Positions 1-46,145 of a DNA stretch of 46,145 nt are shown in pieces (position 1 is the stretch's first letter; each line of letters opens with the position of its first letter). The notes beneath the pieces are model-generated. The model was given only the letters and a program-made list of their open reading frames with translations, was not told where the DNA came from and searched no databases. The stretch spans positions 1 to 46,145 of the forward strand of contig CAIUZV010000200.1 of NCBI GenBank assembly GCA_903903735.1, read 5' to 3'. The stretch comes from an uncultured beta proteobacterium. GTDB taxonomy: Bacteria; Pseudomonadota; Gammaproteobacteria; Burkholderiales; Burkholderiaceae_B. Position numbers and translations under genes: made by a program.

Positions 1-531
1 CTGCAGGCCCATAAAATTCAAATACGGAGCCTGGTCAATTTGACGCGCGAGCGCGACTGTCTGATCGATCGACACCACGCCACAACGCCCCATACCGACG
101 TCGACTTCAATATAGACATCGATTTTCACTTTACGGGCAGCACTGGCTTGAGCAAAGGCAAGCACTTGATCGGCGTGATCCACCAACACACCAATTCGAG
201 CCCGCTCGGCCAAATCGAGCGCATGAGAGACTTTTTTGGCGCCGACCACTTGATTGGTAATCAACACATCTTGCACGCCCGCTGCAACAAACGCTGCGGC
301 TTCGCTCACTTTCTGGCAGCAGATACCCACAGCACCATGTTTGATCTGACGTAGCGCAATGTCAGGGCATTTATGGCTTTTCGCATGGGGGCGTAGCCGC
401 ACACCAGTGCCTGCAAGCGCGTCCTGCAAACGTTGCAGATTGCGCTCGAAGGCATCCAGATCTAGCACGAGCGCTGGGGTGTCGATTTCATCAAAAGAGT
501 CGCCAATATTGGCAGCTTTCCAGGGGGACAT
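1..531 (-). CDS. D-threonine aldolase / alanine-racemase-fold PLP enzyme (3' end cut by window)
   Basis: The minus-strand frame is open from an ATG at 531 down to base 1, giving the first 177 residues of a protein that continues beyond the window. The N-terminus reads DTPALVLDLDAFERNL and is followed at about residues 48-54 by PHAKSHK, where the lysine is the expected Schiff-base lysine for pyridoxal phosphate. Near the cut end is DVYIEVDVGMGRCGV. These match the alanine-racemase N-terminal barrel of the D-threonine aldolase / D-serine dehydratase (DSD1-like) family, which cleaves or deaminates D-3-hydroxy amino acids in the cytoplasm. The metal-binding C-terminal domain that would separate aldolase from dehydratase lies outside the window. 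It sits 56 bases downstream of the NMT1/THI5-like gene on the same strand, probably in one transcript. Family assignment is firm; the exact reaction is not. Confidence 0.85.
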   Translation of the reverse strand, partial: MSPWKAANIGDSFDEIDTPALVLDLDAFERNLQRLQDALAGTGVRLRPHAKSHKCPDIALRQIKHGAVGICCQKVSEAAAFVAAGVQDVLITNQVVGAKKVSHALDLAERARIGVLVDHADQVLAFAQASAARKVKIDVYIEVDVGMGRCGVVSIDQTVALARQIDQAPYLNFMGLQ

Positions 532-587
532 AATTAAATTCCGCTTTGTGTGAATACGCATACAGCGATGCGCTGGATGTGTAAATT

Positions 588-1490
588 CTAGGATACTTCC
601 TGAGAAAACTCTGCGATGCAGTTTGCATAAGAGGGGTCGCTACTGATAAAGCCCCCTTGACGCATACTCAGCTTCAATCGTTCAAACCCCACTCTAGAGA
701 TCGTTCGTTTACAAAACCACAAACCCGCCGCCTTGTAGCGATCCATAGACTGGATGAGGATGTCTGTCGCTACATGCGGGTAAAACGGCGCGACTAGCTC
801 GGCAAGTTCCTTTCCTGTATGCGCGTCAATCCACGGGCCCATTTGTTCAACAGCACGAATCATCGCCTCGAATAAGTCTTTCTTTTGAGCAATGATTTTC
901 CGAGTGGAAATAAATGTGGTGTAGGCAGTCGGGCCACGACTATTTGCGGCATGTAACACCTGACCCACACCGCTTGATACGGTCTGCGACACAAAGGGTT
1001 CAAAATACTGCGCATAATCAAGCGTGCCGGTTTTCAGCGCTTCTAGGTTTTCGGCCATGGTGCGTTCGGCATTTACCTTGAGCGAATCAATCGCTACGCC
1101 AACATCCCGAAGATCTTGCTGCAAACAAAGCCAGGGCGTCGGTACCTCGGTGACAACACCCACCTTACTTCCGACGAGATCCGATAACTGAAACTTCTTA
1201 TCCTGTGTACGCCCGACTAAAAAGAACGGGTCTTTGCCGACCACCTCGCAAAATGCCACTAACGCGTTTTGGGAATCGGCTTCCTGATCGCGTTGTTTGA
1301 TCACACGTAGCGGCCCCCCCCAGACGACATCAATGTTTCCAGCCAACATGTCAGCAATCCCGCTGCCCGGCGATGCGGAGTCGATCAGTTCGATCTCAAT
1401 ACCCTCCCGCCCAAACAGCCCTAACGCCTTTGTGGCATAAAAAGGGGCATAGAAAACGGCCCTAAAGTTTTCAGCTAATTTAATTTTCAT
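588..1490 (-). CDS. NMT1/THI5-like (SsuA-fold) ligand-binding protein lacking a signal peptide
   Basis: This 300-residue protein has the periplasmic-binding-protein type II fold of the NMT1/THI5/SsuA group. The N-terminal strand-helix AENFRAVFYAPFYATKALGLF resembles the opening of mature SsuA-like receptors, and IADMLAGNIDVVWGGP at about residues 45-60 is the usual glycine-rich segment. The protein begins directly at the mature domain. The ATG at 1490 has GGAA six bases upstream, and an in-frame TAG lies only seven codons upstream, so no signal peptide can be added by moving the start. It is therefore predicted to be cytoplasmic. Known cytoplasmic relatives are fungal THI5 pyrimidine synthases, but the cysteine cluster typical of them is not obvious here. 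It precedes the D-threonine-aldolase-like gene and is divergent from the deacetylase gene. No ABC permease or ATPase lies nearby. Function unknown. Confidence 0.8.
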   Translation of the reverse strand: MKIKLAENFRAVFYAPFYATKALGLFGREGIEIELIDSASPGSGIADMLAGNIDVVWGGPLRVIKQRDQEADSQNALVAFCEVVGKDPFFLVGRTQDKKFQLSDLVGSKVGVVTEVPTPWLCLQQDLRDVGVAIDSLKVNAERTMAENLEALKTGTLDYAQYFEPFVSQTVSSGVGQVLHAANSRGPTAYTTFISTRKIIAQKKDLFEAMIRAVEQMGPWIDAHTGKELAELVAPFYPHVATDILIQSMDRYKAAGLWFCKRTISRVGFERLKLSMRQGGFISSDPSYANCIAEFSQEVS

Positions 1491-1564
1491 AGATTTTCCG
1501 CGAGGGTGAGGCTACCATCTGTTCAATTACATCACTCTTTCGCTTGTTTGGGAGCATGGCCGCA

Positions 1565-2464
1565 ATGTTGAAATCTCATGATCGGTATGACTATTCGGCG
1601 ATTTCGACGCGGCCCGACTATAGTTGGCCGGACGGCAAACGCCTAGCCATCCACTTTAGCCTAAACGTCGAACACTTTGCTTTCGGCGAAGGGATGGGTA
1701 ACGATTATGCCGTTCCTCACCCCCAACCAAATTCCCGAAGTTTTGCTTGGCGGGACTACGGGAATCGAGTGGGTGCTTGGCGTCTGCTTGAGCTGGCCAA
1801 CGATCTTGATTTCCCCTATGCGCTCTTGGTCAATACAGAGCTCTACGAATACTGCCCAGAAATGATCGCCGCATTTAGTAAGCGAGGCGACGAGATCGTC
1901 GGACACGGGCGCACGAACGCAGAGCGTCAAGTGGACATGTCACTTGAACAAGAACGCGCTTGCATACGCGAAGCAGCCCAAACCATTTTGAAACACGAAG
2001 GTGTTGCCCCAAAGGGATGGTTAGCACCCTATATTTCTCAAACATACGACTCTCCTGACCTGCTTAAAGAGCAGGGGTTTACATACATGATGGACTGGCC
2101 GTTAGACGACCAACCTATTTGGTTTCGTACCAAACATGGGCGTATTCTCTCGATCCCCTATTCTCATGATCTCAATGACTCGATTGAGTGCGTATCGCGA
2201 CGTACCCCCTCTCAGTTGTTTTGCGACAATCTGATCGACCAGTTTGATGAAATGCTCGAAGAGTCAGCCAAACGACCACTCGTCATGAGCATTGTGTTGC
2301 ATAGCTTTATTCTTGGGCAGCCCTATCGGCTGCGTCAATTACGTCGAGTCATGCAGCACATTCTGTCGCATCGCGATCAGATCTGGCTTGCAAAACCCGG
2401 TGAGATCTATGATCACATTAATAGTCTTCCAGACGGGGTTGTTCCTGGAAGTACCGTCAAGTAA
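1565..2464 (+). CDS. Polysaccharide-deacetylase-fold hydrolase, PuuE/allantoinase-like
   Basis: The product is about 299 residues and belongs to the NodB-fold deacetylase superfamily, in the subgroup resembling PuuE, a metal-independent allantoinase. Supporting segments are RPDYSWPDGKRLA near the start, SLNVEHFAFGEG at about 32-43, EIVGHGRTNAER at about 110-121, and VLHSFILGQPYRLRQL near the end. The classic metal motifs are altered: the usual Asp-Asp pair is replaced by Asn-Val-Glu, and the second His of H-x3-H is Asn118. This agrees with metal-independent C-N hydrolase activity on amides rather than chitin-type deacetylation. Upstream in-frame TTG (1544) and ATG (1556) codons exist. I chose the ATG at 1565 because GGGAG at 1550-1554 is 10 bases away from it but only one base from 1556. 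The next gene, 41 bases downstream, encodes a Bug receptor that may deliver the substrate. Confidence 0.82.
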   Translation: MLKSHDRYDYSAISTRPDYSWPDGKRLAIHFSLNVEHFAFGEGMGNDYAVPHPQPNSRSFAWRDYGNRVGAWRLLELANDLDFPYALLVNTELYEYCPEMIAAFSKRGDEIVGHGRTNAERQVDMSLEQERACIREAAQTILKHEGVAPKGWLAPYISQTYDSPDLLKEQGFTYMMDWPLDDQPIWFRTKHGRILSIPYSHDLNDSIECVSRRTPSQLFCDNLIDQFDEMLEESAKRPLVMSIVLHSFILGQPYRLRQLRRVMQHILSHRDQIWLAKPGEIYDHINSLPDGVVPGSTVK

Positions 2465-2505
2465 GCTCTTTTTTATTGTTCAACTTATAACTCAGTCGGA
2501 TATTT

Positions 2506-3513
2506 ATGATGCATGCTCCTAAACTCTTCACGCTATTCGCTACACGCGCCCTCGCCCTCGCCTTAGCACTCCCCCTCGCCTTCACAAGCTTCGCGGCACA
2601 CAGCCAGACCGGCTATCCAGACAAGCCTATTACGATGGTAGTGACCGTTCCGCCGGGCGGTGCTGCGGATTTTGTCGCGCGCACAATTGGTGAAGCGCTC
2701 TCTAAGCAAGTCGGACAATCCGTCCTGATTGAAAACAAAGCTGGAGCGAGCGGCACAATTGCAACCGCGTTTGTCGCGAAAGCACCCGCAGATGGTTATA
2801 CGATGCTTCAAGGTGCCATCTCTACGCACGGAATCGGACCACACTTCTACACGAAGACGTCTTATGACTTCTTCAAAGACTTCATGCCGCTGGGCGTTGT
2901 GGCAGAGTTTTCTCTCGTCCTCGCTGTCAACGCGAATCTTCCGGTAAATAGTGTCCAAGAGCTGATTGATCTTGCCAAGAAGAGGAATGGACAAATGAGC
3001 TTTGCCACGCCCGGTGCCGGTAGTGCACCCCATTTGACGGCAGAGCTCTTTATGACTGAAGCGGGCATCAAGATGCTGCACGTGCCCTACAAGGGCTCGG
3101 CGCCCGCCGTGGTCGACGTTGCGAGTGGCCAGGTTGACATTATGTTCGACGGCTTCCCTTCGCTGATGCCACACATCAAGAGCGGCAAGTTGCGTGCCAT
3201 CGCAGCGGTGAGCCCCAAGCGTAACAGCCTAGCGCCAGACCTTCCTACGTTCGCAGAGCTTGGCTTTCCAAAGATGATTTCATCACTTTGGTATATGCCG
3301 ATGGTGCCCGCCAAGACGCCTAAAGAGGTCGTCGAACGACTCAATCAGGCACTGGTGAAGTCCTTGAATGGCACAGAAGCACAGAAGCGCTTAGAGGCAG
3401 GTGGGGCACAGCTCGTATTTGGTAAACCAGAAGATTCACAGGCTTACATGAAAGCGGAGTATGAACGCTGGGGAAACGTGATTAAAAATGCAGGCATTTC
3501 AACCACAAACTAA
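2506..3513 (+). CDS. TctC/Bug-family periplasmic solute-binding receptor (Bug 1)
   Basis: A 335-residue receptor of the tripartite tricarboxylate transporter (TctC, 'Bug') family. An ordinary Sec signal peptide covers about residues 1-34, with a long Ala/Leu core ending at AHSQ. The mature part opens with YPDKPITMVVTVPPGGAADFVAR and contains NKAGASGTIATAFVA, PADGYTM, HVPYKG and VASGQVDIMFDG, the usual carboxylate-binding and hinge signatures. These receptors capture small carboxylates, amides or aromatic acids in the periplasm. No TctA or TctB gene is adjacent. The gene follows the PuuE-like hydrolase by 41 bases, so the pair probably forms a small uptake-and-hydrolysis unit. It ends just before a strong terminator at 3558-3594. 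An alternative ATG one codon downstream is equally possible. Confidence 0.93.
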   Translation: MMHAPKLFTLFATRALALALALPLAFTSFAAHSQTGYPDKPITMVVTVPPGGAADFVARTIGEALSKQVGQSVLIENKAGASGTIATAFVAKAPADGYTMLQGAISTHGIGPHFYTKTSYDFFKDFMPLGVVAEFSLVLAVNANLPVNSVQELIDLAKKRNGQMSFATPGAGSAPHLTAELFMTEAGIKMLHVPYKGSAPAVVDVASGQVDIMFDGFPSLMPHIKSGKLRAIAAVSPKRNSLAPDLPTFAELGFPKMISSLWYMPMVPAKTPKEVVERLNQALVKSLNGTEAQKRLEAGGAQLVFGKPEDSQAYMKAEYERWGNVIKNAGISTTN

Positions 3514-3557
3514 ATACAGCTAAAAAAGTTAACGCACATACAAAGTTAACGAGCATG

Positions 3558-3594
3558 AAAAAGGCGTTTGACACTTTCGTCAAACGCCTTTTTT
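3558..3594. terminator. Strong bidirectional rho-independent terminator
   Basis: A perfect 12-base-pair stem (3561-3572 with 3579-3590, core AAGGCGTTTGAC) closes a six-base loop. It is flanked by an A-run on the left and a T-run on the right, so U-tracts follow the hairpin on both strands. It lies between the convergent Bug 1 gene and cupin gene and should end both transcripts. Confidence 0.93.
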
Positions 3595-3608
3595 GTTATC
3601 AAGAACGT

Positions 3609-4109
3609 TTAGATTGCTTCAAACTTGAAGCGATTTACTTTAGCCATATTTGTGCCTTCGATACGAATCAAACTCGTCGAAGCTTTGCGCTCGGGTGAAT
3701 GCAGATCACCTTCGTTATACACGTGCGCAACACCCGGAACCAGCTTGTAGCGCTTCGTAAACTTAACCTTTCCAGGCTTATCTGCCGTAGCGGCCTCGAG
3801 CAATTCATAATCGCACATTTCAGTTTCGCCACGCGCCTGACCATAAATCGCCCAGGAATGCGCATGATCGTGAGGAGTTGAATTTTTTGCCCCGGGGTAG
3901 TTATGTGCCACCACACAGAAGCCGAGCTCTGGGTCTTCGTAAATGATTTCGCGTTCGCCAACATTTGCGTGAAGATGCTTTTCAAGAAACTGTTTATCGA
4001 GCAAGACTTCTTTCAACAAATCCGCGACCTGCTGTCGTCCCGCCGGGCCTGGGTTGCTCTTCAAAAATTTGTGGCATTGGCTCGTAAATTGCTCCAGCGT
4101 GTGGCCCAT
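3609..4109 (-). CDS. Small cupin-fold protein, cysteine-dioxygenase-like
   Basis: The 166-residue product is a single-domain cupin. The metal-site sequence is TPHDHAHSWAIYG at about residues 78-90, giving His80, His82 and possibly His84. A second-motif histidine lies in EGDLHSPE at about residue 137. Length and the helical N-terminus resemble bacterial cysteine-dioxygenase-type thiol dioxygenases (CDO_I-related), which use one Fe(II) to oxidise a thiol or related substrate. The ATG at 4109 starts MGHTLEQF. It shares the minus strand with the BT1-like and histone-deacetylase-like genes but is separated from the latter's end by 40 bases, so it has its own start region. No signal peptide is visible. 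The cupin fold is secure; the thiol dioxygenase role is tentative and another metallo-cupin activity is possible. Confidence 0.75.
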   Translation of the reverse strand: MGHTLEQFTSQCHKFLKSNPGPAGRQQVADLLKEVLLDKQFLEKHLHANVGEREIIYEDPELGFCVVAHNYPGAKNSTPHDHAHSWAIYGQARGETEMCDYELLEAATADKPGKVKFTKRYKLVPGVAHVYNEGDLHSPERKASTSLIRIEGTNMAKVNRFKFEAI

Positions 4110-4149
4110 GATGCAAGATTCCTTTAAAAGTATTTGAAAACCGACCGTT

Positions 4150-5070
4150 TCATTCTACATCTGATTTTCTGAGCCTTTGGCTGTGGTGATTCAAGGCTAA
4201 CAGCACCGTTTGGCGATGCACAGCTACGGTCGTCTCAATGTGGGTCCCGTAGCCACCTGCCATGCAGACGGCTAACGGAATATTCTGTTTATGGGCATAA
4301 TCAAACACACACTGGTCTCGCTGCCGCATGCCTTCCTGTGTCAGTTTTAAACGCCCTAAGCGATCGCCTTCGTGTGGATCTGCTCCTGCCAAAAAAATGA
4401 ACAAGTCGGCAGAAAATCGTTGCTCGAGCTCAACAAGCGCATGCTGCAGCGCATCAAGATAGCGGCGATCATCACACCCATCTGGGAGTGGAACATCGAG
4501 GTCGCTTGGCTCTTTACGGAAAGGGAAGTTCTTGTCGCCATGCAAGGACAACGTAAATACGCTGGGATCATGGCGAAAGATGGCCGCGGTGCCATTGCCT
4601 TGATGCACATCCAGGTCAATGATGGCTACGTTGCACTCTGCGGCAGACGTTCGCTGAATCACTCTCGCAGCAATTGCTGCGTCATTGAATACACAAAACC
4701 CACTGCCTTTGTCGCGATACGCGTGGTGGGTACCACCTGCCAAATTAACGGCTACACCCGATTCAAGTGCCGAGCGACACGCGGCGATCGTCGCCCCAAC
4801 CGAGCGGCGTGACCGCTCAACCATCGCTGGGGTCCAGGGGAAGCCGATTTCACGTTGCTCCTTTGCATCCAACGTTCCAGAGATCACTTTCGTGACATAG
4901 ATGGGATCGTGCGCCAATAAGAGCTCGGTATCACTTGCCGCCGGCGCTTCTTGTAAGCGAATCCCCGGCGTATCGACCAACGCATCGCGTAACGACCGAT
5001 ACTTCGACATCGGAAAACGATGCCCTTCAGGCAGCGGCAGTACAAAGTGATCGGAATAATAAGCGTTCAT
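4150..5070 (-). CDS. Histone-deacetylase-family amidohydrolase (AcuC/acetylpolyamine amidohydrolase-like)
   Basis: A 306-residue zinc amidohydrolase of the arginase/deacetylase fold. Clear signatures are [19 protein letters not shown] at about residues 112-130 (the catalytic His115-His116 pair), [13 protein letters not shown] at about 150-162 (zinc ligands Asp154 and His156), [17 protein letters not shown] starting near 228 (third ligand Asp231), and AGGYG near 271, which carries the transition-state tyrosine. All key residues are present, so the enzyme should be active. Bacterial members remove acetyl or acyl groups from polyamines, small amides or acyl-lysine proteins in the cytoplasm. It is divergent from the DUF6279 lipoprotein gene, with 99 bases between the two start codons. 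The sequence alone does not reveal the substrate. Confidence 0.93.
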
Positions 5071-5169
5071 TGCAATATCGCACTCAAGATAACTTTATTT
5101 TATGATCTATGCAGGGTAACTGTCACAATAACCCCTTCTAATGTTTGGCAAACAGGTTATACCCCACCC

Positions 5170-6048
5170 ATGTCGCGATCACTCATTGCCCTTCTGATTT
5201 GCGCAGCCTCACTCGCTTCGTGCAGTTCAATAAAGATTGCCTATAACTATGCGCCTAACTATTTGTCGTATCGTTTGAACACATACTTCAATCTTGATTC
5301 TCAGCAGCAAGAGTTACTCGATGCCGAATTGATCGACTTTTCGAATTGGCACAGCGCGAAGGCGTTGCCGCAATATACGCGTACGTTGCAACAATGGTCC
5401 GAGCGGCTTGATGAGAAAAAGTCCTTCACGCCTGAGGAAGTTGTCCTCATGTACCAACAAGTTCAGGATGCGCTTCTTGAACTGAGCCTGCAAGCAGCAA
5501 AGCAACTTGCGCCGATTGCGATCACACTCAAGACGAGCCAAACAACTCGATTACGCAATCGCTTTGAGACTGAGAACAAGGAGTACGCCGAAAACTACTT
5601 GAAAGATCCAACAAGCAGCAGCACGCGCAAAAAACATCACACGCGCATGCTCAAGCGTTACGAAGACTGGCTTGGCTCACTGACAGAGCAACAAAAAACG
5701 AGTCTGACACAACTCTCAGATCGGCGTGCAGCAACGTTCTCGCTTTGGGCAACGGAGCGGCAACTCAGGCAAGAAGCACTACTTGACACCCTTGAGGCAC
5801 AGCGCGCAAAAGATGCCGGGCAGGCAGAGTTGGCCTTGGCAGAATATACAAAAAGCCTGTCTGACTATCGCAACCCTGAGCTTGTGCGTCAGCAAGACTC
5901 TCTCAGGAAGGACTGGGCAATAACAACCGCTGCAGTATTGAATAGCCTCACACCGGTTCAGACACGTCACTTAAAAGGCAAGTTACGAGACTATGCCAAC
6001 GACTTTGCGAGCCTCTCCCCCACACGCATCGCACAAACCGTTAAGTAG
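5170..6048 (+). CDS. DUF6279-family lipoprotein
   Basis: A lipoprotein of 292 residues starting at the ATG at 5170. The reading frame extends upstream to 5020, but only from 5170 does a proper lipoprotein signal result: MSRSLIALLICAASLASC, with lipobox LASC. The mature part begins SSIKIAYNYAPNYLSYRLNTYFNLDSQQ, characteristic of DUF6279 proteins of beta- and gammaproteobacteria. The rest is charged and strongly helical, with many Gln, Glu and Lys residues and no membrane segment, so it probably forms a helical bundle anchored to a membrane from the periplasmic side. The function of the family is unknown to me. It is convergent with the BT1-like transporter gene, with eight bases between the stop codons. 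A short stem (6052-6058 with 6063-6069) overlaps that junction but lacks a T-run. Confidence 0.82.
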   Translation: MSRSLIALLICAASLASCSSIKIAYNYAPNYLSYRLNTYFNLDSQQQELLDAELIDFSNWHSAKALPQYTRTLQQWSERLDEKKSFTPEEVVLMYQQVQDALLELSLQAAKQLAPIAITLKTSQTTRLRNRFETENKEYAENYLKDPTSSSTRKKHHTRMLKRYEDWLGSLTEQQKTSLTQLSDRRAATFSLWATERQLRQEALLDTLEAQRAKDAGQAELALAEYTKSLSDYRNPELVRQQDSLRKDWAITTAAVLNSLTPVQTRHLKGKLRDYANDFASLSPTRIAQTVK

Positions 6049-6056
6049 CGACAAGG

Positions 6057-7682
6057 CTAACTAGCCTTGAAGCGGGTCCACTTGACGACCGCCACTGCAA
6101 AAAAGGGTAAGAGCAAATTCAGAACTAGGCAGATCGTTAATATTGACCCCAGCTGACTGTAGTCAGCAGCAACTTTCACAATACCTGTCAAGGGGTCACG
6201 CACTTCACGGGTCACGATATACATTTCATTCAAGTACTTCGTTCCCAGTTGACTAGCCGAAAGCGCCAGATTGGTGAATGAGGCCATCACCGCAAAGTAA
6301 GTCGCCTTGAGATTCTCCGGTGCCGAACGCGCTATCCACGCAAGCATTGGGATCATGGCCAGCTGCCCAAGAGGAGACTCAACCGCTGCATCGACGAGCG
6401 CAATAAACCGCGCATCGACAATCCCACCCGTCATTGCGCTGGTCCAATGATGTAATCCGTAATACATGCCTAAGGTGGGAAGTGCAAAGAGAGTACTAAA
6501 AATAGCCAACATGCCGATCACAAACGTAATTCGCTTCTCGGCCATAAAACGGCGAAAAATAAACATGCCCAGCAGAGACAAGAGTCCACTAATTAAAGTC
6601 AGTACTGAGATGAAATACTGATCAAACTTCAACTCGTCGATTACCCACCACGCGATACTCGGCCCAGGTGTGGGCACTGCACGGAACATAAAAATCACGA
6701 ATGCGGTCCCCACTAACGTGATCCGCATTTCTGGGGTGAGCGCACTCGTCATCCCTGCAATGAGATACACGATAATCGCGAGCGATCCAAGAAATATGAT
6801 TTCCTGCCCGTAAGGAATCTGACTTAGCCCGATGCTCAGGGTAAAGAGCACGAAGATCAAGCCACCGATCAAGATTGTCCAATTAGGCTTGGTTGCATTG
6901 TCGTGCACTTCAATGGCTTGCTCGAGCTGAGCTGGATTCCATCCCCTAGATTCCAGCTGCGCACGTGTTCGCCCTTTGAGCCACGCAGCAATCACAACAC
7001 CCAGAACAGACAGCAAAGGAATAATCAACGCTACCCAATAGACATACAAATAGCCCTGCACCTTTTGCGCTTCACTCATCTTCTCTACGCCAGAAAAAAC
7101 ATAGAGGTTGACGACTGAGACTAACAGCGATCCACCAACAACAGCAACGCGACCTAAGGTTTGCATGGTCGTGTGCATCAGCTTGATCTTTTCGGGATCA
7201 ATGGACTGTCCATCACTATCAAATCGCGGTACTGCCTCAACCGTCATGGCGTCTGCTACTGAGTCTTGCAAGACATAGCCCATTGGCGCGAGTAAGGCGC
7301 TAATGACATACCAGGTATCGACCGGCAAGATCGCTTGCATCGCCTCACGCTCAGCGATCAAGCCAATCATGATGAACAAGCTCAAAGCAATCAGCACCGC
7401 TCCAGTGAACAAAATCAGATTTTTAGCGCGCCAGAACAAGTCCACCAAGTGACCAAAAACCATCTTTAAGGACCACGGGATCGCTATCCAAAAACTTAGA
7501 GAAGCCAGGACGGCGCTAGACAGGCTGAGGTAGTCTTTGACAAAAAACATGCCGACAATGGACGTTAAGCTTGAGACACCCGCGGCCAAATACACCATCA
7601 GTGGGGGCAGGTACGACAGATGGAAGTCGCGAAACACGCCTCCAATGTTATGGCTTATCGATTGCAAAACGCTCTTAGTCAT
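6057..7682 (-). CDS. Major-facilitator-type membrane transporter, BT1 (folate/pteridine)-like
   Basis: A 541-residue inner-membrane protein with about 12 hydrophobic segments spread over the whole length. The segments AIPWSLKMVFGHLVDLFWRAKN (about 67-88) and YVLQDSVADAMTVEAV (about 136-151) match the pattern of BT1-family transporters, which in other organisms carry folate, biopterin or related compounds. There is a long cytoplasmic loop around residues 235-265, after the first half, as usual for MFS proteins. Compared with ordinary MFS permeases of about 400 residues it is long, which also fits BT1. The substrate is not shown by the sequence. It is divergent from the ABC importer operon across a 178-base region. 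Confidence 0.72.
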   Translation of the reverse strand: MTKSVLQSISHNIGGVFRDFHLSYLPPLMVYLAAGVSSLTSIVGMFFVKDYLSLSSAVLASLSFWIAIPWSLKMVFGHLVDLFWRAKNLILFTGAVLIALSLFIMIGLIAEREAMQAILPVDTWYVISALLAPMGYVLQDSVADAMTVEAVPRFDSDGQSIDPEKIKLMHTTMQTLGRVAVVGGSLLVSVVNLYVFSGVEKMSEAQKVQGYLYVYWVALIIPLLSVLGVVIAAWLKGRTRAQLESRGWNPAQLEQAIEVHDNATKPNWTILIGGLIFVLFTLSIGLSQIPYGQEIIFLGSLAIIVYLIAGMTSALTPEMRITLVGTAFVIFMFRAVPTPGPSIAWWVIDELKFDQYFISVLTLISGLLSLLGMFIFRRFMAEKRITFVIGMLAIFSTLFALPTLGMYYGLHHWTSAMTGGIVDARFIALVDAAVESPLGQLAMIPMLAWIARSAPENLKATYFAVMASFTNLALSASQLGTKYLNEMYIVTREVRDPLTGIVKVAADYSQLGSILTICLVLNLLLPFFAVAVVKWTRFKAS

Positions 7683-7770
7683 GCCTTGAGCCTCAGTGAA
7701 AATATTGATCCTGCTTTGAAGCGAATTGTCTCAGAATCCTGCACCTTAGATAGGGAATATTGCGCAAATT

Positions 7771-7797
7771 CTGGGGATTTAGCCTTAGAATTCCCAG
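7771..7797. promoter_or_regulatory. Inverted repeat in the divergent promoter region
   Basis: CTGGGGATT (7771-7779) can pair with AATTCCCAG (7789-7797) across a nine-base loop, with one G-T wobble. It lies about 63 bases before the ABC ATPase start and about 88 bases before the BT1-like gene on the other strand. It could be an operator or a 5' leader hairpin. I see no TPP riboswitch core here. Confidence 0.35.
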
Positions 7798-7860
7798 CAC
7801 GTGCGACGTTTAAGACTTTCGCACCGCTCTACAGCCCAGCAAAGGGACACCCGAATAACA

Positions 7861-8646
7861 ATGACTCTTGCTTCAGAATCACCCCTCATTGCGCTAACCG
7901 AGGTATCCAAACACTTCGTATCGGGCGTGCGTGTTCTATCCAACGTGTCGCTCGCGGTGTTTAAAAAAGAGTTCGTCAGTATCGTGGGGCCGTCGGGCTG
8001 TGGCAAAAGCACGATCTTGCGTTTAGCCGCGGGCCTTGATGTCGCCTCGGCAGGCAAGGTTCAAACACCCGCTTTAATGGCAAAAGCCGAAGGTGCAACG
8101 GCATTTGTCTTTCAAGAGCCGACCCTAATGCCCTGGACGAGTGTCTTCAATAACGTTTGGTTGCCGCTGCGCCTCCAAGGTTCCGACTTGGATCAGTCTC
8201 GCGCGCGTGTAGTCGCTGCGCTCAAGAGCGTGGGCCTGGAGGACTTCGCACAAGCCTACCCCGCTCAACTGTCTGGCGGCATGAAGATGCGCGCATCAAT
8301 TGCTCGAGCACTTATTACCGAACCAAAGATTCTGCTGATGGATGAGCCCTTTGCAGCGCTCGATGATCTCTCACGATATCGATTGAATGACGACCTTTTA
8401 CGTTGGCAGCAAGAGCGATCTATCGCCACGCTTTTTGTCACACATAATATTGCAGAGGCTGTTTTTCTAAGTAACCGCGTCTTAGTCATGGGGGCACGTC
8501 CCGGCCGAATCATTCATACGCTCAGCATCGACGAGCCCTACCCTAGAAGACCTGCATTTCGTGAGTCAATGCGTTTTGTGGACTACTGTCGTGCACTTAC
8601 CACTGCACTCGGCGAGTCGACCGAGCAACCACAACAGACGCGATGA
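7861..8646 (+). CDS. ABC transporter ATPase (SsuB/TauB/ThiZ-like)
   Basis: A 261-residue ATPase of the nitrate/taurine/sulfonate/thiamine-precursor importer group. It contains Walker A GPSGCGKST, the Q-loop in FVFQEPTLMPW, the signature LSGGMKMRASIARAL, Walker B ILLMDEPFAALDD and the switch histidine in FVTHNIAEAVFL. I chose the ATG at 7861 because the upstream in-frame GTG at 7801 adds 20 Arg-rich residues that do not resemble the family. The gene overlaps the permease gene by four bases (ATGA), indicating translational coupling. Together with the permease and receptor downstream it forms a complete importer at the inner membrane. The substrate is unresolved: organosulfonates, pyrimidines or other heterocycles are carried by relatives. 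Confidence 0.93.
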   Translation: MTLASESPLIALTEVSKHFVSGVRVLSNVSLAVFKKEFVSIVGPSGCGKSTILRLAAGLDVASAGKVQTPALMAKAEGATAFVFQEPTLMPWTSVFNNVWLPLRLQGSDLDQSRARVVAALKSVGLEDFAQAYPAQLSGGMKMRASIARALITEPKILLMDEPFAALDDLSRYRLNDDLLRWQQERSIATLFVTHNIAEAVFLSNRVLVMGARPGRIIHTLSIDEPYPRRPAFRESMRFVDYCRALTTALGESTEQPQQTR

Positions 8647-9437
8647 AACCCATTCTTCACAAGCTGTTGCCCGCCCTCACGCTACTTGCATTTCTGCTGC
8701 TGTGGGAGTTAGGTGTGCGCTGGGCCAACATACCCGCTTACACTTTGCCAACACCTAGCGTGATCGCAGCGAGCCTGATTGATCATTGGCCCTCTCTTGC
8801 GCTGAGCTGGTGGTTCACAATTAAGATCACACTCGGGGCGCTCCTTCTTGCTTGTCTTGGCGGAGTCCTTATTGCCTCGGTCTTCTCTCTTTCCCCACAA
8901 ATAGAACGCGCTTTTTTTCCGATTGCAGTCGTACTGCAAGTCACACCGATCGTCGCAATCGCACCACTTATGTTGATTTACATTGAGAGTACGACCGCAG
9001 CCCTTTTATTATGCGCCTGGATCGTTGCTTTTTTCCCCATCCTCTCTAATACAGTCACTGGCCTGCGCGCGACAGATCGTAATTTAGTCGAACTCTTTCG
9101 ACTGTACCGTGCAAGTCCTTGGCAACGACTTGTTTTGTTGCGTGCGCCTGCAGCACTGCCCTACTTTTTAACAGGCTTGAAGATTTCTGGCGGCCTGAGC
9201 CTAATCGGTGCCGTCACGGCAGAGATGGTAGCGGGGTCTGCGGGTAGGGAAACCGGTCTTGCTTCTCGTATTCTCGAGGCAAGCTTTCGCACCGAAACGC
9301 CAAAAATGTTTGCCGCACTGGCATTGTTGGTATTAACGGGTGTCATCATATTTTTGTTGTTTAATGCGCTGTCGCGTTTGCTACTTGGCGGCTGGCATAG
9401 TTCAGAGCAAATCCATACAGTCGATCACAACTCCTAG
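8643..9437 (+). CDS. ABC transporter permease (SsuC/TauC/ThiX-like)
   Basis: A 264-residue inner-membrane protein with about six hydrophobic segments. The cytoplasmic coupling loop, LVELFRLYRASPWQRLVLLRAPAALPYF at about residues 151-178, is the EAA-type loop that docks on the ATPase. The following GGLSLIGAVTAEMVAG is typical of the sulfonate/taurine/nitrate permease subfamily. The start ATG overlaps the ATPase stop codon and the receptor follows nine bases after its stop, so the three genes are one operon in ATPase-permease-receptor order. As a homodimer it would form the channel for the receptor encoded by the next gene. Confidence 0.93.
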   Translation: MKPILHKLLPALTLLAFLLLWELGVRWANIPAYTLPTPSVIAASLIDHWPSLALSWWFTIKITLGALLLACLGGVLIASVFSLSPQIERAFFPIAVVLQVTPIVAIAPLMLIYIESTTAALLLCAWIVAFFPILSNTVTGLRATDRNLVELFRLYRASPWQRLVLLRAPAALPYFLTGLKISGGLSLIGAVTAEMVAGSAGRETGLASRILEASFRTETPKMFAALALLVLTGVIIFLLFNALSRLLLGGWHSSEQIHTVDHNS

Positions 9438-9446
9438 GAACTTGAC

Positions 9447-10460
9447 ATGACCTTCCGAATTGTTCAGTCTATTTTTCTACTGGGATTGTTGCTGCCCATC
9501 GCGCAGGCTCAACAAGCCGTTACCTTTGCAACCAATTGGAAAGCGCAAGCCGCACACGGTGGATTCTATCAAGCAGTCGCTGATGGAACCTACAAGAAAT
9601 ACGGTTTAGACGTAACGATTCGTCAAGGCGGTCCTCAAGTAAATAACCGTCCACTATTGCCGGCACGGCGTATTGATTTCCTCATGACAGGCAACCTGCT
9701 TCATAGCTTTGACAATGTCAAAAATGGCATCCCCGTTGTCGTGGTTGCGGCGATGTTTCAAAAAGATCCTCAAGCGTTGATGGCGCACCCTGGTCAGGGC
9801 TACGAAAACTTCGCTGCACTCAAGAATGCGCCTACTGCGCTAATCGCTAAAGACGGGCAATTCACCTGGTGGCAATGGCTTAAGGTGGTTCACGGTTTCA
9901 AAGATGAAACACTCAAGCCGTACAACTACAACCTAGGCCCCTTCCTCGCACAGCCAAAAGCGATTCAACAAGGCTATTCGGTTGCCGAACCGATCTATAT
10001 CCAGGAACAGGGGAAGTTCAAGCCTGTGGTGCACCTGTTGGCTGACCACGGATTCTCAACCTACAGCACCTTGATTGAAGCTCGCACAGAAACCGTAAAA
10101 AACAATCCTGATCTGGTGCAGCGTTTTGTAGATGCCTCGGTGATCGGCTGGGTCAATTTTATGTATGGCGACCGTTCTGCGGCGAACGCCTTAATGATGA
10201 AAGACAATCCCGAAATTTCTCTTGCTGAAATCGAAGCCTCAGTGGTGTTGATGAAGCAGCAAGGAATTGTCGATTCCGGCGAAGCTCAAACCATGGGTAT
10301 TGGCGCCATGAACGCTGCGCGGATTCAAGACTTTTTCAATCAGATGGTTAAGGCGGGACTCTATCAGGCCAAAGATGTTGATCTATCTAAGGTCGCAACA
10401 ACACAGTTTGTCAACAAACAGCTTGGTATCGATCTTAAGAAATCTCTCGCGCCCAAATAA
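9447..10460 (+). CDS. NMT1/THI5-like ABC importer periplasmic receptor
   Basis: A 337-residue receptor with a Sec signal peptide (MTFRIVQSIFLLGLLLPIAQAQ, cleavage after about residue 21). The mature part starts AVTFATNWKAQAAHGGFYQAV, characteristic of the NMT1/THI5-type receptors that bind pyrimidine precursors, sulfonates and other small cyclic or acidic compounds. The later aromatic-rich stretch FTWWQWLKVVHGF at about 143-155 probably helps form the binding pocket. AGGA precedes the ATG. It is the third gene of the ABC operon and is convergent with the TauD-type dioxygenase gene. That neighbourhood recalls taurine/sulfonate modules, but nothing in the sequence proves a sulfonate substrate. 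Confidence 0.88.
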   Translation: MTFRIVQSIFLLGLLLPIAQAQQAVTFATNWKAQAAHGGFYQAVADGTYKKYGLDVTIRQGGPQVNNRPLLPARRIDFLMTGNLLHSFDNVKNGIPVVVVAAMFQKDPQALMAHPGQGYENFAALKNAPTALIAKDGQFTWWQWLKVVHGFKDETLKPYNYNLGPFLAQPKAIQQGYSVAEPIYIQEQGKFKPVVHLLADHGFSTYSTLIEARTETVKNNPDLVQRFVDASVIGWVNFMYGDRSAANALMMKDNPEISLAEIEASVVLMKQQGIVDSGEAQTMGIGAMNAARIQDFFNQMVKAGLYQAKDVDLSKVATTQFVNKQLGIDLKKSLAPK

Positions 10461-10489
10461 AAAGCCGGAGCGGCCTTTGGCCGTCCGGC
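10461..10489 (-). terminator. Rho-independent terminator of the TauD-like gene
   Basis: GCCGGA-G-CGGCC (10464-10475) pairs with GGCCGTCCGGC (10479-10489) around a three-base loop with one bulged G. On the minus strand the hairpin is followed by a T-run (A-run at 10458-10463 on the plus strand), so it fits the end of the dioxygenase transcript. On the plus strand no T-run follows, so it would only weakly end the ABC operon. Confidence 0.8.
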
Positions 10490-10517
10490 AACTTCACGTG
10501 ACAGCTACCGTTAATCG

Positions 10518-11345
10518 CTAAGCTGGCGTGTCGCCTTTTAAAGTAATGCGGTAGAGCAGACGCTTGTGTCCGTGATAGTCATTCACCGGATTGTGCATGA
10601 CACAGCGGTTATCCCAGAGAGCGATAGACTTTGGTGCCCAAGAAAAGCGGCACGTAAACTCTGGTTTAACTTGGTGCTGAAACAAAAAATCAAGTAACGG
10701 AGCACTCTCCTCTTCGGTCCAGCCAACAAAGCGCATCGTATGGCCTGGATTGACGTAGAGCGCTTTGCGACCCGTCTCGGGATGCGTGCGCACGACGGGA
10801 TGCTCGGATACGAGCTCTTTGCGCGCATTCTCTTCTTTTGCCGAATCGCCGACACGATCTTCGCGCGTCTTGGTGACCGTTGCTTTAGCTGATGAATTGA
10901 CTCCACGCAGACCTTGCAGCACACGCTGCACATCAGGGGATAAGGCCTCATACGCCGCATAATTACTCGAGAACAAGGTGTCACCACCGTAAGGAGGCAA
11001 CTCCTCGGCGATCAGCATTGTCGCCATGGGAGGCGTCTGTAGATAGGTCGTATCGGTGTGCCAAATTCCACCAAAGTTATGTTTTTCATGCGGCAACTTC
11101 AACACCGGAATAATCATCGGATGATCAGGCAACCCTTTCACAAAGGGATATTCCACGATCTCGCCAAAGCGCTTGGCAAAACTCTGGAACTGATCCATTG
11201 TCATGTTCTGATCACGAAAGAAAACAACGCCGTTTTCTAACCAAATTTTGCGGATGTCCGCAATTAAGGCATCCGAAATCTTTCCTACTAGATCCACCCC
11301 AAGGATTTCGGCTCCCACTGCGCCAGATAGTCGCTTGATCTGCAT
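10518..11345 (-). CDS. TauD/TfdA-family Fe(II)/2-oxoglutarate dioxygenase
   Basis: A 275-residue dioxygenase that uses Fe(II), 2-oxoglutarate and oxygen to hydroxylate its substrate; TauD and TfdA members thereby cleave sulfonates or aryloxyacetates. The iron ligands are visible: His96 and Asp98 in GIWHTDTTY, and a distal His in WDNRCVMHNPVNDY, followed by the 2-oxoglutarate-binding Arg in RLLYRITLKG. The N-terminus IKRLSGAVGAEILGVDL is typical. The frame opens at a TTG at 11381, but the ATG at 11345 gives the family-standard start. It lies next to, and convergent with, the NMT1/THI5-type ABC importer, and is divergent from the Bug 2 gene. A sulfonate or aromatic ether substrate is plausible but unproven. 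Confidence 0.9.
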   Translation of the reverse strand: MQIKRLSGAVGAEILGVDLVGKISDALIADIRKIWLENGVVFFRDQNMTMDQFQSFAKRFGEIVEYPFVKGLPDHPMIIPVLKLPHEKHNFGGIWHTDTTYLQTPPMATMLIAEELPPYGGDTLFSSNYAAYEALSPDVQRVLQGLRGVNSSAKATVTKTREDRVGDSAKEENARKELVSEHPVVRTHPETGRKALYVNPGHTMRFVGWTEEESAPLLDFLFQHQVKPEFTCRFSWAPKSIALWDNRCVMHNPVNDYHGHKRLLYRITLKGDTPA

Positions 11346-11557
11346 GCTCTGCCCCAAATGTTCTAAGTTTTTTAACAACAACTTGGATAATCATAAGCGA
11401 AAAACTAGTCTGTGCTTTTCCTAAAACACGACCCAGTAGCATATTGCCAAGGGCTGCCTTATGATTGCTTGATAAAAATCAAATCAAATAAATCCTTAGT
11501 CGCTACAGGCCACAGGCAACCATGCTTGCGCCCTCTATAACTTCCGGAGACCACGAC

Positions 11558-12541
11558 ATGCTTGGCCTTAACCGAATTCGCCCCACACTGGTGCTTCTGA
11601 CCTGTTTGTTTTTCATGCCTTTGCAGTCTGCACAAGCGCAAGGCACCTACCCACAAAAACCCATCAAAATCATCGTACCGGTCGCGGCAGGAGGCGGAAC
11701 GGATTTTGTCGCACGAGTGGTGGGTCAAAAACTAGGGGAAGCGCTCTCCACCCCCGTCATCATTGAAAATAGGCCTGGTGGTGCGGGCAATGTGGGCGTT
11801 GATGCGGCAGCAAAGGCCGACCCAGACGGCTACACCCTGGTCATGCCAATTACCTCGTTTTCGGTTAATCCCAGCCTGTATGCCAAGCTGCCCTTTGATA
11901 CACAAAAAGACTTCGCCCCAATTGCTTTGGTTGCGTCAGCCCCATTACTGTTGGTCGTCAACACTCAACTCCCTGTCAAAACACTGGGGGATCTAATCGC
12001 ACTGGCTAAGCAAAAACCCGGCACGCTCAACTATGGCACTTCTGGCGTTGGCACAACCTCGCATTTAGCGGCCGAGCTATTCAAATACAAAGCAAAACTC
12101 GACATTATCAACGTCCCTTACAAGGGCGGTGGGCCGATCGTCACTGATTTGATTGCGGGAAGTATTCAAATCTACTTCTCTACTGTTCCGGCGGCTTTAC
12201 CTCAAACACAGGCAGGTAAACTTCGCGCCATCGCCATCACGAGCCCCCAGAGAATACCGAGCCTCAGTGACATTCCAACAATGTCTGAAGCTGGCCTCCC
12301 CGGTTACGACGTCGTCGGATGGTTTGGACTATTTGCACCAGCCAAAACGCCAACTCCAATTATTGAACGTCTGAACACCGAGATCGTCAAGATTCTGCAA
12401 ATGCCTGATGTTCGGGAAAAGATCCAAGCGCACGGCTTATTACCCGGCGGCGGTAGTGCAAAAGAATTGGGCGTATTTTTGAATGCCGAGATCAAAAAGT
12501 GGAGTGAATTGATCAAAGCGGCCAACATCACCCCACAATAG
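11558..12541 (+). CDS. TctC/Bug-family periplasmic receptor (Bug 2)
   Basis: A receptor of 327 residues when started at the ATG at 11558. CGGAGA at 11545-11550 lies seven bases upstream, and this start leaves a standard Sec signal peptide ending in SAQAQ. An upstream in-frame ATG at 11522 would add 12 residues with no ribosome binding site. The mature part contains YPQKPIKIIVPVAAGGGTDFVAR, NRPGGAGNVGVDAAA, PDGYTLV and NVPYKGGGP. It stands alone, divergent from the dioxygenase gene and convergent with the dehydrogenase gene, whose stop lies 18 bases away. No membrane component is nearby. Confidence 0.93.
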   Translation: MLGLNRIRPTLVLLTCLFFMPLQSAQAQGTYPQKPIKIIVPVAAGGGTDFVARVVGQKLGEALSTPVIIENRPGGAGNVGVDAAAKADPDGYTLVMPITSFSVNPSLYAKLPFDTQKDFAPIALVASAPLLLVVNTQLPVKTLGDLIALAKQKPGTLNYGTSGVGTTSHLAAELFKYKAKLDIINVPYKGGGPIVTDLIAGSIQIYFSTVPAALPQTQAGKLRAIAITSPQRIPSLSDIPTMSEAGLPGYDVVGWFGLFAPAKTPTPIIERLNTEIVKILQMPDVREKIQAHGLLPGGGSAKELGVFLNAEIKKWSELIKAANITPQ

Positions 12542-12559
12542 GCCTCTAACGATGCGGCC

Positions 12560-13510
12560 TTAAAGCGGAGTGCGCAAAGGTTTACCAGCCAAGTGCAAGT
12601 TAGCGTTATCAATAAAACATACAACCGAGGCCAGCATCGCTTCAGGTGACAAGCCTGCTACGTGGGGCGTGATGATTGCGTTTTCAAACTCTAGCAAAGC
12701 GAGTGGTGGTTTTGGCTCGCTTTCATACACATCTATCGCGGCGGCAGCAATGACGTTGTCGCGCAACGCGACGGCTAGCGCTTCCGTATCAACCAAACTT
12801 CCCCGAGCAATATTGACCAATACGCCCTCGGAGCCGAGTGCAGCCAATATCTCTGCATTGATGATGTGAAACGTTTCTTTTCCGCCTGGGGCTGCAACCA
12901 CCAGAAAATCACACCACCTTGCTAGCGACAGTAAATCAGGGAAAAACTCAAACCCTGTCTCATCACGGCGTGTTCGACTGTAGTATCCGATCTGCATGTC
13001 AAACGCTAACGCACGCTTTGCAATCTTCTTTGCAATACCACCCATCCCGAGAAGTCCGAGACGTTTATTTGACACATTCGGTGGCCTGGGAATCGCGTCA
13101 CGCCAAATCCCTTTACGCACAGCATTATTTAAGGCCGGAATACCGCGAATTGCAGAGAGCAAAAGTCCCATCGCGTGATCGGCGACACAATCTTCATTCG
13201 TACCAGCTGCGTTGCACACCCTAATGCCGCGCTGTTTTAAGTACTCAACTGGCACAGTCTCATAGCCAACACCTAAGGTGCACAAAATCTCTAATTTAGG
13301 TAATGCATTGATCTCATCGATCGTGATGCCGGTCGCACCATTAGTCAAAACGATTCGGATATCGTCAGCGTGTGCGGCAATGTGCGCCGCACTATTACTA
13401 CGATCCGCGCTTGCGCCTTCATTCGGTGCATAAATTAATTCGAAATTTTGCGCGACCAACTCTCGATGCGCTTCGGTCAAAAATACCATTACCAGTGCAT
13501 ACGACTTCAT
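12560..13510 (-). CDS. D-2-hydroxyacid dehydrogenase (glyoxylate/hydroxypyruvate reductase-like)
   Basis: An NAD(P)-dependent cytoplasmic dehydrogenase of about 316 residues that interconverts 2-oxo and D-2-hydroxy acids. The Rossmann motif is LGLLGMGGIAKKIAKRAL. The catalytic triad is visible as Arg in NIARGSLVDTEAL, Glu in DVYESEP and His in ITPHVAGLSPEA. The substrate-contact segment LGVGYETVPVEYLKQRGI is also conserved. The frame starts at 13528, but the ATG at 13510 is preferred because AGGA lies eight bases upstream of it. It follows the Bug 3 gene by 41 bases on the same strand, so the two probably form an operon in which the receptor supplies a hydroxy- or oxo-acid for this enzyme. 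Glyoxylate or hydroxypyruvate are likely substrates by family, not by direct evidence. Confidence 0.92.
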   Translation of the reverse strand: MKSYALVMVFLTEAHRELVAQNFELIYAPNEGASADRSNSAAHIAAHADDIRIVLTNGATGITIDEINALPKLEILCTLGVGYETVPVEYLKQRGIRVCNAAGTNEDCVADHAMGLLLSAIRGIPALNNAVRKGIWRDAIPRPPNVSNKRLGLLGMGGIAKKIAKRALAFDMQIGYYSRTRRDETGFEFFPDLLSLARWCDFLVVAAPGGKETFHIINAEILAALGSEGVLVNIARGSLVDTEALAVALRDNVIAAAAIDVYESEPKPPLALLEFENAIITPHVAGLSPEAMLASVVCFIDNANLHLAGKPLRTPL

Positions 13511-13551
13511 TTGCCCCATCCTACTCATTCAAGCCAAATCGACTTATTTCA

Positions 13552-14520
13552 TTACTTGTTTGATACCGAGGGCTTTAACAATCGTCGCCATATCTCGATT
13601 TCCGAACGCAAAAATCCATCAAATTCTTTGGGAGAGGAAACCTTTATCACTCCATCAATGACTGCCAACCGTCTCCCGACATCTGGATGTGCCAAACTTG
13701 TTTTAAGCGCTACGTTTATTTTCTCAATAATTTCGGATGGGGTACCAGCTGGTGCTAGCACTGCCCACCACACTACTGCCTCGAAACCGGGGTAGCCTTG
13801 CTCGGCAATAGTAGGAACGTCTGGCGCAGAGTTCAATCTCTGTAAACCTGACGTCGCAATTAAACGAATACGTTTCCCATCAAGTTGTGGCTTGAGTTGC
13901 GACATCCCGGTAAAGAGCATATCCACATGGCCACTAGCAACATCGAGCACGCCCTGGCCCGCACCCTTATAAGGCACCTTTGTGATTTTGATACCCGTTT
14001 TCTCCATAAACAACTCTACAGCCAAATCGGTCGCTGAGCCTTCACCCGATGTGGCGGTGGTTAATTTTCCTGGGTTCTTTTTTGCGTAGGCAACCAACTC
14101 AGGGATATTTTGGATAGGGGAGCCCGCATGAACGGCGACCCCCATTGCATAGGTAATCACCTGAGCAACTGGGGCGAAAGATTCGGGGGTCTTGTAAGGA
14201 AGGTTGGGTAAAAGTGTAGGATTCGTTGAAATGGTTGGACTTACTAATAGCAAGGTGTAGCCGTCCGGTGCTGCTTTAGCTACTTGCTCAGTGCCCACAA
14301 CAGTATTGCCGCCCCCTCGATTCTCAATAATCACGGGCTGCCTGATCACCTCGGACAGCTTATCGGCCCACGCTCGCGCGATGAAGTCACCGCCACCACC
14401 CGCTACAAAAGGTACAACTATTCGCAGGGGTCGCTCTGGATAGTTATCGGCTGGACTCGCGACGGTCCAAGCAGAAACAAACAGCGAGCTCAACAACAGT
14501 GCTATGTTTAAGGTTCGCAT
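13552..14520 (-). CDS. TctC/Bug-family periplasmic receptor (Bug 3)
   Basis: A 322-residue Bug receptor with a Sec signal peptide ending near residue 22 (VASPA) and mature motifs YPERPLRIVVPFVAGGGGDFIAR, GGNTVVGTEQVA, APDGYTLLL and KVPYKGAGQ. The usual GA-x-G segment after the first strand reads GGGNTVVG, a little divergent. It is divergent from the LysR gene across 86 bases and precedes the 2-hydroxyacid dehydrogenase gene. LysR proteins often control the divergent neighbour, so this receptor is a likely target. Confidence 0.93.
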   Translation of the reverse strand: MRTLNIALLLSSLFVSAWTVASPADNYPERPLRIVVPFVAGGGGDFIARAWADKLSEVIRQPVIIENRGGGNTVVGTEQVAKAAPDGYTLLLVSPTISTNPTLLPNLPYKTPESFAPVAQVITYAMGVAVHAGSPIQNIPELVAYAKKNPGKLTTATSGEGSATDLAVELFMEKTGIKITKVPYKGAGQGVLDVASGHVDMLFTGMSQLKPQLDGKRIRLIATSGLQRLNSAPDVPTIAEQGYPGFEAVVWWAVLAPAGTPSEIIEKINVALKTSLAHPDVGRRLAVIDGVIKVSSPKEFDGFLRSEIEIWRRLLKPSVSNK

Positions 14521-14606
14521 GATGCGTGATTCCTTTTTTTATTCGAAAGTAACTGCAGAATACAACGAACCCTCCCAAAAGCACTTATGACAGCCTCCCT
14601 CTTTTT

Positions 14607-15497
14607 ATGATCGAGATCCGCAATCTGGAAACCTTCGTTTGGGTAGCTACTCTGGCTAGTTTTCGTGCTGCAGCACACAAACTAAACACCACGCAACCAG
14701 CCGTTTCACAGCGGATTGCATCTCTAGAGTCCTCTCTCGGCGTAAAGCTCTTAGAGCGCAACGCTCGCGGTGTCAAACTGACAACGAAAGGTCTTGAGCT
14801 CCTGGAGCACGCTAAGCGAATGCTGGATCTCAAGCAAGAAATGTTAAACGCCGCAGAAAGCCCGAATACGATTACTGGTCAGGTCAGGATTGGCGTGTCT
14901 GAAACAATAGTACAAACGTGGCTCCCGCAGTTTTTGGAGTCCGTTCATGCACGCTATCCTGCTGTGAGCGTCGAACTCGAAGTCGAAACAACTCCTGTGT
15001 TGCGAGAGCAAGTTCTGTCGCATCGAATCAATCTCGCGTTTCTACTGGGGCCCCTCCTATCGCCACAACTCGAGAACATCCCGATCTGCAAGTACCCACT
15101 CGCGTGGATCGCAAGCCCAAAACTCGGTCTCAACAACAAAAAGGTGACGCTCGAGCAAGTATGCGAGTACCCAATCATTACCTATTCAGCAGCCAGTGCC
15201 CCACACCACTTTGTCCGTAGCCTTATCACAGCATCAGGGATCCATGCCCCTCGCATGTACGGCAGCGCATCGCTGTCCGTTGTGGTGCGCATGACCCTAG
15301 ACGCGATCGGGGTCGCCGTCATCACACCCACTTTTTTAAAAACAGAACTTAGCGAAGGGCGACTTTGCATTCTTAACGTGACAGCATCGGAGCTACCAGA
15401 GCTCGCTTTCACGGCATCCTGGGCGAAGGGTCCCGATGAGCACATTGCGCGCGCACTTGCCAAGCTCGCAGAAGAAATATCCGGGCAATATCATTAA
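14607..15497 (+). CDS. LysR-family transcriptional regulator
   Basis: A 296-residue LysR regulator. The winged helix-turn-helix occupies about residues 1-60, with FRAAAHKLNTTQPAVSQRIASLE as the HTH and LLERNARGVKLTTKG as the wing. The effector-binding domain begins near VRIGVSETIVQTWLP at about residue 93. It lies between two possible targets: the divergent Bug 3-dehydrogenase operon on one side and the codirectional DUF1445-TRAP-DUF2848 operon 95 bases downstream. The inverted repeat at 15522-15538 before the latter is a candidate binding site. The inducer is probably a carboxylate or an amino acid imported by one of these systems. Confidence 0.93.
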   Translation: MIEIRNLETFVWVATLASFRAAAHKLNTTQPAVSQRIASLESSLGVKLLERNARGVKLTTKGLELLEHAKRMLDLKQEMLNAAESPNTITGQVRIGVSETIVQTWLPQFLESVHARYPAVSVELEVETTPVLREQVLSHRINLAFLLGPLLSPQLENIPICKYPLAWIASPKLGLNNKKVTLEQVCEYPIITYSAASAPHHFVRSLITASGIHAPRMYGSASLSVVVRMTLDAIGVAVITPTFLKTELSEGRLCILNVTASELPELAFTASWAKGPDEHIARALAKLAEEISGQYH

Positions 15498-15521
15498 TAA
15501 ATAAAATTTATCGATACTGAT

Positions 15522-15538
15522 TCCAAATGATAATTGGA
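15522..15538. promoter_or_regulatory. Candidate LysR operator upstream of the DUF1445-TRAP operon
   Basis: TCCAA (15522-15526) and TTGGA (15534-15538) form an inverted repeat with a seven-base AT-rich spacer, giving dyad symmetry of the kind LysR proteins bind. A third copy, TTGGAAT, lies at 15552-15558. The site lies 55 bases before the DUF1445 start codon and just after the LysR gene. Confidence 0.45.
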
Positions 15539-15592
15539 CATTACACTGCCCTTGGAATTGAATAGAAAATAGCAATCCTTGGGAGACTTTGT

Positions 15593-16369
15593 ATGCTGGC
15601 ATCACAGCGAGTGCGACTAAATATCCGAAACGGCACATTTCAGCAGCCAACGGCGGGGGCAGCCCCGGGGTTTGTTCAGGCCAACCTCGTCATCCTACCG
15701 AAAGCCTTAGCCAGCGACTTTCAATTATTTTGCCAACGCAACCCTAAACCTTGCCCAATTCTGGCTGTTGCCGATGTCGGCAGCACCTTTTTCCCGGGCT
15801 TTGGGGACAATTTAGATGTACGCACAGATATTCCGCGGTATCGGGTTTGGCGCGATGGCGAGTTGGTAGAAGAGGTGACCAACATCTCGCGCTTTTGGAG
15901 AGATGATTTAGTGAGCTTCGCACTTGGTTGCTCATTTTCCTTTGAAGAGGCACTCGTCGCTGACGGAATTGACGTTCGACACATTTCATGTGGTTCCAAT
16001 GTCCCAATGTACAAGAGCAATATCGCGACAGCGCCTGCAGGTCCATTTCATGGTCCGATGGTCGTATCCATGAGGCCTTTTAAAGCAGCCGACGCGATCC
16101 GAGCGATTCAAATCACATCAAAATTCCCCTCCGTTCACGGAGCCCCCGTACACCTCGGTGACCCAGCACAAATCGGCATTGCCGATTTATCAAAACCAGA
16201 CTTTGGTGAACCCGTACCTGTTGCACACGACGAAATTCCGGTTTTTTGGGCCTGCGGTGTCACCCCACAAGCCGTCTTGATGGCCTCAAAGCCTGATTTT
16301 TGCATCACACATGCCCCAGGCTACATGCTAGTGACGGACAAGCTCAACTCTCAACTATCCATTATTTGA
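15593..16369 (+). CDS. DUF1445 / UPF0317 protein, D-glutamate-cyclase-like hydro-lyase
   Basis: A 258-residue cytoplasmic protein matching the DUF1445 (UPF0317) family, whose vertebrate member is D-glutamate cyclase, converting D-glutamate to 5-oxo-D-proline. Recognisable segments are [33 protein letters not shown] at about 26-58, the polar run [16 protein letters not shown] at about 77-92, [13 protein letters not shown] at about 109-121, and the C-terminal [26 protein letters not shown]. Length equals the usual bacterial size. GGGAGA precedes the ATG by seven bases. It is the first gene of an operon with a TRAP importer and a DUF2848 gene, so its substrate is likely the imported molecule or a product of it. 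Bacterial members have no proven universal activity, so the reaction remains an inference. Confidence 0.9.
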
Positions 16370-16393
16370 CGATAACTATTTTTAGGCTGTTCC

Positions 16394-16425
16394 CTGTATC
16401 GACGCTAAGCGGGTAACCGATACAG
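16394..16425. promoter_or_regulatory. Intercistronic inverted repeat between DUF1445 and dctP-like genes
   Basis: CTGTATCG (16394-16401) and CGATACAG (16418-16425) form a perfect eight-base inverted repeat with a 16-base spacer, followed by ATTTTCTT. It ends 31 bases before the DctP-like start codon. It may act as a weak attenuator, an mRNA-stabilising hairpin for the highly expressed receptor gene, or an operator. Confidence 0.5.
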
Positions 16426-16456
16426 ATTTTCTTCCCGTTAATTAGGAGATGCTTTC

Positions 16457-17503
16457 ATGAAAATGCTGATGCTCGCAGTAGTTAGTGCTGCAACACTCAT
16501 GGCGACAAACGTCGCCGCGCAAGACCTGCCTCGTACACAACTTAAAGTCGTTGGGGGCCTGAACAACCTCACAGCCTATAAAGACTTTGAGCAGCCTTTT
16601 TGGACAAAGACAATACCCGAAGCATCGAAAGGACGGGTCACTGCTGACATCCAAGGCTTTAACCAAATGGGACTTAAAGGTCCTGAACTGATGCGACTCA
16701 TTGGTCAGGGAGTTATTGAGTTTGGGACGGCGACCCTTTCCTATTTCGCCAGCGACAACCCCATCAATGAAGCAATCGATCTTCCTGGCTTAGCTCCCGA
16801 TGTAAAGACGGCGCGTGAAATCACCGATCTTTTTGCCCCCATTTACGGAAAACTCTACGGTGGGAATAACAACGTAAAGATTCTTGGTTTGTCACCCTAC
16901 CCTGCTCAGGTTATTTTTTGTAACGCACCAATAAAAGATCTCACCGATCTAAAGGGTAAAAAAGTACGTACAAGTAGCCGGACTCAGGCAGAGTTTATTC
17001 AAGCTCTCGGCGGCACAAGCGTCACCCTGGCGTTTGGTGAAGTTGTCCCCGCATTGCAAAACAAGGTTGTGAATTGCGCGATCACTGGATCCCTCTCTGG
17101 CTACTCGGCAAAGTGGTACGAAGTATCCACGCATCTTTTGGCGCTGCCAATCAACTGGAATCAGCAAATTCATGCAGTAAACCAAAAAGCTTGGGACAAA
17201 ATCGATCCAAAAGTTCAGTCCTTCTTGCAGACCAACATCAATACTTTGATGACAACCATGTGGAATGCTGCGAACGAACAAACAGAGCAAGGCTATGCCT
17301 GCAATACGGGTTCGCCTGGATGTCCTTTTGACGTAAAAGGGAAAATGACGCTAGTCAAACCGTCAGAGGCAGACAAGGCATTGCTCAACAAGCTACTCGG
17401 CGACGTTATTTTGCCTAAGTGGGCGGCGCGCTGCTCAGATCAATGTGTGGCAGATTTCAATGCCACGATCGGTAAAAAACTTAACGTTACTGCAAAGAAG
17501 TAA
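16457..17503 (+). CDS. TRAP transporter periplasmic receptor, DctP family
   Basis: A 348-residue receptor with a Sec signal peptide (cleavage after NVAA, about residue 21). The mature protein carries WTKTIPEASKGRVTADIQGFNQMGLKG and the DctP core LKGKKVRTSSRTQAEFIQALGGTSVTLAFGEVVPALQNKVVNCAI at about 170-215. In that core the arginine of KVRT is the usual carboxylate-binding residue. Four cysteines near the C-terminus (YACNTGSPGCPF and RCSDQCVAD) probably form disulfides in the periplasm, an unusual addition for DctP. AGGAG lies eight bases before the ATG. It is followed 11 bases later by the DctQ gene and forms a full tripartite secondary importer driven by an ion gradient. Confidence 0.93.
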   Translation: MKMLMLAVVSAATLMATNVAAQDLPRTQLKVVGGLNNLTAYKDFEQPFWTKTIPEASKGRVTADIQGFNQMGLKGPELMRLIGQGVIEFGTATLSYFASDNPINEAIDLPGLAPDVKTAREITDLFAPIYGKLYGGNNNVKILGLSPYPAQVIFCNAPIKDLTDLKGKKVRTSSRTQAEFIQALGGTSVTLAFGEVVPALQNKVVNCAITGSLSGYSAKWYEVSTHLLALPINWNQQIHAVNQKAWDKIDPKVQSFLQTNINTLMTTMWNAANEQTEQGYACNTGSPGCPFDVKGKMTLVKPSEADKALLNKLLGDVILPKWAARCSDQCVADFNATIGKKLNVTAKK

Positions 17504-17514
17504 TAGGCAAACGT

Positions 17515-18123
17515 ATGGGCACTCAATCGCACAGTATGCTGCCATGGGCAACTAAGATCTCTCGCTGGGGAGTCTGGGGTGGTGGCATCCTCACGCTATT
17601 GAGTGCCGGCCTTGTTTGTTTTGATGTAATTGTCAGAAAGCTGTTTGCGATATCACTTGGCGGAGCGGACGAATTATCTGGATACGCGTTCGCCATCAGT
17701 ACAACCTGGTCACTCGCGCTAGTCGTACTCGAGCGCGCAAACGTTCGAGTCGATATTCTTTATCAGCACTTCTCGGTACGCGTGGCAGCAATGCTCGACT
17801 GGCTTTCCTTAGTCGCGCTGGCTGTGTTTCTAACCATGCTTACTCGCTACGCCTATGAAGTGCTTGCCACGTCCTGGATTCAAAATTCGTTTGCCAATAC
17901 GCCGCTCGCAACGCCTCTTTGGATACCGCAGGGGCTGTGGTTTGTTGGTCTAGTTTGGATGGTGATTGTGTTGGCCTTGATGCTGACTCGGGCCAGTGGT
18001 AGCTTAATCACCGGCGATTATCAAAGCGTCAATCGCTTGGCCGGTGCGCGACTCTCCAAAGAAGAAGCGCTTGAAGAAGCGCAAGCGGGACAACGTCGTG
18101 TGCAAGAGGAGCGCGGATCATGA
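17515..18123 (+). CDS. TRAP transporter small membrane subunit, DctQ family
   Basis: A 202-residue protein with four hydrophobic segments, at about residues 20-45, 55-80, 95-120 and 135-160, the normal DctQ topology. SLGGADELSGYAFAISTTWSLALVVLERANVRVDIL is the family's conserved region (GADELSGY near residue 45, then ERANVRVD). The C-terminal tail of about 35 residues is charged (EEALEEAQAGQRR) and cytoplasmic. It overlaps the DctM gene by four bases (ATGA), so the two membrane subunits are translationally coupled. Confidence 0.93.
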   Translation: MGTQSHSMLPWATKISRWGVWGGGILTLLSAGLVCFDVIVRKLFAISLGGADELSGYAFAISTTWSLALVVLERANVRVDILYQHFSVRVAAMLDWLSLVALAVFLTMLTRYAYEVLATSWIQNSFANTPLATPLWIPQGLWFVGLVWMVIVLALMLTRASGSLITGDYQSVNRLAGARLSKEEALEEAQAGQRRVQEERGS

Positions 18124-19400
18124 TCTCAACTGCACTGACTCTCTTATTGATCCTGATCGGCCTGAGCATCCCTGTTGGTGCGGCACTAGGAGTGCTCGGC
18201 CTTGTTTTGGATCAGATATATTCCATGCTGCCTCTGTCTCGGGCGATGGGTGAACTGGCTTGGACCACGAACACCGAATTCCTACTCGTCGCAATTCCGT
18301 TGTTCATTATGCTCGGAGAGATTCTTTTGCGAGCAGGCTTTGCAGAGCGCATGTACTCTGCTCTCAGTCTTTGGTTATCATGGCTGCCGGGCGGTCTGAT
18401 GCATGCAAATATTGGTGCCTCCGCTCTGTTTGCGGCCACCTCGGGCTCCAGTGTCGCCACGGCTGCCACTGTAGGGACAGTAGCACTGCCACAGATAAAA
18501 AAATATGGCTATAACGAGCCACTCTTTTTGGGCAGTATTGCGGCCGGCGGAACCCTTGGAATTTTAATCCCGCCTTCGATCAATTTGGTTATCTATGGCG
18601 TGCTGACGAATTCTTCAGTGCCAAAGCTCTACCTAGCAGGAATTATTCCTGGGCTGCTTTTGGCGCTCCTGTTTATGGCGACGATTGTGTTTGCCTGCAT
18701 CGCAAAACCTCAATGGGGCGGTGAGCGAATTCACGCGACATGGGCCCAGCGATTTAAATCCTTGGTTCACCTAGTGCCCCCAATGGGAATTTTCTTACTC
18801 GTTGTTGGCTCAATTTATGCTGGTGTAGCGACGCCAACGGAGGCTGCGGCTCTAGGTGTTTTTGGTGCGATGGCGTTGGCTGCCGCCTACCGACGCTTGA
18901 GCATTGCGATGATGCGTGAGTCTATCGAAAACACGATGCGCGCTTCAGCAATGATCATGCTTATCGTGATTGGCGCGAGCTTTCTAAACTTTGTGATGTC
19001 TGCGACAGGTCTAACTACCGCATTGACCAATGCAATATCGGGACTCGGCGTCTCTGCGCAATGGATGCTAGTGATCCTTATAATATTTTATTTGGTGCTC
19101 GGGTGCTTCATGGAAACCTTATCGATGATGATCACAACGATTCCGATTGTGGCGCCCGTCATGATTGCTCTGGGCTACGACCCGATCTGGCTTGGGATCG
19201 TTATTATCGTACTCGTCGAAGCAGCCTTGATCACCCCACCTGTCGGGCTGAATCTGTTCGTTGTGCAAAGTCTGCGATCGAGCGGTTCGATGACTCCGGT
19301 GATCGTGGGATCACTGCCTTTTGTTGTTGCAATGCTTGCCTTGTTGGCCCTTTTAGCGGTCTTTCCCGACCTTGCGCTTTGGATGACTAGATTTTTTTGA
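18120..19400 (+). CDS. TRAP transporter large membrane subunit, DctM family
   Basis: A 426-residue polytopic membrane protein with about 12 membrane segments, the transport channel of the TRAP complex. Typical DctM segments include LLVAIPLFIMLGEILLRAGFAERMY near residues 58-80, SGSSVATAATVGTVALPQIKKYGYNEPL near 110-137, GTLGILIPPSINLVIYG near 145-160 and ITPPVGLNLFVVQSL near 370-384. The glycine- and proline-rich re-entrant segments that bind sodium ions and substrate are preserved. It sits between the DctQ and DUF2848 genes with gaps of minus four and plus seven bases. Confidence 0.95.
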   Translation: MISTALTLLLILIGLSIPVGAALGVLGLVLDQIYSMLPLSRAMGELAWTTNTEFLLVAIPLFIMLGEILLRAGFAERMYSALSLWLSWLPGGLMHANIGASALFAATSGSSVATAATVGTVALPQIKKYGYNEPLFLGSIAAGGTLGILIPPSINLVIYGVLTNSSVPKLYLAGIIPGLLLALLFMATIVFACIAKPQWGGERIHATWAQRFKSLVHLVPPMGIFLLVVGSIYAGVATPTEAAALGVFGAMALAAAYRRLSIAMMRESIENTMRASAMIMLIVIGASFLNFVMSATGLTTALTNAISGLGVSAQWMLVILIIFYLVLGCFMETLSMMITTIPIVAPVMIALGYDPIWLGIVIIVLVEAALITPPVGLNLFVVQSLRSSGSMTPVIVGSLPFVVAMLALLALLAVFPDLALWMTRFF

Positions 19401-19407
19401 GAACCCT

Positions 19408-20091
19408 ATGAATCTACTTTTTGATCTGATACACAACAATACAGTAACCAAAATACAGACAAACATTGAACAAATGATTATCGCGGGCTGGGCTGGCCGA
19501 GATCATGCTGCGATTGAACACCACATTGAAGAGCTTGCAGCCATTGGCGTTCCACGTCCGAGCTCCGTGCCTTTGTTTTATCGTGTATCGAATCAGCTTC
19601 TTACCCAAGACGCCACCGTACAAATGGTTGGCAACGAGGGCTCAGGCGAGGTCGAAGTGTTTGTGTTTATACACAACGATCAATTATTGATTTCGCTCAC
19701 CTCCGACCATACTGATCGCGGCCTGGAAACAGTAAGTGTGGCACTCTCTAAGCAAGTTTGTAGCAAACCCGTTGGACGACAGGCTTGGCTATTTTCAGAT
19801 GTCGCAGCACACTGGGATCAATTGCTGATTGAATCCTACATCTACGAAAACGGAACGCGCGTGCTGTACCAATCGGGGCCTTTATCCTCTTTGCTGCCGC
19901 CCCTTGATCTGATTTCACGTTACACGAAACACAATACGCTACCTACTGGTACCGCGATGAGCTGCGGTACGGTCGGCACGCGTGGGGCGATACGTCCCTC
20001 ACCCAAGTTTGAGATGCGCTTGGTTGATCCAATCCGTCAGTGTGAATTGGCGCACAGCTACCAAATTGAGGTGCTGGACAAGGTTTCGTAG
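19408..20091 (+). CDS. DUF2848 family protein (fumarylacetoacetase-like fold)
   Basis: A 227-residue cytoplasmic protein of the DUF2848 family. Characteristic segments are IAGWAGRDHAAIEHHIEELAAIGVPRPSSVPLFYRVS at about 27-63, SGEVEVFVFIHNDQLLISLTSDHTDRGLE at about 80-108, SVALSKQVCSKPVGRQAWLFSDVAAHWDQL near 111-140, and a C-terminal MSCGTVGTRGAIRPSPKFEMRLVDP. The SDHTDR and Gly-Glu motifs resemble the metal-binding arrangement of fumarylacetoacetate-hydrolase-like enzymes. Family members usually stand next to importers of organic acids, as here, where the start follows the DctM stop by seven bases. Its reaction is unknown; hydrolysis or decarboxylation of the product of the DUF1445 protein is a reasonable guess. 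It is convergent with the flavoenzyme ORF. Confidence 0.85.
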   Translation: MNLLFDLIHNNTVTKIQTNIEQMIIAGWAGRDHAAIEHHIEELAAIGVPRPSSVPLFYRVSNQLLTQDATVQMVGNEGSGEVEVFVFIHNDQLLISLTSDHTDRGLETVSVALSKQVCSKPVGRQAWLFSDVAAHWDQLLIESYIYENGTRVLYQSGPLSSLLPPLDLISRYTKHNTLPTGTAMSCGTVGTRGAIRPSPKFEMRLVDPIRQCELAHSYQIEVLDKVS

Positions 20092-20115
20092 CACTCACCC
20101 TGCACAAGGCCTCAG

Positions 20116-20541
20116 TTAGTCAGGTAGACCGATCGCCTTCAGAGCTGCCTCAGCACATTCCATGTCCTGAGAATAATGACCGCCGCTCAAGCCAATGCCG
20201 CCAATCATCTGGCCATTCTCCATGATCGGATAGCCACCACCAAAAATAATGAATCTAGGTGTGTGGACGAGGCCGTGAATCAATGGCGCATCATCTTTGA
20301 TGTACTCGTGCCATTTATGCGTTGGTATCCCGCCAGATATCGCTGTATGCGCCTTATCCTGAGCGATTTGCAACGAGATGAGCGATGCACCATCCATTCG
20401 GACAAACGCCTTCAGGTGCCCTGCCGCATCGCAGATAGCAATCGACATATTTACCTTTAACGCATTCGCTTTTTCGCGCGCTGCTTTGATCGCTTTCAAG
20501 GCGGTATCTACATCTATATTACGTACGGTTGTGCTCGACAT
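20116..20541 (-). CDS. Possible independently translated HbpS/GlcG-family (DUF336) protein
   Basis: An internal ATG at 20541 is preceded by AAAGGAG with GGAG at 20551-20548, six bases upstream, an ideal Shine-Dalgarno arrangement. Starting here gives a 141-residue protein, exactly the usual size of stand-alone HbpS/GlcG proteins. Its segments AICDAAGHLKAFVRMDG, AQDKAHTAISGG, FIIFGGGYPI and IGGIGLSGG are the family hallmarks. HbpS of Streptomyces binds haem; GlcG lies in the glycolate operon, and the role of most members is unknown. The upstream flavoenzyme has no stop codon before it in this frame, so fusion and separate translation are both possible. I favour a distinct gene that either lost, or appears to have lost, its upstream stop. 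Confidence 0.6.
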   Translation of the reverse strand: MSSTTVRNIDVDTALKAIKAAREKANALKVNMSIAICDAAGHLKAFVRMDGASLISLQIAQDKAHTAISGGIPTHKWHEYIKDDAPLIHGLVHTPRFIIFGGGYPIMENGQMIGGIGLSGGHYSQDMECAEAALKAIGLPD

Positions 20542-22548
20542 TGGTATCTCCTTTCTAAAATTAATGTAACGACCTACAGAATTACCCGCTTTATGCCCAT
20601 CCCGTGTCGCGCCCATCAATCCTCGCGCTACACGGCAATCCCCCACAAGATAAAGTTCGACATCATGTGCTTTTAAAGGTTCAACAAGATCTACGTTAGC
20701 CGCACGTGGCGTCGAATAAGACAGAAAAGAAATATTTTCGATTCGTCCAAGATCTCCGTTGTAAACATTTTTATACTCAAGCACACCGTCTTCGAAATGC
20801 TCGGACCACACTGGCTCACTCATGACGAGCATTTCTACTCTTGCCACAGACAGCCGGCGCAAAATCCCTTGTCGAGTCACCAACGACTCATCCTGAGCAA
20901 TCAACGCGCGAGGCGTCATCAGTACAACTCGCTCAAAGCGCTGCGCCAAGAGCTCTACCGCTGCATAAGTGCCTTCCGTGTGGTCCATGTCATAGACCAC
21001 AGCCGTTCCCGCCTGCCGCGAAGAGAGCTTGACGACTTCTTGCATGGCAGTATGCAAGTCAGTCACCCATCCCTCGCGGGCAATCTCAGCCGGGACCCAT
21101 TCGGGACAATGCATTGTGCCACCCGTTGCTAAGACCACAGAGTCGGGAGACAAAGACAAAATATCTTGTAGGCTAGCTCGCACACCAAGGCGAATATCTA
21201 CCCCTGCCCGCTGGGCACAAACCATCTGATAATCATAAATACTCGTGATGGTCTCACCACCGGGCAGTCTTGCACGCAATCGAGCCTTGCCACCAACCTC
21301 AGACCCAGTCCCAAACAACGTCACCGAATGACCTCGTGCGGCAGCGACCCAAGCCGCCTCCATTCCCGCAATACCCGCGCCGACCACCACAACGCGATGC
21401 TTGCGTCGCGCGGGCTTTGGCCACCAGTCAACCTCTCTCTTCTCTGCCACGCGAGGGTTATTGACGCAAGCCAAGGGTTCCCCATACGTAATAATGGTGT
21501 CCCAACAGTTATTACAGGAAATGCAGTAACGAATATCGTTTGTTCGACCTTGCATGGCTTTGTTATACCAAGCCGGATCTGCCAATAATGTGCGGCCCAT
21601 TCCGATTAAGTCCGCATCACCGCGCGTCAAGATTCCTTCTGCTTCAGCAGGGTCAGTGATACGTCCGAGCGCCATCACAGCGACGCCATTGCAAGAGGCT
21701 TTCAACGATTTAATTAAGTCGATGTACGGGACATTTGCGCCATTGCGATCTGGCACATGCGTTTCAAGTGAGCGCGCGTGCGCCCCTTGCGCAAAGCAGA
21801 CATAGTCCACCTCTTTAGACCTCGTAAAGAGGTCAGCTAAAACCGCCGCCTCCTCGGGCCCAATACTCTTTGGAATACCGTCATTACTCGGTAACTTCAA
21901 CCCAATGATGAAGTGTCGACCGCATAAATCGCGAATACAGCTTATCAATTCGCGTACAAAGCGTGTGCGGTTTTCCCAATCACCACCGTACTCATCGGTC
22001 CGACGGTTTGACCATGGCGACATGAATTGGCTGAACAAATGTCCGTGGGCTCCAGACAGTTCAACGCCACTAAAACCACAACGTTGTAGACGCGCTGACG
22101 ACATCGCAAAGTCAGCAATCAGATTTTTTATTTCAGCGCCTGTCAAGGCGTGAGGCATCGTCCAGCTCAAATCATCTGGCAATGCAGAAGGAGCGAGCGC
22201 GCTGTAATTTCGGCCGGCATCATGATGGCCTCGACCAGGATCTTGGATTTGACCAAGAAGCCGGCAATCATGGCGCTCGACTGCATCAGCCCAACGCTTG
22301 AGCCCACCTAAGTTGTCATCATTCCAGGCACGGATACGCGCAGGGTTTGTTTGATGCGGCGCCATCAGCAGAGGCTCGGTCACGATCAGTGCCGCGCCGC
22401 CTTTTGCGCGATTCTCGTAGTACTGGATTTGACGATCGCTTACTTGAGATTGATATCCCATGTGGGTCGTCATGGACGCATGAGCAACCCGATTACGTAA
22501 CCGCTTGCCGGCTAAGACAAGCGGTTCAGAGAGCAACGACTCTATCAC
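20116..22548 (-). CDS. TMADH/FadH-type FMN-FeS-FAD oxidoreductase reading in frame into an HbpS/GlcG domain
   Basis: An 810-codon frame. Residues 1-380 form an Old Yellow Enzyme barrel with FMN. The [4Fe-4S] cysteines are Cys342, 345, 348 and 361, with C-x2-C-x2-C-x12-C spacing as in trimethylamine dehydrogenase. The FAD/NAD module begins at about 385 with VVVVGAGIAGMEAAW and runs to about residue 662. Residues 670-810 are an HbpS/GlcG (DUF336) domain. In the OYE active site the usual proton-donor tyrosine of the GYL motif appears as His170 (SGAHGHL), and the first ligand residue is Ser165. The GTG at 22548 is the only reasonable start and follows the TctC-like stop by seven bases. Relatives reduce enoyl compounds or demethylate amines. 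The linker looks like a ribosome binding site, so this may be two genes (see the internal entry). Confidence 0.85.
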   Translation of the reverse strand: MIESLLSEPLVLAGKRLRNRVAHASMTTHMGYQSQVSDRQIQYYENRAKGGAALIVTEPLLMAPHQTNPARIRAWNDDNLGGLKRWADAVERHDCRLLGQIQDPGRGHHDAGRNYSALAPSALPDDLSWTMPHALTGAEIKNLIADFAMSSARLQRCGFSGVELSGAHGHLFSQFMSPWSNRRTDEYGGDWENRTRFVRELISCIRDLCGRHFIIGLKLPSNDGIPKSIGPEEAAVLADLFTRSKEVDYVCFAQGAHARSLETHVPDRNGANVPYIDLIKSLKASCNGVAVMALGRITDPAEAEGILTRGDADLIGMGRTLLADPAWYNKAMQGRTNDIRYCISCNNCWDTIITYGEPLACVNNPRVAEKREVDWWPKPARRKHRVVVVGAGIAGMEAAWVAAARGHSVTLFGTGSEVGGKARLRARLPGGETITSIYDYQMVCAQRAGVDIRLGVRASLQDILSLSPDSVVLATGGTMHCPEWVPAEIAREGWVTDLHTAMQEVVKLSSRQAGTAVVYDMDHTEGTYAAVELLAQRFERVVLMTPRALIAQDESLVTRQGILRRLSVARVEMLVMSEPVWSEHFEDGVLEYKNVYNGDLGRIENISFLSYSTPRAANVDLVEPLKAHDVELYLVGDCRVARGLMGATRDGHKAGNSVGRYINFRKEIPMSSTTVRNIDVDTALKAIKAAREKANALKVNMSIAICDAAGHLKAFVRMDGASLISLQIAQDKAHTAISGGIPTHKWHEYIKDDAPLIHGLVHTPRFIIFGGGYPIMENGQMIGGIGLSGGHYSQDMECAEAALKAIGLPD
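20542..20553 (-). promoter_or_regulatory. Shine-Dalgarno site inside the flavoenzyme-HbpS ORF
   Basis: On the minus strand AAGGAGATACCA lies immediately before the ATG at 20541. In the third frame TAA (20563-20561) and TAG (20557-20555) lie just upstream. One deleted base near the flavoenzyme's 3' end would therefore explain the missing stop codon. Confidence 0.7.
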
Positions 22549-22555
22549 TTTAGTT

Positions 22556-23560
22556 TTACTTCAGTCGACCAGTTTTTACATAGAACGCACGTTCGGCCTG
22601 AGCCATTTTGTCGAGTTCAGCAGCCGCTGTCGCAGGGTTGGTCAAGAGCGGGTCCGAGTATGCGCCTAACTTTGCAAACTCTGCAGCTAACGCGGGGGTT
22701 CGTACCGCAGCGTTAATTGTGGCCGCCAGATAGGCCTTGCGGTCTGCCGGCGTTCCTTTCGGGACGACAGCTAAACGGATGATGTTCCAAACGATATCTT
22801 TTGTACCAAAGATTTCGTTGAAGGTTGCGACATCCTTCATGTTGCCGAGCCGACTGGCGCTCGCCACAGCAATAGGCTTGACCTGATCAGCTTGTAGATA
22901 GCTTTCAAATTCGCCGTAAAAGCCTTGTGCAATGTCTACGTTTCCACCCAACAAAGCGACTACACCTGGCTTACCGCCCTGAAATGGAACGCGCAAGAAT
23001 TTAGCGCCTGTGGCGGCTTCGATCTGATCAATCAGATATTCCCACATACTGCCGGGAACAATTGCAACGCGCACAGTGCCAGGCTTATCCTTCGCAGTCT
23101 GGACGATCTCTTTAGCAGACTTTCCAGCGAACGGACCTTTTGTGGCGGCCACCCAGGCAAGTGCGTCACTATTGATATAGGCAATTGTTTCCAAGTTTGA
23201 CAAAGACCACTTATCCTTGCCGCGCAGCATTGCATCGCCCCAAACTAGGTTAGCCAGGATACCGACCGTGTAACCATCTGGCTTCGCTTGTGTGGCGAGA
23301 TAGGTGTGGCCGACCATTCCAGCTCCACCTGTACGATTGTTCACCAAGATCTTGTCACCGCTTACTTGTTCGGCATACTTGCCTAGCTGGCGTGCTGTGA
23401 GATCCATTCCTCCACCAGCCGGGTACACCACCGTGTACTCAATTGACTGGGTCGGGAAATCTTTAGGCTTTAATTTCGCTACATCAGGCGATACTTGTGC
23501 AACGGCTGTTGCGGCTGCCACTGCAGCAATCGCACCAATAAAAGAGTGGATCAATTTCAT
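22556..23560 (-). CDS. tctC: Periplasmic receptor of the TctABC transporter (Bug 4, TctC)
   Basis: A 334-residue TctC-family receptor with a Sec signal peptide ending near AVAQ (residue 22). It is a divergent member. The first strand reads QSIEYTVVYPAGGGMDLTARQLGKY, there are about 15 extra residues (VSPDVAKLKPKDFPTQ) before it, and the loop NRTGGAGMVGHTYLATQAKPDGYTVGIL is typical. Binding-site segments VPFQGGKPGVVALLGGNVDIAQ follow. The start ATG abuts the TctA stop codon (TAA then ATG), and GGAG at the end of tctA serves as its ribosome binding site. It is the only Bug receptor in the window with its own membrane subunits, so it is the best candidate for a true three-component carboxylate importer. 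The symbol is by family, not by proven citrate binding. Confidence 0.92.
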   Translation of the reverse strand: MKLIHSFIGAIAAVAAATAVAQVSPDVAKLKPKDFPTQSIEYTVVYPAGGGMDLTARQLGKYAEQVSGDKILVNNRTGGAGMVGHTYLATQAKPDGYTVGILANLVWGDAMLRGKDKWSLSNLETIAYINSDALAWVAATKGPFAGKSAKEIVQTAKDKPGTVRVAIVPGSMWEYLIDQIEAATGAKFLRVPFQGGKPGVVALLGGNVDIAQGFYGEFESYLQADQVKPIAVASASRLGNMKDVATFNEIFGTKDIVWNIIRLAVVPKGTPADRKAYLAATINAAVRTPALAAEFAKLGAYSDPLLTNPATAAAELDKMAQAERAFYVKTGRLK

Positions 23561-25054
23561 TTATATGTCTCCTCCGGGTTGATTCAACTTTCGTTGACGA
23601 AAAACTAGTACTGCCAAAATTAAACTTATACCAATCAAACACGCTGCGATGGGCCTCTCCGCAAAAATAAACATACCATGCGGAGACATCACCATCGACT
23701 GTCGCAGCGACTGCTCAAGCATCGGAGCCAGTACAAACGCGATCAAGAACGGTGAGAACTCGTACTGTAATTTACGCAGGACATAGCCCACGACACCAAA
23801 GCCAAGCATGACCCACAAATCGAAAACATTTTTGTTAGCAGAATATGTTCCGACTACAGCCAATAATAGGATCAAGGGAAACAATACCCGATATGGCACC
23901 CTAAGGCACTGTACCCACAAACCGATCAGGGGCAAATTCAGGAGCAGCAAGAAGACGTTGCCTACGTACATGCTTGCGACGACACCCCAGAATAAGTCCG
24001 GTCGCTGGGTGATGAAAGTTGGGCCTGGCTGCACACCTTGAATGACTAAGGCCCCAAGCAGTAAGGCCGTGACAGCATTGCCTGGTATGCCCAGGGTAAA
24101 CAGTGGGATCATTCCCCCGGACACGGCTGCATTGTTTGCAGCTTCTGGACCCGCAACGCCCTCGATTGCCCCTTTACCAAAACGCTCAGGATTTTTTGCT
24201 AACCGCTTCTCGAGCGTATAAGACACAAACGATGCCGTGACAGGACCACCGCCCGGCACGAGCCCAAGAAAAAACCCTAAGAAGCTGCCGCGCATCATGG
24301 GCTTCCAGGAGGCCTTCCAATCTTTGAACGAGGGCCAAAGTCCACGAACTTTTTCCGCGAGCAACTGATTCTTTACGATGGTCTCACAGTTTGTGAGAAT
24401 TTCCGAAACACCATACAGACCGATCACCACCGATAGGATCTCAATCCCTCCAGCAAGATTGACGTTGTTTAGAGTGAACCGATCTTGGCCGTTAACGATG
24501 TCCATCCCAACGGTTGCGGCAAGAAACCCAAGGGCAATCATTAGGACGCCCTTCACTTTCGATCCACCGATCATATACAGCGTCGATACAAGCCCAAGTA
24601 CCATCAACCCAAAGTTCTCAGGCGGACCAAAACTAATCGCAACGGAGGCCAATAAGGGAGAAAAGAAAGTCAAAGCGACTAGGGAGATGGTGCCAGCAAT
24701 AAACGAACCAATCGCTGCGATCCCAAGTGCAGAGCCCGCTCGACCTTGCCTGGCCATCGCATGCCCGTCTAAGGCAGTCACGACTGACGCCGCTTCGCCA
24801 GGAATATTTACCAAGATGGAGGTTGTTGATCCACCATACATTGCGCCATAAAAAATTGCACAAAGCATGCCTAGTCCAGCGACTGGGGCTAACTGAAAGG
24901 TGACGGGCAACAAAAGCGCTAAGGCAGCAAGAGGTCCAATTCCTGGCAGTACGCCAACCAAGGTGCCAACCAGACTTCCGAGAAAACAGAAGTACAAATT
25001 TTCAGGTGTAAACAACACCGAAAATCCCATCGCTAAACCATTGATTGCGTCCAT
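23561..25054 (-). CDS. tctA: Tripartite tricarboxylate transporter large membrane subunit TctA
   Basis: A 497-residue polytopic protein, the normal TctA length, with about 12 membrane segments. Conserved regions are GSLVGTLVGVLPGIGPLAALALLLP at about 26-50, AIFYGAMYGGSTTSILVNIPGEAASVVTALDGHAMARQGRAGSALGIAAIGSF at about 65-117, and PGGGPVTASFVSYTLEKRLAKNPERFGKGAIEGVAGPEAANNA near 266-308. These glycine-rich inverted-repeat regions form the transport core. The frame extends to a TTG at 25060, but the ATG at 25054 overlaps the TctB stop as TGATG, the usual coupling in these operons, so I take that start. It moves the ligand delivered by the downstream receptor across the inner membrane using an ion gradient. 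Confidence 0.96.
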   Translation of the reverse strand: MDAINGLAMGFSVLFTPENLYFCFLGSLVGTLVGVLPGIGPLAALALLLPVTFQLAPVAGLGMLCAIFYGAMYGGSTTSILVNIPGEAASVVTALDGHAMARQGRAGSALGIAAIGSFIAGTISLVALTFFSPLLASVAISFGPPENFGLMVLGLVSTLYMIGGSKVKGVLMIALGFLAATVGMDIVNGQDRFTLNNVNLAGGIEILSVVIGLYGVSEILTNCETIVKNQLLAEKVRGLWPSFKDWKASWKPMMRGSFLGFFLGLVPGGGPVTASFVSYTLEKRLAKNPERFGKGAIEGVAGPEAANNAAVSGGMIPLFTLGIPGNAVTALLLGALVIQGVQPGPTFITQRPDLFWGVVASMYVGNVFLLLLNLPLIGLWVQCLRVPYRVLFPLILLLAVVGTYSANKNVFDLWVMLGFGVVGYVLRKLQYEFSPFLIAFVLAPMLEQSLRQSMVMSPHGMFIFAERPIAACLIGISLILAVLVFRQRKLNQPGGDI

Positions 25055-25494
25055 CACCAACCCCAGGGGCCACGAGGCAAAGACATGCCGAGCAAATGGC
25101 CAAACACGTACACAATCACTGAAACCGACACGAGCGTCAAGACCACTGACTCTAGTACACGAGAACGCTCAATTGTTTGCAGCAAAACGAACGTTGTCAG
25201 TGCGCTGGAAATCGCAAAGCCTAAGTAAGGCAGCGTCACGGTCAAACCAACGAGTCCACCCAACACACCCAGTATGCGGCGGCGACCTGTGGAGGCCGGC
25301 CACTCAGGATTTTCTACCCGTGTTGACTTCTTGATCATCAACAGCAGGCCACACAAGGTAATGATGACCCCGCAAATCATCGGGAAGAGGCCACTGTCTG
25401 GACCCATAGATCCAAACAGTCCCAGCGTCCAAGCATTCACCATGGTTGCCAAACCCAGCACGACCCAAAGCAAATTTAATCCGTGCTCAATCAC
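25054..25494 (-). CDS. tctB: Tripartite tricarboxylate transporter small membrane subunit TctB
   Basis: A 146-residue protein with four hydrophobic segments, at about residues 8-25, 35-52, 72-95 and 115-140, the TctB topology. SMGPDSGLFPMICGVIITLCGLLLMIKK at about 29-56 matches the family's conserved GPGxFP-type start region. It begins with GTG at 25494, 33 bases after the racemase-like gene, and its stop overlaps the TctA start. TctB is a required small partner of TctA. Confidence 0.9.
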   Translation of the reverse strand: MIEHGLNLLWVVLGLATMVNAWTLGLFGSMGPDSGLFPMICGVIITLCGLLLMIKKSTRVENPEWPASTGRRRILGVLGGLVGLTVTLPYLGFAISSALTTFVLLQTIERSRVLESVVLTLVSVSVIVYVFGHLLGMSLPRGPWGW

Positions 25495-25527
25495 GCACGA
25501 TCTCCCGATAAACTGCCGTGCGCATCA

Positions 25528-26250
25528 TTAGCCTTCAAGTAGACGGCCGTAACCAGGCACGACAGGCTGTACGCCCGCGATACGCAAACAGTTCCACATC
25601 ATGGCAGCAACACTAGAGATGACCGGCTTGCCTAGATCCTGCTCCAGCGCTTCCAGAACCGCGACTGTTGGCATCCCCACTCCACTTAAAAATACTACTT
25701 CAGCCTCTGGCGTATTCGCCGCTTTCGCTAACGCATAGGCACGCGCTGGGGTTTCTTCATAAATATTTCGTACGTTTTCGAGCCGGTGATAATTCACGAC
25801 CTTCAGGCCATAGCTCTCCAGCGTTGCTTTACCAGCCAGTGTCTGCGCTTCAGCATAGGGCGTTCCGAGTGCGACTTTTTTTACGCCTAACGCTTCCATG
25901 GCCGCGATGACACTTACAAAGGCGGATGTAAAACGAATGTCGTATTGCTTCTCAAGGCGTGCCGTCAACGCAATTTCACCTTCCCGACCGAGCATATAGC
26001 TTGAGGCTGTATGCGCCATCGCGATGACCTGAGGTCGCAGGTGAGACAACATTTCGGTTTGCTCATCAATATGATCTAACTGGCAACGCGTACGGGCATC
26101 CTGGCCGTCATGCGCACCCGTGACACCACGCGCAATCATTCGCCCAAAATGCACCGAAACGCCTTTCGGTGCCATCGAGATCAACTCAGGCTCTACATTT
26201 GGATTTCCAGGGGGCAACAAAAACCCGAGTCTCGCTCTCCAACCGTCCAC
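25528..26250 (-). CDS. Asp/Glu racemase superfamily protein (maleate isomerase / arylmalonate decarboxylase-like), catalytic cysteines apparently absent
   Basis: A 240-residue protein that matches the maleate cis-trans isomerase branch. It has RLGFLLPPGNPNVEPEL at the start, IAMAHTASSYMLGREGE at about 75-91, KKVALGTPYAEAQTLAGKATLESYGL near 123-148, VFLSGVGMPTVAVLEALEQDLGKPVISS near 192-220, and the C-terminal PVVPGYGRLL shared with known maleate isomerases. In those enzymes a cysteine stands in each of the second and fourth of these segments; here the equivalent positions read His and Ser. The only cysteines (in TRCQ and WNCLR) are elsewhere. It may therefore catalyse a different reaction or only bind ligand. 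The GTG start at 26250 is preceded by GGAG. It heads the TctBAC-flavoenzyme operon. Confidence 0.88.
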   Translation of the reverse strand: MDGWRARLGFLLPPGNPNVEPELISMAPKGVSVHFGRMIARGVTGAHDGQDARTRCQLDHIDEQTEMLSHLRPQVIAMAHTASSYMLGREGEIALTARLEKQYDIRFTSAFVSVIAAMEALGVKKVALGTPYAEAQTLAGKATLESYGLKVVNYHRLENVRNIYEETPARAYALAKAANTPEAEVVFLSGVGMPTVAVLEALEQDLGKPVISSVAAMMWNCLRIAGVQPVVPGYGRLLEG

Positions 26251-26657
26251 GGCTACTCTCCTAGAGAAATATATTTACGTGTTGTTATGGCTTGGGGACG
26301 GATAGGATTGCACAAACACGACCCCCGAAGCAGGGGCAATCCCCGCAAACAGCGTCGCGACGCTGCGCTTAAAACCTTGTCTCATCACATTTCCTTTATT
26401 TTTATACTTCTTTGACCAACGCCGTCTTAATCAAAGAGCATCAGCATGATAATTGAACATCGCGGCAGTGCGCAAAGAATTCCGCTCGAATGCCGATTTT
26501 TAATGGGGGTGTCATATTGCTGCGAGAAACTCAAGTCGAAGTAGGCTTTCAGAGCAAATAATCCCAATAAAACAAGGGATTGCCCTGTTACTATTTACGC
26601 GCTTGATCACCTACACTTTGCAAGCACACCTATTGTATCGACTACCTTGAGACCGCC
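26251..26657. other. 407-base region between divergent operons, with a Bug-like remnant
   Basis: This is the only stretch over 300 bases without a full gene. Its left part (26275-26385, minus) holds a 36-codon signal-peptide-like ORF described separately. The right part, from about 26400 to 26657, is AT-richer and should hold the promoter of the iron-type ABC operon. I see an imperfect inverted repeat AACAAGGG / CCCTGTT at 26571-26589, but no convincing -35/-10 pair. Confidence 0.6.
26275..26385 (-). pseudogene. Truncated Bug/TctC remnant (signal peptide plus first mature residues)
   Basis: On the minus strand an ATG at 26385, with GGAA five bases upstream, opens a 36-residue frame. It begins MRQGFKRSVATLFAGIAP and continues to VFVQSYPSPSHNNT and a stop. 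Two or three basic residues, a hydrophobic core and then QSYPS are exactly how Bug receptors begin (mature Bug proteins usually start with AQSYPSKPI). Everything after that is missing. It ends 25 bases before the start of the racemase-like gene and shares its direction, so it may be the scar of a deleted receptor gene, or alternatively a leader peptide. Confidence 0.4.
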
Positions 26658-27962
26658 ATGTCACTGACCACTTCCCGCTTGATTCTGACCACACTTGCTC
26701 TCGCCTTGGCCACACCCTATGCGTTGCATGCGGAGACAATCTCGGTTGTCACGTCTTTTCCTAAAGAATTGACCACCGCTTACAAGAAGGCGTACGAGGC
26801 GAAATACCCCTCGGACACGGTTGAAATTCTTAACAAAAATACGGCGGCTGGCATCGCCTACGTACGCGAACAGGCGCCAGGTTCGCGCGTAGAGGTGTTT
26901 TGGGCATCCGCTCCGGACGCCTTTGAAGTGCTGTCTCAACAAAAAATGTTGGTCAATATCGGCCCCGGCAATCCGGATATCCCTACCAAGATTGGCAACT
27001 ACCCCGTTAATGACCCCAAGGGTTTTTATCGCGGTCAGGCACTTGCAGGCTACGGCTTGATGTGGAACACCCGTTACATGAAGGCCAACAAATTACCCGC
27101 TCCAAAAGAATGGGCAGATCTGGTCAAACCTATTTACTTCAGCCATGTGGCCACCTCAAGTCCTTCGCGTTCTGGCACGACGCACCTAACCGTTGAAACG
27201 ATTCTGCAGGGTGAGGGCTGGACGAAAGGCTGGGCGCAGATTATGGCTATCGGCGGGAACTGCGCAGCGATCACCGAGCGCAGCTTTGGGGTGCCAGATG
27301 GTGTGTCGAATGGTCAGTTCGGTATCGGTTTAGTGATCGACTTCTTTGGCTTGGCAGCAAAGAACTCGGGCATGCCGGTGGAGTTTGTATACCCCTCTGT
27401 CACTTCAATTGTCCCGGCGAATATCGCCTTAATAGAGGGCGCCAAATCTCCAGCGGCGGGAAAGCGTTTTATCGAATTCACGTTATCGCCAGAGGGCCAG
27501 CAACTGTTACTGGACAAGCAGATTAGTCGCCTACCCGTTCTGCCGGCAACCTACAAAAAAGCACCTGCAGACTATCCCAATCCTTTTAGCGGCACAATCC
27601 AGGCCAAGGTGAATTTTGACTCTCAGCTTTCCGAAACGCGCTATATGGTTGTGCGATCGCTGTTCGATCAAATGATCACCTTCCGCCACAAAGAGCTTGT
27701 AGCAGCTACCAAAGCGATTCACGATGCAGAGAAGCGACTTGGTGGAAAGCCCAGCGCTCAACTTGAAGAGGCGCGCCAACTAGCCTTCTCTCCCGCGGTG
27801 GATGAAAAACAAATTCAGGATGCAACGCTGCTCAATTTATTTAAGAGCAATAAATCCGATGCGGAAGCCTCTAGGACCAAAGCAAAAATAGAGGAAGAGT
27901 GGGCGACACGCGCCAAAGCAAATTACGCACGCGCGATTACTCTCGCTAACTCTGCTAAATAG
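26658..27962 (+). CDS. ABC importer periplasmic receptor, Fe3+/family-1 type, with C-terminal helical extension
   Basis: A 434-residue receptor with a Sec signal peptide (cleavage after LHAE, about residue 26). Residues up to about 340 form a family-1/iron-type solute-binding fold: TISVVTSFPKELTTAYKKAYEAKYP at the start, LAGYGLMWNTRYMKANKLPAPKEWADL near 127-153 and GAKSPAAGKRFIEFTLSPEGQQLLLDKQISRLPVLPATY near 254-292. The last 90 or so residues are rich in Lys, Glu, Ala and Gln and probably helical, an extension absent from ordinary FbpA-like receptors of about 330 residues. Three-gene operon with permease and ATPase; iron, phosphonate or another ligand is possible. Confidence 0.88.
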   Translation: MSLTTSRLILTTLALALATPYALHAETISVVTSFPKELTTAYKKAYEAKYPSDTVEILNKNTAAGIAYVREQAPGSRVEVFWASAPDAFEVLSQQKMLVNIGPGNPDIPTKIGNYPVNDPKGFYRGQALAGYGLMWNTRYMKANKLPAPKEWADLVKPIYFSHVATSSPSRSGTTHLTVETILQGEGWTKGWAQIMAIGGNCAAITERSFGVPDGVSNGQFGIGLVIDFFGLAAKNSGMPVEFVYPSVTSIVPANIALIEGAKSPAAGKRFIEFTLSPEGQQLLLDKQISRLPVLPATYKKAPADYPNPFSGTIQAKVNFDSQLSETRYMVVRSLFDQMITFRHKELVAATKAIHDAEKRLGGKPSAQLEEARQLAFSPAVDEKQIQDATLLNLFKSNKSDAEASRTKAKIEEEWATRAKANYARAITLANSAK

Positions 27963-27973
27963 CCCGGACCATC

Positions 27974-29659
27974 TTGAAGCGTAATAGTCCCGGCATGATC
28001 GCAATCGCCTTAGCGATTGCGATTTTTTTAGCTGTTTTCCTCATCAGCCCAGTTGTCTCGGTGGTCTATACCGCTTTTTCAGATGGGCATGGCGGCCTAA
28101 CTCTCTCTCACTTTTTCGCGTTCTTTGAAATCTCGCTCATGCGGGAGTCGTTCGCGAACAGCTTGTTTGTTGCGGGGATGACCGTCCTGGGTGCGACACT
28201 CATCGCGATCCCGCTCGCATACCTCACCATGCGCTTTCAGTTTCGAGGCGCAGTATTAATCCAAACCTTAGGAGTGCTGCCCTTAGTTATGCCGGCCTTT
28301 GTTGGCGCGGCAGCGATGCAACTGATCTTTGGCCGCTCGGGCGCAGTGAATTTGATCCTGATGGACTTGTTCGGTTTCAGCCTTCCCATTATGGAAGGAC
28401 TAAGCGGCATTATTTTTGTAGAAACATTACATTACTTCCCGTTTATCCTGCTAAATCTTTCCGCATCGCTCGCAACAATCGACTCCTCAATGGAGGAGGC
28501 CGGACAAAATCTCGGGGCTTCCGGCTGGCGACTCTTTCGGAAAATTATTTTTCCACTAGCTCTACCCGGTTACATCGCTGGCGCTTCCCTGGTCTTCATC
28601 AAGGTCTTTGATGATCTCGGTACTCCGCTCGTGCTCAACGTCACAAATATGCTCGCCCCTCAAGCCTATTTGCGGGTCACTTCAATCGGACTTGAAGACC
28701 CCATCGGCTACGTAATCTGCGTCATCCTTGTACTCTTTTCGATCGCCGCAATGGGCGGCTCCTGGTGGTTCGTCAAACGGCGTGACTATGCCTTGATATC
28801 ACGCGGTGGCGCCCAAGCACCAAAACGTACGCTTTCCTCTTGGCAGACTGTGATGGCCTATGGTTGGATCATAGGGGTGCTGATGCTCGTGCTCTCCCCG
28901 CACCTGGGCATTTTATTGATGTCACTCTTTAAAGTATGGAGCTTCAGCGTTCTTCCCGAGCAGTTCACGCTTGCACACTACATCACCATTTTCGGTGATG
29001 CGAAACAAATGATTTGGAATACGATTCTCTATTGCGGCCTAGCCGCCGTCATTGACGTCGTATTGGGCGCAGCCATTGCCTATATTGTGATCCGCACCAC
29101 GATACCAGGTCGGCAAATTCTGGACCATCTCGTTACCGTCGCGCTCGCAATGCCTGGCTTGGTGCTAGGCATTGGTTACTTGCGAACCTTTCGCGGTATT
29201 GAACTACCCTTCGGAGGCGGTGCCTTGACTGCGAGTTGGCTCATTTTTGTCTTAGCTTATTCGGTCAGACGACTACCCTATGCCTTGAGATCGTGCATGG
29301 CCGCCTTGACGCAAGTGCACCCTGCGCTCGAGGAAGCCGCCGAGAACGTCGGCGCCAGTCGCTGGCGGATTATTCGTAAAGTCGTTCTGCCTCTGATGAT
29401 GGGTGGCCTGCTTGCCGGATTTGTCACAAGCTTCATCACCGCTGCAGCAGAAATTTCAGAAACCATCTTGTTAACCAGCAAAGAAAGTATGGCGCCCATG
29501 TCCTATGGCATCTATCTTTACTTTCAATCGATCGCAGGGCGTGGCCCTGGCGCTGCACTGAGCGTCATCGCCATTACCTTAGTTGCGTTGGGTACGTATT
29601 TAAGTCATCGTATCGCTGCAACGGCGACACCACACCAAAACGTTGGAGCCCGGACATGA
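27974..29659 (+). CDS. ABC importer permease with two fused channel domains (FbpB-like)
   Basis: A 561-residue inner-membrane protein with about 12 membrane segments arranged as two permease halves. Both halves keep the EAA coupling loop: EEAGQNLGASGWRLFRKIIFPLALPG at about 173-198 and EEAAENVGASRWRIIRKVVLPLMMGG at about 455-480. This two-in-one layout is typical of FbpB/iron(III) and related importers. The apparent start is a TTG at 27974, 11 bases after the receptor gene; an ATG at 27995 is the alternative but has no ribosome binding site, so the TTG is kept with reservation. The stop overlaps the ATPase start by four bases (ATGA). Confidence 0.92.
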   Translation: MKRNSPGMIAIALAIAIFLAVFLISPVVSVVYTAFSDGHGGLTLSHFFAFFEISLMRESFANSLFVAGMTVLGATLIAIPLAYLTMRFQFRGAVLIQTLGVLPLVMPAFVGAAAMQLIFGRSGAVNLILMDLFGFSLPIMEGLSGIIFVETLHYFPFILLNLSASLATIDSSMEEAGQNLGASGWRLFRKIIFPLALPGYIAGASLVFIKVFDDLGTPLVLNVTNMLAPQAYLRVTSIGLEDPIGYVICVILVLFSIAAMGGSWWFVKRRDYALISRGGAQAPKRTLSSWQTVMAYGWIIGVLMLVLSPHLGILLMSLFKVWSFSVLPEQFTLAHYITIFGDAKQMIWNTILYCGLAAVIDVVLGAAIAYIVIRTTIPGRQILDHLVTVALAMPGLVLGIGYLRTFRGIELPFGGGALTASWLIFVLAYSVRRLPYALRSCMAALTQVHPALEEAAENVGASRWRIIRKVVLPLMMGGLLAGFVTSFITAAAEISETILLTSKESMAPMSYGIYLYFQSIAGRGPGAALSVIAITLVALGTYLSHRIAATATPHQNVGART

Positions 29660-30735
29660 AATCCGTCGCAATCGACATCCGCAATATCGCGCTTTCGTTC
29701 GGCACAACGTCGGTCTTGAAAGATATCAACCTGCATATAGAGCCGGGTGAATTTTTCGCCTTGCTCGGGCCGTCCGGCTCAGGTAAGTCCACCTTGCTTC
29801 GCCTCATAGCCGGTTTTAATCAGCACCAGCGTGGCGAGCTATTGATCGATGGCAAAGACGTGACCGGTACGGCACCGTGGCTACGCAACGTGGGAATGGT
29901 GTTTCAAAGTTACGCGTTGTGGCCCCATATGACTGTTGCACAAAACGTAGCGTTCGGACTTGAGGCACGTAAGCTGCCTAGCGCCGACATCCGCAAGAAG
30001 GTGCATGAAGCGCTCGAGCTCGTTGACCTCACTGGTCTGGCCGAACGCCGCCCTGGACAACTATCCGGAGGGCAGCAACAGCGCGTGGCGATCGCTCGCA
30101 CCCTCGCGATCGAGCCTCAGGTTCTGCTCCTTGATGAACCGCTGTCCAATCTAGATGCGAAACTCAGAACACAGACTCGGCACGAGCTTGTCGAACTGCA
30201 ACGACGTCTTGGCCTGACCACTATTTTTGTCACACACGATCAAGAAGAAGCCCTAACCACCTGTCACAGAATCGCCGTCATGGATCAAGGTGTGATTCAG
30301 CAAGTAGGCTCACCCATGGATCTTTTTGATTTTCCGGTGAATCGTTTCGTCGCGCAATTCGTAGGATCGATCAATCTATTTTCGGGTCGTTTTTTTACCG
30401 AAGGCGATCACTTGCGATTCAATTCACCGACGCTCGGCGAAGTTGTCCTGCCCAATGGCCTTGAGCTACAGACTAGCGAAATGGATTTAGCATTCAGACC
30501 GCATGCAGTGCGATTCACAAGCGATGCCCGGAGTGATCTAGATGGGCAGCTAGCACTCAAAGGAACCATACTCAGTGCAGAGTTCCTAGGCGAGGCTTTC
30601 CGTTACGACGTACGGGTAGGTCAGGCAATCGTACGCGCAGATATCTCTCATGCGCGCGGGAAACCTGCGCTCACAGAGGGCTCTGAAGTCCATCTTCGCG
30701 TGCCCTCGCAAGAGCTCCGATTCGTAGAACATTAA
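29656..30735 (+). CDS. ABC importer ATPase (FbpC/PotA-like) with C-terminal TOBE domain
   Basis: A 359-residue ATPase. Motifs are Walker A GPSGSGKST at about 39-47, Q-loop VFQSYALWPHMTV, signature LSGGQQQRVAIARTLA, Walker B VLLLDEPLSNLDAKLR and switch FVTHDQEEALT. Residues from about 245 to the end form the TOBE-type regulatory domain usual for FbpC, PotA and MalK-like proteins, including FRPHAVRFT. GGAG lies upstream inside the permease gene. It energises the two-half permease encoded just before. The MTase lipoprotein gene follows after 53 bases and may belong to the same transcript. Confidence 0.95.
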   Translation: MKSVAIDIRNIALSFGTTSVLKDINLHIEPGEFFALLGPSGSGKSTLLRLIAGFNQHQRGELLIDGKDVTGTAPWLRNVGMVFQSYALWPHMTVAQNVAFGLEARKLPSADIRKKVHEALELVDLTGLAERRPGQLSGGQQQRVAIARTLAIEPQVLLLDEPLSNLDAKLRTQTRHELVELQRRLGLTTIFVTHDQEEALTTCHRIAVMDQGVIQQVGSPMDLFDFPVNRFVAQFVGSINLFSGRFFTEGDHLRFNSPTLGEVVLPNGLELQTSEMDLAFRPHAVRFTSDARSDLDGQLALKGTILSAEFLGEAFRYDVRVGQAIVRADISHARGKPALTEGSEVHLRVPSQELRFVEH

Positions 30736-30788
30736 TTTCTAGACATATTTTTGCTACGATCCAGCATGCTGTCTTACCCTCAGGTCTC

Positions 30789-31616
30789 ATGAAAAATCTA
30801 GTTCTTAGCATCGCGGTTAGCATCTATCTCACGGGCTGCACTGCGCCCTCTTCCCCAAGCACAGGCTATAAGCCTGTCATGGCGCAACAGGGGAAAGATG
30901 TTATTTGGGTTCCAACACCCGATAGCCTCCTTGTCAAAATGCTTGAGACAGCTCAAGTAACGAACAAAGATATCGTCTATGACCTTGGCGCAGGGGATGG
31001 AAAGATTGCCATTGAAGCAGCGCGACGCTATGGGGCACGTGCAGTTGGAATTGAATTCGACCCACAGATGGCAGAGCATGCGCGACAGAATGCCAAGAAT
31101 GCAGGGGTCGCTGACAAAGTGACCATCATCACTGGCGATATCTTTGCGGAAGATTTTTCACAAGCGACAGTCGTTACGTTGTATTTGCTACCCTCTTTGA
31201 ACGGAAAGCTTTACCCAACGTTAATAAATATGAAGCCCGGGACCCGAATTGTGTCTAACACTTTCACAATTGGAAGTTGGATTCCAGATAAAACTTTCTA
31301 TGGTGATAGCGGAACAGTTGGATATTTTTGGGTTGTGCCGGCGAAAGTGAACGGTTTTTGGCGCCTTGAGGGTGTCCCTGGTTTCGATCAAACTACGATT
31401 TCAATCGTACAAAAAAGCCAAGAGTTTCATGCTGACTTCACGCCTGCGGGCAAAGCTTTTCAGCGTATTGAAGGGAGACTGAACGCTACAAAAATTACCT
31501 TTAGCTACACGGATGCACAGGGCACTATGCAAACATTTAATGGTGAGGTAACGAGCGACAGCTTTACCGGTACCCTAAAAGATGACCCCTCCGTTCGGAT
31601 CACCGGTAGTCGCTAA
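30789..31616 (+). CDS. Class I SAM-methyltransferase-fold protein with a lipoprotein signal
   Basis: A 275-residue protein with a lipoprotein-type N-terminus: two lysine/asparagine residues, a hydrophobic core and LTGC (lipobox, Cys at about residue 17). The methyltransferase fold follows. Motif I is IVYDLGAGDGKIAIEAARRYGARAVGIEFDP at about 60-90, then TIITGDIFAEDF, then VTLYLLPSLNGKLYPTLI, as in the FAM173/ATPSCKMT-like lysine methyltransferase group. The C-terminal third (about 190-275) is an additional beta-rich region not typical of that group. SAM is not known to be supplied to the periplasm, so either the protein remains inside or the fold has another role. It lies 53 bases after the iron-type ABC operon and is convergent with the DMT exporter gene. 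Confidence 0.82.
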   Translation: MKNLVLSIAVSIYLTGCTAPSSPSTGYKPVMAQQGKDVIWVPTPDSLLVKMLETAQVTNKDIVYDLGAGDGKIAIEAARRYGARAVGIEFDPQMAEHARQNAKNAGVADKVTIITGDIFAEDFSQATVVTLYLLPSLNGKLYPTLINMKPGTRIVSNTFTIGSWIPDKTFYGDSGTVGYFWVVPAKVNGFWRLEGVPGFDQTTISIVQKSQEFHADFTPAGKAFQRIEGRLNATKITFSYTDAQGTMQTFNGEVTSDSFTGTLKDDPSVRITGSR

Positions 31617-31626
31617 CTGGACACAA

Positions 31627-32532
31627 TCAATTCTTCTTTTTGCGTAAGCCCAGCAAAATGACAGTCGTCACGACAATACACGCGCCGACGACCTGAATGA
31701 CTGCGATCTTCTGTCCCAGAATTAACCAACCGAGCACTAAAGCAACGATTGGTTCGACGTTCATGATTGCGGAATTACCGACCACACCTAATCGCGGCAA
31801 GACCGTAAACATGATCGTAAACCCAGTTCCGTACAAGAAGCTCAGAGCGATCAACCCCCACCAGCCCACTGCAACTGTCGGCCATTGCATCGAATTGGTG
31901 AATTGTGAGCCGATGACCGTTAAGACTCCCACCATCGCCATTGTCGCGACGGTCCGCACACGACCATCTAAGTCTGCAGCCTTGTGCTGAATGAGCACCA
32001 TCCCCAGACCAAAAGAGCACCCGGCCGTCAGCGCGAAGGCCACGCCTAAACCGATTTCTTGCCATTGTCGCTGAACCCCTAAGCCGGACGCTGCGCCAAA
32101 GACATCCAACGCCAAGGCTAAGCCAATCAGCATGATCGGCATGGCCTTCAGAACCAACGGCTCTGGACGCTCTTGATACAAAACTCGTGCCCACATCGCG
32201 ATCCATAACGGATAGGTGTTGAACGCTAGTAGCGCAAGCGAGACGGGCAACCTAGCCACAGAGGAATAAATAGTGACACTTTGAATCGTAAAAAGAATAC
32301 CAACGAGTGGCAATATCTTTTTGTGTCTAGGCGTCATTCGAATCGACACGCCTTGAACCAAAATGATCAAGCCAACCACGACGGCTGTAATGCTACTGCG
32401 CATGACAACTGCCGCCGCAACATCCGCGCCATGATCAAATGCGATTCGGGCTGCAATATGATTCGAACCCATCAGCAAGGCCACCAACAGTAATGCAGCA
32501 AAGGCTGGCCCTGAAATCGCTTGTGTTTTCAT
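31627..32532 (-). CDS. DMT-superfamily transporter, EamA family
   Basis: A 301-residue membrane protein with ten hydrophobic segments in two similar halves, the EamA (RhaT/YdcZ-like) arrangement. The first EamA half (about 1-145) has FAALLLVALLMGSNHIAARIAF and the second (about 155-297) contains the C-terminal MNVEPIVALVLGWLILGQKIAVIQVVGACIVVTTVILLG, the family's signature. Most members export amino acids, nucleotides or other metabolites. It starts seven bases after the stop of the GST gene, so the two are probably one operon. It is convergent with the methyltransferase gene. Confidence 0.93.
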   Translation of the reverse strand: MKTQAISGPAFAALLLVALLMGSNHIAARIAFDHGADVAAAVVMRSSITAVVVGLIILVQGVSIRMTPRHKKILPLVGILFTIQSVTIYSSVARLPVSLALLAFNTYPLWIAMWARVLYQERPEPLVLKAMPIMLIGLALALDVFGAASGLGVQRQWQEIGLGVAFALTAGCSFGLGMVLIQHKAADLDGRVRTVATMAMVGVLTVIGSQFTNSMQWPTVAVGWWGLIALSFLYGTGFTIMFTVLPRLGVVGNSAIMNVEPIVALVLGWLILGQKIAVIQVVGACIVVTTVILLGLRKKKN

Positions 32533-32539
32533 GTGGCCG

Positions 32540-33166
32540 CTATTTAAGCGCTACAGCAAAGCCACGCTGAACTGCCGGACGCGCCATCATTGCCTCGTAC
32601 CAACGCTTAACGTTTGGATACTCAGCGAGATCGACCTGATGACGCTGATGACGCCATGCCCAACCCAAAATTGCAAAGTCTGCAATTGATAAATCACCGG
32701 CAAAGTGTGTGTGGGTTGCTAGACGCTTGTCCATCACAGAATACAGACGACGCGTTTCTTTACTAAAGCGCTCAAGACCATAACGCTTATCCTCTTCGTT
32801 GGTGAGCCCAAGAAAGTGATGCACCTGACCGGGGATAGGCCCAAAGCCACTCATTTGAAACATTAACCACTCGTAGACGGGTATACGCAAAATCAAATCT
32901 GTTGGCAGGAACTTACCGGTTTTCTCGGCGAGATATAGGAGGATCGCGCCTGACTCAAACACTGTAACCGTCTTGCCACCGGGTCCGTCTGTATCGATGA
33001 TTGCAGGAATTTTGTTGTTTGGGCTGAACTTCAAAAAATCAGGATTGAACTGTTCATCTTTACCGATATTGACGGTCGTCACTTGATAGGACAACCCCAT
33101 TTCTTCAAGTGCGACAGAGATCTTTCGGGCATTAGGCGTGTCAAACGCAAAAAATTGTATGGTCAT
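32540..33166 (-). CDS. Glutathione S-transferase, YfcG-like (Nu class)
   Basis: A 208-residue cytoplasmic enzyme. The N-terminal thioredoxin-like domain (about 1-85) has FFAFDTPNARKISVALEEMGLSYQV, where a Thr-Pro-Asn motif replaces the Ser/Tyr of other classes, and then SPNNKIPAIID with the cis-proline, and ESGAILLYLAEKTGKF with the glutathione-binding Glu-Ser. The helical C-terminal domain has YEWLMFQMSGFGPIPGQVHHFLG and FAGDLSIADFAILGWAWRHQ. This pattern is that of YfcG/Nu-class disulfide-reductase-like GSTs. It precedes the EamA exporter gene and is divergent from the Bug 5 gene across 83 bases. Confidence 0.94.
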   Translation of the reverse strand: MTIQFFAFDTPNARKISVALEEMGLSYQVTTVNIGKDEQFNPDFLKFSPNNKIPAIIDTDGPGGKTVTVFESGAILLYLAEKTGKFLPTDLILRIPVYEWLMFQMSGFGPIPGQVHHFLGLTNEEDKRYGLERFSKETRRLYSVMDKRLATHTHFAGDLSIADFAILGWAWRHQRHQVDLAEYPNVKRWYEAMMARPAVQRGFAVALK

Positions 33167-33249
33167 GTTATTGAATACCCGTCTTGTGGAGTGCGATTTG
33201 GTGGTGTAAGGTGAAACCCAAAGATTACAAATATATAGGAGATTAGGTC

Positions 33250-34278
33250 ATGGTTTCGGTTTATTCGTGTAATCCACGCGCTCAGAAGCGCTTTTCATTC
33301 AAAGCAGCTGCACGGTTGGCAGGCTTGACGCTCTTTACCAGTCTCAGCTTGTCCCTTGCTCAAAGCAGTCTTGCCCAAACCTTTCCTGATAAGCCCCTAA
33401 AAATTGTTGTGGGCTTTCCTCCTGGCGGGGGGTCAGATCTGATGGCGCGTACGGTTGCTGAACGCCTCTCGCCTTTGATCGGCCAACCTGTGATTGTTGA
33501 TAATAAGCCAGGTGCAGGTTCGACGATTGCTGCGTCGTTCGTCGCGAAATCAAAGCCTGACGGCTACACCATTCTATTTGGGCAAGCGGCAAACCTGGGC
33601 ATTGCGCCGGCAATGATGTCCACGCTTAACTACGATCCAATTAAAGACTTCGCACCCATTACGCGCTTAGCCGCCGCACCGCTACTTGTCGTTGGTCCAA
33701 CAACGCTTGCTGCGGCCGACATGAAAGAGGTTATTACGCTTGCCAAAGCAAACCCAAACAAACTGAGTTTCGGTTCGCCCGGCTCTGGGACACTGGGGCA
33801 CTTAGCCGGAGAGATGTTCGTGAGCCAAGCGAAAATCAAGGCCGTGCACGTCCCCTATAAGGGCCAGTCTGCCGCGATTACTGACATCATCGGCAATCGG
33901 GTGGAACTTTACTTCAGCACCATTGCAGTGATCAGCCCACACGTAGAAAGCGGTCGCATCAAGGCGTTTGCGATTACCTCAAAAGAGCGGTCGCCCAGCT
34001 TCCCCGACGTACCAACCGTTGCCGAGTCGGGTCTGCCTGGCTATGAGGCAGAAAATTGGTATGCACTGCTCGCTCCTGCAGGCACGCCCCCCGCGATCGT
34101 AGACCGCCTTAACCGAGAGCTGAAGAAAATCCTCAGCTCACCAGACTTCGTCAAAGAAATTGCGAAGGAAGGTGGCCGCACAGTTGGCGACTCACCAGCA
34201 GAATTTGCAAAATTTCTAAGCATCGATGTACCACGATGGCAGAAAATCGTACGTGAAGCAGACCTTAAAACCAACTAG
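33250..34278 (+). CDS. TctC/Bug-family periplasmic receptor (Bug 5)
   Basis: A 342-residue Bug receptor with a long Sec signal peptide (about 1-42, ending SSLAQ). The Arg/Lys-rich n-region is unusually long, about 20 residues, so a start at a later codon is possible, though AGGAGA lies upstream of the chosen ATG. The mature part contains FPDKPLKIVVGFPPGGGSDLMAR, NKPGAGSTIAASFVA, KPDGYTILFG, GHLAGEMF and HVPYKGQSA. It is the tail-to-tail neighbour of Bug 6, only two bases separating the two stop codons. There is no adjacent TctA or TctB. Confidence 0.93.
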   Translation: MVSVYSCNPRAQKRFSFKAAARLAGLTLFTSLSLSLAQSSLAQTFPDKPLKIVVGFPPGGGSDLMARTVAERLSPLIGQPVIVDNKPGAGSTIAASFVAKSKPDGYTILFGQAANLGIAPAMMSTLNYDPIKDFAPITRLAAAPLLVVGPTTLAAADMKEVITLAKANPNKLSFGSPGSGTLGHLAGEMFVSQAKIKAVHVPYKGQSAAITDIIGNRVELYFSTIAVISPHVESGRIKAFAITSKERSPSFPDVPTVAESGLPGYEAENWYALLAPAGTPPAIVDRLNRELKKILSSPDFVKEIAKEGGRTVGDSPAEFAKFLSIDVPRWQKIVREADLKTN

Positions 34279-34280
34279 CT

Positions 34281-35285
34281 TCAGTTAGTACTCATCGGGG
34301 TACGGTCAACGACTTTACCCCACTTGACGATCTCAGTAGCAATAAAGCTATTGAGTTGTTCGGGAGTGCTCGTAACGGGCGTAGCGCCTTCACGCTCAAA
34401 GCGCTGGATCAAATCTGGTGACTTCATTGCCTGAGCAATTGCCGCATTGAGCCGTTCAACGACGACTGGGGGTGTGCCCTTCGGTGCAAGCAACGCATTC
34501 CAAGTATTGATCTCGTAGTCTGGTAGCTTCGCGGCCTCTGCTATGGTTGGCGTGTTTGGAATCTCTTTTGAGCGCGTTGCTGTGGTGACCGCAAGCACAT
34601 TCAACTTACCCGCCTGTACGTGAGGTAGCACCCCGGGTAAGGTGGCAAAAGTCAACTGTGTATCGCCTGCGATGACCGATGTATTCGCTAAGGCACCTCC
34701 CTTAAAGGGGATGTGCACAATATCCAGCTTCATTGCGTCGTTAAACATGGCCGCAGCAAGGTGTCCAGGAGACCCATTACCGCTTGACGCGTAATTCAAC
34801 TTACCAGGATTCTTGCGGGCATAGTCAACGAACTCGGCGAGCGTTTTGACGGGCAACTTAACGCTCGTCACTAATGCAAGCGGTATCGAGGCAACTAACG
34901 AAATCGGCGCAAAGTCCTTGATGGGATCAAAAGTCAGTTTGCCTTTGTAGAGGGCCGGATTAATACCGTGACTCGCAACAGTGGCCATATAGAGCGTATA
35001 GCCATCAGGCTTTGACTGCGCCACATACGCTGCACCAATATTGCTTGCTGCGCCAGGCTTATTATCCACAATGATGGTTTGCCCGAGGATTTTGCCCATT
35101 TGCTCACCGAGTGAACGAGCCAAAATATCTGTCGTTCCACCTGCCGCATATCCTACGACGATCCGAATCGGCTGATTAGGAAAGTTTTGTTGTGCATGAA
35201 CACCGACTGTCACGCTCAGCAAGGCAAGTGTCGCGGCACTACGCAACACCATGGCAGGCAATAGTTTATTCAATGTACGTTTCAT
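34281..35285 (-). CDS. TctC/Bug-family periplasmic receptor (Bug 6)
   Basis: A 334-residue receptor. The Sec signal peptide ends at about residue 31 (VHAQ). The mature part has FPNQPIRIVVGYAAGGTTDILAR, NKPGAASNIGAAYVA, KPDGYTLYMA, PGHLAAAMFND and HIPFKGGALANT. The last gene of the long minus-strand series starting at Bug 8; the glycosyltransferase gene ends 71 bases before it, with an 18-base tandem duplication in that gap. It is clearly only a distant relative of its convergent neighbour Bug 5. Confidence 0.93.
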   Translation of the reverse strand: MKRTLNKLLPAMVLRSAATLALLSVTVGVHAQQNFPNQPIRIVVGYAAGGTTDILARSLGEQMGKILGQTIIVDNKPGAASNIGAAYVAQSKPDGYTLYMATVASHGINPALYKGKLTFDPIKDFAPISLVASIPLALVTSVKLPVKTLAEFVDYARKNPGKLNYASSGNGSPGHLAAAMFNDAMKLDIVHIPFKGGALANTSVIAGDTQLTFATLPGVLPHVQAGKLNVLAVTTATRSKEIPNTPTIAEAAKLPDYEINTWNALLAPKGTPPVVVERLNAAIAQAMKSPDLIQRFEREGATPVTSTPEQLNSFIATEIVKWGKVVDRTPMSTN

Positions 35286-35307
35286 TTTTATGGATCAGCT
35301 CTCAAAT

Positions 35308-35343
35308 AAATTAATGATCTACAACAAATTAATGATCTACAAC
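35308..35343. repeat. Perfect 18-base tandem duplication upstream of Bug 6
   Basis: The unit AAATTAATGATCTACAAC occurs twice in a row (35308-35325 and 35326-35343) between the glycosyltransferase stop and the Bug 6 start. It may be a recent replication slippage product or a doubled regulatory site. Confidence 0.95.
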
Positions 35344-35356
35344 GGGAAAGCGTTGG

Positions 35357-36910
35357 TCAGCGACAAGCCCCGTTCGACTCCGGCTCAATAATTGCCCACT
35401 TAACTTCAATTGGATTCTTGTTTTTAAATCGATTCCAATACATGTTAATCGATCCAGTTTTTGTAGCTTGTTCCAAGAAATTCTTCACACCAAGGTTGAA
35501 AGGTCGTGACTCTTGGGCCGCATCAATCACAATCAGTGCGCCACACTTTTTAATCAGTGCGGGAGTGACGGCAGGACCTTGGTGATAAAGTCCATAAGGC
35601 AAAACTAGCGGTTGATCCTTGGACATCACTGATGTCACACCGGCCACCCAGGTTTCCCCGATGACGACTTTTAATGGTCCGCGTGTCTTAGCGTCCCACA
35701 CCTCATCGAGCAAAGCACCCTGCTGTTGGGCAGGGTAATTCGCCCGTGCGACACGCCCAGTCAAATCAACAATGAAACCGTAATACAAGCCAACCGACAC
35801 AGCAATCGAAATATTTAGGACTAGACCAACACCCACGACACGACGCAACGCTAAAGACGTATCCACTCGCGGCACGTAACGTAGCGCCCACAAGCCAAGT
35901 ACAACAAAATACGCTGTTGCCCAATTCGCGTTTAGATCGATCCATATCGCACCGAGCACGCATGTCACCAACATAGGGCCGTAGGCTGTGAACGAGACGT
36001 AGCGTTCCTCGGTCGTGGTGTTAGCCGAACCCCGCCATGACAGCCCAGGCGCTCCGTCACGTCTGAATTGTAGGTTCAGGATGAGCAACGCAACCAGCAA
36101 TGGGGCGAGCTTTCCCAACTGGCTACCTAGAAACTTGAAGACCTCTGCCAAGTGATTGACCTGCCTACCAACTTGTCGCTCCATATAGCGCAAGGTAGGA
36201 GCATCTTCACGGATCATCCACTCAATATGCGGGATCATCGCAACCGCACCAGCAACTATTGCAATACCAATCCCCATCATGGCACGCCTGTTGTGCATAC
36301 GCGCATCCAGCAATAGCCAGATACCCATCACAGCAAACCAAATACCTGCAGCATATTTTGTTAACAAACAAATAGCGCCCATCAAACCCAAGAGTGCCCA
36401 CTGCCACCACTTCTGATGCTGAACGGCCACTAAAACTGCCCACAAAAATAGTGCTGTCGGCAATAGCTGCATCAAATTTGAGCTGACTTGCAAGCCATTC
36501 ACATTGTGATAAATCACGAGACTCGTCAGCACAACCGCCATCAGTGCGCGAGCCGGCGTTGCCATCAAGAGCGCAATCCGCCAGACGACGAAAAGCATCA
36601 ACGCAACGTTCACGACACCCGCGAGATAAGTTACCCAGACAGCGCGGCCAAAGACCACAACAAACAGATGCACCCACCACGTGCCAATTGGCCCAAACTT
36701 TGGATAACCCCAGTCAAAATGCTGTAACCAAAAGAGTTCCTCAATACTGTCTTTATGCGGTGCCGTATGGCTTACGATCGCAATCAAAAACCAAAACACT
36801 GCATGGAAAGCAATGTACGCAAGCGTCACCTTGCGCAGTTGCTCTGCATTCGTGGCATCAAGCTGATTAACGAAGGACTTTATCGAGCCAATTGGATTAA
36901 AAACTGACAC
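35357..36910 (-). CDS. GT-C-type membrane glycosyltransferase (PMT_2/ArnT-like)
   Basis: A 517-residue inner-membrane protein with about 10-12 hydrophobic segments in residues 25-390 and a soluble C-terminal part (about 395-517). The first periplasmic loop carries HKDSIEELFWLQHFDWGYPKFGPIGTWW at about residues 52-79. There an acidic pair replaces the usual D-E of GT-C enzymes, followed by the Gly-Tyr-x-Lys/Pro segment typical of PMT_2 (dolichyl-phosphate-mannose-protein or ArnT-like) transferases. These use a lipid-phosphate sugar to modify proteins or lipids on the periplasmic face. It starts with GTG at 36910, four bases after the Bug 7 stop (GGCGGG upstream), so it appears to be cotranscribed with carboxylate uptake genes, an odd partnership. 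Confidence 0.8.
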   Translation of the reverse strand: MSVFNPIGSIKSFVNQLDATNAEQLRKVTLAYIAFHAVFWFLIAIVSHTAPHKDSIEELFWLQHFDWGYPKFGPIGTWWVHLFVVVFGRAVWVTYLAGVVNVALMLFVVWRIALLMATPARALMAVVLTSLVIYHNVNGLQVSSNLMQLLPTALFLWAVLVAVQHQKWWQWALLGLMGAICLLTKYAAGIWFAVMGIWLLLDARMHNRRAMMGIGIAIVAGAVAMIPHIEWMIREDAPTLRYMERQVGRQVNHLAEVFKFLGSQLGKLAPLLVALLILNLQFRRDGAPGLSWRGSANTTTEERYVSFTAYGPMLVTCVLGAIWIDLNANWATAYFVVLGLWALRYVPRVDTSLALRRVVGVGLVLNISIAVSVGLYYGFIVDLTGRVARANYPAQQQGALLDEVWDAKTRGPLKVVIGETWVAGVTSVMSKDQPLVLPYGLYHQGPAVTPALIKKCGALIVIDAAQESRPFNLGVKNFLEQATKTGSINMYWNRFKNKNPIEVKWAIIEPESNGACR

Positions 36911-36914
36911 GTTC

Positions 36915-37883
36915 TTAGCCCGCCTTTAAACCAGATTTCTGGATAATATTTTTATACATCTCGACATCTTTAGTGATTTTCTTAGCAAATTCTGAAGGTG
37001 ACAATCCGACTTCAAGCATGCCTTGTTGCTTGAGCTTTTCTGCGATGCCTTCGGACTTCATCAGTTTTTGAATATCCTGATACAGCTTTTCTACCAATGC
37101 GGGTGGCATATTCGCTGGCCCTAAGAATCCAAGCCAAGTAGAGATATCAAAACCCGCATAGCCCGATTCGATCATCGTTGGCGCACTAATAAAAGCACGT
37201 TTGCTGGTGGTTAACGCAAGCGCACGGACTTTGTCTGCATTGATATAAGCAATCACTGAAGGCAACGTAGCGAAGGTCATCTGAACATGACCTGCCAGCA
37301 AATCAGCGATCACTGCTCCACCACCCTTGTAGGGAATGTGGGTTATCTCAACACCCGCTGATTGCTTGAACAACTCTGCCGCCAAGTGTCCGCCCGTACC
37401 GTTCCCAGGGGACGCATAACTGATCTTTGTTGTGTTACTGCGTATCAGCGCCTCGAGCTCTTTCGCTGTACTGGCCTTTACGCTCGGGTGAACCACCAGC
37501 ACATTCGGCAATTCAGCAGCCAGCGTGATCGGCGTGAAGTCCTTTTCTACATTAAACGGAAGCTTGTTCGACATCCCCGGACTAATCACAAAGGCGCTAC
37601 TCGTCAACAGCATGGTGTAACCATCAGGCTCTGAGCGCGCCACCGCCTCTGCACCAATATTCCCACTCGCGCCAGCGCGGTTCTCAACAACGACCGGCTG
37701 TCCCCACATATCAGCCAGGCTAGCACTCAGCGTGCGCGCGAGCATATCGGCCCCACCACCGGGCGCAAAAGGCACAATGATCTTCACGGGCTTTTCGGGA
37801 AATTTTTGGGCGCATACGGCAGAACTGGCTACCGCAAGACCAATTGAAACCAATATGCTGCTTACGCGTTGAAGAAGTTTCAT
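36915..37883 (-). CDS. TctC/Bug-family periplasmic receptor (Bug 7)
   Basis: A 322-residue receptor with a Sec signal peptide ending near residue 25 (AVCAQ). Mature motifs are FPEKPVKIIVPFAPGGGADMLAR, NRAGASGNIGAEAVA, EPDGYTMLL, GHLAAELF and HIPYKGGGA, all canonical. The gene starts three bases after the MmgE/PrpD stop codon and is followed by the glycosyltransferase gene. Its substrate may be the carboxylic acid handled by the MmgE/PrpD protein. Confidence 0.94.
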   Translation of the reverse strand: MKLLQRVSSILVSIGLAVASSAVCAQKFPEKPVKIIVPFAPGGGADMLARTLSASLADMWGQPVVVENRAGASGNIGAEAVARSEPDGYTMLLTSSAFVISPGMSNKLPFNVEKDFTPITLAAELPNVLVVHPSVKASTAKELEALIRSNTTKISYASPGNGTGGHLAAELFKQSAGVEITHIPYKGGGAVIADLLAGHVQMTFATLPSVIAYINADKVRALALTTSKRAFISAPTMIESGYAGFDISTWLGFLGPANMPPALVEKLYQDIQKLMKSEGIAEKLKQQGMLEVGLSPSEFAKKITKDVEMYKNIIQKSGLKAG

Positions 37884-37886
37884 TAT

Positions 37887-39242
37887 TTACTCTCTCCTAA
37901 GTATTGCACCGAGATCTCCCGCATTAGCCAGATGACCAACGCGCCAGCACTGCTCCAACACTAGTTGACTTTTTTCTTTCGAAAATTTTTCAGCAGTTAA
38001 ATCTAAAAACTTAAAGTTGATATCCGCATCACTCATCGGCTTCTGTAAGCTACCTAGGGCATGCTCAACATGCTGAGTGAGTACCGCGCCATCACTGAAG
38101 GTAATTGACAGGAACGCCTCATCCACCGCGACTGACTTGTCGACCTCTGCGCTTACCTTTGGACGCAATGCGACAACGTCGGCTCTATTTACGACTGTAT
38201 CCGTATAGTGTTTTGATGTACTAAGTCCATCAATAAGCACCACTGCAGCTGAATGATAAACGCTGAACTTACCCTCCAGACCCGTGCGAGGCTCGGTCTT
38301 TCCCGTCAACTCAAGCACCAAGGGGTTCACACGCAAATGTATCTGTTCTATCGATGACGTACGAGCACCCAGTTTTTTGTGCAAGGAAATACAGCCATCA
38401 ATCACAGGATGAATGACTAAGCCACAGGCATAGGGCTTAAACGCATTATCCATCACAACCCAACGGTTGCCTAAGTCAGCCAAACTATCAGATAAGTGCG
38501 GGTTCACCGACATAACGTGAGCAAACCCACGTGGGGCTTCGAGCACGCGCTCTGAACTGGTGAATCCCTGCTTTGCCATGAGCGCAGCGCTTAGACCGCT
38601 CTGTGCAGCGCGGCCTGGATGCAAGCTTTTGCACATGGTGCCAAACACTTCTCGTAAGCCTGCGGCTTGGGTCGCGGCAATTCCGAAGGCCCACGCCATC
38701 TGTTGGGCATTCAGTTTTAGCGCATACCCCACCGCCGTCGCAGCACCGAAACCACCCACCGTACCGGTCACATGCCAGCCAATATCGTAATGTGCGGGAC
38801 ATACACCCAGGGCGATTCGGCACTCTACTTCAATACCCAAGGCGATGGCTGTCACAAAGGTTTCACCATCAAGGGGAACGAACTCAGAGAGCGCAAGGAG
38901 TGCAGAAAAAACAGGGCCGCTAGGATGCACTAAGGTTGCATGATGCGTGTCATCAAAATCCAGTACATGCGAGCTGATACCGTTGAATAAGGCCGCGTGT
39001 AACGCGTCAACACGCTCTGCTCGGCCCAACACAGACGCATGACCGGAACCCACAAATGGTTTGAATGCCTCCATGGCCTTTACTAGCGCGGGGTGTCCAG
39101 AACCTCCTACGGCACAACCGGCCCAGTTCACTAAGCTTCTTGCGACCTGGTGCTTTACCTCTGGTGGCAACTGACTTTTGTCAAAACCAGCAACAAATGC
39201 TGCTAGCTCCTGAGTCACTCCAAGCGTCGACGAACGATCCAT
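37887..39242 (-). CDS. MmgE/PrpD-family protein (2-methylcitrate dehydratase / aconitate decarboxylase-like)
   Basis: A 451-residue cytoplasmic enzyme of the MmgE/PrpD family. Recognisable regions: ARSLVNWAGCAVGGSGHPA near residues 41-60, ISSHVLDFDDTHHATLVHPSGPVFSALLALSE near 91-122 (His/Asp-rich active-site region), ALGIEVECRIA, GWHVTGTVGGFGAATAVGYALKLN, and FKPYACGLVIHPVIDGCI near 275-292. Family members dehydrate 2-methylcitrate or decarboxylate cis-aconitate, and others act on unrelated acids. The frame extends to a GTG at 39257, but the ATG at 39242 with GGAAG upstream is preferred. It stands between a TAXI-TRAP importer and Bug 7, which suggests a catabolic role for an imported di- or tricarboxylate, not propionate metabolism proper; prpB and prpC are absent. 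Confidence 0.92.
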   Translation of the reverse strand: MDRSSTLGVTQELAAFVAGFDKSQLPPEVKHQVARSLVNWAGCAVGGSGHPALVKAMEAFKPFVGSGHASVLGRAERVDALHAALFNGISSHVLDFDDTHHATLVHPSGPVFSALLALSEFVPLDGETFVTAIALGIEVECRIALGVCPAHYDIGWHVTGTVGGFGAATAVGYALKLNAQQMAWAFGIAATQAAGLREVFGTMCKSLHPGRAAQSGLSAALMAKQGFTSSERVLEAPRGFAHVMSVNPHLSDSLADLGNRWVVMDNAFKPYACGLVIHPVIDGCISLHKKLGARTSSIEQIHLRVNPLVLELTGKTEPRTGLEGKFSVYHSAAVVLIDGLSTSKHYTDTVVNRADVVALRPKVSAEVDKSVAVDEAFLSITFSDGAVLTQHVEHALGSLQKPMSDADINFKFLDLTAEKFSKEKSQLVLEQCWRVGHLANAGDLGAILRRE

Positions 39243-39277
39243 TTTTTCTGCTTCCACTCCCTACGTACAAGATACGC

Positions 39278-41290
39278 CTAGGCCTGTATTGATTTAGTCT
39301 TGAGGTGTCGTATTGTCTGGGTGATGAGCACAAGAATAAACCCGGTAAAGCCAACTAAGTCAGCCCAGTTATCCGGATACGCTAGCGCAACACCAGCAAC
39401 TACCATCACGATACGTTCGAACATATGCGTCTTCTCGATGAACCAACCTTGTAGCCCACCTGCCAAACACACGATACCGACAGCCGCCGTAAACGAGATC
39501 CAGGCAATTTGCCACCAATCCGCATTCGCAAGCGCCTTGGTTGAACCCATCAATAGCAAGCTGGTACCTGAGTCACCCAGTACGAACATAAACGGCACGA
39601 GAATAGCGGGTGCGACATACTTCCAAGTCTGCAAGGTTGTTTTGTAAGGATCACCCTTACAAATCGCCGCTGCCGCAAACGGTGAAAGCGCTGTCGGCGG
39701 CGATACCTCAGACAGCACCGCATAATAAAAGATAAACATATGGGCCGCAAAAGCCGGCACACCCAGATTGATGAGTGCTGGTGCAGCAATGACCGCGCAG
39801 ATAATATAGGAGGCCGTGACAGGAACCGCCAAGCCGACCACCCACACGACCAATGCAGTAAAGATTGCGGTCAGCAGTAAGGACCCGCCCGCATACTCAA
39901 TGACGATCGAACTGAACTTGAGTCCAAGTCCGGTCAGCGTGACGGTACCAACGATCAGCCCTGCACCCGCGCACGTGATAGCAATCGCCAATACACCTGT
40001 CGAGCCTGAGGCAAGTGCTTTGGTTAGATTGGACTCGTATAGGCCCTTGAGAAAAGGCTGACGGCCACGCAGCCAGTCATACGAAATAATCGCCGTATCG
40101 CTGCGTAACATGCTTGTAAAGATCGAGACAACCGTGGCCCAAAACACTGACATGATGGGTGAAAACCCCATCATCATGAAAACGATGATTGAAACTAAAG
40201 AGAAGAAATGAAACCAGTATTTTTTGGTAAGACTCCACGCACTTTCAACGGACTCAAAACGAATATTCTTCATGCCGTACTTACGCACATCGATCTCAAC
40301 CATGACAAACAATCCAAGGTAGAACAGGATGGTTGGTATACAAGCCATCAACAACACATCAAGGTACGAAATCTTCAAGAAGTCAGCAATCAGAAACGCA
40401 GCGGCGCCCAACACCGGCGGGGAAATAATTGCGCCCAACCCGCCTGCAGCGAGTAAGCCACCTGCTGCATTGCGCTCGTAGCCAACTTTTTCAAGCATAG
40501 GCGCAGCAACAGAACCAACCGTGACCGTTGTCGCGACACCTGATCCCGATGGTCCACCCATCAAAAACGAAGATAGCACTATCGTACGACCCACACCCGA
40601 GGACTTACCGCCCATCGCAGCAAAAGAGAAATCAATAAAGAATTTTCCAGCACCTGTGAATTGCAAAAAGGCGCCAAAGATTGTGAACAAGATAATCAAG
40701 GTCGCCGACACGTCGATAGCTGTGCCGTATATACCTTCAAGCGTCATGTACATGAAACCAACAAAACGGCCGATGTCATAGCCTTTGTGCGTCCAGGGGG
40801 CAGGTAAATAGTTTCCAAACAAGGCATACAGCACGAAACATCCCGTCACAACGACCAAAATCATTCCGTTGGTTCGGCGCAATCCCTCAAGAATTAAACC
40901 AATTAACACGATGCCAACGGCGGTATCTAACGTTGATGGGTCGGTATTTCGATCAGTTAAGTCATCACCACCCATCAAGATGTAAAAAACAATCGCTACC
41001 GAGACTAAGGCCGCAATGACATCCCACCACATCAAGCGGTTTCTTAGTCTCGCCGTCATAGGGAAACTCAGAAACACCAGGAACAGAACAATGCCGACAT
41101 GGACCGTTCTTAATACTTGAGTCGTTACGATTGAATACGCGGCATAGAGATGGAACAATGACATCCCAACCGCACACAAAGTCAAAAATACAGCGAGTGC
41201 ACCACGATAGTCATTCGCATCCCCCTCTTCCTGCTTGATGAACGCATCAAGCTTGTCCTGGGTTTCGCGATCAATTGCATGCTGACTCAT
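39278..41290 (-). CDS. TRAP transporter fused membrane protein (DctQ-DctM, TAXI type)
   Basis: A 670-residue inner-membrane protein with about 16 or more hydrophobic segments. The first quarter (about 25-190) replaces DctQ; the rest corresponds to DctM. DctM signatures include FTGAGKFFIDFSFAAMGGKSSGVGRTIVLSSFLMGGPSGSGVATTVTVGSVAAPMLEKVGY at about 206-266 and SPPTALSPFAAAAICKGDPYK near 527-547. The size and fused layout are characteristic of TAXI-type TRAP systems, and indeed a TAXI receptor gene lies upstream, separated by a hairpin. The start codon at 41290 begins MSQHAIDRETQDKLDAFIKQ. Confidence 0.95.
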   Translation of the reverse strand: MSQHAIDRETQDKLDAFIKQEEGDANDYRGALAVFLTLCAVGMSLFHLYAAYSIVTTQVLRTVHVGIVLFLVFLSFPMTARLRNRLMWWDVIAALVSVAIVFYILMGGDDLTDRNTDPSTLDTAVGIVLIGLILEGLRRTNGMILVVVTGCFVLYALFGNYLPAPWTHKGYDIGRFVGFMYMTLEGIYGTAIDVSATLIILFTIFGAFLQFTGAGKFFIDFSFAAMGGKSSGVGRTIVLSSFLMGGPSGSGVATTVTVGSVAAPMLEKVGYERNAAGGLLAAGGLGAIISPPVLGAAAFLIADFLKISYLDVLLMACIPTILFYLGLFVMVEIDVRKYGMKNIRFESVESAWSLTKKYWFHFFSLVSIIVFMMMGFSPIMSVFWATVVSIFTSMLRSDTAIISYDWLRGRQPFLKGLYESNLTKALASGSTGVLAIAITCAGAGLIVGTVTLTGLGLKFSSIVIEYAGGSLLLTAIFTALVVWVVGLAVPVTASYIICAVIAAPALINLGVPAFAAHMFIFYYAVLSEVSPPTALSPFAAAAICKGDPYKTTLQTWKYVAPAILVPFMFVLGDSGTSLLLMGSTKALANADWWQIAWISFTAAVGIVCLAGGLQGWFIEKTHMFERIVMVVAGVALAYPDNWADLVGFTGFILVLITQTIRHLKTKSIQA

Positions 41291-41326
41291 GGTTCTACCT
41301 ACACAATTTAAAAATCAAATAAAACA

Positions 41327-41359
41327 ACGACGCACCCTCGATAATGACAGGTGCGTCGT
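41327..41359 (-). terminator. Intra-operon attenuator/terminator between TAXI receptor and TRAP permease genes
   Basis: A perfect ten-base-pair stem (41327-41336 with 41350-41359, core ACGACGCACC) encloses a 13-base loop. On the minus strand it is followed by a T-rich run (TTGTTTTATTT). It lies 20 bases after the receptor stop and 36 bases before the permease start, so it probably lowers permease expression relative to the receptor. Confidence 0.8.
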
Positions 41360-41379
41360 CAGGACAACATTGCGAAACT

Positions 41380-42330
41380 TTAATTTACGCTTTGACCATT
41401 CTCTTTGAAATATTTCAACGCGCCGGGGTGGAACGGCAACGGAGTCGAAGCAGATTTCTGATTAGCAAGTTTCACGCTGCCGTATTCGCTGTGCGTACGA
41501 ACTAGCTCTTGCATGTTGTCAAACACAGCCTTAGTAATTTTATAAGCTTCGTCGTCTGACATTTTTCCGTTGACAACCAAAATATTGGATACGGAAGCGT
41601 TGGCGTTATCTGCCGCCATTCCAGAGTACGTTGCTTTTGGAATTGTGTCCTTGAAGTACAAGTTGCCATACTTCTTGTTCATCGCATCGACAGCGCCGGC
41701 ATGGTCGATCATGACAATCTTGGTTCCTGGCGTGTTTGCCAGATCAGTGACTGCTGCAGTCGGCAATCCACCTACCCAAAAAAACGCATCGATTTTACGA
41801 TCCTTGATGGCATTGACTGACTCGGCAACACCTAGGCGTTCGCGTTTGACGTCCTTGTCTTTGTCCAACCCGGCCGCCTCAAGTAAACGGAACGCCATGA
41901 CTTCAGTCGCACTGCCCGGACTGCCGGTGCTGACGCGCTTACCTTTCAAGTCTTTCATCGACTTGATACCACTGGACTCCACCGTCACCACGTGCATGCG
42001 GTTTGGATACAGAACCAAAAGAGTTTTTACGTCTACTTTGCGTCCAGCAAACTTATCTAGCCCATCCTGTGCATCCTTCGCCGCATCGGCCATCGAAAAC
42101 GCAATATATGGCTTACCCGATCCAATGAGCTTCAAGTTGTCGACTGATCCGCCTGTTACTTCTGCCGTGGCAGACATACCAGGAACTTTTTTCGTCAGGA
42201 CGGACGCTAGACCCCCACCCATTGGGTAATACACACCACCCGTTCCACCTGTTGCAATTGAAAGGTTCTGCGCTTGCACGCTACCAGCCACAACAGCCAA
42301 GCCCAAAGCAAATAGTTTTAATGGTTTCAT
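41380..42330 (-). CDS. TAXI-family TRAP transporter periplasmic receptor
   Basis: A 316-residue receptor with a Sec signal peptide (cleavage after VQAQ, about residue 21). The mature part starts NLSIATGGTGGVYYPMGGGLASVLTKK, the glycine-rich TAXI opening, and continues with MADAAKDAQDGLDKF, MKDLKGKRVSTGSPGSATEVMAFRLLEAAGL near 131-161, DAFFWVGGLPTAAVTDLA and a C-terminal PFHPGALKYFKENG. TAXI receptors carry glutamate, other acidic amino acids or similar ligands. The frame begins 27 bases upstream, but the ATG at 42330 has GGAG six bases away. The downstream hairpin separates it from its membrane subunit. Confidence 0.93.
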   Translation of the reverse strand: MKPLKLFALGLAVVAGSVQAQNLSIATGGTGGVYYPMGGGLASVLTKKVPGMSATAEVTGGSVDNLKLIGSGKPYIAFSMADAAKDAQDGLDKFAGRKVDVKTLLVLYPNRMHVVTVESSGIKSMKDLKGKRVSTGSPGSATEVMAFRLLEAAGLDKDKDVKRERLGVAESVNAIKDRKIDAFFWVGGLPTAAVTDLANTPGTKIVMIDHAGAVDAMNKKYGNLYFKDTIPKATYSGMAADNANASVSNILVVNGKMSDDEAYKITKAVFDNMQELVRTHSEYGSVKLANQKSASTPLPFHPGALKYFKENGQSVN

Positions 42331-42375
42331 CTTCCTCTCCAATAATCTAAACATCATCCGAAGCGACGCAGATGG

Positions 42376-43347
42376 TCAACCTTTGTTGGCCATTCCTAGA
42401 CGCTCAATAGTAGCCTTTTCGGCGAAAAAACTTTCTCGCGCAAATTTTGTGTATTGCTCAGTATTCATGATGATCGTGGGCTGGTCAAACTGCGCGAATA
42501 CCGCTTTCACAGCCGGATCATCCAGCGTCTTCATAAATGCATCATGCAGGATCTTGACTACCGCTGGATCCATCCCTTTTGGTCCACACACGCCGAAAGG
42601 CGAGTCCGATACCGTTTCGTACCCTAATTCATTCAATGTTGCGACGGTAGGCCAACGGGAAGTGCGCTTGCTTCCATATGTCGCTAACAGCCTAAGCTTG
42701 CCGGAATCAACCATTGGGCCCCAGCCAGTCGAATCACTCATGGCCATCACATGCTCGCCCATTACTGCCTGTAAGTTTTGGGCACTACCTTTGTAGGGGA
42801 TGTGGGAGAGCTTGATTCCGGCCCGCTGCGCAAATTCCTCTACCGCCAAGTGTGGGCTCGTGCCAATGCCTGGCGTTCCGTAAGTGAATTTGTCTGGATT
42901 CGCTTTGGCAAACTTGACGAGATCAGCAATGCTTTTAATTGGGGACTCGATGGGCACCACTAAGCCGAAGGTGTAGCCCGTCAAACACACGATCCATGTA
43001 AAGTCATTGAGCGTGTCATAGGTCACTTTCTGCATATGCGGAATACGAAAAGCACCCTGAGGTATTTGCGCCAAGGTATAGCCGTCTGGCTTTGCGTGCA
43101 CCAACTCCGCGGCGCCTAGCATGCCGCCCGCGCCTGGCTTGTTCTCGACGATCACATTGCGACCCAGCACTTTGCTTGCGCTCTCGGCCAGAACACGCAT
43201 GACTACGTCGGTGGAACCGCCCGCTGGCCAAGGGCAGATATATTTGATCGGACGAGTGGGAAACGTCTGCGCGCGCGCCAAACCAGGGGCGAGCGCAGTA
43301 GCGGCCACAGCGGCGCTCGACAGCAAAAAGTCGCGACGATCGGTCAT
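42376..43347 (-). CDS. TctC/Bug-family receptor with a Tat-type signal peptide (Bug 8)
   Basis: A 323-residue Bug receptor. The frame extends upstream to 43452, but GGAGA lies seven bases before the ATG at 43347 and that start gives MTDRRDFLLSSAAVAATALAPGLARAQ. Its twin-arginine RRDFLL and moderately hydrophobic core indicate export by the Tat rather than the Sec route. The mature part has FPTRPIKYICPWPAGGSTDVVMR, NKPGAGGMLGAAELV, KPDGYTL and HIPYKGSAQ. It is the first gene of the minus-strand TAXI-TRAP operon and so may share its ligand type. Confidence 0.92.
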   Translation of the reverse strand: MTDRRDFLLSSAAVAATALAPGLARAQTFPTRPIKYICPWPAGGSTDVVMRVLAESASKVLGRNVIVENKPGAGGMLGAAELVHAKPDGYTLAQIPQGAFRIPHMQKVTYDTLNDFTWIVCLTGYTFGLVVPIESPIKSIADLVKFAKANPDKFTYGTPGIGTSPHLAVEEFAQRAGIKLSHIPYKGSAQNLQAVMGEHVMAMSDSTGWGPMVDSGKLRLLATYGSKRTSRWPTVATLNELGYETVSDSPFGVCGPKGMDPAVVKILHDAFMKTLDDPAVKAVFAQFDQPTIIMNTEQYTKFARESFFAEKATIERLGMANKG

Positions 43348-43424
43348 GCGTAGTCTCCTAAAAATATAAGAATTATTTTGTATTCCTGTGCCCGATGTTA
43401 CGGCGGCAAACCAGAGGGTGCAAT

Positions 43425-43436
43425 GGGCAATTGCCC
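43425..43436. promoter_or_regulatory. Perfect palindrome upstream of the Bug 8 / TAXI-TRAP operon
   Basis: GGGCAATTGCCC is a 12-base perfect palindrome lying 77 bases before the Bug 8 start codon. Position and symmetry fit a dimeric repressor or activator site. No regulator gene adjoins it. Confidence 0.4.
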
Positions 43437-43469
43437 TGTCTTCACCAGGCATGAAAGACCAGAGGCAAG

Positions 43470-43486
43470 ACTAATTATTTATTAGT
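43470..43486. promoter_or_regulatory. AT-rich inverted repeat ACTAAT / ATTAGT
   Basis: ACTAAT (43470-43475) and ATTAGT (43481-43486) are separated by five bases, in the 187-base gap after the flavin-reductase-like gene. A further half-site, GCTAATAG, follows at 43493-43500. It could be an operator or a weak transcript end. Confidence 0.35.
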
Positions 43487-43534
43487 ATTGGGGCTAATAG
43501 AAAACGACACTCAGGCGCGCAGCCGCCCAACGCC

Positions 43535-44179
43535 TCATTTCTTTAGATTGGCAATCATCTCAGCCGCGGCCGCATCAGGCACGCGTGGCATATCAAAGAG
43601 GTCAGTCGTGCGCGCATACCAGCCGGTCCCGTGCATGCGGCCAATCAAGTGCGCCGCAACGGGGTCGACACGCAGCTTTTTCATGTCGATCAAGTCGTCT
43701 CGTATATGCAAGTAGACCACTTCCCCGATCACCACGTTGCGGCCAATTCCAAGCTCTACGTTAACGATCCGCTTGCACTCAAAGGAAATCGGCGCTTGCT
43801 CAATATAAGGCGCACGAATTTTGACGCTTTTACCGTGCGTGAAACCAGCCATTTTGAACTCATCAATCTCCGGCGGAAAATTCACTGCCGTCAAGTTCAT
43901 GGCTTGCGCAATCTCTTCGCTCACTAAGTTCACAACGAACTCGCCGGTATCGCGAATATTCTGCGCGGTGTCTTTCATGACACCAGGCGCCAGACAATTC
44001 ACCCCGACTGCGACTGCTGGGGGCACATCACAAATTGCATTAAAGAAACTATAGGGCGCCGCATTCACAACACCGTCATGACTAATTGTGCTCATGAGCG
44101 CGATGGGGCGTGGCACCACACAACCGACGAGCAATTTGTATTTTTCTTGATCAGACAGTGTCGCGAAGTCGATTTGCAT
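43535..44179 (-). CDS. Flavin-reductase-like FMN-binding split-barrel protein
   Basis: A 214-residue protein with the split-barrel flavin-reductase fold. Its typical regions are KYKLLVGCVVPRPIALMSTISHDGVVNAAPYSFFNAICDVPPAVAVGV at about 12-59, KDTAQNIRDTGEFVVNLVSEEIAQAMNLTAVNFPP near 69-103 and GRNVVIGEVVYLHIRDDLID near 143-162. The PRPIA and NAAPYSFFN motifs bind FMN. It may reduce flavin for a partner monooxygenase, or act by itself on a small acid. The frame extends to an ATG at 44203; I prefer the ATG at 44179 (MQIDFATLSD), which is the usual family start, although neither has a clear ribosome binding site. Divergent from the MFS gene. Confidence 0.88.
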   Translation of the reverse strand: MQIDFATLSDQEKYKLLVGCVVPRPIALMSTISHDGVVNAAPYSFFNAICDVPPAVAVGVNCLAPGVMKDTAQNIRDTGEFVVNLVSEEIAQAMNLTAVNFPPEIDEFKMAGFTHGKSVKIRAPYIEQAPISFECKRIVNVELGIGRNVVIGEVVYLHIRDDLIDMKKLRVDPVAAHLIGRMHGTGWYARTTDLFDMPRVPDAAAAEMIANLKK

Positions 44180-44290
44180 GGGATGAACTCTATTTGGACG
44201 CATTCATGAATTGCGCTATTCTACTTGTCACAATGACGGCGATTAGCACTCGCGTCTTTCACATGCTCTTCTAACGAATACTTAAGCCTT

Positions 44291-45481
44291 GTGAATCAAC
44301 TTCTCGTTGCCTTATCGGCAATGTTCTTGCAACAAACCTTTGTGGCGTTGGGCCGTGCCTTGCCCGCAGTCATCGCTCCTGCAATGATCGCCGATCTCAT
44401 GATCGACTCGGCCTGGATTGGTGTCTATTTTTCCATCGTCGCAGCCGCAGCGCTGGCGACTCAACTGGGTTGTGGCAACTTCATCATTCGCTACGGTGCG
44501 ATGCGCATGAGCCAAGCAGCGCTTGTGCTACTTGCAATCGGAACAGCTTTTGCCGCCATCGGCACACCCTTCTTCTTGGTGCTCTCTGCCTTATTTGCTG
44601 GAGGTGGTGCCTCGGTGTCCACGCCGGCCAGCTCCCATTTACTCGGTCGATGCTCACCTCCAAAATACATGCCACTCATTTTTTCAATTAAACAAACCGC
44701 GGTGCCTGCGGGTCTATTGATCGCCGGCTTTGTGGGTCCCTCACTGACAGAATGGTCAAACTGGCGCTACACGATGCTGCTCAGCGCCTTAAGCTGCGTC
44801 ATTTTTGGAATCTTGCTGCAACCGCTGGTCAAGCATTTTGATGATGACCGCATCCCCACACGTAGATTTCATTTTTCAGACTTTGGCACGACGCTACGCT
44901 CAGTGCTTGGGACTAGGAGCCTACGCAACTTAGCATTTTCTTGCTTTGCCTTTAATGCCGTGCAAACCATTTTCACTGTGTATTTTGTGGTTTATCTCAC
45001 GTCCATCGGCTATACGATGGTCGCAGCAGGCTTTCTCTTTTCTACCGTTGTCGTCATTGCGGTGCCCGGCCGAATTATTTGGGGGATACTGGGTAGTGGT
45101 TATATCCAACCGCGCGTCATGATGGCAGCGCTCGCGCTCGGCATGGTCATTAGTATGGTGCTCTTAGGAATCAGTAGCGAGGGGTGGCCTACGATTGTGA
45201 TCGGAATCATTGCAACCGTAATCAGTGCAACAGCCCTGTCTTGGCACGGTGTGCTGCTTGCCGAAGCCGCTCGAGCTGCGCCTGAAGGCTCACGCGGCGG
45301 CGTCACGGGTGGCGTGCTTTCGTTTGGACAGATCGGTGCGTTAACCGCACCGTCCATATTTGCTCTGCTGTTGGGAATATCAAACAGCTATGGTTTAGGG
45401 TTTATCGTCTGCTCTATTCCAGCGCTACTCGTTGGTATCGCCTTATTGCGACAGACTCAAGCCTCTAGCATTGGCAAATGA
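44291..45481 (+). CDS. MFS transporter
   Basis: A 396-residue inner-membrane permease with about 12 membrane segments. The inter-domain loop lies around residues 180-205 (LVKHFDDDRIPTRRFHF). The first half has FSIVAAAALATQLGCGNFIIRYGAMRMSQ, the usual motif-A region after the second segment, and SVSTPASSHLLGRCSPPKYMPLIFSIKQTAVPAGLLIAG, common in permeases related to the nitrate/nitrite and cyanate groups. The start codon is probably GTG at 44291; an ATG at 44324 is possible. Its 3' end overlaps the 3' end of the PPK2 gene by 25 bases on the other strand. The substrate cannot be told. Confidence 0.85.
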   Translation: MNQLLVALSAMFLQQTFVALGRALPAVIAPAMIADLMIDSAWIGVYFSIVAAAALATQLGCGNFIIRYGAMRMSQAALVLLAIGTAFAAIGTPFFLVLSALFAGGGASVSTPASSHLLGRCSPPKYMPLIFSIKQTAVPAGLLIAGFVGPSLTEWSNWRYTMLLSALSCVIFGILLQPLVKHFDDDRIPTRRFHFSDFGTTLRSVLGTRSLRNLAFSCFAFNAVQTIFTVYFVVYLTSIGYTMVAAGFLFSTVVVIAVPGRIIWGILGSGYIQPRVMMAALALGMVISMVLLGISSEGWPTIVIGIIATVISATALSWHGVLLAEAARAAPEGSRGGVTGGVLSFGQIGALTAPSIFALLLGISNSYGLGFIVCSIPALLVGIALLRQTQASSIGK

Positions 45482-46145
45482 GGATTCGCCGTAGGCCAAT
45501 GCAAGACGATTGCGGGATCGATCGCAAGCACAGCCTTATTTTTATCTTGATATTCCAATCGTCCTAGCAGATCACGAATTAAGTTTAGACGTGCATGTTT
45601 CTTGTTATCACTTCGCACAACGGTCCACGGCGCATCACTGTGGTGGGTCCGACGCAGCATCTCATCACGTGCTTCGCTATAGGCGTTCCATTTTTTTTGT
45701 GCCTGTTGGTCGATCGGACTGATCTTCCACTGAGTGAGAGGATCCTTCTCTCGGTCTTGTAGGCGTCGCGCCTGCTCATCCTTGGAAATATCTAAATAAT
45801 ATTTATACAGCCGCACTCCAGACCGAACCAAGACCGACTCAAAGTCATTGACGGTAGCCATGAATTGCTCATGCTGTGTCTCAGTACAAAATCCCATCAC
45901 TTTTTCTACACCAGCTCGGTTATACCAGCTGCGATTAAACAAAATGAATTCGCCACGCCCGGGGAGCTGCGCCACGTAGCGTTGAAAATACCACTCACCC
46001 AGCTCACGCTCGGATGGCTTACCTAACGCGACAACACGGGTATCTCTCGGGCTTAAATGTTCAACGATACATTTAATGACCCCGTCTTTGCCGGCCGCAT
46101 CACGGCCCTCCAACATGACGAGAATCTGCTCTCCGCTATGTATGA
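45457..46145 (-). CDS. ppk2: Polyphosphate kinase 2 (PPK2), 5' end cut by window
   Basis: The minus-strand frame is open through the window end. The visible part, about 228 residues, contains Walker A in EGRDAAGKDG, HLSPRDTRVVALGKPSERELGEWYFQRYV, the lid/Walker B segment FILFNRSWYNRAGVEKVMGF, then KYYLDISKDEQARRLQDREKDPLTQWKISPID and a C-terminal WTVVRSDNKKHARLNLIRDLL. All are hallmarks of PPK2, which moves phosphate between polyphosphate and nucleoside phosphates in the cytoplasm. Residues upstream of the first Met also match the family (EQILVMLEGRDA), so the true start lies beyond the window. The last 25 bases overlap the MFS gene tail to tail. Confidence 0.95.
   Translation of the reverse strand, partial: IHSGEQILVMLEGRDAAGKDGVIKCIVEHLSPRDTRVVALGKPSERELGEWYFQRYVAQLPGRGEFILFNRSWYNRAGVEKVMGFCTETQHEQFMATVNDFESVLVRSGVRLYKYYLDISKDEQARRLQDREKDPLTQWKISPIDQQAQKKWNAYSEARDEMLRRTHHSDAPWTVVRSDNKKHARLNLIRDLLGRLEYQDKNKAVLAIDPAIVLHWPTANPHLPMLEA

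Follow-up and report, generated by a model that had tools for sequence, protein, structure and literature searches.

The locus examined here raises the question of why an open reading frame (ORF) that joins a flavoenzyme to an HbpS-like domain should carry, within the few codons linking the two, what reads as a ribosome binding site. The frame lies in a stretch of 46,145 nucleotides of DNA from an uncultured beta proteobacterium, hereafter the window. A preliminary description of the window had reported the fusion, and the ORF is indeed open for 810 codons with both domains recognised by Pfam profiles: Oxidored_FMN (PF00724) at residues 8-336 (192 bits, cut-off 27), an NAD/FAD part from residue 385 (PF07992, 28.3 bits, cut-off 26.1) and an HbpS-like domain (PF03928) at residues 679-803 (130.1 bits, cut-off 25). 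The junction reads GGT CGT TAC ATT AAT TTT AGA AAG GAG ATA CCA ATG on the minus strand, confirming the reported Shine-Dalgarno (SD) sequence, AAAGGAG, with a 6-nt spacer before an ATG that would give an HbpS protein of 141 residues. The TAA and TAG said to lie just upstream in another frame are also present, in the offset-2 frame (20563-20561 and 20557-20555, respectively), and both are kept in all six fused orthologues identified. In 17/17 relatives with an intact end (52-60% identity), the C-terminus of the flavoenzyme aligns with residue 658. One further relative (L029) is cut by a contig border and lies outside this count. The usual end of the enzyme is therefore parted from the HbpS methionine by 11 residues (Table 1).

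Table 1. Coordinates of the fused gene, its parts and the neighbouring genes in the window
Feature	Position	Strand	Evidence
Fused flavoenzyme, 11-residue linker and HbpS-like ORF, 810 aa, GTG start	20116..22548	-	open frame; Pfam
Flavoenzyme part, residues 1-658: FMN barrel, NAD(P)/FAD domain, C342/C345/C348/C361	20575..22548	-	Pfam, C-termini of relatives, alignment
Linker GRYINFRKEIP, residues 659-669, 11 codons	20542..20574	-	10/11 residues invariant, n=6 genomes
Arg660 codon: CGT in the window, AGG in L012/L013	20569..20571	-	gap-free alignment with the L183 TGA stop (one outgroup only)
Internal Shine-Dalgarno AAAGGAG, 6 nt ahead of ATG	20548..20554	-	core of the gene's longest invariant DNA run (13 nt)
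HbpS-like domain = predicted free product, 141 aa, ATG 20541-20539	20116..20541	-	Pfam; ATG in 6/6; same ATG place in L183
TctC, tripartite tricarboxylate transporter receptor, same operon	22556..23560	-	Pfam; synteny
TctA, same operon	23561..25060	-	Pfam; synteny
TctB, same operon	25054..25494	-	Pfam; synteny
Arylmalonate-decarboxylase-family protein (Amdase; PF17645), first gene of presumed operon	25528..26250	-	Pfam; synteny

A joined frame of this sort could in principle be an error of sequencing or assembly, as the preliminary description allowed, and the assembly that contains the window is incomplete (461 contigs, 80% complete). However, the same uninterrupted ORF is found in five other assemblies, namely those of Zwartia hollandica LF4-65 (L042, a strain record not marked as metagenome-assembled), where it lies on a 1-Mb contig, and of four metagenome-assembled genomes. 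An error is ruled out because these assemblies share the unbroken frame, and we give this explanation practically no weight. In all, the 810-residue arrangement occurs in 6/32 genomes of the genus, representing about three deep lineages, and all carriers have it fused and open; the five relatives are 94-98% identical to the window ORF. Two short pieces aside, no other HbpS match in the genus exceeds 39% identity, and these matches belong to different genes.

A second proposal, that the fusion is very young, is not borne out as worded, although the fused gene is confined to these six genomes. Since synonymous sites are near saturation between the two clades that carry it (pS of 0.77-0.80 in the flavoenzyme part, window's clade vs. 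L012/L013), the fused state is, on sequence divergence, older than the split of these clades, with substantial divergence since then, and we reject a very recent fusion. Synonymous divergence is also high between L012 and L013 (dS of about 2). Throughout, dN does not rise above about 0.05, and dN/dS is 0.028-0.055 inside the window's clade.

An unfused orthologue sheds light on how the two genes came to be joined. In L183, which belongs to the same family but to a different genus (G886), TctB (32%), TctA (72%) and TctC (56%) are followed by a flavoenzyme of 664 residues (61% identical to that of the window) and a separate HbpS of 141 residues (66% identical). The orthologues found, that of the window included, thus comprise six fused genes and one unfused pair, so it is not the case that every relative encodes two proteins, the condition that the preliminary description had set for refutation. 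The enzyme tree places L183 as the sister of the fused six (99/97), which group together (100/100). The two L183 genes are in the same frame, with 11 codons between the aligned Val658/Leu and the HbpS methionine, as in the fused genes; the L183 TGA falls on the Arg660 codon of the latter with no gaps, and an SD-like CGGAG (-6.6 kcal/mol) lies ahead of the HbpS ATG. With this one outgroup as a guide, L183 likely shows the ancestral state, and the fusion most likely arose by substitution of the stop codon with unchanged spacing; given the single outgroup, compensating indels or change in the opposite direction may instead account for the difference. The Arg codons of the two clades, CGT and AGG, would both be reachable via CGA, AGA or CGG. 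The preliminary description had taken the nearby TAA and TAG as a hint of one lost base. This is unsupported, since neither the frame nor the 11-codon spacing differs between L183 and the fused genes, and we reject a fusion by base loss. No Amdase gene was found in the 19 kb examined around L183, and the other eight genomes of G886 gave no match to 1e-100.

We then asked whether the start signal within the fused frame is maintained. The internal ATG and an SD at canonical distance are kept in all six fused genes. Among these, 567 of the 692 degenerate codons whose amino acid is conserved vary, while TTT AGA AAG GAG and CCA of the linker are fixed. No invariant stretch of DNA in the 2418-nt alignment is longer than TTTAGAAAGGAGA (13 nt; next best 11), and no run of codons fixed at synonymous sites is longer than that for F-R-K-E (four; next best three). 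For the five fixed codons, the product of the residue-specific invariance rates, calculated with the site itself left out, is 3.5e-4, and one other AGA column in the alignment is also invariant; taken alone, the five-codon invariance is modest, not overwhelming. A plain fixed fusion, with the long chain as the sole product of importance and the SD-like stretch surviving as a relic of the old hbpS start that now encodes a short linker, would account for part of this pattern: the linker is conserved as protein (10/11 residues), and the joining of operon neighbours by stop loss would leave just such a relic. However, over near-saturated divergence the synonymous positions of a relic would be expected to have drifted, whereas these 13 nt form the longest invariant run of the gene; moreover, the internal start greatly exceeds the 5′ start of the ORF in strength. 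We consider this explanation unlikely.

The difference between the two starts is large. Pairing with the anti-SD of the 16S tail has a calculated energy of -8.7 kcal/mol for the internal ATG vs. -0.5 to -1.4 kcal/mol for the 5′ start in 6/6 genes. The 5′ start is almost without an SD in all six, is GTG in most, and in the window lies 7 nt past the tctC stop codon. Folding of the mRNA near the internal start is weaker than in all but 0-2% of windows along the gene, again in 6/6; the 5′ start is also folded less than the gene average, but to a lesser degree, and A+T-richness may explain part of the weak folding at the starts. AAGGAG or AGGAGG is found 4-10 nt upstream of only 5/917 in-frame internal ATGs from ten partly overlapping loci of the genus (holding five of the six fused genes, with L040 left out), and all five are the orthologous junction site. 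The remaining 912 all lack the six-base SD, which is uncommon at gene starts as well (4/137 first starts, mechanically chosen). By pairing energy, a value of -8.0 kcal/mol is attained at 6/303 internal ATGs in the window, the junction site included; the other five owe it to G-rich stretches without GGAG. The junction SD is thus more than chance by the six-base motif and less exceptional by pairing energy alone.

The position of the SD-like stretch at the domain border would also suit a pausing signal that aids folding of the flavoenzyme rather than a start site. Such a signal would not explain why an ATG is kept at the canonical distance in 6/6 genes, or why the HbpS ATG occupies the same codon in the unfused L183, and the mRNA is weakly folded there; we regard this reading as improbable. 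Overall, the view that the internal SD and start are under synonymous constraint, the mark of a dual-product gene, appears well supported by the alignments.

The opposite possibility is that the fused chain is hardly made, through a weak 5′ start, frameshifting into the TAA or TAG, or proteolysis of the linker, leaving the two proteins mostly separate. Besides the weakness of the 5′ start, the conservation of both offset-2 stops in 6/6 genes could be taken in its favour, but these stops are conserved because the codons TAY ATT AAY TTT AGA produce them, and no slippery heptamer was seen by eye at the junction. Furthermore, linker residues Arg660, Tyr661 and Asn663 are kept while their codons vary (CGT/AGG for Arg, TAC/TAT for Tyr), as expected if the linker is translated. 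This explanation is very improbable in our estimation. The chance of finding no stops in the absence of constraint, assuming a tree length of 2-4 changes per site, is 0.001-0.04 for the whole linker and 0.07-0.26 outside the SD codons. Because of the latter range, the absence of stops is supportive of a selected fused frame, and outside the SD codons it is weak evidence for such selection.

The explanation we favour, and consider probable, is that stop-codon loss created a dual-product gene that would yield both a fused protein and a free HbpS. The ancestral operon would have ended in tctC, the flavoenzyme gene, a TGA and hbpS, the last two in frame and 11 codons apart, and the TGA would have changed to an Arg codon in a single lineage within the genus. 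Ribosomes starting at the weak 5′ start, probably by translational coupling after tctC, would make the 810-residue flavoenzyme-HbpS chain, while the SD and ATG of the former hbpS gene, enclosed by the longer frame and kept by selection, would direct synthesis of the free 141-residue HbpS, probably in excess over the fused chain. A dual-product gene was among the options in the preliminary description; the part of it concerning the internal start is borne out by conservation of SD and ATG in 6/6 genes, and on these sequences the fused and free proteins are probably both made.

Dual-product genes that rely on an internal start are already known, and the present case draws its interest from tying HbpS to a defined enzyme. 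CcmM58 and CcmM35 of beta-carboxysomes provide a working analogue for two products from one gene (PMC8580825). These are unrelated proteins, however; the two products of the fused HbpS gene are predicted from sequence alone, and the most likely origin of this gene, unlike that of CcmM, is the loss of a stop that once parted two neighbours in an operon. The long and short isoforms of AerR likewise involve an internal in-frame start with an SD-like sequence within the coding region, but they differ from the present case in having a CTG start and offset promoters, in being a regulator, and in that the longer form carries an N-terminal extension and not a second domain (PMC6199135). The titles and abstracts listed in searches of one open-access library contained no report of a flavoenzyme-HbpS fusion.

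What kind of enzyme has HbpS been joined to? The flavoenzyme and HbpS proteins were aligned separately, in two alignments. Cysteines C342, C345, C348 and C361, presumably the ligands of a 4Fe-4S cluster, are present in all six fused proteins. The best PDB sequence matches over the enzyme part are 2,4-dienoyl-CoA reductase (1ps9), NCR, and histamine and trimethylamine dehydrogenases. 2,4-dienoyl-CoA reductase and the trimethylamine and histamine dehydrogenases share a layout of FMN, 4Fe-4S cluster and FAD/NAD(P) domain. By its domain layout and four cysteines, the enzyme part is of the trimethylamine dehydrogenase (TMADH) / 2,4-dienoyl-CoA reductase type, although 1ps9, TMADH and histamine dehydrogenase are distant matches and, unlike the fused gene, have no HbpS domain. 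At the position of EGY in 1ps9 and HSY in TMADH, where the tyrosine has an active-site role, the six fused enzymes have HGH and so lack this tyrosine; HGH is also found in most of their close relatives, and HGY in L164 (43%). The score against the mycofactocin OYE 2 family (TIGR03997) is below the threshold for membership (442 bits vs. a cut-off of 793).

The operon Amdase-TctB-TctA-TctC-fused gene is complete in 4/5 relatives, the contig of the fifth (L040) being too short to show the Amdase gene. The Tct transporter and Amdase neighbours suggest that the substrate of the enzyme would be a small carboxylate.

The possible contribution of the HbpS part can be approached through its relatives. 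The best PDB sequence matches of the C-terminal domain are NahX (9jth, the closest), EfgA, the PduO domain and 2a2l, the latter named OrfY in PMC4923194. For EfgA, a formaldehyde-binding protein, the authors point to several catabolic clusters that contain DUF336 genes (PMC8153426). Octamers and the binding of heme, cobalamin or small aldehydes are reported for relatives only, such as PduO, HbpS and EfgA. The C-terminal domain of PduO forms an octamer with heme, and in whole PduO this octameric domain must host an enzyme domain at its N-terminus (PMC4923194). PduO thus resembles the fused gene in having an HbpS-like domain at the C-terminus of an enzyme, but the enzyme is an adenosyltransferase, and an internal start goes unmentioned in the sections of that paper available to us (PMC4923194). 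Because HbpS-family proteins form octamers, we tentatively propose that free HbpS could co-assemble with fused subunits into a mixed oligomer, with a few flavoenzymes on an HbpS core. That free subunits let the bulky fused one fit would be the leading candidate reason for keeping both products, with CcmM58/CcmM35 as the analogue, and we hold it with the same reserve.

The idea put forward in the preliminary description, that HbpS handles the electrons, cofactor or product of the enzyme, is a hypothesis. In one version, rather speculative, what the HbpS part might hold for the flavoenzyme is its ligand, its cofactor or a reactive product, during uptake and breakdown of a small carboxylate imported by Tct. 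More doubtful still, HbpS might be a working subunit of a TMADH-class flavoenzyme, the mixed oligomer scaffolding a few enzymes and taking up a reactive product, heme or flavin electrons. If this were true, it would point to a common role for the HbpS/GlcG/NahX family beside redox enzymes, and the lineage would record how a stop-codon substitution turned neighbours in an operon into a fusion with controlled stoichiometry. HbpS/GlcG/DUF336 proteins are found in many catabolic operons and their role is unsettled; the permanent covalent attachment to one enzyme, alongside free subunits that are probably made as well, renders this role testable with a named partner. The unfused orthologue, the fused orthologues and the retained internal start also form a natural series for studying how operon neighbours fuse yet keep the second product.

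Searches for the 810-residue arrangement beyond the genus used genome samples that overlap. No second fusion was seen in 369 class-level genomes (HbpS query, among the matches listed), in 399 genomes of the order, searched with HbpS to 1e-20 and with the flavoenzyme to 1e-150, or in 268 genomes of the family and 398 of the phylum, searched with the whole protein to 1e-140, and a contig scan suited to close relatives found no fused case outside the genus. Of 2660 matching plasmid records, 165 cover at least 80% of the query, and among the 30 listed none extends past residue 707. Flavoenzyme matches with open frames of fusion size (L158/L120, L159/L179, L184, L185 and L187) have no HbpS match in the sequence examined. 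For the HbpS matches in long frames (L128, L138 and L140), inspection by eye showed other genes overlapping in other frames and no flavoenzyme fusion. The arrangement is thus present in six genomes of the genus, with no case seen outside it in the genome samples searched.

In L116, an OYE gene lies about 3 kb from that for HbpS, with catalase- and transporter-like genes (named by eye) between them. Given this gap and the intervening genes, it was set aside.

Leaving aside L183, the closest unfused HbpS proteins among the matches listed in the class- and order-level searches are L128 and L129 (50%), L130 (48%) and L050 (47%). Genes for catechol 2,3-dioxygenase and aldehyde dehydrogenase adjoin hbpS in L128/L168, L129/L169, L056/L114 (44%) and L055/L113 (40%). 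In L113, L114 and L168 the dioxygenase gene precedes hbpS and the aldehyde dehydrogenase gene follows it; L169 has the order of L113 with one opposite-strand gene in between. NahX and the meta-cleavage HbpS proteins are similar in sequence to the fused domain but are encoded by separate genes, and titles and abstract openings listed in the open-access search give no function for NahX. In an HbpS tree of 39 rows (NahX and L183 not among them), the meta-cleavage proteins fall in a 17-row clade (96/97) with the fused HbpS outside, and L183 is closer at 66%. An assignment of the fused HbpS to the meta-cleavage clade is therefore rejected, and 'NahX-like' denotes similarity, not membership. Both the dioxygenase and the aldehyde dehydrogenase genes are in the examined flank of 11/17 rows of the clade, while either one is found in 0/18 of the other unfused rows. 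For the 11 rows labelled 'meta' in the tree, both neighbours are present in 7/11, one in L052 and L054, and neither in L133 and L135.

Over the last ~50 codons of the fused flavoenzyme-HbpS gene, the window is closer to L012, a fused orthologue of the second clade, than to its own clade (8 of 46 vs. 25-26 of 47 synonymous codons different, respectively). The convergent DUF2848/TRAP/D-glutamate cyclase genes downstream of the fused gene were matched in L042 (Zwartia hollandica LF4-65), with a DctM match to this gene set in locus L041, but not in the flanks examined of the relatives L038-L040 (less than 1 kb for L040). Taken together, the L012-like final codons and this distribution of downstream genes (window 15593-20290) point to a likely recombination junction within the HbpS part of the fused gene. 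Two of these relatives, L038 and L040 (CAMBFI010000010.1 and CAMBPA010000211.1), are both titled as 'Bordetella parapertussis' MAGs. Their kinship and fused operon place them in the genus to which the window and Zwartia hollandica belong; the record titles look wrong.

In the alignment, nine flavoenzyme paralogues from the genus (L017-L023, L025, L026) have YCVGGNTCW or YCVSGNTCW, vs. YCISCNNCW in the fused enzyme. Since the residue aligned with C345, one of the four 4Fe-4S cysteines, is Gly in all nine, these paralogues may have a changed Fe-S cluster or lack it. The window's own genome also carries a flavoenzyme fragment of 43% identity (L003; G000:C159:5-835), with three in-frame stops across the matched stretch that may mark the end of a gene or its decay.

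Genes for catechol 2,3-dioxygenase and aldehyde dehydrogenase adjoin HbpS-like genes in several bacterial families (including unfused loci L113, L114, L168 and L169). This neighbourhood is a repeated context for the 17-row HbpS clade, 11 rows of which have both neighbours; the searches made found no reported function for this clade.

Among the 38 window ORFs scanned, eight encode TctC-family solute receptors, just one of which adjoins TctA and TctB genes within that set.

TctC-family receptor genes in the window
Feature	Position
TctC-family solute receptor	2506-3513
TctC-family solute receptor	11522-12541
TctC-family solute receptor	13552-14520
TctC-family solute receptor	22556-23560
TctC-family solute receptor	33250-34278
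TctC-family solute receptor	34281-35285
TctC-family solute receptor	36915-37883
TctC-family solute receptor	42376-43452

Window positions 4150-5070 encode a histone-deacetylase-family protein (PF00850, 203 bits), here on bacterial DNA.
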